Positions 1 to 48,837 of a DNA stretch of 48,837 bases are shown piece after piece. Origin of the DNA: Myxococcota bacterium. Lineage in GTDB: Bacteria; Myxococcota_C; UBA6777. A program made the position numbers and the translations under genes. The notes below the pieces were generated by a model. It did not search any database. It saw only the letters and a list, made by a program, of their open reading frames with translations, and was not told where the DNA came from. Each line of letters opens with the position of its first letter. Within the stretch, counting starts at the first letter, position 1. The stretch lies in the NCBI GenBank assembly GCA_023150835.1, contig JAKLKB010000065.1, positions 1-48,837 on the forward strand, read 5' to 3'.

Positions 1-190
1 TGCACGACGCGCAGACGCTGCCCGTTCCAACTTCCCCCCGTTCACGGGGGGATTGAGGGGGGGCGACAAAAGAAACGGCGATCAGGCTAGACTATCCGGT
101 GTTTCCACCTTAACAAGGCGCGTATGGGGGCTGCCCCTACCTCTTCACGATCACACAACGGGTGGATTTCGTATAAGCTCTATCGTACAA
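1..190 (+). repeat. Composite dispersed repeat (element C end plus half of a family B element)
   Basis: No gene is seen here. Positions 1-27 and about 106-133 match the interior and right end of the element at about 33750-33800 (shared blocks gcagacgctgcccgtt and ttccaccttaacaaggcg). The right end runs directly into half of a family B element: a gctgccccta hairpin arm, then a terminus like cggatttcgtat near 165-177. The left part carries a cccccgttcacggggg hairpin at about 36-51. The left end of the composite lies outside the window. Confidence 0.6.
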
Positions 191-204
191 GTCCTATCCC
201 ACAA

Positions 205-300
205 GAGAGAAGAAAAAGCCGTTGAGAGAGAAGAAAAAGCCGTTGAGAGAGAAGAAAAAGCCGTTGAGAGAGAAGTTTGAAAAAAAGTCGCCGAGAGAGA
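205..300 (+). repeat. 19-bp tandem repeat, about three copies plus degenerate tail
   Basis: Purine-rich unit gagagaagaaaaagccgtt begins at 205, 224 and 243, with a degraded continuation to about 300. It lies between the left-edge dispersed repeat and the first sigma factor gene. Frames open across it only because the unit lacks stops; I do not call a gene. The rest of 300-476 shows nothing recognisable. Confidence 0.8.
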
Positions 301-481
301 AGGGGGGCGGGATCTAAAGAAGATGAAAGCAGCAAGAAAGGCCGTTGCTGGGAGGATTCAACCCTAGGCAGAGACAAGAAGTGCGGGCTATTGGCGTGGT
401 AAGTATTCTTTTTGTTGTGGCCAAGGTTGAGTCTTTCCAACAACGGCTTGTGTCGCGAAGATGGCGGTGGTAGGGCGAGTG

Positions 482-517
482 ATGAAGAGATGGATAGCGC
501 AGTGGTTGGGTGAGTGA
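482..517 (+). CDS. 11-codon upstream mini-ORF duplicated from the sigma factor start
   Basis: ATG at 482 opens an 11-codon frame reading MKRWIAQWLGE and ending in TGA at 515-517. It is a near copy of the first codons of the sigma gene (MKWIARWLGE), produced by a 35-bp tandem duplication (start codons at 482 and 517). Its TGA overlaps the sigma gene ATG as TGATG, an arrangement that permits translational coupling. Whether it is translated is unknown. It could be a relic of the duplication with no function. Confidence 0.4.
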   Translation: MKRWIAQWLGE

Positions 518-1050
518 TGAAGTGGATAGCGCGGTGGTTGGGTGAGGATCGAGGGCAGTACGCAGAAGCCGAAGCGTTGTACCGCAGATATCATCCGATG
601 ATGCGGCGTCGTTGTCGGCGGATATTGCGAGATGAAGTGTTGGTGGATGATGCGATGCAAGAGAGTTTTTGGGCCTTGTGTCGGGGGTATGGGAGATTCC
701 AAGGGAATGAAGGCCAGTTGATGGCTTGGTTGTATCGGGTGACGACGAGCCATTGTTTGAAGGTGCTGGAGCGAGAACGTCGATGGGATCGGGTGGTGGA
801 AGCTGTTTGCGAAGAGAGAGCGATGTTTGGTTCGGATGTGGGGGAGTTTGAGTCGGATGTGGTGGTAAGAGAAGTCTTGTTGAAGCTGCCGCCGCTTCAG
901 AGAGAAGCGGTGTTGTATTGGTTGTTGGATGGGATGGCCCAAGAAGAGATCGCAGAGGTGATGGGAACGACACGGCATCAGGTAAGGCAGTGGCTGTCGT
1001 CCTTTGCGCAGAAAGCCAAGATCTGGATGGGATTGGAGGAGAGGGTATGA
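517..1050 (+). CDS. ECF-type RNA polymerase sigma factor (first cassette)
   Basis: This 177-residue protein has the two-domain layout of extracytoplasmic-function sigma factors. Region 2 is near residues 20-75 (YRRYHPMM, then DDAMQESFWALCRGYGRF). Region 4 is near 120-165 (LPPLQREAVLYWLLDGMAQEEIAEVMG followed by a helix-turn-helix). It should direct RNA polymerase to a specific regulon in response to the membrane protein encoded next. Its stop overlaps the following start as ATGA at 1047-1050, so the two are probably translated as a coupled pair. GTG at 514 is an alternative start; ATG 517 is chosen because it overlaps the upstream mini-ORF stop. The ECF subgroup cannot be assigned by eye. A very similar gene order recurs at 7403. 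Confidence 0.85.
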   Translation: MKWIARWLGEDRGQYAEAEALYRRYHPMMRRRCRRILRDEVLVDDAMQESFWALCRGYGRFQGNEGQLMAWLYRVTTSHCLKVLERERRWDRVVEAVCEERAMFGSDVGEFESDVVVREVLLKLPPLQREAVLYWLLDGMAQEEIAEVMGTTRHQVRQWLSSFAQKAKIWMGLEERV

Positions 1051-2108
1051 AAACAGAACGGATGGAACCTCCAGATGTGCGGCGAGGCCGAGAGCAGGGC
1101 GGTCACGGTAGGCTGTCGGAGTATCAGATGAGTCGGTATATGTTGGGCTTGATGAACGAGGGCGAACGATCGGCATTTGAGGTGATGTTGAAGATGGATG
1201 AGGCGGTGTGTGCGCAGTTTCAGCGTTTTCAGGCATCGTGGGAAGCCGAGAGATTTGATGAGCGACGCCATCGGATGCCTGTTTTTCCGGGTGCGTCAAG
1301 TATTCAAAATCGCCGTGTATGGGGGATCTTGCGTGCAAGCATGGCGGTCGCTGTCTTGGGGCTGGTATTGTGGGGGAGTCGATCGGTGTTTTGGATGCCG
1401 TTGGAGATGGGGCCACGGGTGCAAGGGTATCTCGTGGATGCGGGGAGAGATCTTGCGGATGCGAAGGATGCGAGGAATACGCCCGCTCCAGACACCATGA
1501 GAACGTCTGGTGTGGGAGCGGCGAAAAAGGCGAATGGTGTAGGGGCGAAGAAGAGCGAGCCGATGCGGACGAAAAAGGCGGAGGATGTAGGGGCGAAGAA
1601 GAGCGAGCCGATGCAGACGAAAAAGTCGGAGGATGTAGGGACAAAGAAGATCGGGCCGATGCGAACGAAAGGGAGTGTTGACCGCGTGTGGGCGAGTGGG
1701 ACGGAGCCGACGATGGTTGTGGCGTTGATGCGTGGAGGAAAGATCACGCAAGCGCGGTCGGGGCAGCATTTTTTGAAGGGGGATCGGCTGCGATTGGCAC
1801 ATCGGTGGGAACGGGGGGGGTATGTGTTTTGGGTGCATCGGCAAGGGAAGACGGTGACGCCGTTGTATCCGCGTGAGGGGAAGATGGAGAGCGTGCAAGT
1901 CGTCTCAGGGGAGATGATGTTGTTGCCGGGTTCTTTGGAGGTTTCGGGGGATGGCCGAGAGGAAGAGTGGTTGGTGGCTTGTTTTTCGCGGCGGCCTGTC
2001 TCTTTGGGGCGATTGCGAGCGGCCCTTGTGTCTTTGCCCAAAAAGATGGATCGTCATGCGTTGAGTGTGTGTGATCATCGTTTGCATTTTTTGGTGCGGA
2101 GAGAGTGA
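1047..2108 (+). CDS. Anti-sigma-like single-pass membrane protein with DUF4384-like domain (first cassette)
   Basis: This 353-residue protein probably holds the adjacent sigma factor inactive and senses an envelope signal. The N-terminal part (about residues 25-65) resembles anti-sigma domains (LSEYQMSRYMLGLMNEGERSAFE) but lacks a clear HxxxCxxC zinc site. A transmembrane helix lies near residues 92-110. A Lys-rich linker of 16-residue repeats (unit like GAKKSEPMRTKKAEDV) spans about 150-212. The C-terminal roughly 110 residues (GDRLRLAHRWERGGYVFWV...) resemble DUF4384, a domain often found with caspase-like proteins. The start overlaps the sigma stop (ATGA) and its own stop overlaps the next start (TGATG). 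A longer frame opens at 918 but would overlap most of the sigma gene. The anti-sigma role is inferred from context and layout. Confidence 0.75.
   Translation: MKTERMEPPDVRRGREQGGHGRLSEYQMSRYMLGLMNEGERSAFEVMLKMDEAVCAQFQRFQASWEAERFDERRHRMPVFPGASSIQNRRVWGILRASMAVAVLGLVLWGSRSVFWMPLEMGPRVQGYLVDAGRDLADAKDARNTPAPDTMRTSGVGAAKKANGVGAKKSEPMRTKKAEDVGAKKSEPMQTKKSEDVGTKKIGPMRTKGSVDRVWASGTEPTMVVALMRGGKITQARSGQHFLKGDRLRLAHRWERGGYVFWVHRQGKTVTPLYPREGKMESVQVVSGEMMLLPGSLEVSGDGREEEWLVACFSRRPVSLGRLRAALVSLPKKMDRHALSVCDHRLHFLVRRE
1540..1680 (+). repeat. 48-bp in-frame tandem repeat encoding a Lys-rich linker
   Basis: About three imperfect 48-bp copies encode 16-residue units such as GAKKSEPMRTKKAEDV between the membrane helix and the C-terminal domain of the anti-sigma-like protein. 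The period is a multiple of three, so copy-number change keeps the frame. Confidence 0.8.
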
Positions 2109-4099
2109 TGGACCCGTGGCGTGCGCGGTTTGCATGGTGGAGAATGGGCTTCTTCCTGTGGTGTTGTGGAAGTGGAGGGCTTGTTCCCGACGTGCGACTT
2201 GCGGAGGCGTCCACGAAAGTTTCGGTGGTTCGGCGATTTGCGTTGTTGGTGGGTCAAGATGATGCAGGCGCACGTGCGCCAAGACTGCACTATGCGAGTC
2301 GGGATGCAGAAAAAATGCAAGAGCTTTTGATCTCGGTTTCAGGATTTCAGAAAGAAGATATCGTCTTACTTCGCCAGACACAGGCGCGGTCTGTGATGGC
2401 AGCGTTGGCGGGATTGCAGCGTCGGATCGCTCGGGTGCGTCGGGCGGAAAAGCACGCAGCGATCTGGTTGTTTGTGTATTATTCGGGGCATGTGAAACGA
2501 GACCGTTTGTTGTTGGGTCGCGGCAGCTTGGGATTTGCGCGGTTGCTTGGGATGATCCGAGGGATGGGGGCGGATCTACGTTTTGTGGTGGTGGATGCGT
2601 GTGAGTCAGGGGGGATGCTTCAAAAAGGCTTGACGTATCGGCGCGAAGGGTTTGCGGTGCCTTTTTTACAAGATCCGCAGATGACGCAGGGCGAGGTGAT
2701 CTTGACGGCGACAGGACAAAGCGAGCAAGCGCACGAAGATCCAACGCTCAAGGGTGGGATCTTTACACACTTCTTGATATCAGGCTTGCGCGGCGCTGCA
2801 GATCAAGATCGCGATCAGCGCGTGACGTTGGGGGAATTGTACCCGTATGTGTATCAGCGGGCTTTGCAACATTCGATGTTTTCGGTGCATGGACCGCAGC
2901 GGGCGCGTTTTGCACAAAGGCTTTCGGGGTACGGAGATCTTGTGTTGGCGCATCTTCGGGGGAGTCCAGCGCGTTTGACGGTCGAAAAAGGCGTTTCGGG
3001 GCGATTCTTTTTGTGGGACAAAAAACGCGAAAAGTTGTTTGCAGAGTGGACACACGGGCCAAAAGAATCGGCTCTCTCGGTGGCGCTGTCTGCAAAACAG
3101 TACATATTGGATTGGCGAAAAGGCACGTCATACAGTCGGATGGCGCTGGATTTACGGACCGAACGGCAGATCGTATTGAAAACCAAGACAGCAACGCATC
3201 TGGTCTGGCGTCCCGCACAAGAGTCGTCGACGGTGGCTTCGTTGGTGCGTTTTCCAAAAGAGTTGCAGGGTGACTTTGTGATCTGGGATCAGTTGCGCCA
3301 GCGGCCCTCTACGCGGGTTGCCAAACGCGCTGGCCATGCTGTTGTGTTGGAACTTCCCGCAGGAGCCTATCTGTTCGAGACACGAGGAACCCAAGGGGCG
3401 CGCCGTTATCCGTTGCGTTTGTCGACGGGGCAAGCGTTTGTGATCCCTGTAGATTGGGCTGTTGCAGAAGATACAGACGCAATCGGTGGAGAGGTTGTAC
3501 CGATGCGTTTGGAGAGGGAGGCTTTTTTAGGGCCGCGCAAGTCTTTTGGCGATCGGGAGCGGGATGGATTTTTAGTGCGATTGTACGAAGAAGTCTGGCG
3601 GCCACAAGCCGAGCAGATGCCGATGTGGGGGAGTGCGTTGGCTTGGTTAGAGGGGGAGGGATTGTTGTGGAGTGGGCGGCCTTTGGGGTGGACTCCGTTG
3701 GCTGGGTATTTGCGACTTCGCGGCGTGGTGGCCCCTGAGGCATCCATGCTTGCAGAGGCCGTTCCGATGGGTGGATACGAAGGGCAGATCGGGGCGATGT
3801 GGACGGTGTGGGAAGGCCGTTTTGCGGCGAGGGAGGGGGCAGAAGAAGGGCAGGTGCAGATCCATTTAGGCGGGTACATGGCCTTTTTACACGATCTTCG
3901 ACTGCGTGAAGCAGCAGGTCTATGGAGTGGGATCTCGTGGGGGATCGGGACAACGGCGCAGATCCATCTATCGGTGGCACGCCAACTTCGGTTGATCGGT
4001 TTGTTGGATTATCGGGGGTTGCGTGCAATCGAGGATCGCCGTTTGACTCGATGGCGCGGCGTGCTGTCTTTTTCGTTGGGATGGCTGCTGCATTTCTAG
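2108..4099 (+). CDS. Secreted caspase-family (C14) protease, possible C-terminal beta-barrel (first cassette)
   Basis: This 663-residue protein starts with a hydrophobic, signal-peptide-like N-terminus. The caspase fold follows at about residues 40-270, with the catalytic His in YYSGH (H128) and the catalytic Cys in VVDACESGG (C165), so the dyad is intact. Residues 290-470 contain beta-rich segments of unknown type. The last roughly 150 residues alternate hydrophobic and polar residues and end in Phe (SFSLGWLLHF), which looks like an outer-membrane beta-barrel; this is inference. It belongs to the metacaspase/orthocaspase group, usually specific for Arg or Lys, though substrate is unknown here. 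ATG 2108 overlaps the previous stop; GTG 2105 is an alternative. The gene is the third in a coupled sigma/anti-sigma/caspase operon. Confidence 0.8.
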   Translation: MDPWRARFAWWRMGFFLWCCGSGGLVPDVRLAEASTKVSVVRRFALLVGQDDAGARAPRLHYASRDAEKMQELLISVSGFQKEDIVLLRQTQARSVMAALAGLQRRIARVRRAEKHAAIWLFVYYSGHVKRDRLLLGRGSLGFARLLGMIRGMGADLRFVVVDACESGGMLQKGLTYRREGFAVPFLQDPQMTQGEVILTATGQSEQAHEDPTLKGGIFTHFLISGLRGAADQDRDQRVTLGELYPYVYQRALQHSMFSVHGPQRARFAQRLSGYGDLVLAHLRGSPARLTVEKGVSGRFFLWDKKREKLFAEWTHGPKESALSVALSAKQYILDWRKGTSYSRMALDLRTERQIVLKTKTATHLVWRPAQESSTVASLVRFPKELQGDFVIWDQLRQRPSTRVAKRAGHAVVLELPAGAYLFETRGTQGARRYPLRLSTGQAFVIPVDWAVAEDTDAIGGEVVPMRLEREAFLGPRKSFGDRERDGFLVRLYEEVWRPQAEQMPMWGSALAWLEGEGLLWSGRPLGWTPLAGYLRLRGVVAPEASMLAEAVPMGGYEGQIGAMWTVWEGRFAAREGAEEGQVQIHLGGYMAFLHDLRLREAAGLWSGISWGIGTTAQIHLSVARQLRLIGLLDYRGLRAIEDRRLTRWRGVLSFSLGWLLHF

Positions 4100-4129
4100 G
4101 TCGTTCACGGCTTAAAACTTTTTTCTCTG

Positions 4130-4245
4130 TAGGACTTACGCAGTTCGATACGAAAAAGGCCCATGTTCGGGCGCGGGCGGTTCGCGAACCGCCCCTACAA
4201 CGGGTTGATTCTTCACGCTTTCCCTCTTCAACTGCGTAACTCCTA
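4130..4245. mobile_element. 116-bp MITE-like element with 16-bp inverted ends
   Basis: The left end TAGGACTTACGCAGTT (4130-4145) and right end AACTGCGTAACTCCTA (4230-4245) are inverted copies with one mismatch. Inside is a perfect hairpin around gggcggttcgcgaaccgccc. It codes for nothing. The same TAGGACTTACGC terminus ends family A elements at 4251, 5325 and 25468, suggesting a shared mobilising enzyme. No transposase is in the window. Confidence 0.75.
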
Positions 4246-4249
4246 TCTC

Positions 4250-4396
4250 TGGTAGGGCTTACACGGTTGGATAATGTTTGGGGTTTCACCCCCACACCCC
4301 ACGAGAGGGCAAAGCCCTCTTGACCCCGTATTGGCGGGGCGAATAGAGGTTTTTCAAACCAACGACGTCGCCGCTTGGGCGTCCTCGAACGCGGGG
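4250..4396 (-). repeat. Family A two-hairpin element, copy A1
   Basis: Minus-oriented copy. It holds the GTCAAGGG-type hairpin with a perfect 7-bp stem (AGAGGGC 4304-4310 with GCCCTCT 4314-4320) and the second GGGGT/ACCCC hairpin. It ends in the TAGGGCTTACACGGTTGG terminus at 4254. It fills the space between the first cassette and the next gene. Nothing else is seen in 4397-4485. Confidence 0.75.
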
Positions 4397-4497
4397 GTTT
4401 TTTCTTCATCGTCATCTCTTAGATGAGCGTAGGCAGTTTTTTCTCTAGCTAAGTTTTTTATTCTTTTACATATTTCTTCTTTGGATGGGAGGCTAGA

Positions 4498-5082
4498 ATG
4501 CGGGTTCGAACCTTTGGTGGATGGGTGCGTTTGGGCGCGTGGTGTGGTGTTTGTTGGGTGGTTATGGGGGTCGCAACGCAGGCGAATGCTTCGGATGCAA
4601 GGCGGTTTGCAGAAAAACTGCATCGAGAGAAGCTGCATTATGGATTCAACAAGGAGGGGAAAGTGGCTTTGCTCAAAGGGGACAAAGAAGCGCATCTGGG
4701 CGTGTTGGGTTCGGGCTATCACAGTTTGTTTCAAGGTTCCGAAGTGGCGCAAAAAGCGGGAAGTCAGGCCCATGCGATGGCGATCAGTGCGACGATCTTG
4801 TCGATCTTGGGCATCGCTGCAAGTGCGACAGGGGCCGCGATCTTTGCGGTTGATCCACAAGGCTTTTTGCCTGAACATCGGCCCGCTCGGGCTGTGTTAA
4901 ATGCCTCGCTTTTGTTTGGTGGTTTGGCCTTGTTGTATGGGTCGATGCTGCTCAACATCCAAGCACAAGAAAAAACCTATTTTGCGATTAAAGCGTACAA
5001 TCGGGATTTAGAGAAAAAGGCGCTGCGCGAATGGAAGCCACACAAACCCCCTCACGGACATCGGCTGTTTCGGGCTGATTGA
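4498..5082 (+). CDS. Small exported or membrane protein of unknown function
   Basis: I do not recognise the family of this 194-residue protein. It begins with a signal-peptide-like stretch ending near residue 31 (VATQANAS). Two hydrophobic segments lie near residues 98-121 (AISATILSILGIAASATGAA) and 140-160, separated by a short loop, which suggests a hairpin in the inner membrane. The C-terminus is basic and His-rich. A ribosome binding site GGGAGG lies about 6 bases before the ATG. It stands alone between repeat-filled intergenic regions. The last codons and stop are duplicated downstream (5120-5156). Confidence 0.65.
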   Translation: MRVRTFGGWVRLGAWCGVCWVVMGVATQANASDARRFAEKLHREKLHYGFNKEGKVALLKGDKEAHLGVLGSGYHSLFQGSEVAQKAGSQAHAMAISATILSILGIAASATGAAIFAVDPQGFLPEHRPARAVLNASLLFGGLALLYGSMLLNIQAQEKTYFAIKAYNRDLEKKALREWKPHKPPHGHRLFRAD

Positions 5083-5156
5083 TTTGTTTTTCGATCGAGG
5101 GGGGCGGTGAACAGTAGCGCATCGGCTGTTTCGGGCCGATTGATTTGTTTTCGATG
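5059..5156 (+). repeat. 61-bp duplication carrying a gene 3' end and stop codon
   Basis: The block catcggctgtttcgggctga plus ttgatttg... occurs at 5059 and again at 5120. The first copy contains the last codons and TGA of the small membrane protein; the second lies just downstream in noncoding DNA. Confidence 0.8.
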
Positions 5157-5185
5157 CTGTAGGAATGATGCAGTTGGCAGCCCCC

Positions 5186-5325
5186 GTGTTCGTGGACTTT
5201 CAAGCGACAGGGTCGTTGTTTTGAAAAACCGTGATCTCTTCGCCAACACGGGGTCAAGGGAGCCGCGCTAAGGAGGCGGGGCGTGGGGTGCCAACCCACA
5301 AAACCATCGAACTGCGCAAGTCCTA
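5186..5325 (+). repeat. Family A two-hairpin element, copy A2 (one stem damaged)
   Basis: Plus-oriented copy beginning gtgttcg and ending AACTGCGCAAGTCCTA at 5325. The left arm of the first hairpin (CAAGGGAGC from 5254) is present but its partner is rearranged (aaggaggcgg), so the stem is broken, unlike other copies. It fills most of the gap before the folate gene; its end lies only about 45 bases before that gene's ribosome binding site. Confidence 0.75.
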
Positions 5326-5384
5326 TGTTCAAACAAGACCAGCGGCAGCGAAAAATGGAGCGAAAAAAAGAAGGAGACAGCGTC

Positions 5385-5981
5385 GTGGATGTGGTGGAAG
5401 AAAAGAAGCGTTTGCGGGTTGCGTACCAAGCGAGGAGATCGCAGTTAGAGAGGGAGTGGGTTGCACAAGCAAGCGGCAGGATCAGCGATCAAGTCGTTGG
5501 TTTGGGGCTTTTGGAGGGTGCGCGTTGCGTGGGGGGATTTTGGCCGATCGGGCATGAAGTGGATCTGCGGCCAGCATTGGAGCATTTGGAGGCGCGGGGG
5601 GTGGTGATCGGTTTGCCGGTAGTGGTGGGGCCGCGCCGTCCGTTGTGTTTTCGGCGTTGGACGCCACAGACACCGATGCAGCGGGCTGTTTTTGATGTAA
5701 TGATCCCGACCGAAGCAGCCGATGTCTGTGTTCCAGATGCGCTGTTGGTGCCGTTGTTGGCGTTTGATCGAAAAGGGTACCGTTTGGGGTACGGTGCGGG
5801 TTATTATGATCGAACGTTGGAGGCGATGCGCGCCCAAGGTCCGCTCTTGACGGTAGGAGTCGCTTACTCTATGCAAGAGCATCCAAGTTTGCCTGCCGAT
5901 GGGGGTGATCAGCCGTTGGACTGGGTGTTGACAGAGCAAGGCTTGTTGTGTACGAGCGGCAAGGCAGGGGAACGCCCGTGA
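5385..5981 (+). CDS. 5-formyltetrahydrofolate cyclo-ligase
   Basis: The enzyme uses ATP to convert 5-formyl-THF to 5,10-methenyl-THF, recycling a stored folate. The family's signature is clear: an early basic segment (KKRLRVAYQARR), a central GLPVVVG strand, and the C-terminal LLVPLLAFDRKGYRLGYG/GAGYYDRTL motif that binds nucleotide and substrate. GTG 5385 is chosen because AAGGAG sits 8 bases upstream (5371-5376) and gives 198 residues, normal for the family; the longer frame from 5283 would begin inside repeat A2. The thioesterase gene follows after 30 bases, so the two may be co-transcribed. Confidence 0.9.
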   Translation: MDVVEEKKRLRVAYQARRSQLEREWVAQASGRISDQVVGLGLLEGARCVGGFWPIGHEVDLRPALEHLEARGVVIGLPVVVGPRRPLCFRRWTPQTPMQRAVFDVMIPTEAADVCVPDALLVPLLAFDRKGYRLGYGAGYYDRTLEAMRAQGPLLTVGVAYSMQEHPSLPADGGDQPLDWVLTEQGLLCTSGKAGERP

Positions 5982-6011
5982 GATGGCTCGGATGGTGCGA
6001 AGGAGCGTAAG

Positions 6012-6917
6012 GTGACGCAAGAGAAGATTCGGGAAAATGTGTTGGATGAGCTGTTGATGTTGCTGAATCTGGAGAAGATTGAAGAAAATATCTTTCGAGG
6101 GCGCAGCCAAGATCTGGGGTTTGGAAATATCTTTGGGGGGCAGGTTTTGGGACAAGCGTTGTCTGCGGCGCTCCAGACGGTTCCCAAAGATCGGCGCGTA
6201 CACAGCCTGCATGGGTATTTTTTGAGACCGGGAGATCCCGCGATGTCCATCGTGTACGAAGTGGACTGTATCCGCGATGGCAAGAGCTTTACGACCCGTC
6301 GTGTGGTGGCGATCCAAAAAGGGCAAGCGATCTTTTCGATGTCATCGTCTTTTCAGGTCGAAGAATCGGGCTTTGAGCATCAAGACACACCGCCAGAAGT
6401 CGTCGGACCCGAAGGGCTCGAATCGTGGTTGGACTGGGCGCGTGGCATGGAAGATCGTATCCCCCCAAATATCCGGCCCAAACTGCTGTGTGAACGCCCG
6501 ATCGAGATCCGAGTGGTCAATCCTGTGAACCCCTTCAATCCGAGGAAACAACCTCCTGTACGTTATTCTTGGTTTCGCGCCATCCACCCCATGCCTGACG
6601 ATCCTGTGATCCATCGCTACATGTTGGCGTACGCTTCGGACTTTGGTCTGGTTTCGGCCTCGCTGTATCCACACGGCCACACCTATTGGGAACCCGATAT
6701 GCAGGTGACCAGCCTCGATCATGCGATGTGGTTTCATCGAGAGTTTCGGATGGATGAATGGTTGTTGTACGTCACGCAAAGCCCCTCTGCCAGCGGGGCG
6801 CGTGGCTTGAACTTTGGCAAGATCTACCAACACGGCCAACTGGTCGCCTCGACCGCTCAAGAAGGTCTGATCCGCTACCGTGGGAATGAGAGCAGCCGCT
6901 CTTCTCAATCCCCCTAA
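6012..6917 (+). CDS. tesB: Acyl-CoA thioesterase II (TesB family)
   Basis: Predicted to hydrolyse medium- and long-chain acyl-CoAs to free fatty acid and CoA in the cytoplasm. At 301 residues it matches the usual double-hotdog TesB length. Visible features are the N-terminal hotdog (NIFGGQVLGQALSAA, then HSLHGYFLRPGDP) and the C-terminal hotdog with a conserved SLDHAMWFHREFRMDEWLLY segment and the final RG(L/A)NFGKIY. GTG 6012 has AAGGAG at 6000-6005, six bases upstream. It follows the folate gene closely. The physiological acyl substrate cannot be told from sequence. Confidence 0.9.
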   Translation: MTQEKIRENVLDELLMLLNLEKIEENIFRGRSQDLGFGNIFGGQVLGQALSAALQTVPKDRRVHSLHGYFLRPGDPAMSIVYEVDCIRDGKSFTTRRVVAIQKGQAIFSMSSSFQVEESGFEHQDTPPEVVGPEGLESWLDWARGMEDRIPPNIRPKLLCERPIEIRVVNPVNPFNPRKQPPVRYSWFRAIHPMPDDPVIHRYMLAYASDFGLVSASLYPHGHTYWEPDMQVTSLDHAMWFHREFRMDEWLLYVTQSPSASGARGLNFGKIYQHGQLVASTAQEGLIRYRGNESSRSSQSP

Positions 6918-7030
6918 TACGATCTCCGAGTGATGTGTACACGAAGGGTCGTGCGTAGGTGCCCTGTTATCGGGCAGCCACAGGGGGCTGCCCCTACATC
7001 TTTACGCTCACAACGGGCGGATCTCGTATA
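6917..7030 (+). repeat. Family B inverted-repeat element, copy B2
   Basis: About 113 bp with inverted ends (atacgatctccg near 6918 and cggatctcgtat near 7019-7030). The centre is a gggcagcc/ggctgccc hairpin followed by cctac. It lies just after tesB and may serve as its 3' hairpin. The next 180 bases (7031-7210) contain nothing recognisable. Confidence 0.7.
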
Positions 7031-7210
7031 ACCCATATCGCCCTTGCGGTCGAACTCGGCGAAGTATCCGAGCAGCCGCTCTTCCCAACCCCCCTAACCC
7101 CGCCGCTTTTCGTCTGCACTCCCTCCTGTTTTTTTACAATTATTCACCCGCTTTTTTTCGCAAGTACACTCTTCAGTACAGAGAGGAGTTGCGCGGATGC
7201 CAAAAAGGCC

Positions 7211-7347
7211 GTGTTCGTGGCACCCCAAGCGAGAGGGCCGTTTGTTTTTAAAACGCCTGCTCGTTTCGCCGATACGGGGTCAAGGGGACGCAGTTCCCTT
7301 GTGGGGCGTGGGGTGAAACCCCACACAACAGATCCAACCGCGTCGCT
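7211..7347 (+). repeat. Family A two-hairpin element, copy A3
   Basis: Plus-oriented copy. First hairpin at 7281-7301 pairs CAAGGGGAC with GTTCCCTTG around loop gca, including one G-T pair that would be G-U in RNA. The second hairpin pairs GTGGGGT with ACCCCAC. It lies directly upstream of the second cassette's sigma gene. Confidence 0.8.
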
Positions 7348-7402
7348 CCCGATCGATGCACAACGCAGATCCCCAACAACGTGTGGCAGGTGGTGTTTGG
7401 GA

Positions 7403-7912
7403 ATGGATGAGCAAGTAGTTTTTGATGATCTCGTTCGGACATATACGGATCGTGTGCGTGGTTATTTTTGGCATGCGTGGCGGCTTTCGGAAGCGGATGT
7501 AGACGAACTCACCCAAGAAGCTTTTTTGGAAGTGTGGCGTGCTTTGCCCGGTTTTCGGTCGGAATGTAGCGTGTTGTGGTGGATCTTGCGGATATGCCGT
7601 CGGATGGCATGGCGGTATGTCAGAAGGCAGCAGATCCGCAGCTTTTTTGGGCTGCGCTCCAACGCACCGCTTGAACATGAGGCGGCGGACGAACGGTTGG
7701 GCGCAACCCTTGAAGCGCGCAGCGAGATTCGCGCTTTGATCTCCGCGATGAAGAGGCTTACTGCTACCGATCGCGAGTTAATTTACCTGCACTACGTCGA
7801 AGACTTGAAGGAACCCGAGATGGCCGAGATATTGGAGATCAACAGACACACGCTTCACACGCGACTCAACCACGCAAGGAGGCGCTTGCATCGGCTCTTT
7901 AGAGCATCCTAA
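7403..7912 (+). CDS. ECF-type RNA polymerase sigma factor (second cassette)
   Basis: This 169-residue protein has the full ECF layout. Region 2 spans about 8-75 (DLVRTYTDRVRGYFWHAW, DVDELTQEAFLEVWRAL, then WWILRICRRMAWRYVRR). Region 4 spans about 112-165 (LTATDRELIYLHYVEDLKEPEMAEILEINRHTLHTRLNHARRRL). It should be controlled by the membrane protein at 7949. ATG 7403 gives a standard-length protein; the open frame extends upstream into repeats and is not used. The gap to the next gene is 36 bases. It differs clearly in sequence from the sigma factor at 517, so the cassettes are diverged paralogues or independent acquisitions. Confidence 0.85.
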   Translation: MDEQVVFDDLVRTYTDRVRGYFWHAWRLSEADVDELTQEAFLEVWRALPGFRSECSVLWWILRICRRMAWRYVRRQQIRSFFGLRSNAPLEHEAADERLGATLEARSEIRALISAMKRLTATDRELIYLHYVEDLKEPEMAEILEINRHTLHTRLNHARRRLHRLFRAS

Positions 7913-7948
7913 GAGTGAGCGGTTGGGTCGTTCCTATCACCGCAAAAA

Positions 7949-9010
7949 GTGATCGTGATCAGGCACGACGCGCCAGTTGAGATGGACAGCTTCACAAAGA
8001 AGCCTTGGGTAGGGAAGATGATCGTGGTCAAAAAACAAGACGAAACAGAAGATGTAAATACCTCGAAAGAATCTGAGTTCTCGGATTTTTTGAGAGAGGC
8101 GATGCAAGACCCAGCTTTCGGTGTCCCTCGGCCCTCCGCAGATCTGCAACAACGGCTGCGTGCCATTCCACAACAACACCCCCGATCTGCCCCGCGTTCT
8201 CGCACGATGTGGGCGGCATTGTTTCCGATCGCAGGAGTGGCCGCTGTGTTGGTGTTCCTTTTCATTGGGCAACCGCCGATCGACCCGATCTCCTCGACTC
8301 CTTCGATGCTTCCTCCACCGATCCCCCCGCCAACACAACGCATCTCCCATCCGTCGGTCGTAAGGCGCGATACGCTCCCCACGCTGCGCAGAGTCGAGCC
8401 GCCCGTAGCTCGACGCGACACACCACCAACATTGCGTAGAGTCGAGCCGCCTGTCGTTCGGCGTGATACACCACCAACGTTGCGTAGAGTCGAGCCGCCT
8501 GTGTTGCGTCGCATGGCGGCTTCTCCTTCGGGACTTGTCGCCAAAGGCACCTTATGGGAGCCCTTGTACGCTCACCAACGAGGAGCAGGACTGCCTAGAC
8601 AATCGAGGGTCTTGCGCAATGGTGTGGTCTTGTACCCCGGCGATCTTGTCCAGTGGACCTACAAGATCAGCGCGCCTGTCTATGTTTTTTTGGTGGGAAT
8701 GAACCGAGAAGGCGAGATCTATCCGCTGTTGCCGCAGCCTCCCGAACCATCTGCCATCCGTCTCGAACGCCTCCAAGGCTCGCTACCCCAAGCGGACGGA
8801 GAAGCACGCGCCTTCCGCTTGGATCACTACGTCGGTGCCGAGCGTTTCTTTGTGTTCCAATCCTCGAAGCCCTTCTCTTTTCAAGAAGTAAAAAGAGAGT
8901 TGCTTTCTGCTTGGGAGATTAGTCAGAAAAAGATAGAAAAGATGGTTCTTGTCTCCACTGTTTGGTCGATCTATACTGTGTACTTTGTCAAAAAAGCACG
9001 CGAAGATTGA
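7949..9010 (+). CDS. Anti-sigma-like single-pass membrane protein with DUF4384-like domain (second cassette)
   Basis: At 353 residues it matches the length and plan of its counterpart at 1047. A cytoplasmic N-terminus of about 85 residues leads to one membrane helix (about 88-109, WAALFPIAGVAAVLVFLFIG). A Pro/Arg linker of 16-residue repeats (RVEPPVARRDTPPTLR) covers about 147-190. A C-terminal DUF4384-like domain follows (YPGDLVQWTYKISAPVYVFLV...GEIYPLLPQ). It lacks a visible zinc anti-sigma motif, so the sigma-binding role is inferred from gene order. Internal ATGs at 7982 and 8018 are alternative starts, and no ribosome binding site decides between them. Downstream caspase gene starts after 27 bases. 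Confidence 0.7.
   Translation: MIVIRHDAPVEMDSFTKKPWVGKMIVVKKQDETEDVNTSKESEFSDFLREAMQDPAFGVPRPSADLQQRLRAIPQQHPRSAPRSRTMWAALFPIAGVAAVLVFLFIGQPPIDPISSTPSMLPPPIPPPTQRISHPSVVRRDTLPTLRRVEPPVARRDTPPTLRRVEPPVVRRDTPPTLRRVEPPVLRRMAASPSGLVAKGTLWEPLYAHQRGAGLPRQSRVLRNGVVLYPGDLVQWTYKISAPVYVFLVGMNREGEIYPLLPQPPEPSAIRLERLQGSLPQADGEARAFRLDHYVGAERFFVFQSSKPFSFQEVKRELLSAWEISQKKIEKMVLVSTVWSIYTVYFVKKARED
8390..8510 (+). repeat. 48-bp in-frame tandem repeat encoding a Pro/Arg linker
   Basis: About 2.6 copies of a 48-bp unit encode RVEPPVARRDTPPTLR-like 16-residue repeats. Period and position match the repeat in the first cassette's protein, although the sequences are unrelated. Confidence 0.85.
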
Positions 9011-9037
9011 TCGAAAAAACAGTAGAGAGCATCTAAA

Positions 9038-10846
9038 ATGGGAAGAGCAAGCAGCCGTCGGGATGTCAAACGAGCGTTGAAGTGCGTTTCTCTTGTGATC
9101 TTTGGGACTCTTTTGTGGGGAGCACAGGCCGAAGCTTCGACCGATCGAAGCGCCGAGGCAGACCAGCACAAAAAGCCCCGAACCAACAGCAATCCCAACA
9201 AACATCACAAGGGGCGCGATGTTCGCTTGGCGCTGGTGATCGCCAACGAACACGGATGGGGAGCCGAGCCGCGCCTTGCTTATGCTGTCAAAGGTGATCT
9301 TCGTCGGATGCGTGATGCTTTGCGGCATCTGGGCTTTTTTTTACCCCCTGCTTTGGTGTTGGGAAACCAAGATCCTCAAGCCATCCGTACTGCTTTTGCG
9401 ACTGTCAAGCGTTTGATTCAAGAAAAAGGCGTGACCACGTTTTTCTTTTATTATAGTGGCCATGCCGACAAAAACCACCTTCACACAGGGCCTCCACCGA
9501 TGTCTTGGGGGAGCGCATCTCCGCTTACGCCAGACCCCAAAGCCCCGATCTCTTACGCAGAGTTTGCTTCCTTTCTACAAGACTTGCGGATCCCAAGGCG
9601 CTTTGCATTGATCGATGCTTGCTATAGCGGCATGATCGCCAAGCATTTTGGTAACGCTGTGAACTTTCGCCGCGCCATCGCGCAACAACAACTCCCCAAA
9701 GGCGTCGAGCCGATCTTTGTGTCGGCGGATCTCAAAAAGTACCTACATCAAAACGATCCCAACGCGCAAACCATCCATATCCTTGCATCGACCGCAGATG
9801 ATCAACTCGCCTTTGAATCCCAAAAGCTGAAAGGATCGATCTTTACACATCATTTTTTGCGTGGACTCGCAGGGCGCGCAGAACGCGGCAACAAAGGGAC
9901 GATCTCCATGGACGATCTCGCCAACTATGTGCGTCCCCTTGTGGCCCGCGACACTCACGGGCAAACGCCCACCGAATGGAAGCTTCATCAAGGCCGCGAT
10001 GCCTACGCCTTGGCTGCCACGTATAAAAGCATCCTTGAGATCCCGACAGCCCTCCAAGGACGTTTCAAAGTCCTGATCGGTGACGCCCAAATTTCGTGGA
10101 ATACCGCGCAACGCACGGTTGCGAAACTGCCTGTGGTCGTAGGAAAAGGCATCTTGTTCCACCAAGACGCAAAGACCAAACGCTGTCGCTCGTATGCGTT
10201 GGAGGTCGCCCCTTCGCAACGGATCGAGCTTCTACCCGCGCTTTGGCAGGAGATCCCCTGCCATCAAATAGGTGTGGGAGCCAAAGGAGAGCCGATCTTG
10301 CCCATGCACTTGATGGAACAGGCCGACCTGACAGAAGATTGGAGCCTCGAATTGCAGGGCGGCATGTGGGGCAGCAACGGTTTGTTTAAACTTCCAGAAG
10401 GCGATCGGATGGGGATGTTGTCGGTGGGGATGCGTTGGCGCTATGCAGCGATCTCGGTGGGCACGGGGCTTGGACCTGTGTCGTTTCTGCAACAAGACGG
10501 AACCTCGAAGGCTTTTTGGCAGAACTGGTTGAACCTACGCGGTGAAGGCGGATATCGCCATCAGTGGGATCGCCTCGACTTGTTTGTCGGGGCGTATCTT
10601 GGGGTGGGCGTGTTGCTGCATGATCTCAATGAACAAGCGATCCCGTCCTTTTCTGTTCAAGGCGGGCTGTTATGCCAATTGGGGATCTGGTTGGATCAGC
10701 GATGGGCGCTGTTGGTCTCCGCAGAAGGTGGCGGGCATCCTGCCTTTGTGCAAGAAGCGCAACATCGCGTGTTTCGGTTCTTTGCGACCTACAGCCTGCG
10801 CGTGGGCGTTCGCTTTCGCTTTGGCCCCAACCGCTTACTGTTTTGA
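9038..10846 (+). CDS. Secreted caspase-family (C14) protease with C-terminal beta-barrel-like region (second cassette)
   Basis: This 602-residue protein has a signal peptide (VSLVIFGTLLWGAQAEAS, cleavage near residue 34). The caspase domain is at about 60-330, with catalytic His in FFYYSGHAD (H142) and Cys in LIDACYSGM (C195). A middle region (about 330-440) is unassigned. The last roughly 160 residues contain repeated amphipathic strands (SVGMRWRYAAISVGTGLG, DLFVGAYLGVGVLL, YSLRVGVRFRFG) and end LLF, typical of an outer-membrane barrel. It would place the protease in the periplasm or at the cell surface. It is the third gene of the second cassette. The barrel is inferred, not established. 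Confidence 0.8.
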   Translation: MGRASSRRDVKRALKCVSLVIFGTLLWGAQAEASTDRSAEADQHKKPRTNSNPNKHHKGRDVRLALVIANEHGWGAEPRLAYAVKGDLRRMRDALRHLGFFLPPALVLGNQDPQAIRTAFATVKRLIQEKGVTTFFFYYSGHADKNHLHTGPPPMSWGSASPLTPDPKAPISYAEFASFLQDLRIPRRFALIDACYSGMIAKHFGNAVNFRRAIAQQQLPKGVEPIFVSADLKKYLHQNDPNAQTIHILASTADDQLAFESQKLKGSIFTHHFLRGLAGRAERGNKGTISMDDLANYVRPLVARDTHGQTPTEWKLHQGRDAYALAATYKSILEIPTALQGRFKVLIGDAQISWNTAQRTVAKLPVVVGKGILFHQDAKTKRCRSYALEVAPSQRIELLPALWQEIPCHQIGVGAKGEPILPMHLMEQADLTEDWSLELQGGMWGSNGLFKLPEGDRMGMLSVGMRWRYAAISVGTGLGPVSFLQQDGTSKAFWQNWLNLRGEGGYRHQWDRLDLFVGAYLGVGVLLHDLNEQAIPSFSVQGGLLCQLGIWLDQRWALLVSAEGGGHPAFVQEAQHRVFRFFATYSLRVGVRFRFGPNRLLF

Positions 10847-10907
10847 GCCCTTTTTCTTCCCATGCCGTTGCCACGGGCGGCTTTCTCTTCTCGCTCCTTG
10901 ACCTGAT

Positions 10908-10983
10908 AAGAGTCGCTTGTTGGACGGTTTTTGGGGTTTCACCCCACACCCCACAAGGGAGCGCGGCTCCCTTGACCCCGCAT
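10908..10983 (-). repeat. Family A two-hairpin element, copy A4 (truncated)
   Basis: Minus-oriented copy lacking one end. First hairpin 10954-10974 is a perfect 9-bp stem (CAAGGGAGC with GCTCCCTTG, loop GCG). Second hairpin pairs GGGGT with ACCCC. It lies between the convergent caspase gene and lipoprotein gene and could act as a bidirectional 3' structure. Confidence 0.75.
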
Positions 10984-10986
10984 TTT

Positions 10987-12192
10987 TTAAGGGGTGGGAG
11001 GGAGGGGATCGCAAAGCCAAGAGGTGACAACAAACCATCCTGCGAGGGTGGTGATGCGGGAGGTGGTGGCGGTGCGTCGGGTGCGGTCGTCGGGATAACA
11101 TCGGCGTTGGGGATGGGAGTAGACAAAGTCGTAATCTTTGTTGGGAGCGACGTTGAAAAAGACCGCAAGTCCTGTGCTTTGGGTGGAGGTGGCGCTGCTT
11201 TGCCCGGGGTCAGGGATGTAGATCGGGCCTGTTCCTGAGGCGGGTGTCATCACGACAGTCCCGCCGACCACGGGCTTGAGGAAGGGATCGAGTTCTTGGA
11301 TCTCGGCACCGACTTGGGCCTTTGTCCAGTCGAGAGTGTTGACGCCAAGCAAAGCGGCGATCTGGGTTGCGGTGGTTTTGGTGAACATCTCCGCACGGAT
11401 TCTTGGGATGCCCCGAGAAAAAGTCTTTGAATCAACATAGAAAGGAAACATCATGGGAACGAGATCGCGCACACTATCCTCGAAGGTGACGGCGATCTCT
11501 GTATCATAGGGAACCCCTGAGAGGACGTAGCTTCCGTCTTGGGCAGAGAGAACACACGGTGTACTCGGGCGTTGGTAGAGGCAGACCTTTACACCGCCAA
11601 GTGTGGGGTTTCCGGGCGCAAAGAAGTCTGCGACGATACCTTCCAAAACAAAGGTCTTGGTGGCTTGTTCGGGAGAAGGTTCGCTGAGTGTTTCAGGAGA
11701 AAGTTCGCTGCTGTGTTCGCTTGGGGTGTCGGGAGAAGGTTCGCTGCTGTGTTCGCTTGGGGTGTCAGAAGAAAGTTCGTGGTTTTGTTGATCCGCGAGG
11801 GGTTCGTTGTGGTCGGGAAGGAGGGGTTCTTGGGCGTCGGGTATCGCGTCAGAGGTTGATTCGGAGGGGGTGGTGTCGGAGATCGGCTCGGAGGCGTCGG
11901 AGATCGATTCGGAAGGGGTGGTGTCGGGTGGGCTGGGTTCTTGGGCGCTCTCGGGTGAAGAGGGTTCGGTGGATGGTTCGGATACTTCGGTGGGTTGGGG
12001 TTCTTTGGCGCTCTCGGGTGATGCGTCGGTGGTTTTTTCGGTGGTGGCCTCGGTACTGGTGGGGACTTGGCAAGCCGACCATGTACTGACAACGAAGAGA
12101 AAGGCGATAAGAGATCCGAACCATCGGACATTTGAGAGAGGCGCGAGGCGCGAAGAAGCGGTGTACGAAGTGATGTGTTGTGTGGGCTTCAT
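10987..12192 (-). CDS. Lipoprotein with acidic linker and carboxypeptidase-regulatory-like domain
   Basis: Function unknown. The 401-residue product begins with a basic segment, a hydrophobic core and a lipobox ending ...VSTWSAC (Cys near residue 41), so it should be lipidated and envelope-anchored. Residues about 45-180 are a Ser/Glu/Pro/Thr spacer with short internal repeats (SPDTPSEHSSE). The rest contains a beta-sandwich resembling carboxypeptidase regulatory domains (VLEGIVADFFAPGNPTLGGV, DGSYVLSGVPYDTEIAV). AGGA lies about 7 bases before ATG 12192. It follows another lipoprotein gene (start 14174) on the same strand, separated by a 65-bp repeat array. Confidence 0.75.
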   Translation of the reverse strand: MKPTQHITSYTASSRLAPLSNVRWFGSLIAFLFVVSTWSACQVPTSTEATTEKTTDASPESAKEPQPTEVSEPSTEPSSPESAQEPSPPDTTPSESISDASEPISDTTPSESTSDAIPDAQEPLLPDHNEPLADQQNHELSSDTPSEHSSEPSPDTPSEHSSELSPETLSEPSPEQATKTFVLEGIVADFFAPGNPTLGGVKVCLYQRPSTPCVLSAQDGSYVLSGVPYDTEIAVTFEDSVRDLVPMMFPFYVDSKTFSRGIPRIRAEMFTKTTATQIAALLGVNTLDWTKAQVGAEIQELDPFLKPVVGGTVVMTPASGTGPIYIPDPGQSSATSTQSTGLAVFFNVAPNKDYDFVYSHPQRRCYPDDRTRRTATTSRITTLAGWFVVTSWLCDPLPPTP

Positions 12193-12240
12193 GGAATGAT
12201 CCTATTGGCGTTTGAGAGAAAGGATTGCAGCGGGTCGGGG

Positions 12241-12400
12241 GTGGTTTCGCGGATGATCGTCATGCAAGAGTTGCATCCATACAGACAACCGGCGAGAAAC
12301 AAAAAGTGGTTTCGCGGATGATCGTCATGCAAGAGTCGCATCCATACAGACAACCAGCGAGAAACAAAAAGTGGCTTCGCGAATGATCGTCATGGCAAAA
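12241..12400 (-). repeat. 65-bp tandem repeat capturing a lipoprotein gene 3' end
   Basis: Copies begin at 12241, 12306 and 12371 (gtggtttcgcggatgatcgt). The third, partial copy runs into the last codons and TGA (12390-12392) of the lipoprotein gene, so the unit derives from that gene's 3' end. Contains an internal catgcaagagttgcat palindrome in the first copy. Confidence 0.85.
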
Positions 12401-14174
12401 GCCTTTCGGTGTGAAGGAGAAAGACGACGGTTTGAGTCGGGTTGTTTTGCGGCGTAGGGAAGCGAGAGTCTGCCCAAACAAGTGTAGGGGAGTTTGTGGT
12501 TCCTGAGAGAACAAAGCTGCCGTCGGGTTGAGCGAGCAAGCGCCCTTGGGCGGTCTGTGTGTGGGATCCGTGCAAGGTTCGGAAACTACGCCAGCGGCCT
12601 TGTGGATCGAGTGTTGCGAGGAAGATATCGCGGTTGCTTTGGGCTTTGTGATTGGGCGATATCGCAGCGGGGAGTTGGATATCACCTTGGAAATCACCCA
12701 AAAGAGCGATACCTTGGGAGGTTTGTGCAAGACTTTGTAGGCGTACGGCTGAAGTGGCGGTGGTGGCGGTGAGCTGTTGTGTCCATTGAAGTTTGCCTTG
12801 TGTATCCCAATGGGCGATGAATCCGCTGTCTTGGGGGGAAGAAAACAAGGAGAGATGTTCGGAAGAGAACAGTTCGCCCCGGTAGGTTCCGGCCAAGAAA
12901 ACCCCTGATGTTGCGGCATAAAGCGCTTGTGGGATCTCATCGCCTGAGACAGCATAGAAAAGATCGGCCCAGACAGGATGCCCATCGGATCGGACGTGCA
13001 TGATATAGGGATCTTGTCCGTCTGTCATGGCGCGTAGTCCGGCGCTTTTGATGGAGGGTGCAGGGAGCGTCAAGTAAAAGCGATGGGTGATGTAGAGGTT
13101 GTGCGAGGGAGGAGAGGCGGCTGTTTGAGCGAGAGCGATCTTTGGGAGGAGGAACCCTTGGGTCGCGCTTCCGTAGGCCAACGTCCAACGGTCTCGGCCA
13201 TCAAGGTCAAGCCGCGAGAGAAAGTCGGCCCCTTGATACACCGAAGGAGATGGCGTGCTGTAGAGGCGACCATCAAAAAGCAGGAGATCTTTTCCATAGA
13301 ATTGTCCGGCGACATAGAAGGCATCGCTTTCTGCGATCGCAAGGGCGCTTGCGAGGACATCACCCTCTCCGCCTGCCGAACGCGCCCACAGGACATCACC
13401 GTCTTCGTTGAGGCGCATCAGAAAACTGCTGATGCCTTTGTGCTTGGGCAGGCGATGGTTGCCGAGCGTAAGCACCGCGCTGGTGTACGTTCCGAGTAGA
13501 TAGATCCCTGCTTGTGGATGAATGGCGATGGATGTAAGGGCTTCGTCGCCTTCGGCTCCCCATACCTTGACCCATCGTGCCGAGCCTGTGGGTGAAAGGC
13601 GCAACAAAAAAGCTTGGCGGCGGTTGGCTGCTGTGTCAGTCACGGAAAGCCCCGCTAGTTCGGCTTGATCGGCATGAAGCCACCCACCGACGAGAAGGTC
13701 TCCGTTTGGGTGGCGTTGTTGATCGGTGATGGCGATGGCTTGATCGGCTCGGAAAAAGCGTATCCATGGGAGATTGGAGGGGGGTTGTTCTGCGCCGGAT
13801 TCGTGGACTGGTTCGGGGGTGTGTTCTGTGGATGAAGGTTCCGAAGATGTGGACTCTTGGGGGATTTCCGCAGGGTCATCTAGGGTGGTTTCTGGGAGCG
13901 GGAACTCGGAGGTTTCGGATGTGGAGGCATCGGACAGATCAGGTGGTAACGGCTCAGCGGAGTTGGGAGAGCGTAAGCAGAGGCCGCGAAAGCAAGAAAA
14001 TCCGTTGGTGCATTGGCGGTTTGAGCGGCATTGACCGCTTTGATTGATGCAGCCCGCCAAAGCGAACCAAGCGAGCAACGCGAGGAGGAAAAAGTGACTT
14101 GTTGATAAAAAGCCTGTGGATCTGTTCTTCGTGAAAAAGGACTGCGAGAGGAGGAAGACGTGACTTGTTGACAA
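12390..14174 (-). CDS. Lipoprotein with Cys-rich knot and beta-propeller-like (SBBP) repeats
   Basis: The mature protein begins at a lipobox LAGC after a hydrophobic signal (HFFLLALLAWFALAGC). A Cys-rich segment follows (CRSNRQCTNGFSCFRGLC), then a Ser/Glu/Pro linker. The remaining roughly 450 residues are repeats of the type DGDVLWARSAGGEGDVLASALAIA...FYVAGQFYG, typical of SBBP-like beta-propellers. The specific ligand or role is unknown. No ATG lies near the signal peptide; TTG 14174 is my best guess (595 codons including stop) and lacks a good ribosome binding site. The frame stays open to 14435 across repeat A5, which I reject. The signal region is duplicated (14080-14174). It is divergent from the similar lipoprotein at 14417. 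Confidence 0.7.
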   Translation of the reverse strand: MSTSHVFLLSQSFFTKNRSTGFLSTSHFFLLALLAWFALAGCINQSGQCRSNRQCTNGFSCFRGLCLRSPNSAEPLPPDLSDASTSETSEFPLPETTLDDPAEIPQESTSSEPSSTEHTPEPVHESGAEQPPSNLPWIRFFRADQAIAITDQQRHPNGDLLVGGWLHADQAELAGLSVTDTAANRRQAFLLRLSPTGSARWVKVWGAEGDEALTSIAIHPQAGIYLLGTYTSAVLTLGNHRLPKHKGISSFLMRLNEDGDVLWARSAGGEGDVLASALAIAESDAFYVAGQFYGKDLLLFDGRLYSTPSPSVYQGADFLSRLDLDGRDRWTLAYGSATQGFLLPKIALAQTAASPPSHNLYITHRFYLTLPAPSIKSAGLRAMTDGQDPYIMHVRSDGHPVWADLFYAVSGDEIPQALYAATSGVFLAGTYRGELFSSEHLSLFSSPQDSGFIAHWDTQGKLQWTQQLTATTATSAVRLQSLAQTSQGIALLGDFQGDIQLPAAISPNHKAQSNRDIFLATLDPQGRWRSFRTLHGSHTQTAQGRLLAQPDGSFVLSGTTNSPTLVWADSRFPTPQNNPTQTVVFLLHTERLLP

Positions 14175-14175
14175 A
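14080..14175 (-). repeat. About 60-bp duplication in the lipoprotein signal-peptide region
   Basis: The block encoding FLSTSHFFLL (near 14080-14112) recurs as FLSTSHVFLL (near 14145-14175). The duplication is in frame and lengthens the n-region of the signal peptide or supplies an alternative start. Confidence 0.7.
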
Positions 14176-14180
14176 AAGCC

Positions 14181-14312
14181 CGCGTTCGTACGAGCACAAG
14201 CGACAGGATCGTTGGTTTGAAAAACCGTGATCTGTTCGCCCCTCACGGGGTCAAGGGGCGAACGTCCCTTGTGGGGTTTGGGGCAACGCCCCACAAAAAT
14301 AACCCCAGCAAA
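14181..14312 (+). repeat. Family A two-hairpin element, copy A5
   Basis: Plus-oriented copy. First hairpin 14253-14272 pairs CAAGGGGCG with CGTCCCTTG around loop AA, with one G-T pair; the second pairs TGGGGC with GCCCCA. It sits in the divergent intergenic region between two lipoprotein genes. Confidence 0.8.
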
Positions 14313-14416
14313 TCGTATCGTTCGAGAGAGAACAAAAAAAAATGCACCCATGCTTTCCAACACACGACACTTTTGGTTAGAGTAGTCTCTCTGCCTTAAA
14401 GATGGAGTACAGCGAG

Positions 14417-17062
14417 ATGTGGAGAAAAAGTACAAGAGCGCTCGGACGAAAGAAAGGGCGGTGTACTTTCTGGTTTGTTATGTTCTTGGGAAGCTTACTG
14501 TTTTCTTGTGAAGACCGCGAACTGCCGTGTTCTTTTTTGGGGAACGTATGCGACGAGTCGCGTCTTTGCGTGATGGGGCAGATCTGTTCGTGTGGTGTGT
14601 GCGTATCCTGCCCGTCGATGGGGAGTATTTGTCGTAGCGACCAAGGTTGCGAAGCGTCCGAGCAATGCGTGTGCGGGGCGTGCGTAGGGCGAAAAGGAAG
14701 AGAAAAGCAGGAACCCACCACACAAGAGAACACAGCCGATCGTTCAGAAAACACGGCAGAGGGGGGAACACAAGAGCAAGGGGCTGAGGACCACAGCGAA
14801 TCACGGATGATCGAGTCAGAGGCTATTTCGGAGGTGACGAGAGAAAAAGGGCGAGTGCGTGTGATCGCGGTGGTGGTGGGTTTGCGCGGAGTTGGGATCG
14901 GGAAGGTGGTTGTGCGGGTTGGGTGGAGCGGAGGGCAGCAGAAGAGAGCAGCGGATCTGTCCGAAGAACGAGGGACTTGGAGTGCGGTGGTGGAGGGGGT
15001 GTCCGAGGCGGAGGCGTTGGCGGTGCAGGCGGAGGCGCTGGACGCGGAGGGGCGGGTGGTGGCGAGCGTGGAGGTGGGAGGGGCAAAAGTCCGAGAGGGT
15101 CAAGAGGGAGTGTGGTGGTTGTGTTTGCGGCCTGCGATGGGGGAGATGCGAGCAGTGAACCGAGCGCCACGTTTGTGGGGGGTGTGGGTCGATCGCGCCG
15201 AAGCCAAAGGTGGCGAATCGATCGAGTTGCGCGTGTGGGCTTCGGATGATGCGCAAGAAAGAGTGCGTGTGTTGTGGGAGGCGGATGTGGGGGAGGTCAA
15301 GGCGCTTGCGGAAGATCACTTTCGTTGGGAGATGGCTGCGACAGTACAGGCCGCGAAGGTTCGGTTGTTGCTGCGTGTGCTGGATGATCGGCAAGGGAAG
15401 ACGGTCGCCTCGGTGCATCTTCCTGTGTTTCGTGCCGGATTGACCGAGAAGATGGTATTTTTGCGTGGGCCGACTTTGCACAACGCACGGGCGATTCGGC
15501 ACCGACTGCAACCTGCGATGACCACGGGGTTTGAGGTCGGTATCGAAGAAGGAGATGGCGGTGCGTTGCGTTATCGTTGGTCAGATGGTGGGGGCGTATG
15601 TGCGGGGCGTTTTGACCATGCCGAGCGAGCATTGCCGCAGTGGACGGCTCCGTCGCAAAAACCCACGCAAGATCGGTGTGTGCTGGTGTTGCAGATCGAA
15701 GATCAAGCGGGCCATACGCTCGAAGAGACGGTCGAAGTGGGGTTTGTCGGGGATACTTGGGCGCTGGGGCTTGCGCGCAACCAGAGTTTGCAACATGCGC
15801 GGATGGCGCGGACCAAGGACGGCGATCTGGTGGTGGTGGGCTGTTATTTGGGGAGAATGGATGTGGCGGGATTGCGTTTGTTGGATGAGACGGGGGTGGA
15901 TGTGAACTTTGTGGCGCGGGTGGATGAGCATGGGAGTGTGCGGTGGCTGTTGGGCATTCGAGGGAAGGGCAGACAGACGATCCGAGCGGTGGCAGCGGCT
16001 CCGGATGGCGATATCGTGTTATGGGGCCATTATACGGGGATGTTGGAGATCGAAGGCCAACAAGTGACATCGGTGGGGCGTGCGGATCTATTTTTGGCGA
16101 GGCTTCGTGGAGACGGAAGTGTTCGATTTATTCGGACGTTTGGGAGTGCGCAAGATGAAGATGCAGGAGGGCTTGCGATCGATGCGGAAGGGACGGTGTA
16201 TGTGTCGGGGTCGTTTGGGGGAACGATCCAGTTGGGTGCGTTTCGGCGGTTGTTGGTGGGGTGGGTGGATGGCTTTGTGGGGGCGATGACGGCGGAGGGG
16301 ACGTGGCTTTGGGTGCATACGATCAACGCGCGCTTTGTGTACATCCGCACGTTGCAGGTGACTGCGCAAAAGCAAGTGTGGGCGGGTGGGATGTTCCAAG
16401 CGGAGGCGACGTTGGGGACGATCAAACTACCTTATAAAGGCACCGAGTATCGGGGAGTTGTGGCGCGGATCGATCCGCAACAGGGATGGGCGGAAGCTGA
16501 GGCGTTTGGAGAAGTGGGGATCCTTGATCCGTTGTTTTGGGTGACGGAGACGGGAGAGTGGGTGTTGTGTGGGCAGTTCAAAGATCGCCTTGTCTTGGGC
16601 GATCTGGTGAGAGAGCGTCCCCATTCGGATCGTCACTTTTTCTTGGCGTTACGTGGTGCAGATCGCCGATGGAGATGGGTACGAACCTTGGCTGAGAAAG
16701 AAAGCGAAGAGGCGATCAATCGGGGAGTTTGCTCGGCTTTGTACGAAGAGAGCGGACAGATCTATGCGTTTGTTGGGACGCCTGCGCATACGACGATCAT
16801 GGGAGACTTTGTGTGTGCCGAGCAAGGCTGCGGAGGAGGGACGTGGCAGCGTTTGGATCGAGACGGTAAGTGGCTGGAGGTCGAGTGCGGAAGCGCGACA
16901 GAGTCGGGTCCGCCCGGGACGGCGATGGCTTTTTCAAAGGCCTCTTGGTTTACGGTGATGTCGTTGTCTGTTCCTGCGTATTTTTGTGGGGGAGGGCCGT
17001 CTGCGTATCCGCTTGGGATCACGCTACGCAAACGCCCACGTATCCTACCTTTGGGGCCTTGA
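14417..17062 (+). CDS. Large lipoprotein with Cys-rich knots and beta-propeller-like repeats
   Basis: The signal peptide ends in a lipobox (FLGSLLFSC). Two Cys-rich segments follow (GQICSCGVCVSC, CRSDQGCEASEQCVCGAC), then an acidic Gln/Glu/Thr linker to about residue 135. Residues 140-450 look like beta-sandwich (Ig or cadherin-like) modules. Residues 450-870 are SBBP-like propeller repeats (GDLVVVGCYLGRMDVAGL, GDIVLWGHYTGMLEI, GTVYVSGSFGGTIQL). ATG 14417 has GGAG 9 bases upstream; ATG 14402 is the alternative (886 residues). It shares domain plan with the divergent neighbour at 12390-14174. Likely displayed on the cell surface, for adhesion or binding; function is unknown. It ends 10 bases before the convergent glycerophosphodiesterase stop. 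Confidence 0.75.
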   Translation: MWRKSTRALGRKKGRCTFWFVMFLGSLLFSCEDRELPCSFLGNVCDESRLCVMGQICSCGVCVSCPSMGSICRSDQGCEASEQCVCGACVGRKGREKQEPTTQENTADRSENTAEGGTQEQGAEDHSESRMIESEAISEVTREKGRVRVIAVVVGLRGVGIGKVVVRVGWSGGQQKRAADLSEERGTWSAVVEGVSEAEALAVQAEALDAEGRVVASVEVGGAKVREGQEGVWWLCLRPAMGEMRAVNRAPRLWGVWVDRAEAKGGESIELRVWASDDAQERVRVLWEADVGEVKALAEDHFRWEMAATVQAAKVRLLLRVLDDRQGKTVASVHLPVFRAGLTEKMVFLRGPTLHNARAIRHRLQPAMTTGFEVGIEEGDGGALRYRWSDGGGVCAGRFDHAERALPQWTAPSQKPTQDRCVLVLQIEDQAGHTLEETVEVGFVGDTWALGLARNQSLQHARMARTKDGDLVVVGCYLGRMDVAGLRLLDETGVDVNFVARVDEHGSVRWLLGIRGKGRQTIRAVAAAPDGDIVLWGHYTGMLEIEGQQVTSVGRADLFLARLRGDGSVRFIRTFGSAQDEDAGGLAIDAEGTVYVSGSFGGTIQLGAFRRLLVGWVDGFVGAMTAEGTWLWVHTINARFVYIRTLQVTAQKQVWAGGMFQAEATLGTIKLPYKGTEYRGVVARIDPQQGWAEAEAFGEVGILDPLFWVTETGEWVLCGQFKDRLVLGDLVRERPHSDRHFFLALRGADRRWRWVRTLAEKESEEAINRGVCSALYEESGQIYAFVGTPAHTTIMGDFVCAEQGCGGGTWQRLDRDGKWLEVECGSATESGPPGTAMAFSKASWFTVMSLSVPAYFCGGGPSAYPLGITLRKRPRILPLGP

Positions 17063-17072
17063 TGGGCGGGTT

Positions 17073-18014
17073 CTAGGGGGTTTTGGGAGAGGCGGAGCGT
17101 TCTTGTTTGGCGAGGCGCAAGAGGCGCTGGGGAAAGTCGGTGATGATGGCGTCCACACCGAGGCGGATCATGCGTTGCATGTCTTTTTCTTCGTTGACGG
17201 TCCAGACATTGACGGCAAATCCGTGTTTGCGCGCCCATCGTATGTAGGCTTCGTCGACGATCTTGAAGTTGGGGTGGAGGGCATCAGGGCGAGCGAGAGA
17301 AAGCAGCCACAGATCCCGAAGGTAGAAGGCGGTGTCCTTGCTATAGATCAGACCGCGTGGAAGAGTTGGGGCGATACGTCGGAAACGCCACATCGAAAAG
17401 GGGTTGAAAGAAGAGACGATCACGCGATCTTGCATCTTGTACTTTTGCACAAGACGATAGGTTTCTTGTTCGTGGCCTTGATCGAAGATATCTTCGTTTT
17501 TCATCTCGATATTCAAGATGGCTTTCGGATGTTTTTGATAATACTGCAAGACTTCTTCGAGAGTCGGAGCGAGAGCGCCTCGGAAAGGGGGGGGGACAGG
17601 TTGGCGCGTGCGGATCTGAAAGTACTGCGAGAGATCGACATTGCGGAGTTGTTGGAAAGTAAGCTTGCGGATCACGCCTTGGAGAGGGAGGCGCTTTTGG
17701 AGGGTGTAGTCGTGAAAGACGACGAGTTGTCGATCGGCGGTCATCATCACATCAAGTTCGACGCCATGCGCACCGCCCTCCAGAGCAGCCTTAAAGGAAA
17801 GCATTGTATTTTCGGGAGCTTCTCCTGCGGCTCCCCGATGTCCAAGCAACATCGGGCGACCCCATGACTTGCCGAGTTCTGCGGTGGAGCGGGGCCACCA
17901 TGCTTTCCACCAGATCATCGTCGACACTCCTAACAAAAGAAAGGCGAGCAAAAGCATTCCGAACCACCGACGGCGGCGGAGAGGTTGTGTTGAAGGGGGG
18001 GGCGGCGTGTTCAT
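17073..18014 (-). CDS. Glycerophosphodiester phosphodiesterase, membrane-anchored
   Basis: Hydrolyses glycerophosphodiesters from phospholipid breakdown to glycerol-3-phosphate and an alcohol. At 313 residues it carries one N-terminal membrane helix (about 18-36), so the catalytic domain probably faces the periplasm. Family residues are in place: LGHRG (H59, R60), PENT, the metal-binding VELDV (E86, D88), FHD (H101), LNIEMKN in the middle, and the C-terminal VNVWTVN and GVDAIITDFP. The start ATG 18014 has GGAG about 9 bases upstream. The start region is present in three 75-bp tandem copies (18012-18190). The gene is convergent with the lipoprotein at 14417, stops 10 bases apart. Confidence 0.9.
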   Translation of the reverse strand: MNTPPPPSTQPLRRRRWFGMLLLAFLLLGVSTMIWWKAWWPRSTAELGKSWGRPMLLGHRGAAGEAPENTMLSFKAALEGGAHGVELDVMMTADRQLVVFHDYTLQKRLPLQGVIRKLTFQQLRNVDLSQYFQIRTRQPVPPPFRGALAPTLEEVLQYYQKHPKAILNIEMKNEDIFDQGHEQETYRLVQKYKMQDRVIVSSFNPFSMWRFRRIAPTLPRGLIYSKDTAFYLRDLWLLSLARPDALHPNFKIVDEAYIRWARKHGFAVNVWTVNEEKDMQRMIRLGVDAIITDFPQRLLRLAKQERSASPKTP

Positions 18015-18190
18015 GCAGAGCGGTCTCCGTGTAGAGGATTAGATCGTTCAGTTCACCGGCATCGAGCCGAGGAAAGGTGGTGTGTTCATGCAGAGCGGTC
18101 TCCGTGTAGAGGATTAGATCGTTCAGTTCACCGGCATCGAGCCGAGGAAAGGCGGTGTGTTCATGCAGAGCGGTCTCCGTGTAGGGGGTC
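18000..18190 (-). repeat. 75-bp tandem repeat copying the glycerophosphodiesterase start site
   Basis: Three copies of the block holding the ribosome binding site (GGAG) and ATG occur, with start codons at 18014, 18089 and 18164. The two upstream ATGs each open a 13-codon frame reading MNTPPFLGSMPVN before TGA, sharing the first residues with the enzyme (MNTPP). This could attenuate or supply extra initiation sites. Confidence 0.85.
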
Positions 18191-18445
18191 TGGTGTTTGG
18201 GGGAGAGCGGCTGTTTGTTTTTTGCGGATGCGGTAGAAAGATCGCCACCCACAACACAGGGCTTTTGCAGCGGCTGTTTGTTTTTGCGGAGGCTGTGGGT
18301 CGGGCTGCGGTTTCGCGGGTTATTTTTTTGCGGAGGCTGTGGGCCGCCGCGTGCTGCGGGTGCGAGGATGGAGTCGTCGGGGGGCGTGCGTCAAGAGCGT
18401 TTTGTGTTGCGTGCTGTGGTGGAAGGTGTGTAGAGTGCATCCGAA
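18190..18445 (+). repeat. Imperfect direct repeats upstream of the HAD phosphatase gene
   Basis: Blocks such as gcggctgtttgtttttgcgg (18206 region, 18270 region) and ttgcggaggctgtgggtcg / ttgcggaggctgtgggccg alternate between the glycerophosphodiesterase start array and the HAD gene. No gene is seen. Confidence 0.6.
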
Positions 18446-18469
18446 AGGCTCGGAGGATAGGAGGTTTGT

Positions 18470-19150
18470 TTGAGACCGATACAGTTGATCATCTTCGATC
18501 TGGATGGCACGTTGATCGATTCGTCGCATGATATCGTGGCGGCGATGCAACAGCTTCTGCGCGAGTTGTATCTTCCTGCTCTTGGTTCGGCGCAGATCAT
18601 GTCTTTTGTGGGGCAAGGCGTGGACTGGTTGGTGCGTCAGTGTTTGGCGGCGTGTGGTGTGGCAGGCGAGAATGCGCTGCGGTCGGCGGTGGAGCGGTAT
18701 CGTCAGCTTTACAGCCAAGATGCTTTGCGCTACACGCACTTGTATGTCGGGGTGCGTGAGACATTGGAGCGTTTGCGTTTGGGAGGTTTTGACATGGCGG
18801 TTTGCACCAACAAACCCGAGAGTATTGCGCGCAAAGTTCTCGATGGATTGGGGCTTTCGGGATATTTTCTGGCTTTGTTGGGAGGAGACAGCTTGGAGAA
18901 GCGCAAGCCAGATCCTGCGCCGTTGCGATTGTTGATGGAGTTATTGGATGTGGAGGCGGCGCAGACGTTGATGGTGGGGGATAGCGCGTACGATATCGCA
19001 GCGGGCCACGCAGCGGGGACGTGGACGTGTGCTGTGACGTACGGATTCCACGATATCGCAAGTGAAGGGCCTCCGCAGCCGAACGTGGTGATCTCGCAAT
19101 TTTCGGATCTGTTGTCGGTTCTTGGACTCGAAAACAGCGGAGGTGCGTGA
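18470..19150 (+). CDS. gph: HAD-superfamily phosphatase, phosphoglycolate phosphatase-like
   Basis: Probably dephosphorylates 2-phosphoglycolate formed during DNA repair or oxygenase side reactions; other HAD substrates are possible. The 226-residue protein has motif I IIFDLDGTLIDS (nucleophile D10, acid D12), motif II VCTNKP, motif III lysine in EKRKPDP, and motif IV MVGDSAYDIAAGHAAG. An alpha-helical C1 cap lies between motifs I and II. The start is TTG 18470, supported by a strong AGGAGG at 18459-18464 with 5 bases spacing; no in-frame ATG fits. The family assignment is firm; the exact substrate is less sure. Confidence 0.85.
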   Translation: MRPIQLIIFDLDGTLIDSSHDIVAAMQQLLRELYLPALGSAQIMSFVGQGVDWLVRQCLAACGVAGENALRSAVERYRQLYSQDALRYTHLYVGVRETLERLRLGGFDMAVCTNKPESIARKVLDGLGLSGYFLALLGGDSLEKRKPDPAPLRLLMELLDVEAAQTLMVGDSAYDIAAGHAAGTWTCAVTYGFHDIASEGPPQPNVVISQFSDLLSVLGLENSGGA

Positions 19151-19431
19151 TGTCTTGTTGCGCCTCTGTTTGGATGGTGTATGCGAGTGTTTAGAACGTG
19201 CATGGGCGACACGATCGGTTGCGCCTCTGTTTGGATGGTGCGGTGCGCGTCTCTGTTTGGGTGAGGTGTCTTGAAGTGATGCGGGTTTTCTTTTAGGGTG
19301 GGGGCTTTGGTCGATCGGGTGCGCGTTGTGCGCTGCACCGTGTTTGCGGTACAGGGATGATGCAGAGGTCTGTTGGATATCTTCGTCGTCGCCTTCAAAA
19401 AAAGCGTATTTGTTTTGCAGGGATGATGCAG
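19151..19431. repeat. Short direct repeats between the phosphatase and amidase genes
   Basis: The 22-base block ttgcgcctctgtttggatgg-tg occurs near 19158 and 19217, with a third degenerate copy near 19247. A second pair, cagggatgatgcagagg, occurs near 19355 and 19418. The latter copy sits beside the amidase ribosome binding site. No coding function is seen. Confidence 0.65.
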
Positions 19432-19441
19432 AGGAGGTCGT

Positions 19442-21643
19442 ATGTTTGGGTGGGTTTTGGGTGGTGCTTGGAGAACACAGCGGGCGTGTTGTTTGCGGCG
19501 TGTATGGGGTCTTTGCGCGTGGTTTGTGTTGTGGGTGGCTTGGTGGGGGATTGGTGTCGCAGCAGCGTCTGAGAAGCGCGGGCAGTGGGGGCATTCAGAG
19601 CTTGGCGAAGCGGTGTGGTACGCTCACCCCCAAGAGATGGATCGGGCTTTGCGTGGTCGAATGACGCCTGTGATCGTCGATGCCAAGGGCTTTTCGCGTG
19701 TGGGTGTGCGTTGGGATGCCCATCCGTCGCTGGAATGGGAGGCGCGTTTTCGGAGCCAAGGCAAAACATGGGGCGTGTGGTTGCCGCTGTCTGTGACGTG
19801 GAGAGCTTCCTTGGATGTCGATACATCGACCTTTAACGGCCATATCGATGTCCCCGATGGGCGCGCTACAGAAGTTCAACTGCGCCTCTTGGGGTCGGTT
19901 TGGCCGCGCTTTGTGGCGGTTGAAGCGATCGATCGCGTTGGTCCTGCCGCTCCGCATAGCCAACAATCCTCGCCGATCAGCTTGTTGCCGAACCAAGCTC
20001 TCACGGGGCCGTTCAACGCTCGCAGCGTGTGGGGGGCCGCTGCTGCCAAATGCACGACTTCAAATCCGACGAAAAATCGCATCGCTGTTCATCATACCGT
20101 CACCCCCAACAACGAAACGGGTTCGACCATTGTCACGCGGCTGCGCGGGATCCAGAGCTTTCATCAAAACACTCGTGGCTGGTGCGATATCGGCTACCAT
20201 CTGCTTGTTTCGTGGGACGGTCAGGCTTGGGAAGGAACCCCCGCAGAGCTTTTGGGAACACACGTCGGCGGCCAAAATACGGGAACGTTGGGCATCTCGT
20301 TTCTCGGAGACTTTACTTCGACAGAGCCGCCTTCGGTGATGACTTGCACAGGCTCCAAGCTGATGGATTGGGGCGTGAAGACATTTGGGGTTCCGCGTAC
20401 ACGCACGTCGATTATGGGACACCGCGAGTTTCCATCGCAAAGCACAGGATGTCCGGGCGATCGGCTACTTGCGCAAGTGACCAACATGATCCAGATGTCT
20501 TCTTCGGGAACGTGTACTGCCCCCCCCCCGCCCAAGTGCGATTATGTCCAGACCAACACGGCCAGCTTGAATATCCGACCCCAGTCCAACACCAACCAAC
20601 CCCCCATCGGAACCATCCCTCAAAACACCTGCCTCAAAGTCCTCAACAAAACCACCACAGGGCAGTCCGTCTCGGGCAATACCACTTGGTACGAGATCTC
20701 CTACAACAACGTGACGGGCTGGATCTCGGCCTATTATGCGCCTTGTACGGATTGCGGTCCTGCTCCTACCCCCGAAGGGACGCTTCAGGGCTTTGTGTAC
20801 GACGACGCGAACAGCGACAAAAGCCTGCGCCTTGAGGCCGTCACCCTCAAACTCAATAACGGCCAAACCGCCCAGACCAATGCAAAAGGCGAGTTTCGTT
20901 TTACCCTCAAGACGGGCGTTTACACGATCAATGCTTCCAAATCAGGTTTCCAAACCGCAACCGCCCAAGCCACCGTCGAAGACGCCAAGACCGCAAATGT
21001 CGAGATCGCGATGAAAAAGGCCGCCACTCCCGACAATAAGCCCCCCATCGTCATCCTCAGCGCTCCCAAAGATGGCGCAAGCCTGCCCGAAGGAGATATC
21101 GATGTCAGCGGAAAAGCGACCGACGATGTAAAAGTCGATCGCGTCGAAGTCAACGGCACTCCCGCAACCTTGAATGCCGATGGCACGTTCTCTGCGACGC
21201 TTTCTCTGATCGCAGGAGTACACACGATCACCGCCGCTGCATTCGATGCCGCTGGAAACAAAGGCGAAGCCAAGATCTCTATTACTCTCACTTCGACACA
21301 AGAACCCGTCGCCGAAGACTCCCCCGAACCTTCGGCAGAAGCCGCCACTCCCGAAGAAGCCGCTCCCACCGACGCTTCCGAAGACAACCGCGAAGACCGT
21401 CTCGTCCTTGAGTCACTCCCCGAGACCGCCCAAGTCGACAAAGGCCAAAGCGATACACCCTGCAAGCTCAACAGCGAATGCCCCAACGGACAGCTTTGTC
21501 AAAATGGCCGTTGCACCACAATCAACGGCGCTTCCGGCGGCTGCAATTGCCAGTCTTCCACCCCGACTGCTCCGTCTCTTGCGGTGTTTTTGCTGCTGTT
21601 GTTGGCCTTGTGCGTCCGACGACGCCATCCCTCCGCCCGCTAA
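19442..21643 (+). CDS. Exported N-acetylmuramoyl-L-alanine amidase with SH3b, Ig-like and MYXO-CTERM-like tail
   Basis: This 733-residue protein should cut the amide bond between N-acetylmuramic acid and the stem peptide. In order: a signal peptide (about 1-42); an N-terminal unassigned region; an amidase_2/PGRP domain (about 205-345) with zinc ligands in VHHTV, GHREF and TGCPGD; a bacterial SH3 domain (about 360-428); a carboxypeptidase-regulatory-like domain (about 438-515); an Ig-like domain (about 527-620); an acidic linker; a Cys knot (CKLNSECPNGQLCQNGRC); and a tail GGCNC, then a hydrophobic helix and RRRH. The tail matches the MYXO-CTERM pattern of Cys plus helix plus Arg cluster, used for surface anchoring by myxosortase. 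AGGAGGT precedes the ATG closely. Confidence 0.85.
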   Translation: MFGWVLGGAWRTQRACCLRRVWGLCAWFVLWVAWWGIGVAAASEKRGQWGHSELGEAVWYAHPQEMDRALRGRMTPVIVDAKGFSRVGVRWDAHPSLEWEARFRSQGKTWGVWLPLSVTWRASLDVDTSTFNGHIDVPDGRATEVQLRLLGSVWPRFVAVEAIDRVGPAAPHSQQSSPISLLPNQALTGPFNARSVWGAAAAKCTTSNPTKNRIAVHHTVTPNNETGSTIVTRLRGIQSFHQNTRGWCDIGYHLLVSWDGQAWEGTPAELLGTHVGGQNTGTLGISFLGDFTSTEPPSVMTCTGSKLMDWGVKTFGVPRTRTSIMGHREFPSQSTGCPGDRLLAQVTNMIQMSSSGTCTAPPPPKCDYVQTNTASLNIRPQSNTNQPPIGTIPQNTCLKVLNKTTTGQSVSGNTTWYEISYNNVTGWISAYYAPCTDCGPAPTPEGTLQGFVYDDANSDKSLRLEAVTLKLNNGQTAQTNAKGEFRFTLKTGVYTINASKSGFQTATAQATVEDAKTANVEIAMKKAATPDNKPPIVILSAPKDGASLPEGDIDVSGKATDDVKVDRVEVNGTPATLNADGTFSATLSLIAGVHTITAAAFDAAGNKGEAKISITLTSTQEPVAEDSPEPSAEAATPEEAAPTDASEDNREDRLVLESLPETAQVDKGQSDTPCKLNSECPNGQLCQNGRCTTINGASGGCNCQSSTPTAPSLAVFLLLLLALCVRRRHPSAR

Positions 21644-21682
21644 ACGCCTCTCTCGCCACTCGCACAACACTTCCCGTTCCAA

Positions 21683-22014
21683 AAAGAGTCCACGGAAAAC
21701 ACGGAAAGCACGGAAAGAAAACAAGCTGTGTCTACAGAACGCGGCTACGGGAAGTTTCACGCTTTGGAAAACACGGAAGGCACGGAAAGAAAACAAGCTG
21801 TGGCTACAGAACGCGGCTGCGGGAAGTTTCACGCTTTGGAAAACACGGAAGGCACGGAAAGAAAACAAGCTGTGGCTACAGAACGCGGCTACGGGAAGTT
21901 TCACGCTTTGGAAAACACGGAAGGCACGGAAAGAAAACAAGCTGTGGCTACAGAACGCGGCTACGGGAAGTTTCGCGCTTTGGAAAACACGGAAGGCACG
22001 GAAAGAAAACAAGC
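21683..22014. repeat. 72-bp tandem repeat, over four near-identical copies
   Basis: The unit, spaced exactly 72 bp (marker acaagctg at 21721, 21793, 21865, 21937, 22009), includes cacggaaggcacggaaag. Copies are almost identical, implying recent expansion. It lies between the amidase and the carotenoid block. The same cacggaaggcacggaa core appears near 45662-45690. Long frames across it are produced by the repeat (72 = 24 codons). Nothing else is recognisable up to 22158. Confidence 0.9.
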
Positions 22015-22173
22015 TAAAAAAAACAGCGCAGCGTTTTTGGGGGTTCTGGCATCTCAATCGGCATCGTTTTGGCGTGGTCTATCTTTTCGTGAATTCGCGT
22101 CAAGGAATGCCTGAAAAAGGTGCTCTTTCTTCTGCGTAATGCCGTCCGAAAAAAGTGTAAGGTGAGGTCGCTG

Positions 22174-22932
22174 ATGCAAGCAGAGTATGTACTCTTTAAT
22201 CTTGTGATCTTGTCGGGGCCGATGTTTCTAAGTTTTTTGCGTCCGACGTATTTTTTGCATCGATGGAAAGCGGCGTGGTGGAGTGTGGCGATCGTGGCGT
22301 TGCCCTATCTTGCGTGGGACAGTTGGGTGACGGGAAGCCATTGGTTTTTCAACGCGCAATACACGCTGCCGTTTCGTTTGGCGGGATTGCCGTTGGGTGA
22401 GATCCTGTTCTTTTTTGGGGTGCCGTTTGCGTGTTTGTTTAGCTGGGAGACGTTGTTTAAGCCGACGCCACAGCCATCTCGTGTGGAATGGCTGCGATCG
22501 GTTCGGAGCGTTGGGATCTTTGTGCTTGTTCCGTTGGGAGTTGCGCTGTATGCTTGGGGCAAACAGTACACAGGCTTGGTCTGTTTGGCTTTGGCGAGTG
22601 CGGCGTGGTTTGATCGTTGGATCGAGAGCGATCTGCTGTTGATGCCGCGTTTTTACGGCTTTTTGTTGATGGTGATCGGCTTGACGGTGATCTTTAATGG
22701 TTATCTGACAGCGCGTCCGATCGTGACCTATGATGCGGCGTTTCAGCTTGATCTTCGACTGGGTACGATCCCAATTGAAGACTTTTTCTTTGGGATATCG
22801 CACGTGATTTGGTGCGGTGCGTTGTTTGAGTGGCTCAAGCTGCGTTATCCTTCTGAAGTGGCCTACCCATCGACGCATCGAATGGTCGAACGTTCGCCGT
22901 CTGTACTGGAAGTCTCGCCTTCTCCGAGGTAA
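22174..22932 (+). CDS. Lycopene cyclase domain (CrtYcd-type) membrane protein
   Basis: Predicted to cyclise lycopene ends to beta-ionone rings in the membrane. The 252-residue protein is highly hydrophobic with about seven helices and two halves of the lycopene cyclase domain, as in fused CrtYc-CrtYd proteins. Diagnostic motifs: PYLAWDSWVTGSHWFFN with PLGEILFFFGVPF in the first half, and VTYDAAFQLDLRLGTIPIEDFFFG in the second. ATG 22174 has AAGGTGAG upstream. It begins a same-strand block of carotenoid-type enzymes. Phytoene synthase and desaturase genes are not in the window. It could also act on a different acyclic carotenoid. Confidence 0.85.
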   Translation: MQAEYVLFNLVILSGPMFLSFLRPTYFLHRWKAAWWSVAIVALPYLAWDSWVTGSHWFFNAQYTLPFRLAGLPLGEILFFFGVPFACLFSWETLFKPTPQPSRVEWLRSVRSVGIFVLVPLGVALYAWGKQYTGLVCLALASAAWFDRWIESDLLLMPRFYGFLLMVIGLTVIFNGYLTARPIVTYDAAFQLDLRLGTIPIEDFFFGISHVIWCGALFEWLKLRYPSEVAYPSTHRMVERSPSVLEVSPSPR

Positions 22933-23100
22933 GACGATGTCTTTGGTAGCATCGGTGGTAAGGACTCGTTGGGCTGGCATCGGTAGCGTCGGTGGTAAGG
23001 ACTCTTTGGGCTGGCCTCGGTGGTAAGGACTCTTTGGGCTGGCCTCGGTAGCGTCGGTGGTAAGGACTCGTTGGGCTGGCATCGGTAGCGTCGGTGGTGC
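22933..23100. repeat. GGTGGTAAGGACTC tandem repeats between cyclase and Rieske genes
   Basis: Interleaved copies of ggtggtaaggactc, ttgggctggc and atcggtagcgtc extend from the lycopene cyclase stop to the Rieske start. The last copy runs into the first GTG/ATG candidates of the Rieske gene. Confidence 0.8.
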
Positions 23101-23102
23101 GG

Positions 23103-24209
23103 ATGATTCGAGCGGATCTTTGGATGGAGAGAAACAAACGGATGTTGACGGACAAGTGGTATTTGATCGGACCGACCGAAGAGATCAGGGCAAACAAGAT
23201 CAAGAAGATACGGATCTTGGGAGAGGATATCGTGATCTTTCGCGATGCTGCGGGCGTTCCGTCAGCAATCGAAGATCGGTGTTGTCATCGCAATGTGCCG
23301 TTGTCGATGGGAGAGATCAAGCGCGGGTGTGTGGTCTGTCCGTATCATGGATGGACCTTCAACGGTGCGGGCGAGTGTGTGCATATCCCGTCGTTGGCAG
23401 CGGAGGATCCGATCCCACGGACGGCCAAGGTGCGTTGTTATCCTGTACGCGAGCAGCACAAGTTGTTGTGGGTGTTTGTGGGAGATGAGTCGCGTGCGGA
23501 AAAGACCGCTCCACCGCCGATTCCAGAGATGGATCAATGGCCGTTTGTGGCACGCGAACATCTGTTTGAGGCCGATCTGGAGTCGGCTGCGGAAAGCTTG
23601 TTGGACCCGTACCATATCGCTTTTACGCATCGGGATTCGATCGGGACATTGTTGGGTTCGATCGAAGGCTTGCCACAAAATCCTGACTTTCATATCGAAG
23701 TGGTCGAGGATGGACTGATCGGGCGTTATCAGCGTGAAAATACAAGCTCTTTCTTTGAAAAGCAGTATTTTGGTAATACTCCGCAGGTTCAAGTCCACTA
23801 TCGCTTTTTTTATCCGAATCTTTCACGCCTAGAGATCGTGTTTCGAGATCGGGTGTTGCTGATCCTTGAACACATCATGCAGGTGGACGATCAGCGCGTC
23901 AGCATGACGCAGATCACGTTGTGGAAAAATATCTTTCGGCCTTTTCCTTGGTTTGCGCGCTACTTTATGCGCCGAAAGTCAGACAAGATCGTGGGCGAAG
24001 ATATCGCGCTGCTGCGGGCACAACGCGCCATCATGGACAAGATGAAAGAACAAGAAGGCCGTGTTCGCGAGGTTTCGGTGCGTGGTGATGCGATCTCCTT
24101 GGCTTTTCGCAAGTATTGGCGAGCCAAACTCAAAGAGACTTCTTCGGATGCCCCCGAGATATCAAAGAAACAACCGCCTTTTGAGGCAGCCGATGCGCCA
24201 AACGAGTAA
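23103..24209 (+). CDS. Rieske [2Fe-2S] non-heme iron oxygenase
   Basis: Likely hydroxylates an organic substrate using O2, with electrons from an unidentified reductase. Rieske cluster ligands are visible: C60-x-H62 (DRCCHRN) and C79-x2-H82 (CPYHGW). The catalytic mononuclear iron site is E164-x3-D168-x2-H171-x4-H176 (ESLLDPYHIAFTH), so the enzyme looks complete. It resembles PaO/CAO-type or related oxygenases rather than aromatic-ring dioxygenases; no FAD or ferredoxin domain is fused. Location next to lycopene cyclase and CrtU/CruE-like genes suggests a carotenoid substrate, for instance methyl-group oxidation as attributed to CruH in synechoxanthin synthesis. Start is uncertain: ATG 23103, 23124 or 23142, or GTG 23094; no ribosome binding site decides. 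Confidence 0.85.
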   Translation: MIRADLWMERNKRMLTDKWYLIGPTEEIRANKIKKIRILGEDIVIFRDAAGVPSAIEDRCCHRNVPLSMGEIKRGCVVCPYHGWTFNGAGECVHIPSLAAEDPIPRTAKVRCYPVREQHKLLWVFVGDESRAEKTAPPPIPEMDQWPFVAREHLFEADLESAAESLLDPYHIAFTHRDSIGTLLGSIEGLPQNPDFHIEVVEDGLIGRYQRENTSSFFEKQYFGNTPQVQVHYRFFYPNLSRLEIVFRDRVLLILEHIMQVDDQRVSMTQITLWKNIFRPFPWFARYFMRRKSDKIVGEDIALLRAQRAIMDKMKEQEGRVREVSVRGDAISLAFRKYWRAKLKETSSDAPEISKKQPPFEAADAPNE

Positions 24210-24279
24210 GAGGGGGTCTAACATAGCGATATCTGTTGGAAGCGTACACATACTGGAGCGCTCCGTAGCCAAAAAAGCC

Positions 24280-24354
24280 GTGTTCGCAAGCGTTCAAGCG
24301 ATAGAGCTGTTGGCTTTGAAAAACGCTGATCGCCCCATTTATACGGGGTCCATA
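24280..24354 (+). repeat. Family A element, truncated copy A6a
   Basis: Starts gtgttcg with ttcaagcgat and reaches the acggggtc box, then diverges before the hairpins. Lies between the Rieske and methyltransferase genes. The stretches 24210-24279 and 24355-24485 show nothing recognisable. Confidence 0.55.
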
Positions 24355-24485
24355 GAGCCGCGCCCTTGGAAGCGGGGTCTGGTACCTCGCCTCATCAAGC
24401 AATACCCAGATCGGTCGCGACTCTCCAACATAAACCTTTTTCGCAAACACCCTTTAAGCGCAGAGGCAACGGTAAAAACCCCCGA

Positions 24486-24611
24486 ATTCGCGGTGTTTCA
24501 AGCGGCGCAGTCGCTGGTTTGAAAAACGCTCGATCTCCCCGCCAACACGGGGGTCAAGGGGCGACAGTCCCTTGTGGGGCGTGGGGCAAAGCCCCACTCA
24601 ACCAAACGAAG
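24486..24611 (+). repeat. Family A two-hairpin element, copy A6b
   Basis: First hairpin at 24555-24574 (CAAGGG with CCCTTG, inner pairs weaker). Second hairpin pairs GTGGGGC with GCCCCAC around loop AAA. It ends about 40 bases before the methyltransferase ribosome binding site. Confidence 0.75.
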
Positions 24612-24660
24612 GCCAAAAAGCTCGTTCGATGACAGCCACCCAACCAAAAAGGAGTCCGAG

Positions 24661-25410
24661 ATGTCAAAAGCCCATGCACTGCCATTGATTGAAAACAAGC
24701 CCGCTGTTCCGAAAGAATTTAACAAGATCGCGAGGCGCTATGATCTTGCGACGTTTCTTAACCAAGGCTACAGCGAAGATCTGCGCTTGAGTGCGAAGCG
24801 GATGGGACTGCGCGGGGATGAGCGTGTGCTGGATCTGTGTTGTGGGACAGGCAAGTCTACACGCGCTTGTTTGGAAGCCCTTCCGAACGGGCAGGTGGTG
24901 GGGGTGGATTTTTCGGAGGGGATGCTGTCGGTGGCGCGGGAGAATCTGCTTGCGACGTACGGAGAACGTGTATCGTTTCAACTGCAAGATGCGATGGCGC
25001 TGGACTTTCCAGACGAGTCCTTTGATGCGATCTACATGGCGTATGGGATCCGCAATATGTCAGACGCCGAGGCGTGTTTGCGCCAACTGTATCGTTTGCT
25101 CAAGCCGGGTGGGCAGGTGTGTTTCCATGAATACTCCTTGGCGGAGCGTTGGTATGCGCGGCCTTATTGGTGGGTGTTGGGGTACGGCTTTGTGGTGCCG
25201 TTTTGCACGGTCTTGACGGGGACATCGCGCATCTTTCGCTACTTGATCAAAAGCGTCGATCGCTTTTTGCGGCCTACTGCTTTTGTGCAAGCCCTCGAAC
25301 GGACGGGCTTTGTGCGTGCCTCTGCGCAGCCATTGCCTTTTTGGCGAGCGCCGATCTTGCACACCTTTCGCGCTTACAAGCCCGAACATCCCCCTGCTGC
25401 GGGAAAATAG
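24661..25410 (+). CDS. UbiE/COQ5-like SAM-dependent methyltransferase
   Basis: A 249-residue class I methyltransferase. Motif I is VLDLCCGTGKST (56-67); an acidic ribose-binding end VVGVDFSEGM follows; then motif post I LQDAMALDFPDESFDAI and motif VYGIRNMSD typical of UbiE. The C-terminus contains a hydrophobic segment (YWWVLGYGFVVPFCTVLTG). AAGGAG lies about 6-7 bases before ATG 24661; a longer frame from 24574 runs into repeat A6b and is not used. By itself it could be a quinone methyltransferase. Its place between a Rieske oxygenase and a CruE/CrtU homologue suggests a carotenoid role. The cyanobacterial CruH protein, as I recall, joins a Rieske domain to a methyltransferase-like domain. 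The gene end is duplicated downstream. Confidence 0.8.
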   Translation: MSKAHALPLIENKPAVPKEFNKIARRYDLATFLNQGYSEDLRLSAKRMGLRGDERVLDLCCGTGKSTRACLEALPNGQVVGVDFSEGMLSVARENLLATYGERVSFQLQDAMALDFPDESFDAIYMAYGIRNMSDAEACLRQLYRLLKPGGQVCFHEYSLAERWYARPYWWVLGYGFVVPFCTVLTGTSRIFRYLIKSVDRFLRPTAFVQALERTGFVRASAQPLPFWRAPILHTFRAYKPEHPPAAGK

Positions 25411-25477
25411 ACTTCTATCAGAATAGGACTTATCCCCCTGCTGCGGGAAAATAGACTTCTATCAGAATAGGACTTAC
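25390..25477 (+). repeat. 44-bp duplication carrying the methyltransferase stop codon
   Basis: Two copies start at 25390 and 25434. The first includes the last codons (PPAAGK) and TAG of the methyltransferase; the second lies just downstream in noncoding DNA. Each ends in the taggactta sequence, which also starts family A ends at 25468 and 25541. Confidence 0.85.
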
Positions 25478-25540
25478 GCGGTTGGATGGTTGTGTGGGGT
25501 TGGAACCCCAACGGTGACGCACTACCAAACGACGGGTCAA

Positions 25541-25684
25541 AAGGACTTACGCGGTTGGATGGTTGTGTGGGGTTGGAACCCCACGCCCCGCAAGGGAACT
25601 GCGTCCCCTTGACCCCGTGAGGGGCGAAGAGAGCACAGGTTTTCAACACAACGGCTCTGTCGCTTGAAGTGTCGCGAACACGGC
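25541..25684 (-). repeat. Family A two-hairpin element, copy A7, with a partial copy upstream at 25468-25540
   Basis: Minus-oriented copy. Its first hairpin (25591-25611), read on the minus strand, pairs as CAAGGGGAC with GTTCCCTTG including one G-T pair; on the plus strand the same position is an A-C mismatch. Second hairpin GTGGGGTT with AACCCCAC. The first partial copy retains only the TAGGACTTACGCGGTTGG end and second hairpin. Confidence 0.8.
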
Positions 25685-25770
25685 TTTTTTTGGCAACGGC
25701 GTCACTCCGATGCTATGTTGAGAAAAACAGGAAATCCGAGCGTGGCGGTTGTGCAAAGCAAGGAGCAGAG

Positions 25771-27342
25771 ATGGCAAAAGAATCGTTTGGAAAGCGTTGG
25801 ATTCGCGAGCGGCTGGGTGGGTACAAACAGCAGATCAACGTGGTTGAGGCAGACAAACCCGTACAGATGAGAAAAGCCCGTCGGGCGGCGGTGATCGGAG
25901 GTGGGATCGCGGGGATATCCGCTGCATCACATCTTGCCGAACGGGGATTTGGTGTGGCGCTGTTTGAAAAAGAGTCGTACCTTGGCGGAAAAGTCGGCTC
26001 TTGGAAAGCGGATGTGGGAGGCGGTGTCGAGATGCAAATCGAACACGGCTTTCATGCTTTTTTTCGCCAGTATTATAACTTTATAGATTTTTTGAAGCGG
26101 ATCGGTGCGGAAAAATACTTTGAGCCGATCGATGATTATCTGATCCTGACACAAGCTCACGGCAACTTTAGCTTCCAAGGCATCGACACCACGCCGATCT
26201 ACAACTTGTTGTCGATGGCGCGCAAAGGCATCTACAGCTTGCCGAGGATGGCGTTGAATCCAAAAGCGCAAAAGATGCAGGCGTTGTTTCGCTATGAGCC
26301 AGAAAGCACTTTTGCGCAATACGATCAGGTGTCTTTTGCGGATTTTGCGCGTTCGGCGGCCTTACCTGATCGGCTGGTGCGGATCTTTACGAGCTTTGCA
26401 CGAGCGTTTTTCTCGGAGCCTTCGCGGATGTCGATGGCGGAGATGATGAAAGGGTTTCATTTTTATTTTTTAAGCAATGATCTTGGCCTGTTGTATGACT
26501 ACATGAACGAAGACTTTGCGGTATCGCTGCTTGGGCCTGTGTTTGCCCATTTTGAAAAGCATGGCGTCTCGTGGCATCTCAACGCGCCTGTTGAATCGGT
26601 CGAGCGAGAAGGGAAGGGATACCGCGTCAATGGCGTGCCGTTCGATGATCTGGTGATCGCGACGGATGTGGTTGGAACACGGAAGATCGCGGAAAAAAGT
26701 TCGTGGTTGCGCGAAGAAGCTCCGATACTTGCTGCGCAGATGTCCGCGTTGCGTCCGTCGCAGCGATACGCGGTGTTGCGGCTGTGGTTGGATCGCGATA
26801 TCCGATCGGATCTTCCGATCTTTGTCTTTACGGATCGCGAAGTGCTGTTGGATTCGATATCGCTGTATCATCGGATGCAAGAGACTTCACGGCGTTGGGT
26901 CGAAGAAAACGGGGGGAGTGTGATCGAGTTGCACTCGTATGCTGTTCCTGACGCGATCCGCGATCAAGAAGAAGCAAGAGCGCAGTTGATTCGGGAGTTT
27001 GAGACGTATTTCCCTGAGATCAAAGGGGCCGTGATCCGTCACGAGTTCATGCAGTTTCGGCAAGACTTTGCTTCGTTTGCGATCGGTGAATATGCGGGCC
27101 GTCCAACCGTACAGACGGAGATCCCGAACTTATTTTTGGCGGGAGATTGGGTGCGGCTGTCTTGCCCTGCGATGTTGATGGAAGCAGCGCATACTTCGGG
27201 GATGATCGCTGCAAATCACTTGCTTTCCGCGCAAGGTCTGCAACAATACCCCGTCTATTCGATTCCTTTGCGTGGCCTTCTTGCGCCGCATCGGAAACAA
27301 GGTCTTCGTTTGCTCGCTGCCGAACAGCGAGCCGTTGGATAA
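25771..27342 (+). CDS. CrtU/CruE-like carotene desaturase/methyltransferase (FAD-dependent)
   Basis: Enzymes of this family convert the beta-ionone ring of beta- or gamma-carotene into an aromatic ring by desaturation and methyl shift. The 523-residue protein has an N-terminal dinucleotide-binding fold (VIGGGIAGISAASHLAERG, 42-60) followed by LGGKVGSW, and the CrtU-type motif EHGFHAFFRQYYN (91-103), which separates this family from phytoene desaturases. The C-terminal FAD contact is FLAGDWVRLSCPAMLMEAAHTSG. ATG 25771 has AAGGAG 5 bases upstream (25760-25765); a longer frame from 25669 enters repeat A7. The product is probably aromatic carotenoid. Distinguishing chi- from phi-ring (CruE versus CrtU) requires phylogeny. 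Confidence 0.85.
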   Translation: MAKESFGKRWIRERLGGYKQQINVVEADKPVQMRKARRAAVIGGGIAGISAASHLAERGFGVALFEKESYLGGKVGSWKADVGGGVEMQIEHGFHAFFRQYYNFIDFLKRIGAEKYFEPIDDYLILTQAHGNFSFQGIDTTPIYNLLSMARKGIYSLPRMALNPKAQKMQALFRYEPESTFAQYDQVSFADFARSAALPDRLVRIFTSFARAFFSEPSRMSMAEMMKGFHFYFLSNDLGLLYDYMNEDFAVSLLGPVFAHFEKHGVSWHLNAPVESVEREGKGYRVNGVPFDDLVIATDVVGTRKIAEKSSWLREEAPILAAQMSALRPSQRYAVLRLWLDRDIRSDLPIFVFTDREVLLDSISLYHRMQETSRRWVEENGGSVIELHSYAVPDAIRDQEEARAQLIREFETYFPEIKGAVIRHEFMQFRQDFASFAIGEYAGRPTVQTEIPNLFLAGDWVRLSCPAMLMEAAHTSGMIAANHLLSAQGLQQYPVYSIPLRGLLAPHRKQGLRLLAAEQRAVG

Positions 27343-27398
27343 TCGGCGTTGGTGGTTTTCGTACGCCAACACCCCAAACAAAGGAGCGTTGGTGTCGG

Positions 27399-27749
27399 AT
27401 GAGCCGTTATACGGTGACGATCTTGTTGTTGTGTTGCAGCAACGTGTTTATGACGTTTGCATGGTATGGGCATCTGCGCGATATGTCGCATCGACCGTGG
27501 ATTGTGGCGGCGTTGGTCAGTTGGGGGATCGCTCTTTTTGAATATCTCTTACAAGTTCCTGCCAATCGTATCGGTCACGAAGTCATGACCGTCGGACAGC
27601 TAAAGATCCTGCAAGAAGTAATTACGCTGACGATCTTCGTGCCATTTGCCATCTTTTATATGAAAGAAAAACCGACATGGGATTACTTGTGGGCAGGGCT
27701 TTGTTTGTTGGGAGCCGTGTTTTTTATCTTCCGCAGCAAGTTGTTCTGA
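27399..27749 (+). CDS. DUF486-family small membrane protein
   Basis: A 116-residue protein with four hydrophobic helices and the DUF486 pattern (QVPANRIGHEVMTVGQLKILQEVITLTIFVPFA). The family is distantly like small multidrug/EmrE-type transporters; no substrate is known. It starts 56 bases after the CrtU/CruE-like gene, with AAGGAG 13 bases upstream, longer than ideal. No better in-frame start exists. It may be in the same transcript, possibly with a membrane role linked to pigment, but this is only context. Confidence 0.8.
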   Translation: MSRYTVTILLLCCSNVFMTFAWYGHLRDMSHRPWIVAALVSWGIALFEYLLQVPANRIGHEVMTVGQLKILQEVITLTIFVPFAIFYMKEKPTWDYLWAGLCLLGAVFFIFRSKLF

Positions 27750-27794
27750 ACGTTGGTGTTTTGGTGTTTTGGTGTTTTGGTGTTTTGGTGTTTA

Positions 27795-27884
27795 TGAGAG
27801 TATGTAGAAGCCCGATTGTTTGGGCATCCACAGGGGGATGCCCCTACCTCTTTACGATAACGCAACGGGCGGATCTCGTATAAC
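27795..27884 (+). repeat. Family B inverted-repeat element, copy (left end degraded), after a ttttggtg microsatellite
   Basis: A gggcatcc/ggatgccc hairpin at 27823-27842, then the right terminus ggcggatctcgtat at 27869-27882. The left end is not clearly preserved. Immediately upstream, 27751-27795 is a tandem run of ttttggtg-type units. Confidence 0.65.
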
Positions 27885-27950
27885 GGCGCAAGACGACCAA
27901 AGGGAGTCCTACCGGACGCCCCAGACAAAGGGCGGGAGATCGGGTGATTT

Positions 27951-28514
27951 ATGGAATTTTTGCGAACCCACTTTTTTGGGACGGATCTGGTCGTTGGATT
28001 TTCTTTCCCAGTGTTTTTTTATTTCTTGTACAAAACAGGACATATCGAACGATGGGTTTGGACGTTTTTTTGGGTAGGCGTTGGGATCGGCTTGTTGTGG
28101 GAAATCCCGATCTTTTTGTTGAGCGCAGAGAACGCAAGATACCCGATCATTCGATACCTTCAACCATTGCCAGTCCATCACCTGATCGTGATGTTCTGTC
28201 ATGCGCTGTGGGATGGCGGACTTTTTCTGATGGGAGTTGGCCTTGTTTTTCTTTTTTCGCCATCTGCGCTCAGGCGGTTCTCTTGGAAGGAACTGGCGAT
28301 CTTTTTGGCATGGGGGCAGATCTCGGCACTGTCCGTTGAATTGTTAGGCATTTTCAATGACGGATGGGCCTACATCCCGGGCTATTGGTGGAATCCAACG
28401 CTTTTTCAAGTGAAGCAACAATCTCTCACTTTGTTAATCTTCTTTATTTGGTTGATGGCTTCTCTTGCGTACTACTTTCTTCTTCTGCGATTTCACCAGA
28501 AAAAGCGGATGTAA
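27951..28514 (+). CDS. Multi-pass membrane protein of unknown function
   Basis: I do not recognise the family. The 187-residue protein has about six hydrophobic segments. Conserved-looking polar residues sit near helix ends: WEIPIFLLSAE (near 50-60), HHLIVMFCHALWDGGLF (near 75-92), and ELLGIFNDGWAYIPGYWWNPTLF (near 130-152). These paired His/Trp/Asp residues within membrane segments suggest an enzyme rather than a transporter. It is the last gene of the carotenoid-type block and on the same strand, but separated from DUF486 by 200 bases of repeat DNA. It ends in a basic tail (RFHQKKRM). ATG 27951 has GGGAG about 12 bases upstream. Confidence 0.65.
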   Translation: MEFLRTHFFGTDLVVGFSFPVFFYFLYKTGHIERWVWTFFWVGVGIGLLWEIPIFLLSAENARYPIIRYLQPLPVHHLIVMFCHALWDGGLFLMGVGLVFLFSPSALRRFSWKELAIFLAWGQISALSVELLGIFNDGWAYIPGYWWNPTLFQVKQQSLTLLIFFIWLMASLAYYFLLLRFHQKKRM

Positions 28515-28523
28515 GAGTGGCTT

Positions 28524-28642
28524 GTACGGTATCCGAATGATCTACGCAGCAAAGGATAGTGCGCAAACGCCCTGTTGTTGGGCAGCCACGGGGGGCTACC
28601 CTTACGTTTTACGAATATGCGATGGGTGAATTTCGTATGATA
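28524..28642 (+). repeat. Family B inverted-repeat element, degenerate copy
   Basis: Left end gtacggtatccg at 28524-28535 and right end gtgaatttcgtat near 28635. The centre is a gggcagcc/ggctaccc hairpin with one mismatch, and both termini have mutations. It lies between the convergent unknown membrane gene and the M15-like gene. Confidence 0.65.
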
Positions 28643-28762
28643 TGGAGAAAAACGAGGGCGGGGTTGGGGATTTTTTCGGAAAGTGCCTTGTGTAAAAGTA
28701 GCGTGGTGGAGAAACGCTTACTGGTCAGCCCGTAAAGCCCAAGAGCTTCAGCCTTGGGTGGT

Positions 28763-30085
28763 TCACAGGTAGCGCTTGGCCCAAGAAGGGATGGGACGGC
28801 CAAGATCGCGATCGGCATCGGGTCGGCTGCCGCTTAGGCCATCACCGCCCCAGCCGTATTCGGAGACTTGGGAGCGGGCGGAACGGGAGAGGTCGCGGTC
28901 GCCGATGGCGATGGCGTGGATGTGGGGGGAAAAGGTGTCGTGTCCGCGTCCACGGCTCCATGCGGCGAATCCTGCTTGGCGGAGACTGCGCACCATGTCG
29001 TCGACAACACCGCGTGAGTGCATGACGGTGCGGATATCAAGGGCACCCCCGCCGTCGTGGGTGCCAGCGCTTCCACGCACGCCGCCCGGGTTATAAGAGC
29101 CTTGGCTGAAAGAGAATTGGAAGTTTTCGTGGCCGTGTTTTTTTTCCATGATCTCTTCGGCACGACGGATCATCTCGACGGTGCGTTTGTTCATGGCGAC
29201 ACCGCGAAAGTTGACGTGGCTATAATCGGCGGTGGGGGGCTTTTGGTCGAATTGTTCAAATCGGCTGAGGGGGGTATCGGGATTTTTGAGGACTTCTTTT
29301 CCTTTTTCAAGTGCGGCCCATGTTTTGGGTCCGACGTTTCCGTTGACAGGGAGTCCTGCGTCTCGCTGAAAGTCTCGCACAGCGCTTTCGGTTTTGGGTC
29401 CAAAGTCGCCGTCGATGGGGCCGGGATTGAAGCCGAGTTTTTTGAGTCGGCCTTGGAGTGTTTCGACGTGACGGCCTTTCGCGCCTTCTTGGAGCGTGAC
29501 GTCGGGCGCATCAAAGCCGTCTTTGGGAGCGGAGGAGGGAGTGGGCTGTGCTGGTGTTGGTTGTGTCGGTGGATGGGGCGCATTCGGTTTGGCTTTTTCG
29601 AGGGCAGCCCATGTTTTGGGTCCGACGATGCCGTCGACGTATTCGCCCGCGTCTCGTTGGAAGGCTTTGACCGCTTTTTCAGTTTTGGGTCCAAAGTCGC
29701 CGTCGATGGGTCCGGGATCGAAGCCGAGCTTTTTGAGTCGGCCTTGAAGGGTTTCGACGTGTTGGCCCTTTGCGCCTTCTTTGAGAGTGACGTTGGGTGC
29801 GTCAAATCCCGATTTGGCGGAGGCTGCGGCGGTGCGTGATCGGGCTTGTGCGGCAGGTGTTTGAGCGAAGCCTTGGGGTGCGGGTGCGCCGACAAGATCG
29901 CGCTGAAGGGCGGGAGCCGCAGCGGGTGGGGTGGGGATGGGGGCGTGAGGGGCGTGAGGGTGATCGTGGCCCTCGTGGTGTTTGGGCGTGGGATCGGGGG
30001 GCGGAGCCAGTTTGCGTGGTTTGGCGATGGAGTCTGCTTGGGGTAGCGGCTTGCGTTCGGGGATGTGGGGGGCAGGTATCTTCAT
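28763..30085 (-). CDS. Peptidoglycan-binding protein with M15/VanY-like peptidase domain
   Basis: The 440-residue protein starts with a Pro/His-rich segment (about 1-95) with no signal peptide. Two nearly identical PG_binding_1 domains follow (about 97-165 and 192-262; LQGRLKKLGFDPGPIDGDFGP). The C-terminal domain (about 285-440) has zinc-peptidase residues of the LAS/M15 type: SAGTHDGGGALDI and SPHIHAIAI. It should bind and cut peptidoglycan cross-bridges. Absence of a signal peptide suggests release by lysis or loading by a secretion system (e.g. type VI or contractile injection), or a missed upstream start; no in-frame extension is evident. ATG 30085 has no clear ribosome binding site. It may be part of a toxin-like cargo, speculative. 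Confidence 0.8.
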   Translation of the reverse strand: MKIPAPHIPERKPLPQADSIAKPRKLAPPPDPTPKHHEGHDHPHAPHAPIPTPPAAAPALQRDLVGAPAPQGFAQTPAAQARSRTAAASAKSGFDAPNVTLKEGAKGQHVETLQGRLKKLGFDPGPIDGDFGPKTEKAVKAFQRDAGEYVDGIVGPKTWAALEKAKPNAPHPPTQPTPAQPTPSSAPKDGFDAPDVTLQEGAKGRHVETLQGRLKKLGFNPGPIDGDFGPKTESAVRDFQRDAGLPVNGNVGPKTWAALEKGKEVLKNPDTPLSRFEQFDQKPPTADYSHVNFRGVAMNKRTVEMIRRAEEIMEKKHGHENFQFSFSQGSYNPGGVRGSAGTHDGGGALDIRTVMHSRGVVDDMVRSLRQAGFAAWSRGRGHDTFSPHIHAIAIGDRDLSRSARSQVSEYGWGGDGLSGSRPDADRDLGRPIPSWAKRYL

Positions 30086-30322
30086 GTTGCGCTCACTTTG
30101 TGTTTTGTGGGTTGTGGTGAACAGGCTGGGCTGTTGTTGTACGCGAGTCTATTTTTGCTGATAACGTACCGAGATAGCAAGGATTTTCTTTTGCACATTA
30201 GTGAGGTAAATGAAAAAACGCAGGCGGATGTAATCTTTGGGAGAGAAAATGCAACGTGTTCTATTTCCTTGATCTTCATGGGATTGTTGGTATTGAAGCG
30301 CGGAGCGTTGTGATTGGAAAGC
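30086..30322. other. Intergenic stretch, AT-richer than its surroundings, nothing recognised
   Basis: 237 bases between the start of the M15-like gene and the stop of the secreted unknown, both on the minus strand. Composition is AT-richer than flanking DNA (e.g. ttgctgataacgtaccgaga region). Plus-strand frames here look like chance. It may hold the promoter of the M15-like gene, but no boxes could be assigned. Confidence 0.3.
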
Positions 30323-31315
30323 TCAAAGAGGGGGGGCGCAAGTGGTGTGGACGTCGATGCGGGCGGGGCGTGCGTGGTGTTGGGGCTGGGTGGGATGTGT
30401 GAGGGTGGTGGATGTGTCGCTTTGGAAGCCGCGCCAGTGGGTGCGTTGTGGGAGGCCGCGATAGGTGAGGTGGACGGTGCCTTGGTAGGAGCTTTGGCTT
30501 TGGATTGTGCGCTTTGTGTCGGAGCAGCGGGTGTTTTGTCGCAAGGTACTTTGGAGGGAGAGGTGGTTTTGTTTGAGGCGATGGAGTTTGTATTGAAGGG
30601 AGTGGACTTGGGTGCAAGGAAAAGAGCCGTTTTGACGGGAGGTGTGTTGGTAGCGCCAACGTCGCAAAGGTCGGTGGGGTGGGGCGGGCCAGCGCAAGAA
30701 GATCAGTTGGATGGCGCGTTCGGTGGCTTTTTTGTGTTTGTTGGTGTGTTCGGCGGGTTGGCCGTAGTGGATGGTGCGGATCGTGTTGTGGGGGTCGAGG
30801 TGGACGCGCCACATCGCGCCGATGTAGACGGCCAGTAAGCCTTTGAGCGTGTTGTTGGCGGGGCGGCCCATCACAAGCAACGGGGTGTATTCGATGGTTT
30901 GCCCTTCGACGATATAGCCCGTTGCGTCGGAAGAAACGACGGCCATTTGATAGGCCGCTCGGATATGGAGATGTGGTGTGGTGGAGGCAGCGTGTTTGGA
31001 AGGAGCGGAGGGAAGGGCGTGTTTGGAAGGAGCGGAAGGAGCAGGAGATGGTGAAGGAGCGGGAGGAGCAGGGGATGGTGAAGGAGCGGAAGGAAGGGGG
31101 GCGTAGATCTGTGTTTCGATGCGTGTGGTGCAGAGGGTTCCGACAGGAGGAAGGGGTGAAGGTGGTGCGGGGCGGCTGGTGGATTGGGCGTTTGAGGGAA
31201 AAGGAAGAAGCAGCGCCGCTTTGGAGAGGAAAAAGCACAGAGCGAAGGAGGGAGGGATTCGAGCGGATATCAGGCGGCTGCGGAAGAAAGGGGCCGGAAG
31301 CAAGGTGGCGTGCAT
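30323..31315 (-). CDS. Secreted protein of unknown function with Pro-rich linker
   Basis: A 330-residue product with a signal-peptide-like N-terminus (IPPSFALCFFLSKAALLLPFPSNAQS), a Pro/Ser/Ala linker with repeated APSPSPAP and SAPSKHA units (about 65-115), and a folded region of about 200 residues (HLHIRAAYQMAVVSSDATGY, LLVMGRPANNTLKGLLAVYIGAM). I do not recognise the domain. ATG 31315 has GGAG 7 bases upstream (minus strand). A longer frame to 31444 would begin in a family B repeat. The C-terminal roughly 60 residues are rich in His, Thr and Arg and look low in complexity. The reading frame is supported by length and the signal peptide rather than homology. Confidence 0.55.
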   Translation of the reverse strand: MHATLLPAPFFRSRLISARIPPSFALCFFLSKAALLLPFPSNAQSTSRPAPPSPLPPVGTLCTTRIETQIYAPLPSAPSPSPAPPAPSPSPAPSAPSKHALPSAPSKHAASTTPHLHIRAAYQMAVVSSDATGYIVEGQTIEYTPLLVMGRPANNTLKGLLAVYIGAMWRVHLDPHNTIRTIHYGQPAEHTNKHKKATERAIQLIFLRWPAPPHRPLRRWRYQHTSRQNGSFPCTQVHSLQYKLHRLKQNHLSLQSTLRQNTRCSDTKRTIQSQSSYQGTVHLTYRGLPQRTHWRGFQSDTSTTLTHPTQPQHHARPARIDVHTTCAPPL

Positions 31316-31344
31316 GAGGGGTCTCCGTGGTGGTTGGAGCGTGG

Positions 31345-31464
31345 TGGCTGATACGAAATCCGCAGGGTGTGTGATCGTAAAACGTAGGGGCAGACAGGTG
31401 TGGCTGCCCAACCGTAGGGCATCTACGCACGATCCTTCGATCACATATCTTGCGGATATCGTAT
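31345..31464 (-). repeat. Family B inverted-repeat element, well-preserved copy
   Basis: Termini ATACGAAATCCGC (31352 region) and GCGGATATCGTAT (31452-31464) are inverted copies with one mismatch. Inside are gtaggggcag and a ggcagac/ggctgcc-type hairpin, with cgtagggcatctacgcac beside it. The element is minus-oriented relative to the copy at 6917. Confidence 0.75.
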
Positions 31465-31484
31465 GACTTCAGAGAGAAAGCCGA

Positions 31485-31688
31485 TCGAGACGAGATCCAA
31501 GATGACAAAATCGGACGAGATCTAAGATGACAAAACCCCGGTGTTCGCGAGATTTCAAGCGACAGAGCCGTTTGTTTGAAAAGCGATGGTCGTTTCGCCG
31601 ATACGGGGTCAAGGGGGCTGCGACCCCTTGCGGGGTATGGGGCAGCGCCCCACAAAAAACAAACCGACTGCATCGCAGCGATCACAGC
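31485..31688 (+). repeat. Tandem doublet followed by family A two-hairpin element, copy A8
   Basis: At 31489-31537 a roughly 26-bp unit (gacgagatccaagatgacaaaa) occurs twice. At 31541-31688 is a plus-oriented family A copy. Its first hairpin at 31610-31630 pairs CAAGGGG with CCCCTTG, and its second pairs TGGGGC with GCCCCA. The rest of 31689-31728 is unremarkable. The array lies beyond the 3' end of the transporter gene. Confidence 0.75.
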
Positions 31689-31728
31689 TCGTTTGCAAGC
31701 TGTCTCCAAAGGTCGGGAGTGGGGGGAG

Positions 31729-33465
31729 TCACGCGGGCTTCAGCAGACGGAGTTGGTGACGTGCGATACGGCGATTGAAGTAATGCAGTTGTTTGAGGAT
31801 ATCAAGGCTGTCGATCTCGAGGAGGGCGGGATCTTGTTCGAGGCGTTCGGGGTGTTGTTTGAGGCGGGTGATGCTTTCGATCTGGGCTTGTCGTGCGTAT
31901 TTGTCGATTTGATCGCGTAGATCGATGACTTGTTGAGCGGCTTGGGCGTCTTTTTCGGTGACGGCGCGGAGAGTGAGTTGGGTGGAGTTCATGAGGCGTT
32001 TTTGGATCTCGACAAAAAGGTCGGTGGGTTCGTGTTCTTTGGTTTTTCGGCGTTGGTGAGCGGCGTGTTCCCAATCAAGGCGCAAGAGTTCTTGGGTGAT
32101 GCGCGAGGCCATGCTTTGGTAAGTGTTGATCACGCGGATCAAGAAGAGGAGTTCTTCGGTTTCGGAGGCGTTCATCTTGTGGACGCCGAGGCGAGAGATC
32201 CAAACGGACATTTTTTGGTGCATGTGTCCGATGCGACCGCCGATTTGGCGCATTTGTCGGATGGCGGCATCGGGTTGTGGGCTGTGGAGTTGTGGGATGC
32301 GTTCGATCATGGAGATGACGCGCTGTCCGTAGCGCAAGATCTCTTTTCGGATCATCACAAGGGCGGTGCGGGCGTCTTTGAGATAAGCATCTTTCATATA
32401 GCGGAGATCGTCGTTTTCTTCGCTGTCTTCGGGTGGAGGGGGGGATATCTTGCAAGCCAACCACGCAAAGAAGGGGACAAAACCGATGAAGAGCGCGGCG
32501 CAGATCACATTAAAGAGGGTGTGAGCGTTGGCGATCTGTCGGGGGGCTTCGTAGGCGATGCGTGCGGCCCCTTGGAGGTGGTGGGCTTGGGGGGAGAGGG
32601 CGGCGACCAAGCGGCTAAAAGGCCCAAGGAAGGGCAAAAACAGCAGGACGCCGAGGGTATTAAAGAGGATGTGGACGATGGCGACTTGGCGGGCTTCAGC
32701 GGTTTGGCGCAAACTGGCGATCAGAGCGGTGACACAGGTTCCGACGTTGGCACCGAGGGCGATGGCAAGGCCGGCTTTGAGATCGAGTAGTCCTTGAGAG
32801 GCCAAGGCGATCACGACGCCGACGGTGGCTGCGCTGCTGTGGACGAGAGCCGTAAAGATCGCCCCTGCGAGCAAGCCAAAGGCCGCATAACGCATCTGGG
32901 CCATCCATTGCAGAAACAGCGGATAATGCTGGAGAGGCTGCATGGATTGGCTCATGATCTCCATGCCCACAAACAGCAATCCGAGTCCGAGCAGTGCGTG
33001 AAAAAGATGGCGGAGGCGTTCGGAAGGGAGAAAGACTTGGCCGGCAAATCCGATCGCAACCAACAGAAGTGCGTACTTGGCGATTTGAAACGCGGCAAGT
33101 TGGGCGGTGAGCGTAGAGCCGATGTTGCTGCCCATGACGATGGCGACGCTTTGCTGCATGGTCATCAAGCCCGCGCCAACAAAGCCGACCAACAACACCG
33201 TCGTGACGGTGCTGCTTTGGGTGAGTGCTGTGGCGATCGTGCCTGTGAGAAGCCCTGCGAATCGGTTGGGTGTAAGTCGTTGCAAGGTGTCGCGGAGATG
33301 ATCGCCAGCTGCAGCTTTCAAAGACTCGGACAGGCGGTCCAATCCGTACAAAAAGATCGAAAGCCCGCCAAACAGTCCGATCAGCAACAAGTGCCATGTG
33401 ATGGATGTTTTCTGTGTCGTGGGCATCGTTGAGGCCCACCAAAAGGCCGCAGAGAAGGTCGTCAT
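31729..33465 (-). CDS. Na/Pi-cotransporter family membrane protein with PhoU-like C-terminal domain
   Basis: Probably a Na+-coupled phosphate transporter or efflux protein (NptA/YjbB type). The 578-residue protein has eight or so membrane helices in two inverted repeats, with the two signature segments TQSSTVTTVLLVGFVGAG and VHSSAATVGVVIALAS. A long cytoplasmic C-terminus (about 370-575) forms helical bundles like PhoU (RTALVMIRKEILRYGQRV, YFNRRIARHQLRLL). The start is uncertain: ATG 33465 gives the length stated; ATG 33426 or an upstream ATG at 33558 are alternatives; none has a strong ribosome binding site. No phosphate regulon neighbours are visible. The family call is confident. Confidence 0.85.
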   Translation of the reverse strand: MTTFSAAFWWASTMPTTQKTSITWHLLLIGLFGGLSIFLYGLDRLSESLKAAAGDHLRDTLQRLTPNRFAGLLTGTIATALTQSSTVTTVLLVGFVGAGLMTMQQSVAIVMGSNIGSTLTAQLAAFQIAKYALLLVAIGFAGQVFLPSERLRHLFHALLGLGLLFVGMEIMSQSMQPLQHYPLFLQWMAQMRYAAFGLLAGAIFTALVHSSAATVGVVIALASQGLLDLKAGLAIALGANVGTCVTALIASLRQTAEARQVAIVHILFNTLGVLLFLPFLGPFSRLVAALSPQAHHLQGAARIAYEAPRQIANAHTLFNVICAALFIGFVPFFAWLACKISPPPPEDSEENDDLRYMKDAYLKDARTALVMIRKEILRYGQRVISMIERIPQLHSPQPDAAIRQMRQIGGRIGHMHQKMSVWISRLGVHKMNASETEELLFLIRVINTYQSMASRITQELLRLDWEHAAHQRRKTKEHEPTDLFVEIQKRLMNSTQLTLRAVTEKDAQAAQQVIDLRDQIDKYARQAQIESITRLKQHPERLEQDPALLEIDSLDILKQLHYFNRRIARHQLRLLKPA

Positions 33466-33576
33466 CGAGTATCCGAGGTTGCTTGTTTGGTAAGAGGAGA
33501 TGGGGTTGCCTGCGTGACAACAGCGCGACATGATGAAGGCAAAAGGGTGTCGACGCAAGAGCAGGACGCGATGCGG

Positions 33577-33885
33577 CGGAAAGATGATACGAGATCCGCC
33601 CGTTGTGTGATGGTAAGGATGTCGGGGCAGACCCCATAGGCGTTAGGTGAAGCGGAGGAAAGCCCCCCACCCCGCCCTCCCCCGTGAACAGGGGAGGGAG
33701 CGAAAGTCGGAAGCATCGGGGATTTTGTTTTTTCATGACGCACGCTGTATGCACGAGATGCAGACGCTGCCCGTTCGGTTTCCACCTTAACAAGGCGCGT
33801 ATGGGGGCAGACCCCTGTGTCTGCCCGATTGTCGGGCGTCTACGCACTCTCCTTTGTGGTGTACATCATTTGGATATCGTATTAG
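33577..33885. repeat. Family B element split by a nested element C, with 12-bp target duplication
   Basis: The left half of a family B element (atacgagatccgcc at 33577, then ggggcagacccc near 33635) and the right half (gggggcagacccc near 33805, ending ggatatcgtat near 33881) flank an insert of about 160 bp. ggggcagacccc is present on both sides of the insert, as a target-site duplication. The insert starts ccccata and ends tatgggg, an inverted repeat, and carries a cctcccc/ggggagg hairpin near 33675. Its right part (cagacgctgcccgtt...aaggcgcg) is also at the left edge of the window. Genes are absent from 33466 to 33881. Confidence 0.6.
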
Positions 33886-34871
33886 CTGCGTCGTGCGTGG
33901 AGATAAAAGCGCCAAGGTGCGGGATAACCTTCGGCGGTAAGGGAAGGATCGTGCGGGTCGAGGAAGTCGGCGAGGCTGTCGATATCGGCCCAAGGGGTGC
34001 GTCGTTGCTCTTGGGTGGAGAGGGGTGCAGCGAAGAGGCAGCGCAGATCGGTAAATCCAGCGCGCAGCAGCCAATTTTCGAGGCAGCTTTGTGTGGGCAA
34101 GAACCAGATACCACGGGCTTTTGCGTAGCGTTGTCGTGGCATCAGGGCGACGGGATCGTCTCCCGGGATGCCTTGGCAGTCGACGATGATCTCGCCTTGG
34201 GGTGTGAGGGCTTGGTGCATCTTGCGCAAGAGGCCGATGGGATCGGTGTGATGGTAGAGGATACCGAGGCAAAAGATCGTGTCGAAGAAGCCGGTGAACA
34301 GGTCGGTGTGTTCGACGCCGAAGAGTTCAAAGTGAAGGTTATCGAGGCGGGTCCATTGTTGGAGAAGTTGAAAGGCCCAGTAGTGCTTGGCGTAGGGTTC
34401 AAAACCGATCACGCAAGCGGGATCGTGTTGGGCCATTCGAAACATAAAGTAGCCGTTGTGACAGCCGATATCAGCGATGCGTTTGTTTTGGAGGGAGACA
34501 TGAGGGGCGATCCGCGACCACTTCCAATCGGAGCGCCATTCGGCGTCGATAGTGGTTCCAAACAGCGTAAAGGGGCCTTTTTTCCACGGTCGAAAGGTGT
34601 CGAGGGCTTGTGCAAGGAGAAGATGTTGTGACTCGGAGAGGTCGGTGCTTTGGCCGATGGATACGCTGTCTTGGTCGAGTTGCAGGCAGGACGGTGAGAA
34701 GTGGCGTGTTTGGTAGGCGACTGTGCGGCTGTGTGCGAGGTTTGGAGCGTCGAGGAGCGCGTTGCGTTGTGTGCGCAGGTGGCGGATCGCTTCGTGGTGG
34801 AGGGCGTTTTGGGAACATTGTTCGAGATAATCAGGGGCTTGGTATCCGCGATATGCTGGGGGGATCTGCAT
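33882..34871 (-). CDS. cmoB: tRNA U34 carboxymethyltransferase CmoB
   Basis: CmoB transfers a carboxymethyl group from carboxy-SAM to 5-hydroxyuridine at tRNA position 34, giving cmo5U and allowing wobble reading. The 329-residue protein matches family length. Motif I is IADIGCHNGYFMFRM; a GFEPYAKHYWAFQLLQ segment follows; and FDTIFCLGILYHHTDPIGLLRKM is characteristic. Earlier, WRSDWKWSRI is conserved in the family (substrate tRNA/carboxy-SAM region). ATG 34871 is chosen; the frame extends upstream through repeat DNA that should not be translated. GAGAG lies about 7 bases upstream within the repeat. cmoA is the upstream gene on the same strand, separated by 63-bp repeats, so they may still form one operon. 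Confidence 0.9.
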   Translation of the reverse strand: MQIPPAYRGYQAPDYLEQCSQNALHHEAIRHLRTQRNALLDAPNLAHSRTVAYQTRHFSPSCLQLDQDSVSIGQSTDLSESQHLLLAQALDTFRPWKKGPFTLFGTTIDAEWRSDWKWSRIAPHVSLQNKRIADIGCHNGYFMFRMAQHDPACVIGFEPYAKHYWAFQLLQQWTRLDNLHFELFGVEHTDLFTGFFDTIFCLGILYHHTDPIGLLRKMHQALTPQGEIIVDCQGIPGDDPVALMPRQRYAKARGIWFLPTQSCLENWLLRAGFTDLRCLFAAPLSTQEQRRTPWADIDSLADFLDPHDPSLTAEGYPAPWRFYLHARRS

Positions 34872-34873
34872 GG

Positions 34874-35030
34874 TTTTTCTCTCACAGAGGCCGCGTTTCG
34901 GTAGCCATCGAATGGACGGATGTTGTAGAGGATGGGCTTTTGTCTCACAGAGGCTGAGTTTCGGTAGACGTCGAATGGACGGATGTTGTAGAGGATGGGC
35001 TTTTGTCTCACAGAGGCCGAGTTTCGGGGG
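34874..35030 (-). repeat. 63-bp tandem repeat carrying the cmoA stop region
   Basis: Copies of a 63-bp unit (marker ctcacagaggc at 34881, 34944 and 35007) fill the gap between cmoA and cmoB. The rightmost copy includes the last codons and TGA of cmoA (35008-35010). The leftmost copy also contains the cmoB ribosome binding site region. 63 = 21 codons. Confidence 0.9.
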
Positions 35031-35787
35031 TGGTTTTGCGTGCCACAAAGGTTGTGAAGCCGTGCATCTTGAGCAGGATATCGACTTCGCGAAAGCCCGC
35101 GTCATAGAGCATGGCGAGTTGTTCGTCTTGAGAGAGGGGGATCAAGACGTGTTCGAGGGCTTCTTTTTTGCGTTCGATCTCGCTGCGTGCGTAGCCATTG
35201 CGTTCTTTGAAGGCTTCGTAGTGGCGGGTGATCGTCTCTTGAAAATGCGGCGAGTGGCATTTGACTTTTTCGCTCAAAAACAACAATCCCCCTGAGAGAA
35301 GGCCATCGAAGACAGAACGCAATAGCGTGGTGCGTTGGTTGATCGGCAAAAATTGGAGGGTGTAGTTCATGACGACGACGCTGCTGTCGGCAAAAGAGAA
35401 CAAGTTGGCGTCGAGGCAATGGAGTTCGACTTTGTGGTGAGAGGCGATGTGGGCGAGTTTTTCGCGGGCTTTGTCGATCATGGGTTGGGCGTTGTCGAGG
35501 CCAACGAGGATGGCGGGGGATTTGAGGAAGCGGCCAAGCAACTCAAGAAAAGTGCCTGTCGAGCAACCGACATCGACGATGCGGGTGTGGGGTTGGTGGT
35601 AGTCTTTGGCCCAATGCGCAGCACAAGCGACGACTTCGCGGTACATCGGGACAGAGCGCGAGACCATATCATCAAAGACGCGGACGACTTCTTCGTTGAA
35701 GGCGAAGGGTTTGGGCCAAGGGCCGCGCTCAAAGAGTTCGTCTTTTTCGGAATCGAGGTAGAGTTGGGCGGGCGCTTTTGGGTCCAT
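35008..35787 (-). CDS. cmoA: Carboxy-S-adenosyl-L-methionine synthase CmoA
   Basis: CmoA makes carboxy-SAM from SAM and prephenate, the donor used by CmoB. The 259-residue protein has motif I IVDVGCSTGTFLELLG (near 77-92), LVGLDNAQPMIDKA, LHCLDANLF and VMNYTLQFLPINQRTTLL, all typical of CmoA. The early segment FDDMVSRSVPMYREV matches the family's substrate-binding entrance. Start ATG 35787 has GGAG about 12 bases upstream. It is followed on the same strand by cmoB, its pathway partner, which supports both names. Confidence 0.92.
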   Translation of the reverse strand: MDPKAPAQLYLDSEKDELFERGPWPKPFAFNEEVVRVFDDMVSRSVPMYREVVACAAHWAKDYHQPHTRIVDVGCSTGTFLELLGRFLKSPAILVGLDNAQPMIDKAREKLAHIASHHKVELHCLDANLFSFADSSVVVMNYTLQFLPINQRTTLLRSVFDGLLSGGLLFLSEKVKCHSPHFQETITRHYEAFKERNGYARSEIERKKEALEHVLIPLSQDEQLAMLYDAGFREVDILLKMHGFTTFVARKTTPETRPL

Positions 35788-36238
35788 CGAAGTCTTGGTC
35801 TCCGCGTCTCGGGCGATGCGTCAAACTGCGCAGCGCAAAGGTTGGGTTCAATCAAAGTCTTGGTTTCTGTGTATGGAGCAAGAGGTCTTTGTTTGTGGGC
35901 CGGGCCTCGGTGAGTGGATGGAGATTGGCGTACGATGAAGATCGTGTCAACTCTAAGGGGGCCGCGATTTGATGGGAGCGGATACGGGCGGAGATTCATG
36001 TGCGAGAAAGCCTCGGGTTGTCAACCCCTGTGGGGTGTGAGAGGGCGGTGGGAGGCGGTGCATCGTTGGAGCGCGTGTTGGAGGGTGAAGGGACGGGCAA
36101 TTGTGCGCACGTTGTTGACGCAAAGGTGAGGATGCAACATGGTAAGAAGTTGGATCGCAAAGTTTGCGGGACGTGCCGTATACGGGACGGTACGCAAGGA
36201 TGGATTGTTCCCCCTCTACGCTGGAGATATCGTTGGTG
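35788..36238. other. Divergent intergenic region between cmoA and kinase genes
   Basis: 450 bases between divergent cmoA and kinase genes. A duplication of aagtcttggtctccgcgtct / aagtcttggtttctgtgtat occurs next to the cmoA start (35790 and 35856). Promoters for both genes should lie here but I could not identify -10/-35 boxes. No gene is recognisable. Confidence 0.35.
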
Positions 36239-39200
36239 ATGTCCTCGAAACGGTCGGCCTGTCCACAATGTGAGACCCCGCTTCAAGACGCTGGCACCTT
36301 GTTTTGTCCGAAATGCTCGTTTCCGCTGATGTTGATTGCGGGAAAATACCGTTTGGAGCGAGCGTTGGAAAAAGGAGGTTTTGGGACGGTCTATTTGGCC
36401 CATCACACGGGCTTAACGCGAGACACAGAGCGGGTGATCAAAGTGATCGAGCCCGGGATGTTTGCCGAAGAAGAAAGCCAGATCCGTTTTCGGCGCGAAG
36501 TGGAATTGACATCAAGTTTGTCGCAGCGCAACAACCATATCGTGCGGATCTACGACGACTTTGGTCGTGAGCCCGAGCTAGGTTATTACTATGTGATGGA
36601 GTATCTGCGTGGCAAGCCGCTTTCTCATGTGATGTGTCCGGGAAAAGCCTTGCATGCGAAGCTGATCTTTTTGTTGATGGAGCAGCTTTGTTCGGCTTTG
36701 GATGCCGCACACCGCGAGCATATCGTTCACCGCGATCTCAAACCCCCCAACATCTTTTTGATCGAGCGCGACAAAAATCCTTGTTTCGTCAAGATCCTCG
36801 ATTTTGGGATCGCCAAGCCGCTTTCGGAGACAGGGGCGGGTGTGACGCGGCATATCTTGGGGACGCCGCACTATATGTCACCCGAACAATGCCTCAACGA
36901 GCCCGTCGATGCGCGTTCGGACCTGTATGCGTTGGGGATGTTGTTTTATCACATGAGTACGGGGACGCATCCGTTCCAAAAGTTAAAAGGGGGTTCTGAC
37001 TTTGCGGTGATGCAGGCGCAGATCTCGCAGCCTGCGATGCCGATGCGCGAGAAGCGCCCCGATCTACCGATATCTGAGGAGCTAGATCGCGTGGTCTTAA
37101 AAGCGATCGAGAAAGAGGCCGATGATCGTTATCCAACGGCGGCTGCGTTTTGGGCGGCCCTGCGGCCCTTTGCACCGCCGCCCTCGTCTTTGTCGGAACT
37201 CCAAGGACTGTTGGCAGAAGCCGTCGCGATCCGTGCGCTCGATATGCGGCGCAGAAATCCCGTCAAACCCGCCACCGTCTCTCTGGGTCCAGATGATGCT
37301 TTGAGCGAAGTCCCCGAAGAGGTCGGAGAGGCTGGGGAGATCGGAGAGGCCGGAGAGGTCGGAGGAGCGAAGCGCTCTTCGGATGAAAAGGTGGAGCTTC
37401 CGCCGCCTTCTTCTCCGACTTCGTACGAGATGTTGGCCGATCCTATCGAGCAGCCTGTGTCGGCAGAGCCTCCTGCGGGGCTATCTGCTCGCCCTGCGTC
37501 GGAGGTCGCGGTTTCTTCGGCGGGTGCGTGGTTGGGGGTCTCTCCTGCTCTGTTTGTGGGGGGCAGCGGATCGGAAAAACCCGCAGGAAACGGACGTAGC
37601 GCAGCCGGTCATCCCAAAGATACGATGCCTTTGGATATGGATGCGCTGGATTTTTTGCATGGAGAAGCGCGTGTAGACGATCTGCGTGCTGCCATGCGAG
37701 CGATGGCTTCCTCGCGTGGCGAGACTTCGCGCCCGTTGCTTTTGTCGGAGGGGGCTTCGCCAGTCTTGGAGATGTCGGCGGATCTATCGCCTGTTTCGCA
37801 GAAGGCAGCGGGTCTCTCGCCTGTATTGGAGAGCGTAGGAGGGGCTTCGCCGTTTCATCCGCTGGTTTCTTCGTCTAGCCTGCCTCCTGATGGAAACGGG
37901 ATGTTCGATCAAAATCGAACAGAAGAGGTGCATTTTACCGAGGACTCGGATCTTTTGGCTCCTCCGCAGCTTTCGGCAGAACAGGTGTTGGCTTTGCGAT
38001 CGGCTGCTCCCACCGAAGAAGTCCACCACTTTGTTTTGCCCGAGCATCGGCCAGCAACGCCTTCTTTTGATTCGCTGTCTGCGACGGTTCCTGTGGGCGT
38101 GGAGAACGAAGAACTCTTGCCTTCCGTTGCGGCCCTTGCTTCCGATGGAATACAGAGCGCCAATGAAGAAATCGAGGTGTCTTCGGAGCGAGCAGGGGCC
38201 TCGCGTGGGGCCGTTTTTGTGCTGTTGCTGGCGATGGTGGCGGTTGCTGTAGGGGTTTGGACGCAGCGAGCCCAATGGTTTGGCTCGTCGACACAGCCGC
38301 TTCAAACAAAGTCCACATCTCGCAGCGGCGAACCCTCGATCAAACAAAGCCATCCCACCGAACCGAACAGCCTTGCGCTACGAAATCAACCATCGCGTCC
38401 GCTCGTTTCATCGGGGCGTCTGGCTTCTGAACCTTCGTCTTTTCTCGAAGAGAGGTCCATCGCGTCCGAACCACCGCAACCTTCGCTTGATGCGGGACAA
38501 TCTGCGATCTTGCCCGAACAACGGGCCACTTCTGCGCCTGATCATCAAATCCTCACCGACGCTGGAAAAGAGGCCGCGTCGATGTCTCCGTCGACGATGC
38601 TGCCTGCCTCGCCGCTACCTGTTCCGAAGCTGGTGGTCTTTTCGCGTGGAGATGCCCAACGGACAGGGGTTTATGATGCGAAGGGACTCCAAGGCTTTCG
38701 CCGTCGGGTGGTGTGGCGCAAGAAGACCAAAGGCAACGTGAACACAAGCCCCGTTGTGGTCGGAAGTGCGGTGTACTTTGGTGCGGATGATGGGTTCTTT
38801 TATGCGGTGCAATTGGCGGATGGCGAAGAGATCTGGAAGCGGAAGATCGGGGCGCGGATCGTGTCTTCGCCGCTGGTGGTTGATGGTGTGGTGTATTTCG
38901 GATCGTGGGATCACTCGCTGTATGCGCTGCGTCGGAAAGATGGGGCGACGTTGTGGCATCACAAAGCCAAAGGCTCGATCGATGGGGCTCCTGCGGCAGA
39001 TCGCGATCGAGTATACTTTGGCAGCGACGATTATCACATCTACGCGGTGGATCGGGCAAATGGGCGTTTGGTGTGGAAGTACAAGACAGGGCGATTGATC
39101 AGCGCTGCGCCGACGTTGTCGGGAGATGCGTTGTTTGTGGGCAGCAACGACGGCTTTTTGTATGCGATGGATGCGAAAAAAGGCAGCGAGCGTTGGCGTT

Positions 39201-39661
39201 TTCAAACCAAAGGGCGGATCTCGGGTGCGGCTGCGGTGGCGGGGGGGGTGGTATACTTTGGCAGCAGCGATCAGTCTGTTTATGCGGTGGATGCGTTGAC
39301 AGGAAAACAGCGTTGGGTCTTTGAGACGGGCGGAGAGATCACGGCTTCTCCCGCAGTTTCGGAAAAAGAGATCTACATCGGCAGTCATGATGGGTCGGTG
39401 TATGCGATCGATCGGGCTTCGGGAAAGCAGGTGTGGCGTTTTCACACACGCGGCAAGGTGTTGTCTTCGCCTGCGATCTGGGGAGAAGAAGTCTTGTTCA
39501 AGAGCCAAGACCGCTACTTGTACGCCGTGAATATCCGCACCAAAAGACGCCATTGGCGGATGCGTTTGGGGTTGTCGTGGGCAGGCGCGGCCCCTGTCCC
39601 CGCAGATCGATTTGTCTTGATCGGTGTTCTCTATCCTGCCGGACTGTGGGCGATCCAGTGA
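36239..39661 (+). CDS. Transmembrane Ser/Thr protein kinase with N-terminal zinc ribbon and C-terminal PQQ beta-propeller
   Basis: A 1140-residue sensor kinase. A zinc ribbon opens the protein (C8, C11, C23, C26). The kinase domain spans about 36-310: Gly-rich loop EKGGFGTVYLA, catalytic Lys in ERVIKVIE (K68), HRDLKPPN (D166, N171), DFG (D188) and SPE. A 340-residue Ser/Glu/Pro linker follows. A membrane helix is near 656-676 (VFVLLLAMVAVAVGVW). The outer part (about 798-1140) is a PQQ-type beta-propeller with repeats of YFGSxDxxxYAVDxxxGxxxW, seven to eight blades, expected in the periplasm as the ligand-sensing module. The start ATG 36239 has GGAG about 12 bases upstream. The downstream methyltransferase starts 29 bases after the stop, suggesting one transcript. 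Ligand unknown. Confidence 0.9.
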   Translation: MSSKRSACPQCETPLQDAGTLFCPKCSFPLMLIAGKYRLERALEKGGFGTVYLAHHTGLTRDTERVIKVIEPGMFAEEESQIRFRREVELTSSLSQRNNHIVRIYDDFGREPELGYYYVMEYLRGKPLSHVMCPGKALHAKLIFLLMEQLCSALDAAHREHIVHRDLKPPNIFLIERDKNPCFVKILDFGIAKPLSETGAGVTRHILGTPHYMSPEQCLNEPVDARSDLYALGMLFYHMSTGTHPFQKLKGGSDFAVMQAQISQPAMPMREKRPDLPISEELDRVVLKAIEKEADDRYPTAAAFWAALRPFAPPPSSLSELQGLLAEAVAIRALDMRRRNPVKPATVSLGPDDALSEVPEEVGEAGEIGEAGEVGGAKRSSDEKVELPPPSSPTSYEMLADPIEQPVSAEPPAGLSARPASEVAVSSAGAWLGVSPALFVGGSGSEKPAGNGRSAAGHPKDTMPLDMDALDFLHGEARVDDLRAAMRAMASSRGETSRPLLLSEGASPVLEMSADLSPVSQKAAGLSPVLESVGGASPFHPLVSSSSLPPDGNGMFDQNRTEEVHFTEDSDLLAPPQLSAEQVLALRSAAPTEEVHHFVLPEHRPATPSFDSLSATVPVGVENEELLPSVAALASDGIQSANEEIEVSSERAGASRGAVFVLLLAMVAVAVGVWTQRAQWFGSSTQPLQTKSTSRSGEPSIKQSHPTEPNSLALRNQPSRPLVSSGRLASEPSSFLEERSIASEPPQPSLDAGQSAILPEQRATSAPDHQILTDAGKEAASMSPSTMLPASPLPVPKLVVFSRGDAQRTGVYDAKGLQGFRRRVVWRKKTKGNVNTSPVVVGSAVYFGADDGFFYAVQLADGEEIWKRKIGARIVSSPLVVDGVVYFGSWDHSLYALRRKDGATLWHHKAKGSIDGAPAADRDRVYFGSDDYHIYAVDRANGRLVWKYKTGRLISAAPTLSGDALFVGSNDGFLYAMDAKKGSERWRFQTKGRISGAAAVAGGVVYFGSSDQSVYAVDALTGKQRWVFETGGEITASPAVSEKEIYIGSHDGSVYAIDRASGKQVWRFHTRGKVLSSPAIWGEEVLFKSQDRYLYAVNIRTKRRHWRMRLGLSWAGAAPVPADRFVLIGVLYPAGLWAIQ

Positions 39662-39690
39662 GTGCTGGTTCGGTACGTTAAGAAAGAACG

Positions 39691-41487
39691 ATGCGAGAGT
39701 ACACGGCATACGTAGGAGAAACACACCGAAAGCGCTTTGGGCAGTTTTTTACGCCGCCCGATGTGGCGAGGTGGATGATCGCGTGGGTGTTGAGAGGGCT
39801 AGAGAAAGGCTCTGTCGAGGCGGATGTTTGGGGGAAAGCGAAGGCAGGAGCGGTGGAGGCGGATGTTTGGGGGAAAGCGAAGGTAGGAGCGGTGGAGGCG
39901 GATGTTTGGGGGAAAGCGAAGGCAGGAGCGGTGGAGGCGGATGTTTGGGGGAAAGCGAAGGCAGGAGCGGTTGAGGCGGATGTTTGGGAGAAAGCGAAGG
40001 TAGGAGCGTTGGAGGCAGAGGCTGGGGCGATCTTTGATCCTGCTTTTGGGATGGGGGCTTTTTATGCGCAGACGCCTTCGGGCGTCAGGTTTTCAGGGTG
40101 CGAGATCGATCCCGTCGTGCTGGAGTTTTGGGAGGCGACACACCAAAGAGAAGCGTCTTTTGTGCAGCGACAAGATTACTTGCTTTCATGGGGGCAGAAG
40201 CATCGGCATATCGTGTGCAACCCACCGTATGCGCGTTTTCAGCACGTTGCGGAGCGCCATCGTATCCACGCGGCTTTTGCAGAGCATACGGGCTTGCGTT
40301 TGGCGGGGCATACCAATCTGGCCTCGGCTTTTTTGTTGAAGTCGTTGTCGGAGTTGGAGGGCGGGCGGATGGCGTACCTGATGCCGTTGGAATTTTTGAA
40401 CACAGGCTATGGGCGGCTGGTGAAGGAGCGTTTGTGTTTGTCGGGGCATCTGTATGCGATCTTGCGCCTTGATTGCGAAAAAGACCTGTTTCCCGATGTC
40501 ACGACTTCGGTGGGTATCCTTTTGTTTGATGCGGGGGCTTTGCATACATCCGTGAGGTTTGGCGTGATCGCACGCCGCGAAGATCTACAAGGAGAGGCTT
40601 TTTGGGGGGGGGCAAAAGCCTCGGTGTTGGAGGCGGTGGATGCACAGGAGTCCGATGTTTTGGCAAGATCAGCGAAGTCGTGGGTGAAAGAGATCCCGTT
40701 GGCGTCGCTCGACCCTGAAGACAAATGGCTTTCGCTGTTTCGAGCGCAGACGCCCGTGTTCGATCTGAGGCAGATGGTGAAGTTGTCGGTGTATGGGCGT
40801 TTTCAGCGAGGGATCGCGACGGGGGCCAATGCGTTTTTTACGTTGCGCCCTTCGCGTGTGGCTGCTTTGGGACTTGATCCCCAAAAAGAGTGCGTGGCTT
40901 GCGTGACCAAGAGCGCGCAGGTCAAACGGTTGGTGTTTCGGGAACGCGATTACGCAGCGTTGTGGGAGGCCGATCAGCCTGTGTTGTTGTTGTCGCTTTC
41001 TGCCGAACTCTCGGAAGCAGCAGAGCATTATGTCTCTGTGGGAGAAGCACAGGAGTTGGATCATCGCTTTTTGACGAAGCATCGGACTCCTTGGTACAAG
41101 ATGGAACAGCGCAAGATCGCGCCTTTGTGGCTGAGTGTGTTCTCAAGAGGCGGATACAAGGTGATCTTGAACAAGAGCCATGCGCTGCATTTGACGTGCT
41201 TTCATGGTTTTCAACCCAATGCGTGCGGCGAAAAGCTCGTGGATGCGTTGTTTTTGTATCTATCTTCACAGACAGGGAGAGCGATCATGGCGCTGTCGAT
41301 GCGCAACTACGGTGCGGCCTTGGATAAGTTTGAACCCAACGATCTCAATCAGGCGATGGTTCCGCCGTTGGTCTTTTGGGCGCTTTTTGGCGATGCGCAG
41401 ATCGCGCAAGCGGTCGAAGAGACGGCGAGTACAGGGCGCGTCCCTGCTTGGTTGGAGGTTGCATTAAAAGGGCTGGTGTGCGGGTAG
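39691..41487 (+). CDS. Solo N6-adenine DNA methyltransferase (TaqI/Eco57I-like)
   Basis: A 598-residue enzyme of the N6-adenine class. Motif X-like GQFFTPP is at 17-23, motif I FDPAFGMGAFYA at 115-126, and motif IV catalytic NPPY at 177-180. A C-terminal target-recognition domain resembles TaqI. Between motif X and motif I a 13-residue tandem repeat (EADVWGKAKAGAV) occurs about five times (residues 42-108), expanding a region that is usually compact. No restriction endonuclease or specificity gene is beside it. It could be a type IIG enzyme lacking the nuclease, an orphan regulator of gene expression, or part of a defence module. The recognition sequence cannot be read from the protein. Confidence 0.85.
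   Translation: MREYTAYVGETHRKRFGQFFTPPDVARWMIAWVLRGLEKGSVEADVWGKAKAGAVEADVWGKAKVGAVEADVWGKAKAGAVEADVWGKAKAGAVEADVWEKAKVGALEAEAGAIFDPAFGMGAFYAQTPSGVRFSGCEIDPVVLEFWEATHQREASFVQRQDYLLSWGQKHRHIVCNPPYARFQHVAERHRIHAAFAEHTGLRLAGHTNLASAFLLKSLSELEGGRMAYLMPLEFLNTGYGRLVKERLCLSGHLYAILRLDCEKDLFPDVTTSVGILLFDAGALHTSVRFGVIARREDLQGEAFWGGAKASVLEAVDAQESDVLARSAKSWVKEIPLASLDPEDKWLSLFRAQTPVFDLRQMVKLSVYGRFQRGIATGANAFFTLRPSRVAALGLDPQKECVACVTKSAQVKRLVFRERDYAALWEADQPVLLLSLSAELSEAAEHYVSVGEAQELDHRFLTKHRTPWYKMEQRKIAPLWLSVFSRGGYKVILNKSHALHLTCFHGFQPNACGEKLVDALFLYLSSQTGRAIMALSMRNYGAALDKFEPNDLNQAMVPPLVFWALFGDAQIAQAVEETASTGRVPAWLEVALKGLVCG
39813..40015 (+). repeat. 39-bp in-frame tandem repeat inside the DNA methyltransferase gene
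   Basis: Five near-identical 39-bp units (gaggcggatgtttggggg...) encode the 13-residue repeat. Units differ by few bases, implying recent expansion. It sits between motif X and motif I, where length change could affect AdoMet binding. Confidence 0.9.
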
Positions 41488-41735
41488 AAGCGGGGCGGTT
41501 TGTGTTCGTGGAGGCGGATACAGGGGAGATAGCGAGTTAAAAGCGGGCGGGCTTGTGTTCGTGGCGGCGGATACAGGGGAGATAGCGAATGGGCGATTTT
41601 TGTTTGAGGGCTTGTGTTCGTGGAGGCGGATACGGGGGCGATAGCGAATGGGCGATTTTTGTTTGAGGGCTTGTGTTCGCTGCGGTTTCAAGGGGCGGTT
41701 TGGGGGGGATTGCGTTCGCTGCGATTTCAAGGGGC
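41488..41735 (-). repeat. Tandem repeats spanning the methyltransferase stop to maeB stop, including a 38-bp duplication of the maeB 3' end
   Basis: From 41495 to about 41680 the block ttgtgttcgtggaggcggat with gatagcgaat and gggcgatttttgttt recurs about four times. At 41687 and 41725 a 38-bp unit (ttcaaggggcggtttggggg) occurs twice; the second includes the last codons and TGA (41727-41729) of maeB. Confidence 0.85.
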
Positions 41736-44027
41736 GGTTTGGGGGGGATTGCGTTCGCTGCGGAATTTTTTGGCCATGACGGCGGTGACAGCGGAGACGC
41801 TGATGACGGTTTGGAGGTCGCAGTTGCGGGGGAGAGCGTTGACGGGTTCGGAGAGTCCGATCAGGATGGGTCCGACGACTTCCATTTCGCCGAGGTATTG
41901 CATGAGTTGGTAGCTGATGTTTCCGGCGTTGAGGGAGGGGAAGACGAAGACGTTGGCGGGATCTTTGAGGGTGCAGAAGGGGAAGTCATGGAGGTAGGCT
42001 TTGGGGTTGACGGCGATGTCTACGCGCATCTCGCCGTCGATCATCAGGTCAGGGCGCATCTGTTTGGCGATTTGTGTGGCTTTTTGAACCTTGATGGACT
42101 CGCTGTTTCGGGCGCTTCCGAAGTTAGAGAAAGACAGCATGGCGACGCGAGGTGTGATGCCAAGCTGTCGGATCAAGTCGGATGTTGCGACAGCGATGTG
42201 GGCGAGTTGTTCGGCGTTGGGGTCGATATTGACGGTGGTATCGGCAAAGAAGCGGGCTTTGCCTTTTTTATCGAGGATCATGTACATACCGCAGGCGATG
42301 GGGTTGCCTTGGGAGAGGCCGACGATCTGGAGGGCGGGTTTGATGATCTCGGGGTAGTTGTGAGCGATTCCACCGACACATCCGTCTGCGTCACCGCATT
42401 TGACCATCATCATGGCGTAGCGCAGGGTGTCTTGGAGTTGTTGTCGTGCGCCGCTACAGGTGATGCCTTTGCGTTCGCGCAGGCGGATGTAAGTGTCGAT
42501 GTAGTTTGCGGGGATGCTGCCTTCTTTGCGGGGGTCGATGATCTCGTAGCGATCAGGGGCGAAGTCGAGGCCGAGGTGTTGGGCGTGTTGGAGGATGTCT
42601 TGTTGGTTGCCGAGCAGCACGGGGTGGGCGATGCCTTCGTTGATCATGACGTGGCAAGCGCGCAGGATCGTGGGATGATCGCCTTCGGGGAAGACGATGC
42701 GCATCTTTCGTTTTTGGGTGTGAGCCTGCCCAATAAAGCGCTGAACCATCTCGCGTGTTGGGTGGATCAGTCGTTCGAGGCGCTCTTGATAGGCTTCCAG
42801 ATCGTCGAGGGGTTTGCGTGCGACACCGCTGTCCATGGCGGCCTTGGCGACGGCGGGAGCGACGCGGTACAACACGCGAGAGTCAAAGGGTTTGGGGATG
42901 ATGTAGTCGCGGCCAAACTGCAAGCGCTGTTTGTGGTAGGCTTGTAAGACATCGTCGGGGACATCTTCGCGGGTGAGTTCGGCGAGGGCGCGGGTGGCGG
43001 CGAGCTTCATCTCTTCGTTGATGGTGGTGGCGCGGACATCGAGCGCGCCGCGAAAGATAAAAGGGAAGCCGAGGACGTTGTTGATCTGGTTTGGATAGTC
43101 GGAGCGGCCTGTGGCGACGATGGCATCGGGCCTTGTTTGGACGGCGAGGTCATAGTCGATCTCGGGGACGGGGTTGGCCATCGCGAAGATGATCGGGTCG
43201 TGCTTCATGCCTCGCAACATCTCAGGCTTGAGGATGTTGGGGGCCGATAGACCGATGAATACATCGGCTCCTTCGATAACTTGGGCGAGTGTGCGGTGGG
43301 GAGTGTCGGCGGCGACTTCTTCGAGATAAGAACCTTCAGGTTCGCGCCCTTTGTAGACCACGCCGTGAACGTCGGTCAAAAACAGGTTCTCGCGTTTTAC
43401 GCCCAAGGATAGGCAATACCGCGCACACGAAAAGCCCGCAGCACCCGCCCCCGAAAACACCAGCTTCACTTCGTCGATGCGCTTGTTCACGATCTCTAGG
43501 GCGTTGAGCAGCGCCGCCCCCATGATGATCGCCGTCCCGTGTTGATCGTCATGGAACACAGGGATATTCATCTCTTCGCGCAGCCGCTTTTCGATGTAGA
43601 AACAATCGGGTGCGCCGATATCTTCGAGGTTGATCCCGCCAAACGTCGGCTCCAACATCTTCACCCCAAGGATGAAGTCGTCAGCCGTCTTGCTCTTGAA
43701 TTCAAGGTCAAACACATCGATCCCTGCAAAGCGTTTGAACAATACGCCTTTGCCTTCCATCACGGGCTTGCTCGCCAACGGGCCGATATCTCCGAGCCCC
43801 AAAACCGCTGTTCCGTTGGTGATCACCGCCACCAAGTTTCCTTTGATCGTATAATCATAGACCGTATCAGGATCTTTGTGGATCTCTCGGCAAGGCTCCG
43901 CAACCCCCGGTGTATAGGCCAGCGAAAGATCAAGCTGCGTCGCAAAGGGCTTGGTGGCGTTGACTTCCAACTTTCCCGGGCGTCCGTTGGCGTGATAAGC
44001 AAGGGCGTCTTCTCTCGAAAAGCTCAT
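41727..44027 (-). CDS. maeB: Malic enzyme with C-terminal phosphotransacetylase-like domain (MaeB type)
   Basis: Converts malate to pyruvate and CO2 while reducing NADP+. At 766 residues it has the MaeB two-domain plan: malic enzyme domain (about 1-430), with substrate/NADP segments YTPGVAEPC, VITNGTAVLGLGDIG, PVFHDDQHGTA and LVFSGAGAAG, then a phosphotransacetylase-like domain (about 440-766, KMRIVFPEGDHPTILRAC...) that usually regulates the enzyme by acetyl-CoA. GAGGT lies 7 bases before ATG 44027. It starts 23 bases after the asnS stop on the same strand, so both are probably co-transcribed. Gene end duplicated downstream. Confidence 0.93.
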   Translation of the reverse strand: MSFSREDALAYHANGRPGKLEVNATKPFATQLDLSLAYTPGVAEPCREIHKDPDTVYDYTIKGNLVAVITNGTAVLGLGDIGPLASKPVMEGKGVLFKRFAGIDVFDLEFKSKTADDFILGVKMLEPTFGGINLEDIGAPDCFYIEKRLREEMNIPVFHDDQHGTAIIMGAALLNALEIVNKRIDEVKLVFSGAGAAGFSCARYCLSLGVKRENLFLTDVHGVVYKGREPEGSYLEEVAADTPHRTLAQVIEGADVFIGLSAPNILKPEMLRGMKHDPIIFAMANPVPEIDYDLAVQTRPDAIVATGRSDYPNQINNVLGFPFIFRGALDVRATTINEEMKLAATRALAELTREDVPDDVLQAYHKQRLQFGRDYIIPKPFDSRVLYRVAPAVAKAAMDSGVARKPLDDLEAYQERLERLIHPTREMVQRFIGQAHTQKRKMRIVFPEGDHPTILRACHVMINEGIAHPVLLGNQQDILQHAQHLGLDFAPDRYEIIDPRKEGSIPANYIDTYIRLRERKGITCSGARQQLQDTLRYAMMMVKCGDADGCVGGIAHNYPEIIKPALQIVGLSQGNPIACGMYMILDKKGKARFFADTTVNIDPNAEQLAHIAVATSDLIRQLGITPRVAMLSFSNFGSARNSESIKVQKATQIAKQMRPDLMIDGEMRVDIAVNPKAYLHDFPFCTLKDPANVFVFPSLNAGNISYQLMQYLGEMEVVGPILIGLSEPVNALPRNCDLQTVISVSAVTAVMAKKFRSERNPPQTAP

Positions 44028-44050
44028 GGTTTCGACCTCGTGTGCATGGA

Positions 44051-45487
44051 TTAGAAGTGTGCGTTACCGGGGGTGCGTGGGAAGGGGATCACATCGCGGA
44101 TGTTGTTCATGCCTGTGATAAACTGCACCATCCGCTCGAAGCCAAGACCAAATCCAGCGTGCGGTGCGCCCCCAAATCGACGCAGATCCAGATACCACCA
44201 GAGTTCTTCTTCGGCGATCTTGAAGTCTCGCACACGTTGTAGCAAGACATCGTAGCGTTCTTCACGTTGTGAGCCGCCGATCACTTCGCCGATACCCGGG
44301 AACAGCACATCCATCGCCGCAACCGTTTTGTTGTCTTCGTTCAGGCGCATATAAAAGGCTTTGATCTCTTTCGGGTAGTTTCGGACGATCACTGGTTTTT
44401 GGAAGTGCTGCTCGACCAACCAACGCTCGTGTTCGGCTTGCAGGTCTTTTCCCCACTCGACAGGGTAAGTGAACTTGCCCTTTTTGTACGCCTTCGAGCT
44501 ACGCAATAACTCCACCGCTTCGGTGTATGTCACGCGCTCGAACTTGTTGTCGATCACAAAGCGCAAGGTCTCCAAGAGGCCCATCGGACGGCGCTCTTCT
44601 TTCTTCATGTTCTTTTCGAGTTCCGCAAGACGCTGATCCAAAAATTCGAGTTCATCGGAGCAATGTTCGAGCGTGTAGCGGATCAAGTATTGAACGAAGT
44701 CCTCCGCAAGATCCATATCGTCATGGATATCAAAGAAGGCGATCTCAGGCTCGATCATCCAAAACTCGGCAAGATGCCGCGAAGTGTTCGAGTTTTCCGC
44801 CCGAAATGTCGGACCAAAGGTGTAGACCTTTCCAAGCGCAAGCGCGCCGATCTCCGCTTGTAGCTGGCCCGAAACCGTGAGGTTGGTGGGGCGTTGGAAA
44901 AAGTCCGCAGACCAATCATCATGCCCGTCTTCGCCTTTGGGCGGCGTAAAGCCCGGGGGCAGCGTGGTCACTCGAAACATCTCCCCCGCGCCTTCTGCGT
45001 CACTTCCCGTAATGATCGGCGTGTGCATATAAAAATAGCCCCGATCGTTAAAGTATTTGTGGACCGCAAAGGCCACCGCATGACGCACCCGAAACACCGC
45101 ATTCATCACGTTGGTACGCATCCGAAAGTGGGCTTGTTGGCGCAGGTATTCCATCGTTTGCGCTTTGGGCTGCAATACATAGGACTCAGGGTCGGCCTCG
45201 CCCAATATCTCGATCGACTCGGCAAGGACTTCGACCGCTTGGCCCGATCCGATGGATGCGATCACTTTGCCCGTCACAGCGACGCAAGCGTGAAAATGAA
45301 TGCGCTTGAGCAAGGACTCATCCAATTTTTCGTAGTCTACGACGACTTGAAGCTGTTTCATCGTCGATCCGTCGTAGAGAGCAATAAATCGATTGGAACG
45401 AAAGGCCCGAACCCACCCCATAACCGTCACTTGTTGATCGCGGGGAGCCTGTTCAAGGATAGAAGCGATCTCGGTTCTTCTTGGCAT
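44051..45487 (-). CDS. asnS: Asparaginyl-tRNA synthetase
   Basis: Charges tRNA(Asn) with asparagine. The 478-residue protein has the N-terminal OB-fold anticodon-binding domain (VTVMGWVRAFRSNRFIALYDG) and the class II core: motif 2 FRAENSNTSRHLAEFWMIEPE and motif 3 GGAPHAGFGLGFERMV, with SGQLQAEIGALALGKVYTFGPT preceding. This pattern is diagnostic for AsnRS rather than AspRS. Start ATG 45487 follows AAGGG; the frame continues upstream to 45994 only because it runs through repeat DNA that lacks stops, and that extension is rejected. maeB lies 23 bases downstream. Confidence 0.95.
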   Translation of the reverse strand: MPRRTEIASILEQAPRDQQVTVMGWVRAFRSNRFIALYDGSTMKQLQVVVDYEKLDESLLKRIHFHACVAVTGKVIASIGSGQAVEVLAESIEILGEADPESYVLQPKAQTMEYLRQQAHFRMRTNVMNAVFRVRHAVAFAVHKYFNDRGYFYMHTPIITGSDAEGAGEMFRVTTLPPGFTPPKGEDGHDDWSADFFQRPTNLTVSGQLQAEIGALALGKVYTFGPTFRAENSNTSRHLAEFWMIEPEIAFFDIHDDMDLAEDFVQYLIRYTLEHCSDELEFLDQRLAELEKNMKKEERRPMGLLETLRFVIDNKFERVTYTEAVELLRSSKAYKKGKFTYPVEWGKDLQAEHERWLVEQHFQKPVIVRNYPKEIKAFYMRLNEDNKTVAAMDVLFPGIGEVIGGSQREERYDVLLQRVRDFKIAEEELWWYLDLRRFGGAPHAGFGLGFERMVQFITGMNNIRDVIPFPRTPGNAHF

Positions 45488-45654
45488 AACAACACCCTTC
45501 ACTAAATGGAGCATGACACGGAGGCATCTTCTGCGCTTCCGATATCGGTCTAGCGTGCATTGGGCGATCGGCGTTGGATCGCTCCGTGTGCAGTATGTGG
45601 ACACGCAGCAAAGCACAAGCCTTGTTTCGATGCAAGTCTGTGATCGGCTCGGCA

Positions 45655-45700
45655 AAGGAGAGTCCACGGAAGGCACGGAAGGCACGGAAAAAAGGCAGGA
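45655..45700 (+). repeat. Dispersed CACGGAAGG repeat
   Basis: tccacggaaggcacggaa followed by further copies (45661-45690) matches the core of the 72-bp array at 21683-22014, suggesting one dispersed family. It leads directly into the purine-rich array. Confidence 0.7.
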
Positions 45701-45703
45701 AGG

Positions 45704-45895
45704 GGAGGCAAGAAGAGGAGGCAAGAAGAGGAGGCAAGAAGAGGAGGCAAGAAGAGGAGGCAAGAAGAGGAGGTAGGAAGAGGAGGTAGGAAGAGGAGGT
45801 AGAAGAGGAGGTAGAAGAGGAGGCAGAAGAGGAGGTAGGAAGAGGAGGTAGGAAGAGGAGGCAGGAAGAGGGGGTAGGAAGAGGAGGCAGGAACT
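45704..45895 (+). repeat. 13-bp purine-rich minisatellite rich in AGGAGG
   Basis: About fourteen copies of gaggaggcaagaa-like 13-mers, grading to gaggaggtagaa units, run from 45704 to 45895. Nearly every unit contains AGGAGG, the Shine-Dalgarno core. The array leads to the ribosome binding site of the ICMT-like gene at 45924. Confidence 0.9.
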
Positions 45896-45937
45896 TTGGA
45901 AAGCGCGGGAAAGAAGGCCGGAGAGGAGGCGGATGCG

Positions 45938-46879
45938 ATGGAGAAGATGCGGCGATGGCGGATGGTTGGGGGGGCGTTGTATTTTGCGTTGCAAGGTGTG
46001 GCGGTGGGGTTGTGGTGGTTTTGGATGGTGCGGGTGCCGTCGGTGCGAGTATATTTTCGGACGAGTCGGTTGAGCGAGGCGGGTTTGATGGACTTTGCGT
46101 GGCCGGATCTACCGTTGTTGATGGGGGGATCGTGGTTGTGTGCGTGGTGGCTGTGGCGTTGTTCGGAAAGCGTGTGGACGCAACGCGCCGTTTGGGTGGT
46201 GGTGGGGGTGGTGTTGTACCCGACGTTGTATGTGGTGGGGGCGACCTTTTGGACGGGAGGAGAAGGGTGGGCAGCGGCGATGGCGATGGGGGCGGCGTCG
46301 TTGGGGACTTGTCTTGCGGCATGGACGGTGCGGTCGGAAGGTGCGTTGTTTCAAGTCGCTCCTGTGCGGCCTGTGTGGGTGAATATGTTGCGAACATTTG
46401 TGCAGACGTGCGTCTTTTGGGGGATATCTTTGTGGATGGCTCCTTGGTTGGTGTGTAAAGCCGAAGCAGCATGGGGGATCTCGCGCTTTCAAACGCCTGC
46501 GCAGGCATGGCTGCCTTGGGTGTTGTTTGCGGGTGTGGGGGTCGCCAATGTCCTGACGGGTCAGATCATGGGGCGTTTTGGAGAGGGAACGCCGCTGCCA
46601 CTTGAAACAGCGCGGATCTTGGTGATTCGAGGGCCGTATCGGGTGGTGCGCAATCCGATGGCGTTGACGGGCCTGTTTTTGGGGGGGATGGTGGGGTGGG
46701 CGCTTGGATCATGGGGGGTCTTGGCGATGGTCGCGCTGGGTGGGGTGTTTTGGCATGTCTTTGTGCGGCCTATCGAAGAAGCCGATCTGTTCGAGCGATT
46801 CGGACAGCCCTTTGCAGATTACCGCGACAGCGTGCGCTGCTGGATTCCAACGTGGCCGCCTTATCCGCCATCTCCGTGA
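45938..46879 (+). CDS. Isoprenylcysteine carboxyl methyltransferase-like membrane protein
   Basis: A 313-residue membrane protein with seven or so helices. The C-terminal third has the phospholipid/isoprenylcysteine methyltransferase pattern: TPLPLETARILVIRGPYRVVRNPMALTG, then VRPIEEADLFERFGQPFADYRDSVRCWIPTW. Bacterial members methylate various lipophilic thiols or phospholipids; substrate unknown. AGGAGG (45924-45929) is 8 bases before ATG 45938. The frame is open back to TTG 45896, but that lies inside the minisatellite tail. It is divergent from asnS with the AGGAGG array between. Nothing in its neighbours hints at a pathway. Confidence 0.8.
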   Translation: MEKMRRWRMVGGALYFALQGVAVGLWWFWMVRVPSVRVYFRTSRLSEAGLMDFAWPDLPLLMGGSWLCAWWLWRCSESVWTQRAVWVVVGVVLYPTLYVVGATFWTGGEGWAAAMAMGAASLGTCLAAWTVRSEGALFQVAPVRPVWVNMLRTFVQTCVFWGISLWMAPWLVCKAEAAWGISRFQTPAQAWLPWVLFAGVGVANVLTGQIMGRFGEGTPLPLETARILVIRGPYRVVRNPMALTGLFLGGMVGWALGSWGVLAMVALGGVFWHVFVRPIEEADLFERFGQPFADYRDSVRCWIPTWPPYPPSP

Positions 46880-47056
46880 GGCTGTGGGCTTTTTTTACGA
46901 AAGAACCCGCAGCTTGAAACATCTGCAAACACGACAGACGCCTGCAAATGAGGGTGTTTTCGGCGACGCTTCTTTCGCCGGATTCAGGCTGCCTTGCGTC
47001 GCGGGATGTGATCTGATAAAAGCTTTCTTGGTTTCATCTTAGATCGACAACAATTT
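46880..47056. other. Intergenic stretch without recognised features
   Basis: Immediately downstream of the ICMT-like gene a weak ggctgtgggc hairpin followed by ttttttt (46890-46897) could be a terminator. Beyond it I see nothing until the family B element. Confidence 0.3.
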
Positions 47057-47184
47057 CGGGTACGAGATCCGCACACGGTGTGATCGCAAAACGTAGGGGC
47101 AGCCCGCTGTGGCTGCCCAACCATAGGGCATCTACAGCGGATTACACGACCCTTCGATCTCACATCCTGCGGATCTCGTACGAC
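47057..47184 (-). repeat. Family B inverted-repeat element with perfect 13-bp ends
   Basis: Ends GTACGAGATCCGC (near 47060) and GCGGATCTCGTAC (near 47168) are a perfect inverted pair, the terminal base having changed on both sides relative to the ATACG...CGTAT copies. The middle has gtaggggcagccc and ggctgccc hairpin arms and an agggcatctac block. It lies upstream of the helical unknown gene. Confidence 0.8.
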
Positions 47185-47260
47185 GCCTGTCCATACCACC
47201 AATCGTGCTCGACAGACCGCACGTTCTTCTTTCCTCTCACCCAAAACAAGGGAGCCAGAC

Positions 47261-48091
47261 ATGACCGAAACCACGTCCGAACACGCCGACTTGCTCACCC
47301 TCAACGATGAGATCCCTGACGATATCGAAGATCAAGAAGCCCCAACCGACGCGATCTCTGCGCTGTCCTCGCTTCAACCCATCCTCGAGCAGATCTCACC
47401 CGAAGACACCAAAACAGGCCGTGTCTCAGGGGCAAAAGTGACCGCGTATTGCGCGAAACTGCAACAAAAAGCCCAAGGCTACGCGGCAGAACTCGACAGT
47501 ACCTTTGTCCACTCCCCTCGCAATTTTATTGAGCAGTTGCTTCCTTGCGCACGCGCTTATTGGGCCGCCCAAAGCGCACTCGAAAGCATCGATCCCTCCG
47601 CCGTCGATCGCAAAAAGCTTTACAAACAAGCCGGTACACTGAAACAGCGTGTTGTTCGCGCTTTGGAGTTTTATGCCGAAGACGATCCGCAGATCCGATT
47701 CGTACTCGAGGTCATCCGCCCCGGTACAGGCTATGTCGATCGCGCCGAAGATCTCCAAAAACTCTATGCGGCCTTGCAGCCTTACCGTGATCAGCTACTC
47801 CAACGGCAGCTTCTTTCGTTCGAAGACATTGAGCGGATACCCAAGCTCGCAGAACAACTCCTCGAACCCAGCACTTCAGAAACCAAGATCAAGGACGCCC
47901 GCCTGTTGCGTGATCGAGCTTGGACTCTCCTTGTCGAAGCCTACAACGAAGTCATGCACCATCTGCGCTTTGTCTTGCGCCACACGCCCACCGAATTCGC
48001 TCGGCTCGGTTCTCTCTTCTTCCCCCCGTCCACCACACGCGCCACCAAGAAACCCACCCCCGTCAACCCTCCTCCTGCGCCTCAAGGCTGA
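47261..48091 (+). CDS. Helical protein of unknown function
   Basis: I do not recognise this 276-residue protein. The N-terminal about 55 residues are acidic and probably disordered (TLNDEIPDDIEDQEAP). The rest is predicted alpha-helical with Ala/Leu/Gln-rich heptads (SGAKVTAYCAKLQQKAQG, RDQLLQRQLLSFEDIERIPKLAEQLL, LLRDRAWTLLVEAYNEVMHHLRFVL). No signal peptide or membrane helix. The tail is Pro/Ala/Thr-rich. AAGGGAG lies about 6 bases before ATG 47261. Gene order gives no hint of function; it sits between family B and a tandem array. Confidence 0.7.
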   Translation: MTETTSEHADLLTLNDEIPDDIEDQEAPTDAISALSSLQPILEQISPEDTKTGRVSGAKVTAYCAKLQQKAQGYAAELDSTFVHSPRNFIEQLLPCARAYWAAQSALESIDPSAVDRKKLYKQAGTLKQRVVRALEFYAEDDPQIRFVLEVIRPGTGYVDRAEDLQKLYAALQPYRDQLLQRQLLSFEDIERIPKLAEQLLEPSTSETKIKDARLLRDRAWTLLVEAYNEVMHHLRFVLRHTPTEFARLGSLFFPPSTTRATKKPTPVNPPPAPQG

Positions 48092-48103
48092 AGCTCTTTG
48101 CCT

Positions 48104-48350
48104 CGTACGGTCGCCAAAGTACTCGGACAGGTTTTTTGGAAGGGTCGTACGGTCGCCAAAGTACTCGGACAGGTTTTTTGGAAGGGTCGTACGGTCGCCA
48201 AAGCCTGTGGGGAGACTTTGATGGAAGGGGCGTACGGTCGCCGAAGCCTGTGGGGAGACTTTGATGGAAGGGGCGTACGGTCGCTAAAGTACTCGGGCAG
48301 GTTTTTTGGAAGGGTCCTACGGTCGCTAAAGTACTCGGACAGGTGGCTCA
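48104..48350 (+). repeat. Tandem array of two interleaved 42-43-bp unit types (X X Y Y X X)
   Basis: Units begin tcgtacggtcgcc or close variant at 48104, 48146, 48188, 48231, 48274 and 48316. Type X continues aagtactcggacaggtttttt; type Y continues aagcctgtggggagactttga. The order is X, X, Y, Y, X, X. The right flank carries on into noncoding DNA. No gene is called. Confidence 0.85.
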
Positions 48351-48510
48351 TGTTGTGTTTTGAGGTCTTTTTCGAAAAACGTGGTATCCTCGGGCTTCAT
48401 GGCTTGTTTGCCCTTGACATGAGAGGTCTCAGAGGAACGTCTCGCGACATGACCGTTGAAGAAAACAACGAAAACTCTCGGGGGTTCGTTTAAAACAGAT
48501 AGCGATGAAG

Positions 48511-48837
48511 AGGTCACCGACGCAACATAGCGAGGGCAGGCACACCTGCCTGCCCCTACAAAACACCGTGTGATTTCCAACACGTAGGGGCCCCCTGTGG
48601 TTGCCCGCGCTGAGAAGTGTTGCCTCTTGATACCTCTCTCATGGCGTTGGTTTGAACGGACCCATTCGAGGTCACCGACGCAACAGATCGAGGGCAGGCA
48701 CACCTGTCTGCCCCCACAAAACACCGTGTGATTTCCAACATGTAGGGGCAACTAGGTGTGGTTGCCCTCGCTGAGAAGTGTTGCATCTTGATACCTCTCT
48801 CATGGCGTTGGTTTGAACGGACCCACGCGAGGTCACC
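48511..48837 (+). repeat. About 160-bp tandem repeat continuing past the window
   Basis: aggtcaccgacgcaac begins copies at 48511 and 48669, and a third begins at 48830 at the edge, so units are about 158-161 bp. Each holds two hairpins of the gtaggggc class and catggcgttggtttgaacgg. The true length of the array is unknown because it runs off the window. Confidence 0.8.

Follow-up and report, generated by a model that had tools for sequence, protein, structure and literature searches.

Tandem ECF sigma factor, anti-sigma-like and caspase genes as a candidate envelope-spanning signaling module in Myxococcota

Two trios of genes, each encoding an ECF sigma factor, a membrane anti-sigma-like factor and a caspase, were analyzed in a stretch of Myxococcota DNA of 48,837 nucleotides (the window). 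Such trios are conserved across several bacterial phyla. On balance, the trio is probably an envelope-spanning sigma/anti-sigma/protease module, in which the caspase would make the site-1 cut in the anti-sigma factor of its own trio. All six genes of the original prediction were present at the positions claimed for them, and trio 1 has the overlaps described there, ATGA at 1047 and TGATG at 2108.

517-4099, + strand: trio 1 (ECF sigma factor, membrane anti-sigma-like factor, caspase)
517-1050, + strand: ECF sigma factor 1 (P0001); Sigma70_r2 6e-12, Sigma70_r4_2 5.8e-10
1047-2108, + strand: membrane anti-sigma-like factor 1 (P0002); AlphaFold, homology to a paralogue
2108-4099, + strand: caspase 1 (P0003), with N-terminal export segment, C14 domain (42-233) and His128/Cys165; Pfam C14 3.1e-9, alignment
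7403-10846, + strand: trio 2 (ECF sigma factor, membrane anti-sigma-like factor, caspase)
7403-7912, + strand: ECF sigma factor 2 (P0004); Pfam sigma regions 2 and 4
7949-9010, + strand: membrane anti-sigma-like factor 2 (P0005), of the type without zinc motif; TM 89-107, DUF4384 22.9 bits
9038-10846, + strand: caspase 2 (P0006); Pfam C14 1.3e-14

Judged from their codon substitutions, both trios are real genes evolving under purifying selection. Comparison with MAG KLAP109 gave dN/dS values of 0.02, 0.33 and 0.12 for sigma factor, membrane protein and caspase of trio 1, and of 0.14 for both the sigma factor and the membrane protein of trio 2. The source genome contains 7 such trios, and two relatives from the same family contain 15 and 16. 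Since 35 Sigma70_r2 matches were found in the 7.6 Mb of the source genome, the chance of a sigma gene lying just upstream of a given caspase is estimated at ∼1%, compared with 7 caspases for which this was observed. PADLOC matches on the trio genes were all weak; both caspases hit a generic caspase model, and P0001 hit a CARF model.

To survey other genomes, the caspase alone was used as query and the sigma and membrane genes played no part in finding loci. The survey yielded 80 loci, spread over Myxococcota, Fibrobacterota, Acidobacteriota and their relatives; in 64 of them sigma factor, membrane protein and caspase stood in the same order, with 4-nt overlaps at the two junctions in 48/64 and 44/64. 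A conserved ECF promoter was sought by upstream alignment of the Myxococcaceae operons, which the upstream gene and the shortness of the intergenic regions made unreadable. As proposed, Pfam profiles placed ECF regions 2 and 4 above cut-off in P0001 and P0004; these are the only sigma regions and lie within about 200 aa, as in ECF (group IV) sigma factors.

The middle protein of the trio is best read, from its sequence, as an anti-sigma factor. Its segments in the window are as follows.

1116-1253, + strand: anti-sigma-domain-like N-terminal helices of P0002 (residues 24-69), aligning with Hx3Cx2C domains
1302-1391, + strand: TM helix of P0002 (residues 86-115); AlphaFold, hydropathy
1518-1670, + strand: 48-nt tandem repeat, the KK-rich periplasmic linker of P0002
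1662-1673, + strand: candidate caspase site R206-T-K208-G209 of P0002; conserved alignment column
1710-2102, + strand: DUF4384 domain of P0002 (residues 222-352), an Ig-like beta sandwich; paralogue homology, AlphaFold, structure comparison
8381-8502, + strand: 48-nt tandem repeat, the RR-rich linker of P0005
8543-8548, + strand: candidate caspase site K199-G200 of P0005 (VAKG); conserved alignment column
8633-8872, + strand: DUF4384 domain of P0005; Pfam, sub-threshold

An Hx3Cx2C zinc motif is found at the N-terminus of the membrane protein in 41/64 loci, and among 48 members of the family 18 have zf-HC2 and 33 have DUF4384. The family profile matched the solved anti-sigma domains of DdvA, RslA, ChrR and RsiW (DdvA 1.4e-5, 3hug chain 1.8e-5, ChrR 9e-4, RsiW 5e-3). 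Thus, the zinc-bearing members are homologous to anti-sigma factors, and at the family level a cytoplasmic helical domain homologous to solved class I anti-sigma factors is present. AlphaFold predicts for P0002 helices at residues 25-69, a TM helix at 86-115, disorder at 117-216 and a beta domain at 222-352; residues 29-64 gave a weak NCBIfam antisigma match (E 0.0014), and the N-terminal domain is degenerate and has lost the zinc ligands but can still be aligned with anti-sigma domains. For P0005 and the other members of the zinc-less type, the N-terminus matched no anti-sigma family in Pfam or NCBIfam, while position, TM helix and DUF4384 are conserved. The lack of zinc ligands in P0002 and of recognized anti-sigma homology at the N-terminus of the P0005 type count against the site-1 model. 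Paralogue distances of the sigma factor and the anti-sigma N-terminus were correlated in genomes G000 and G002 and uncorrelated in G004, and bear only indirectly on the proposed binding and inhibition of the cognate sigma factor by the middle protein.

The single predicted helix and repeat linker claimed for both membrane proteins were found in both. Their common length of 353 aa is indeed so annotated but appears to be coincidence, as P0002 and P0005 are 15-19% identical, the family spans ∼228-406 aa, and the true start of P0005, annotated as GTG, is uncertain. In P0005 the proposed DUF4384 domain scored 22.9 bits, short of the 27 bits that Pfam requires, and in P0002 Pfam did not detect it. 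P0002 nevertheless contains the domain, because it aligns over this region (38% identity, E 4e-19) with a paralogue that itself passes the Pfam cut-off. Foldseek and VIA-align searches with P0002 returned only generic Ig-like matches for the DUF4384 domain.

Within genomes, the paralogue distances of the DUF4384 domain and the caspase domain co-vary (r 0.78, 0.91, and 0.63; p 0.004 or less), and the correlation holds when the sigma factor or the N-terminus is controlled for (p 0.008 or less). Joint inheritance of neighboring genes could also yield co-variation; in genome G002, sigma factor and caspase have a common nearest paralogue in 9/15 cases. Both halves of one anti-sigma factor have a common nearest paralogue in 1/7, 1/15, and 0/16 cases in three genomes. 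An exchange between cassettes, with sigma/N-terminal and DUF4384/caspase halves reassorted, is not claimed, the anti-sigma N-terminal segment being short.

Between the TM helix and DUF4384, one column of the stalk holds K/R in 91/95 anti-sigma factors and is followed by G/S/A in 94/95, with R two positions before it in 66/79, and R-x-K-G is frequent; a few anti-sigma/caspase pairs are without the basic residue, which counts against the model. R-x-K-[GSA] occurs in 58/95 stalks; shuffling the stalks gave 5.5 (at most 12), and the cytoplasmic parts have it in 0/95. The motif lies a median of 17 residues past the membrane (5th-95th percentile, 9-62). Characterized non-metazoan C14 peptidases cleave after R/K (PMC5756287), and the K/R-[GSA] pattern is what a site cut by an orthocaspase should look like. 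As controls, the motif was not found in the sigma-free DUF4384 proteins L013, L015, L016, L215, and L220, a small set, and one DUF4384 protein that adjoins a caspase but no sigma factor has KKG at the same place. A plasmid search for further DUF4384 controls gave one record.

Peptidase_C14 scored above the Pfam cut-off in both P0003 and P0006, and both keep the His/Cys dyad, as had been claimed, which assigns them to the C14 (orthocaspase) fold; across the family the dyad is kept in 95/95 caspases. Two regions of P0006 were assigned with the help of structure.

9209-10030, + strand: caspase fold of P0006 (residues 58-331), His142 and Cys195; structure match, alignment
10337-10819, + strand: predicted eight-stranded outer-membrane beta barrel of P0006 (residues 434-594); AlphaFold, Foldseek

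The caspase fold matched Arabidopsis metacaspase 4 with Z 22.3, and the predicted barrel matched OmpA (1.4e-6), NspA (2.9e-6), and Ail (3e-5) in Foldseek. P0006 is thus predicted to be of the OmpA/OmpX type, with an export signal and an eight-stranded C-terminal barrel, a prediction made for P0006 only. The caspases had been called secreted; exported they are, but exported and probably outer-membrane anchored describes them better. Across 94 caspases the C-termini are beta-amphipathic (Wilcoxon p 2e-14) and 34 end in F, as does the beta-rich C-terminus of P0003. With isolated barrel segments as queries, the Pfam families OMP_b-brl, PagL, autotransporter and DUF3575 matched only weakly. The caspase of L022 apparently has helices at its C-terminus instead of a barrel, which speaks against the model.

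In the proposed mechanism, the cytoplasmic helical domain of the anti-sigma factor would hold the ECF sigma factor at the inner membrane and the DUF4384 domain would be displayed in the periplasm on a flexible stalk. The caspase would be exported and anchored in the outer membrane by its C-terminal barrel, with the protease domain facing the periplasm, where it could recognize the DUF4384 domain of its partner. Once activated, it would cleave the stalk on the C-terminal side of the conserved basic residue (K/R) in R-x-K/R-G, and DUF4384 would be shed. The remaining stub would be open to an RseP-type site-2 protease, and the freed sigma factor may then activate its own operon. An M50 protease of the RseP type is encoded in the source genome. 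Of the proteolytic signaling or programmed-death circuit originally suggested, the regulated proteolytic signaling is well supported because of the anti-sigma anatomy, the conserved trio, the DUF4384-caspase coupling and the conserved basic site; programmed death found no direct support.

Many ECF operons contain genes that they themselves control, and in the trios the caspase gene comes last. The caspase could therefore be the output and not the switch, with another site-1 protease answering envelope stress and the outer-membrane protease made for other substrates, whether in predation, cell death, developmental lysis or the turnover of the envelope. Asplund-Samuelsson et al. (PMC3501461) suggested that such caspases have roles in developmental death of Myxococcus, which is in line with this. 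However, both the DUF4384-caspase co-variation and the basic/small pair kept in nearly every stalk are left unexplained, and we consider an output role unlikely. The co-variation would also be expected if DUF4384 inhibited or anchored the caspase and R-x-K-G acted as a substrate-like loop, so that protease and sigma factor were silenced together and released at once. Indeed, DUF4384 is fused to caspases elsewhere in the source genome (L015, L016) and the motif immediately precedes the domain, but it lies in or beside predicted disorder (P0002 pLDDT about 41) and near the membrane, which is typical for a cut site; this makes such an arrangement rather improbable.

R-x-K-G may also be a structural lead-in to DUF4384. 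The KKG of the one sigma-free protein agrees with a structural element at the start of the domain or a basic patch for membrane anchoring, in which case there would be no proteolytic signaling and the caspase would merely travel along. Since the motif is missing from the five other sigma-free proteins, the substitutions of K to R and G to S/A obey protease logic, and the catalytic dyad is invariant, there is little to recommend this explanation.

As a novel module type the trio was overstated. Operons of sigma-70 and metacaspase were reported in 2012 from Myxococcus, Anaeromyxobacter, Haliangium, Sorangium, Ralstonia, and Fibrobacter (PMC3501461); they likewise combine a sigma factor and a caspase homolog, the taxa overlap in Myxococcus and Fibrobacter, and there is hardly any doubt that those of Myxococcus xanthus and others are loci of this kind. 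In the available part of that paper there is no description of an anti-sigma factor encoded by the middle gene, of the DUF4384 link, of a barrel or of a cut site. Like DegS-RseA-RseP/sigma-E, the trios have an ECF sigma factor, a single-TM anti-sigma factor with periplasmic domain and presumed site-1 proteolysis, but here a C14 peptidase encoded within the operon itself is the candidate for site-1 cleavage, and a review of anti-sigma site-1 proteolysis does not mention caspases (PMC10202637). In the type III-E CRISPR system Csx29-Csx30-CASP-sigma, a caspase-like protease cuts the inhibitor of an adjacent ECF sigma factor; Csx29 is an RNA-activated CHAT protease acting with Cas7-11, parts not seen in the trios, and Csx30, unlike the anti-sigma factors of the trios, is not described as a membrane protein in the available text (PMC10028731). 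An identity with Craspase, a TPR-CHAT protease that goes with Cas7-11 and Csx30, was rejected, as the caspases belong to C14, a barrel is predicted for one of them, and they gave no CHAT match; Cas genes were not evident among the neighboring genes inspected. DdvA of Myxococcus xanthus (PDB 8rlz, 8rot) has an anti-sigma domain homologous to those of the trios, and the chain of 991 residues that shares this N-terminal segment carries the name CHAT (caspase-like) domain protein; one chain there holds the two domains that the trios divide over separate proteins, predicted in two membranes. In FecA-FecR-FecI, an outer-membrane barrel protein, an inner-membrane anti-sigma factor and an ECF sigma factor are aligned across the envelope as proposed for the trios; FecA is a TonB-dependent receptor, whereas the trios have a small barrel carrying a protease instead.

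Bacterial caspase homologs are usually discussed as cell-death proteins. It is possible, and put forward tentatively, that the trios form a widespread kind of transmembrane signaling, regulatory and not lethal, in which each caspase, anchored in the outer membrane, serves solely as site-1 protease of its own anti-sigma factor and cuts at R-x-K/R-G, and that one lineage has multiplied this pathway to 7-16 parallel copies per genome. If so, caspases would be signal-transducing proteases that span the bacterial envelope. A conserved family of these homologs gains a concrete partner, a predicted cell location and a predicted cut site, and the genera with trios include the cultivable Myxococcus, Corallococcus, and Nannocystis. 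An autocleavage site at the K-G nine residues after the catalytic Cys was left as a lead, the P0006 subfamily having F there; K is found at this position in 67/95 caspases and R two before it in 63/93.

The genes predicted in the window, six in number and arranged as two sets, were present as described:

517-4099, set 1: sigma 1 (P0001), membrane protein 1 (P0002) and caspase 1 (P0003)
7403-10846, set 2: sigma 2 (P0004), membrane protein 2 (P0005) and caspase 2 (P0006)

Coupling of the set 1 genes by ATGA and TGATG overlaps was confirmed, and Pfam matches to the sigma regions and C14 domains were clear. DUF4384, predicted in both membrane proteins, was matched by Pfam below threshold in P0005 and was undetected in P0002, where the domain is covered by an alignment to a paralogue that passes the cut-off (38% identity across DUF4384). 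The length of 353 aa common to P0002 and P0005 is a coincidence. The nearest named genome is MAG KLAP109 (caspase identity 95%), and dN/dS values against it of 0.02-0.33 for all three genes of set 1 and for sigma 2 and membrane protein 2 indicate working genes. Window 4498-5082, between both trios, encodes a 194-aa protein with no Pfam match, followed by genes for 5-formyl-THF cyclo-ligase and acyl-CoA thioesterase.

The three-gene order was expected to recur elsewhere. With the six caspases as its only queries, a search brought up 80 loci, which belong to MAGs and isolates named as Myxococcota/Deltaproteobacteria (Myxococcus, Corallococcus, Nannocystis, Archangium and others), Fibrobacter, Chitinispirillaceae, Chitinivibrionales, Acidobacteria and Vicinamibacteria. 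As no other gene served as query, what lies beside each caspase counts as independent evidence: scored with local HMMs, 64 of the 80 caspases follow a sigma factor and a DUF4384 protein on one strand, with 4-base overlaps at the first junction in 48 and at the second in 44 of these trios. Several of the remaining loci run off a contig end, have a divergent arrangement (L036, L038) or contain mis-joined open frames (L064). The genome of the window (G000, 7.56 Mb searched) has 11 C14 matches by Pfam, 9 DUF4384 and 35 sigma region 2 matches, and further trios on contigs C225, C113, C75 and C205, plus one with a divergent caspase on C231; its family relatives G002 and G004 have 15 and 16 trios. 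The lineage is poorly sampled, since only five genomes were available for the family and the same number for the phylum.

The middle gene is best read, from its sequence, as an anti-sigma factor. Hx3Cx2C lies close to the N-terminus in 41 of 64 middle proteins, and zf-HC2 and DUF4384 were found in 18 and 33 of 48 members. The N-terminal profile matched solved anti-sigma domains of M. xanthus DdvA (1.4e-5), ChrR (9e-4) and RsiW (5e-3), and the mycobacterial membrane protein 3hug (1.8e-5), which we take to be RslA. In the AlphaFold model of P0002, a confident helical domain (25-69) and TM helix (86-115) precede a disordered periplasmic stalk spanning 117-216; DUF4384 is modelled as an Ig-like domain at 222-352. 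The loss of zinc ligands in P0002 is not unusual, since these are absent in about half of membrane-bound class I anti-sigma factors (PMC7406223). For the second type (P0005, L024), N-terminal homology was not recognised, and we infer the role from gene position.

The His/Cys dyad, claimed to be kept, was present in 95 of 95 trio caspases. The predicted P0006 structure combines an export helix with a caspase fold (Z 22 against metacaspase 4) and, besides small beta domains, has a barrel of eight strands at 434-594 that matches OmpA, NspA, Ail and OmpX. In a set of 94 caspases, beta-amphipathicity is much stronger over the final 170 residues than in the catalytic region (p 2e-14), and 34 of the proteins have F as their last residue; the L022 caspase seemingly lacks the barrel. 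If the barrel is OmpA-like, the inferred topology would place the protease in the periplasm.

Among within-genome paralogues, DUF4384 and caspase catalytic-domain distances correlated at 0.78 (G000), 0.91 (G002) and 0.63 (G004; all p 0.004 or less), and the correlation held once sigma or N-terminal distances were partialled out. Within one anti-sigma factor, by contrast, the distances of the N-terminal and DUF4384 ends were uncorrelated. DUF4384 and caspase thus behave as partners. Sigma and anti-sigma N-terminus distances correlated in G000 and G002 but not G004. By split-half, sigma distances proved reliable in G002 (0.65), less reliable in G004 (0.28) and unreliable in G000 (0.13).

A candidate cut site, R-x-[K/R]-[G/S/A], lies between TM helix and DUF4384. 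Across 95 stalks the basic position is K in 83 and R in 8, the small position G in 86, S in 5 and A in 3, and R stands two before the basic residue in 66 of 79; the basic residue is a median 17 residues from the membrane. R-x-K-[GSA] occurred in 58 stalks versus 5.5 when shuffled (maximum 12, 300 shuffles). KG also occurs in four additional anti-sigma factors (L196, L221, L222, L226). In a small control of sigma-free DUF4384 proteins, it is absent from L013, L015, L016, L215 and L220, whereas a lipoprotein of the C203 cluster carries KKG. Where characterised, non-animal C14 peptidases cleave after R/K (PMC5756287). Most of the 95 aligned caspases carry R-x-K-G, the motif also seen in the stalk, in a loop nine residues past the Cys, a possible self-processing site.

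In the favoured model, the caspase would act as site-1 protease on its own anti-sigma factor, with DUF4384 as putative docking or sensing part, and after this proposed cut an RseP-like protease would complete release; the genome encodes an M50 family protease. Operons combining sigma-70 and metacaspase were described in 2012, four of them in M. xanthus (PMC3501461). Csx29 cuts Csx30, which inhibits an ECF sigma factor, and this shows that a caspase-like protease is able to control a factor of this type (PMC10028731). For ECF54, control by proteases including CHAT proteins was proposed (PMC8999054). Among the open-access papers found, none describes a caspase of the outer membrane paired with its cognate anti-sigma factor in a membrane, an absence that is not proof.

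A cluster on G000 contig C203 (L025, C203:17001-37000, 6070-17045) contains four caspases, accompanied by DUF4384 lipoproteins or carrying DUF4384 as a fused domain, and a protein with an OmpA-like C-terminus; no sigma gene was recognised there, which makes it a form of the DUF4384-caspase pairing without sigma. Similar-looking repeat-rich lipoproteins, possibly sigma-factor targets, adjoin two different trios (window 10987-12192, minus strand; L024 7459-8583, minus strand). The window also holds the following repeats, the dispersed ones apparently mostly intergenic:

7246-7328, 14216-14298, 24519-24601, 31575-31657: 83-nt dispersed repeats with internal palindromes
126-176, 6983-7033, 27833-27883, 28590-28640: 51-nt dispersed repeats with internal palindromes
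21622-22053, 39768-40069, 45659-45919: tandem repeats with periods of 72, 39 and 13 nt
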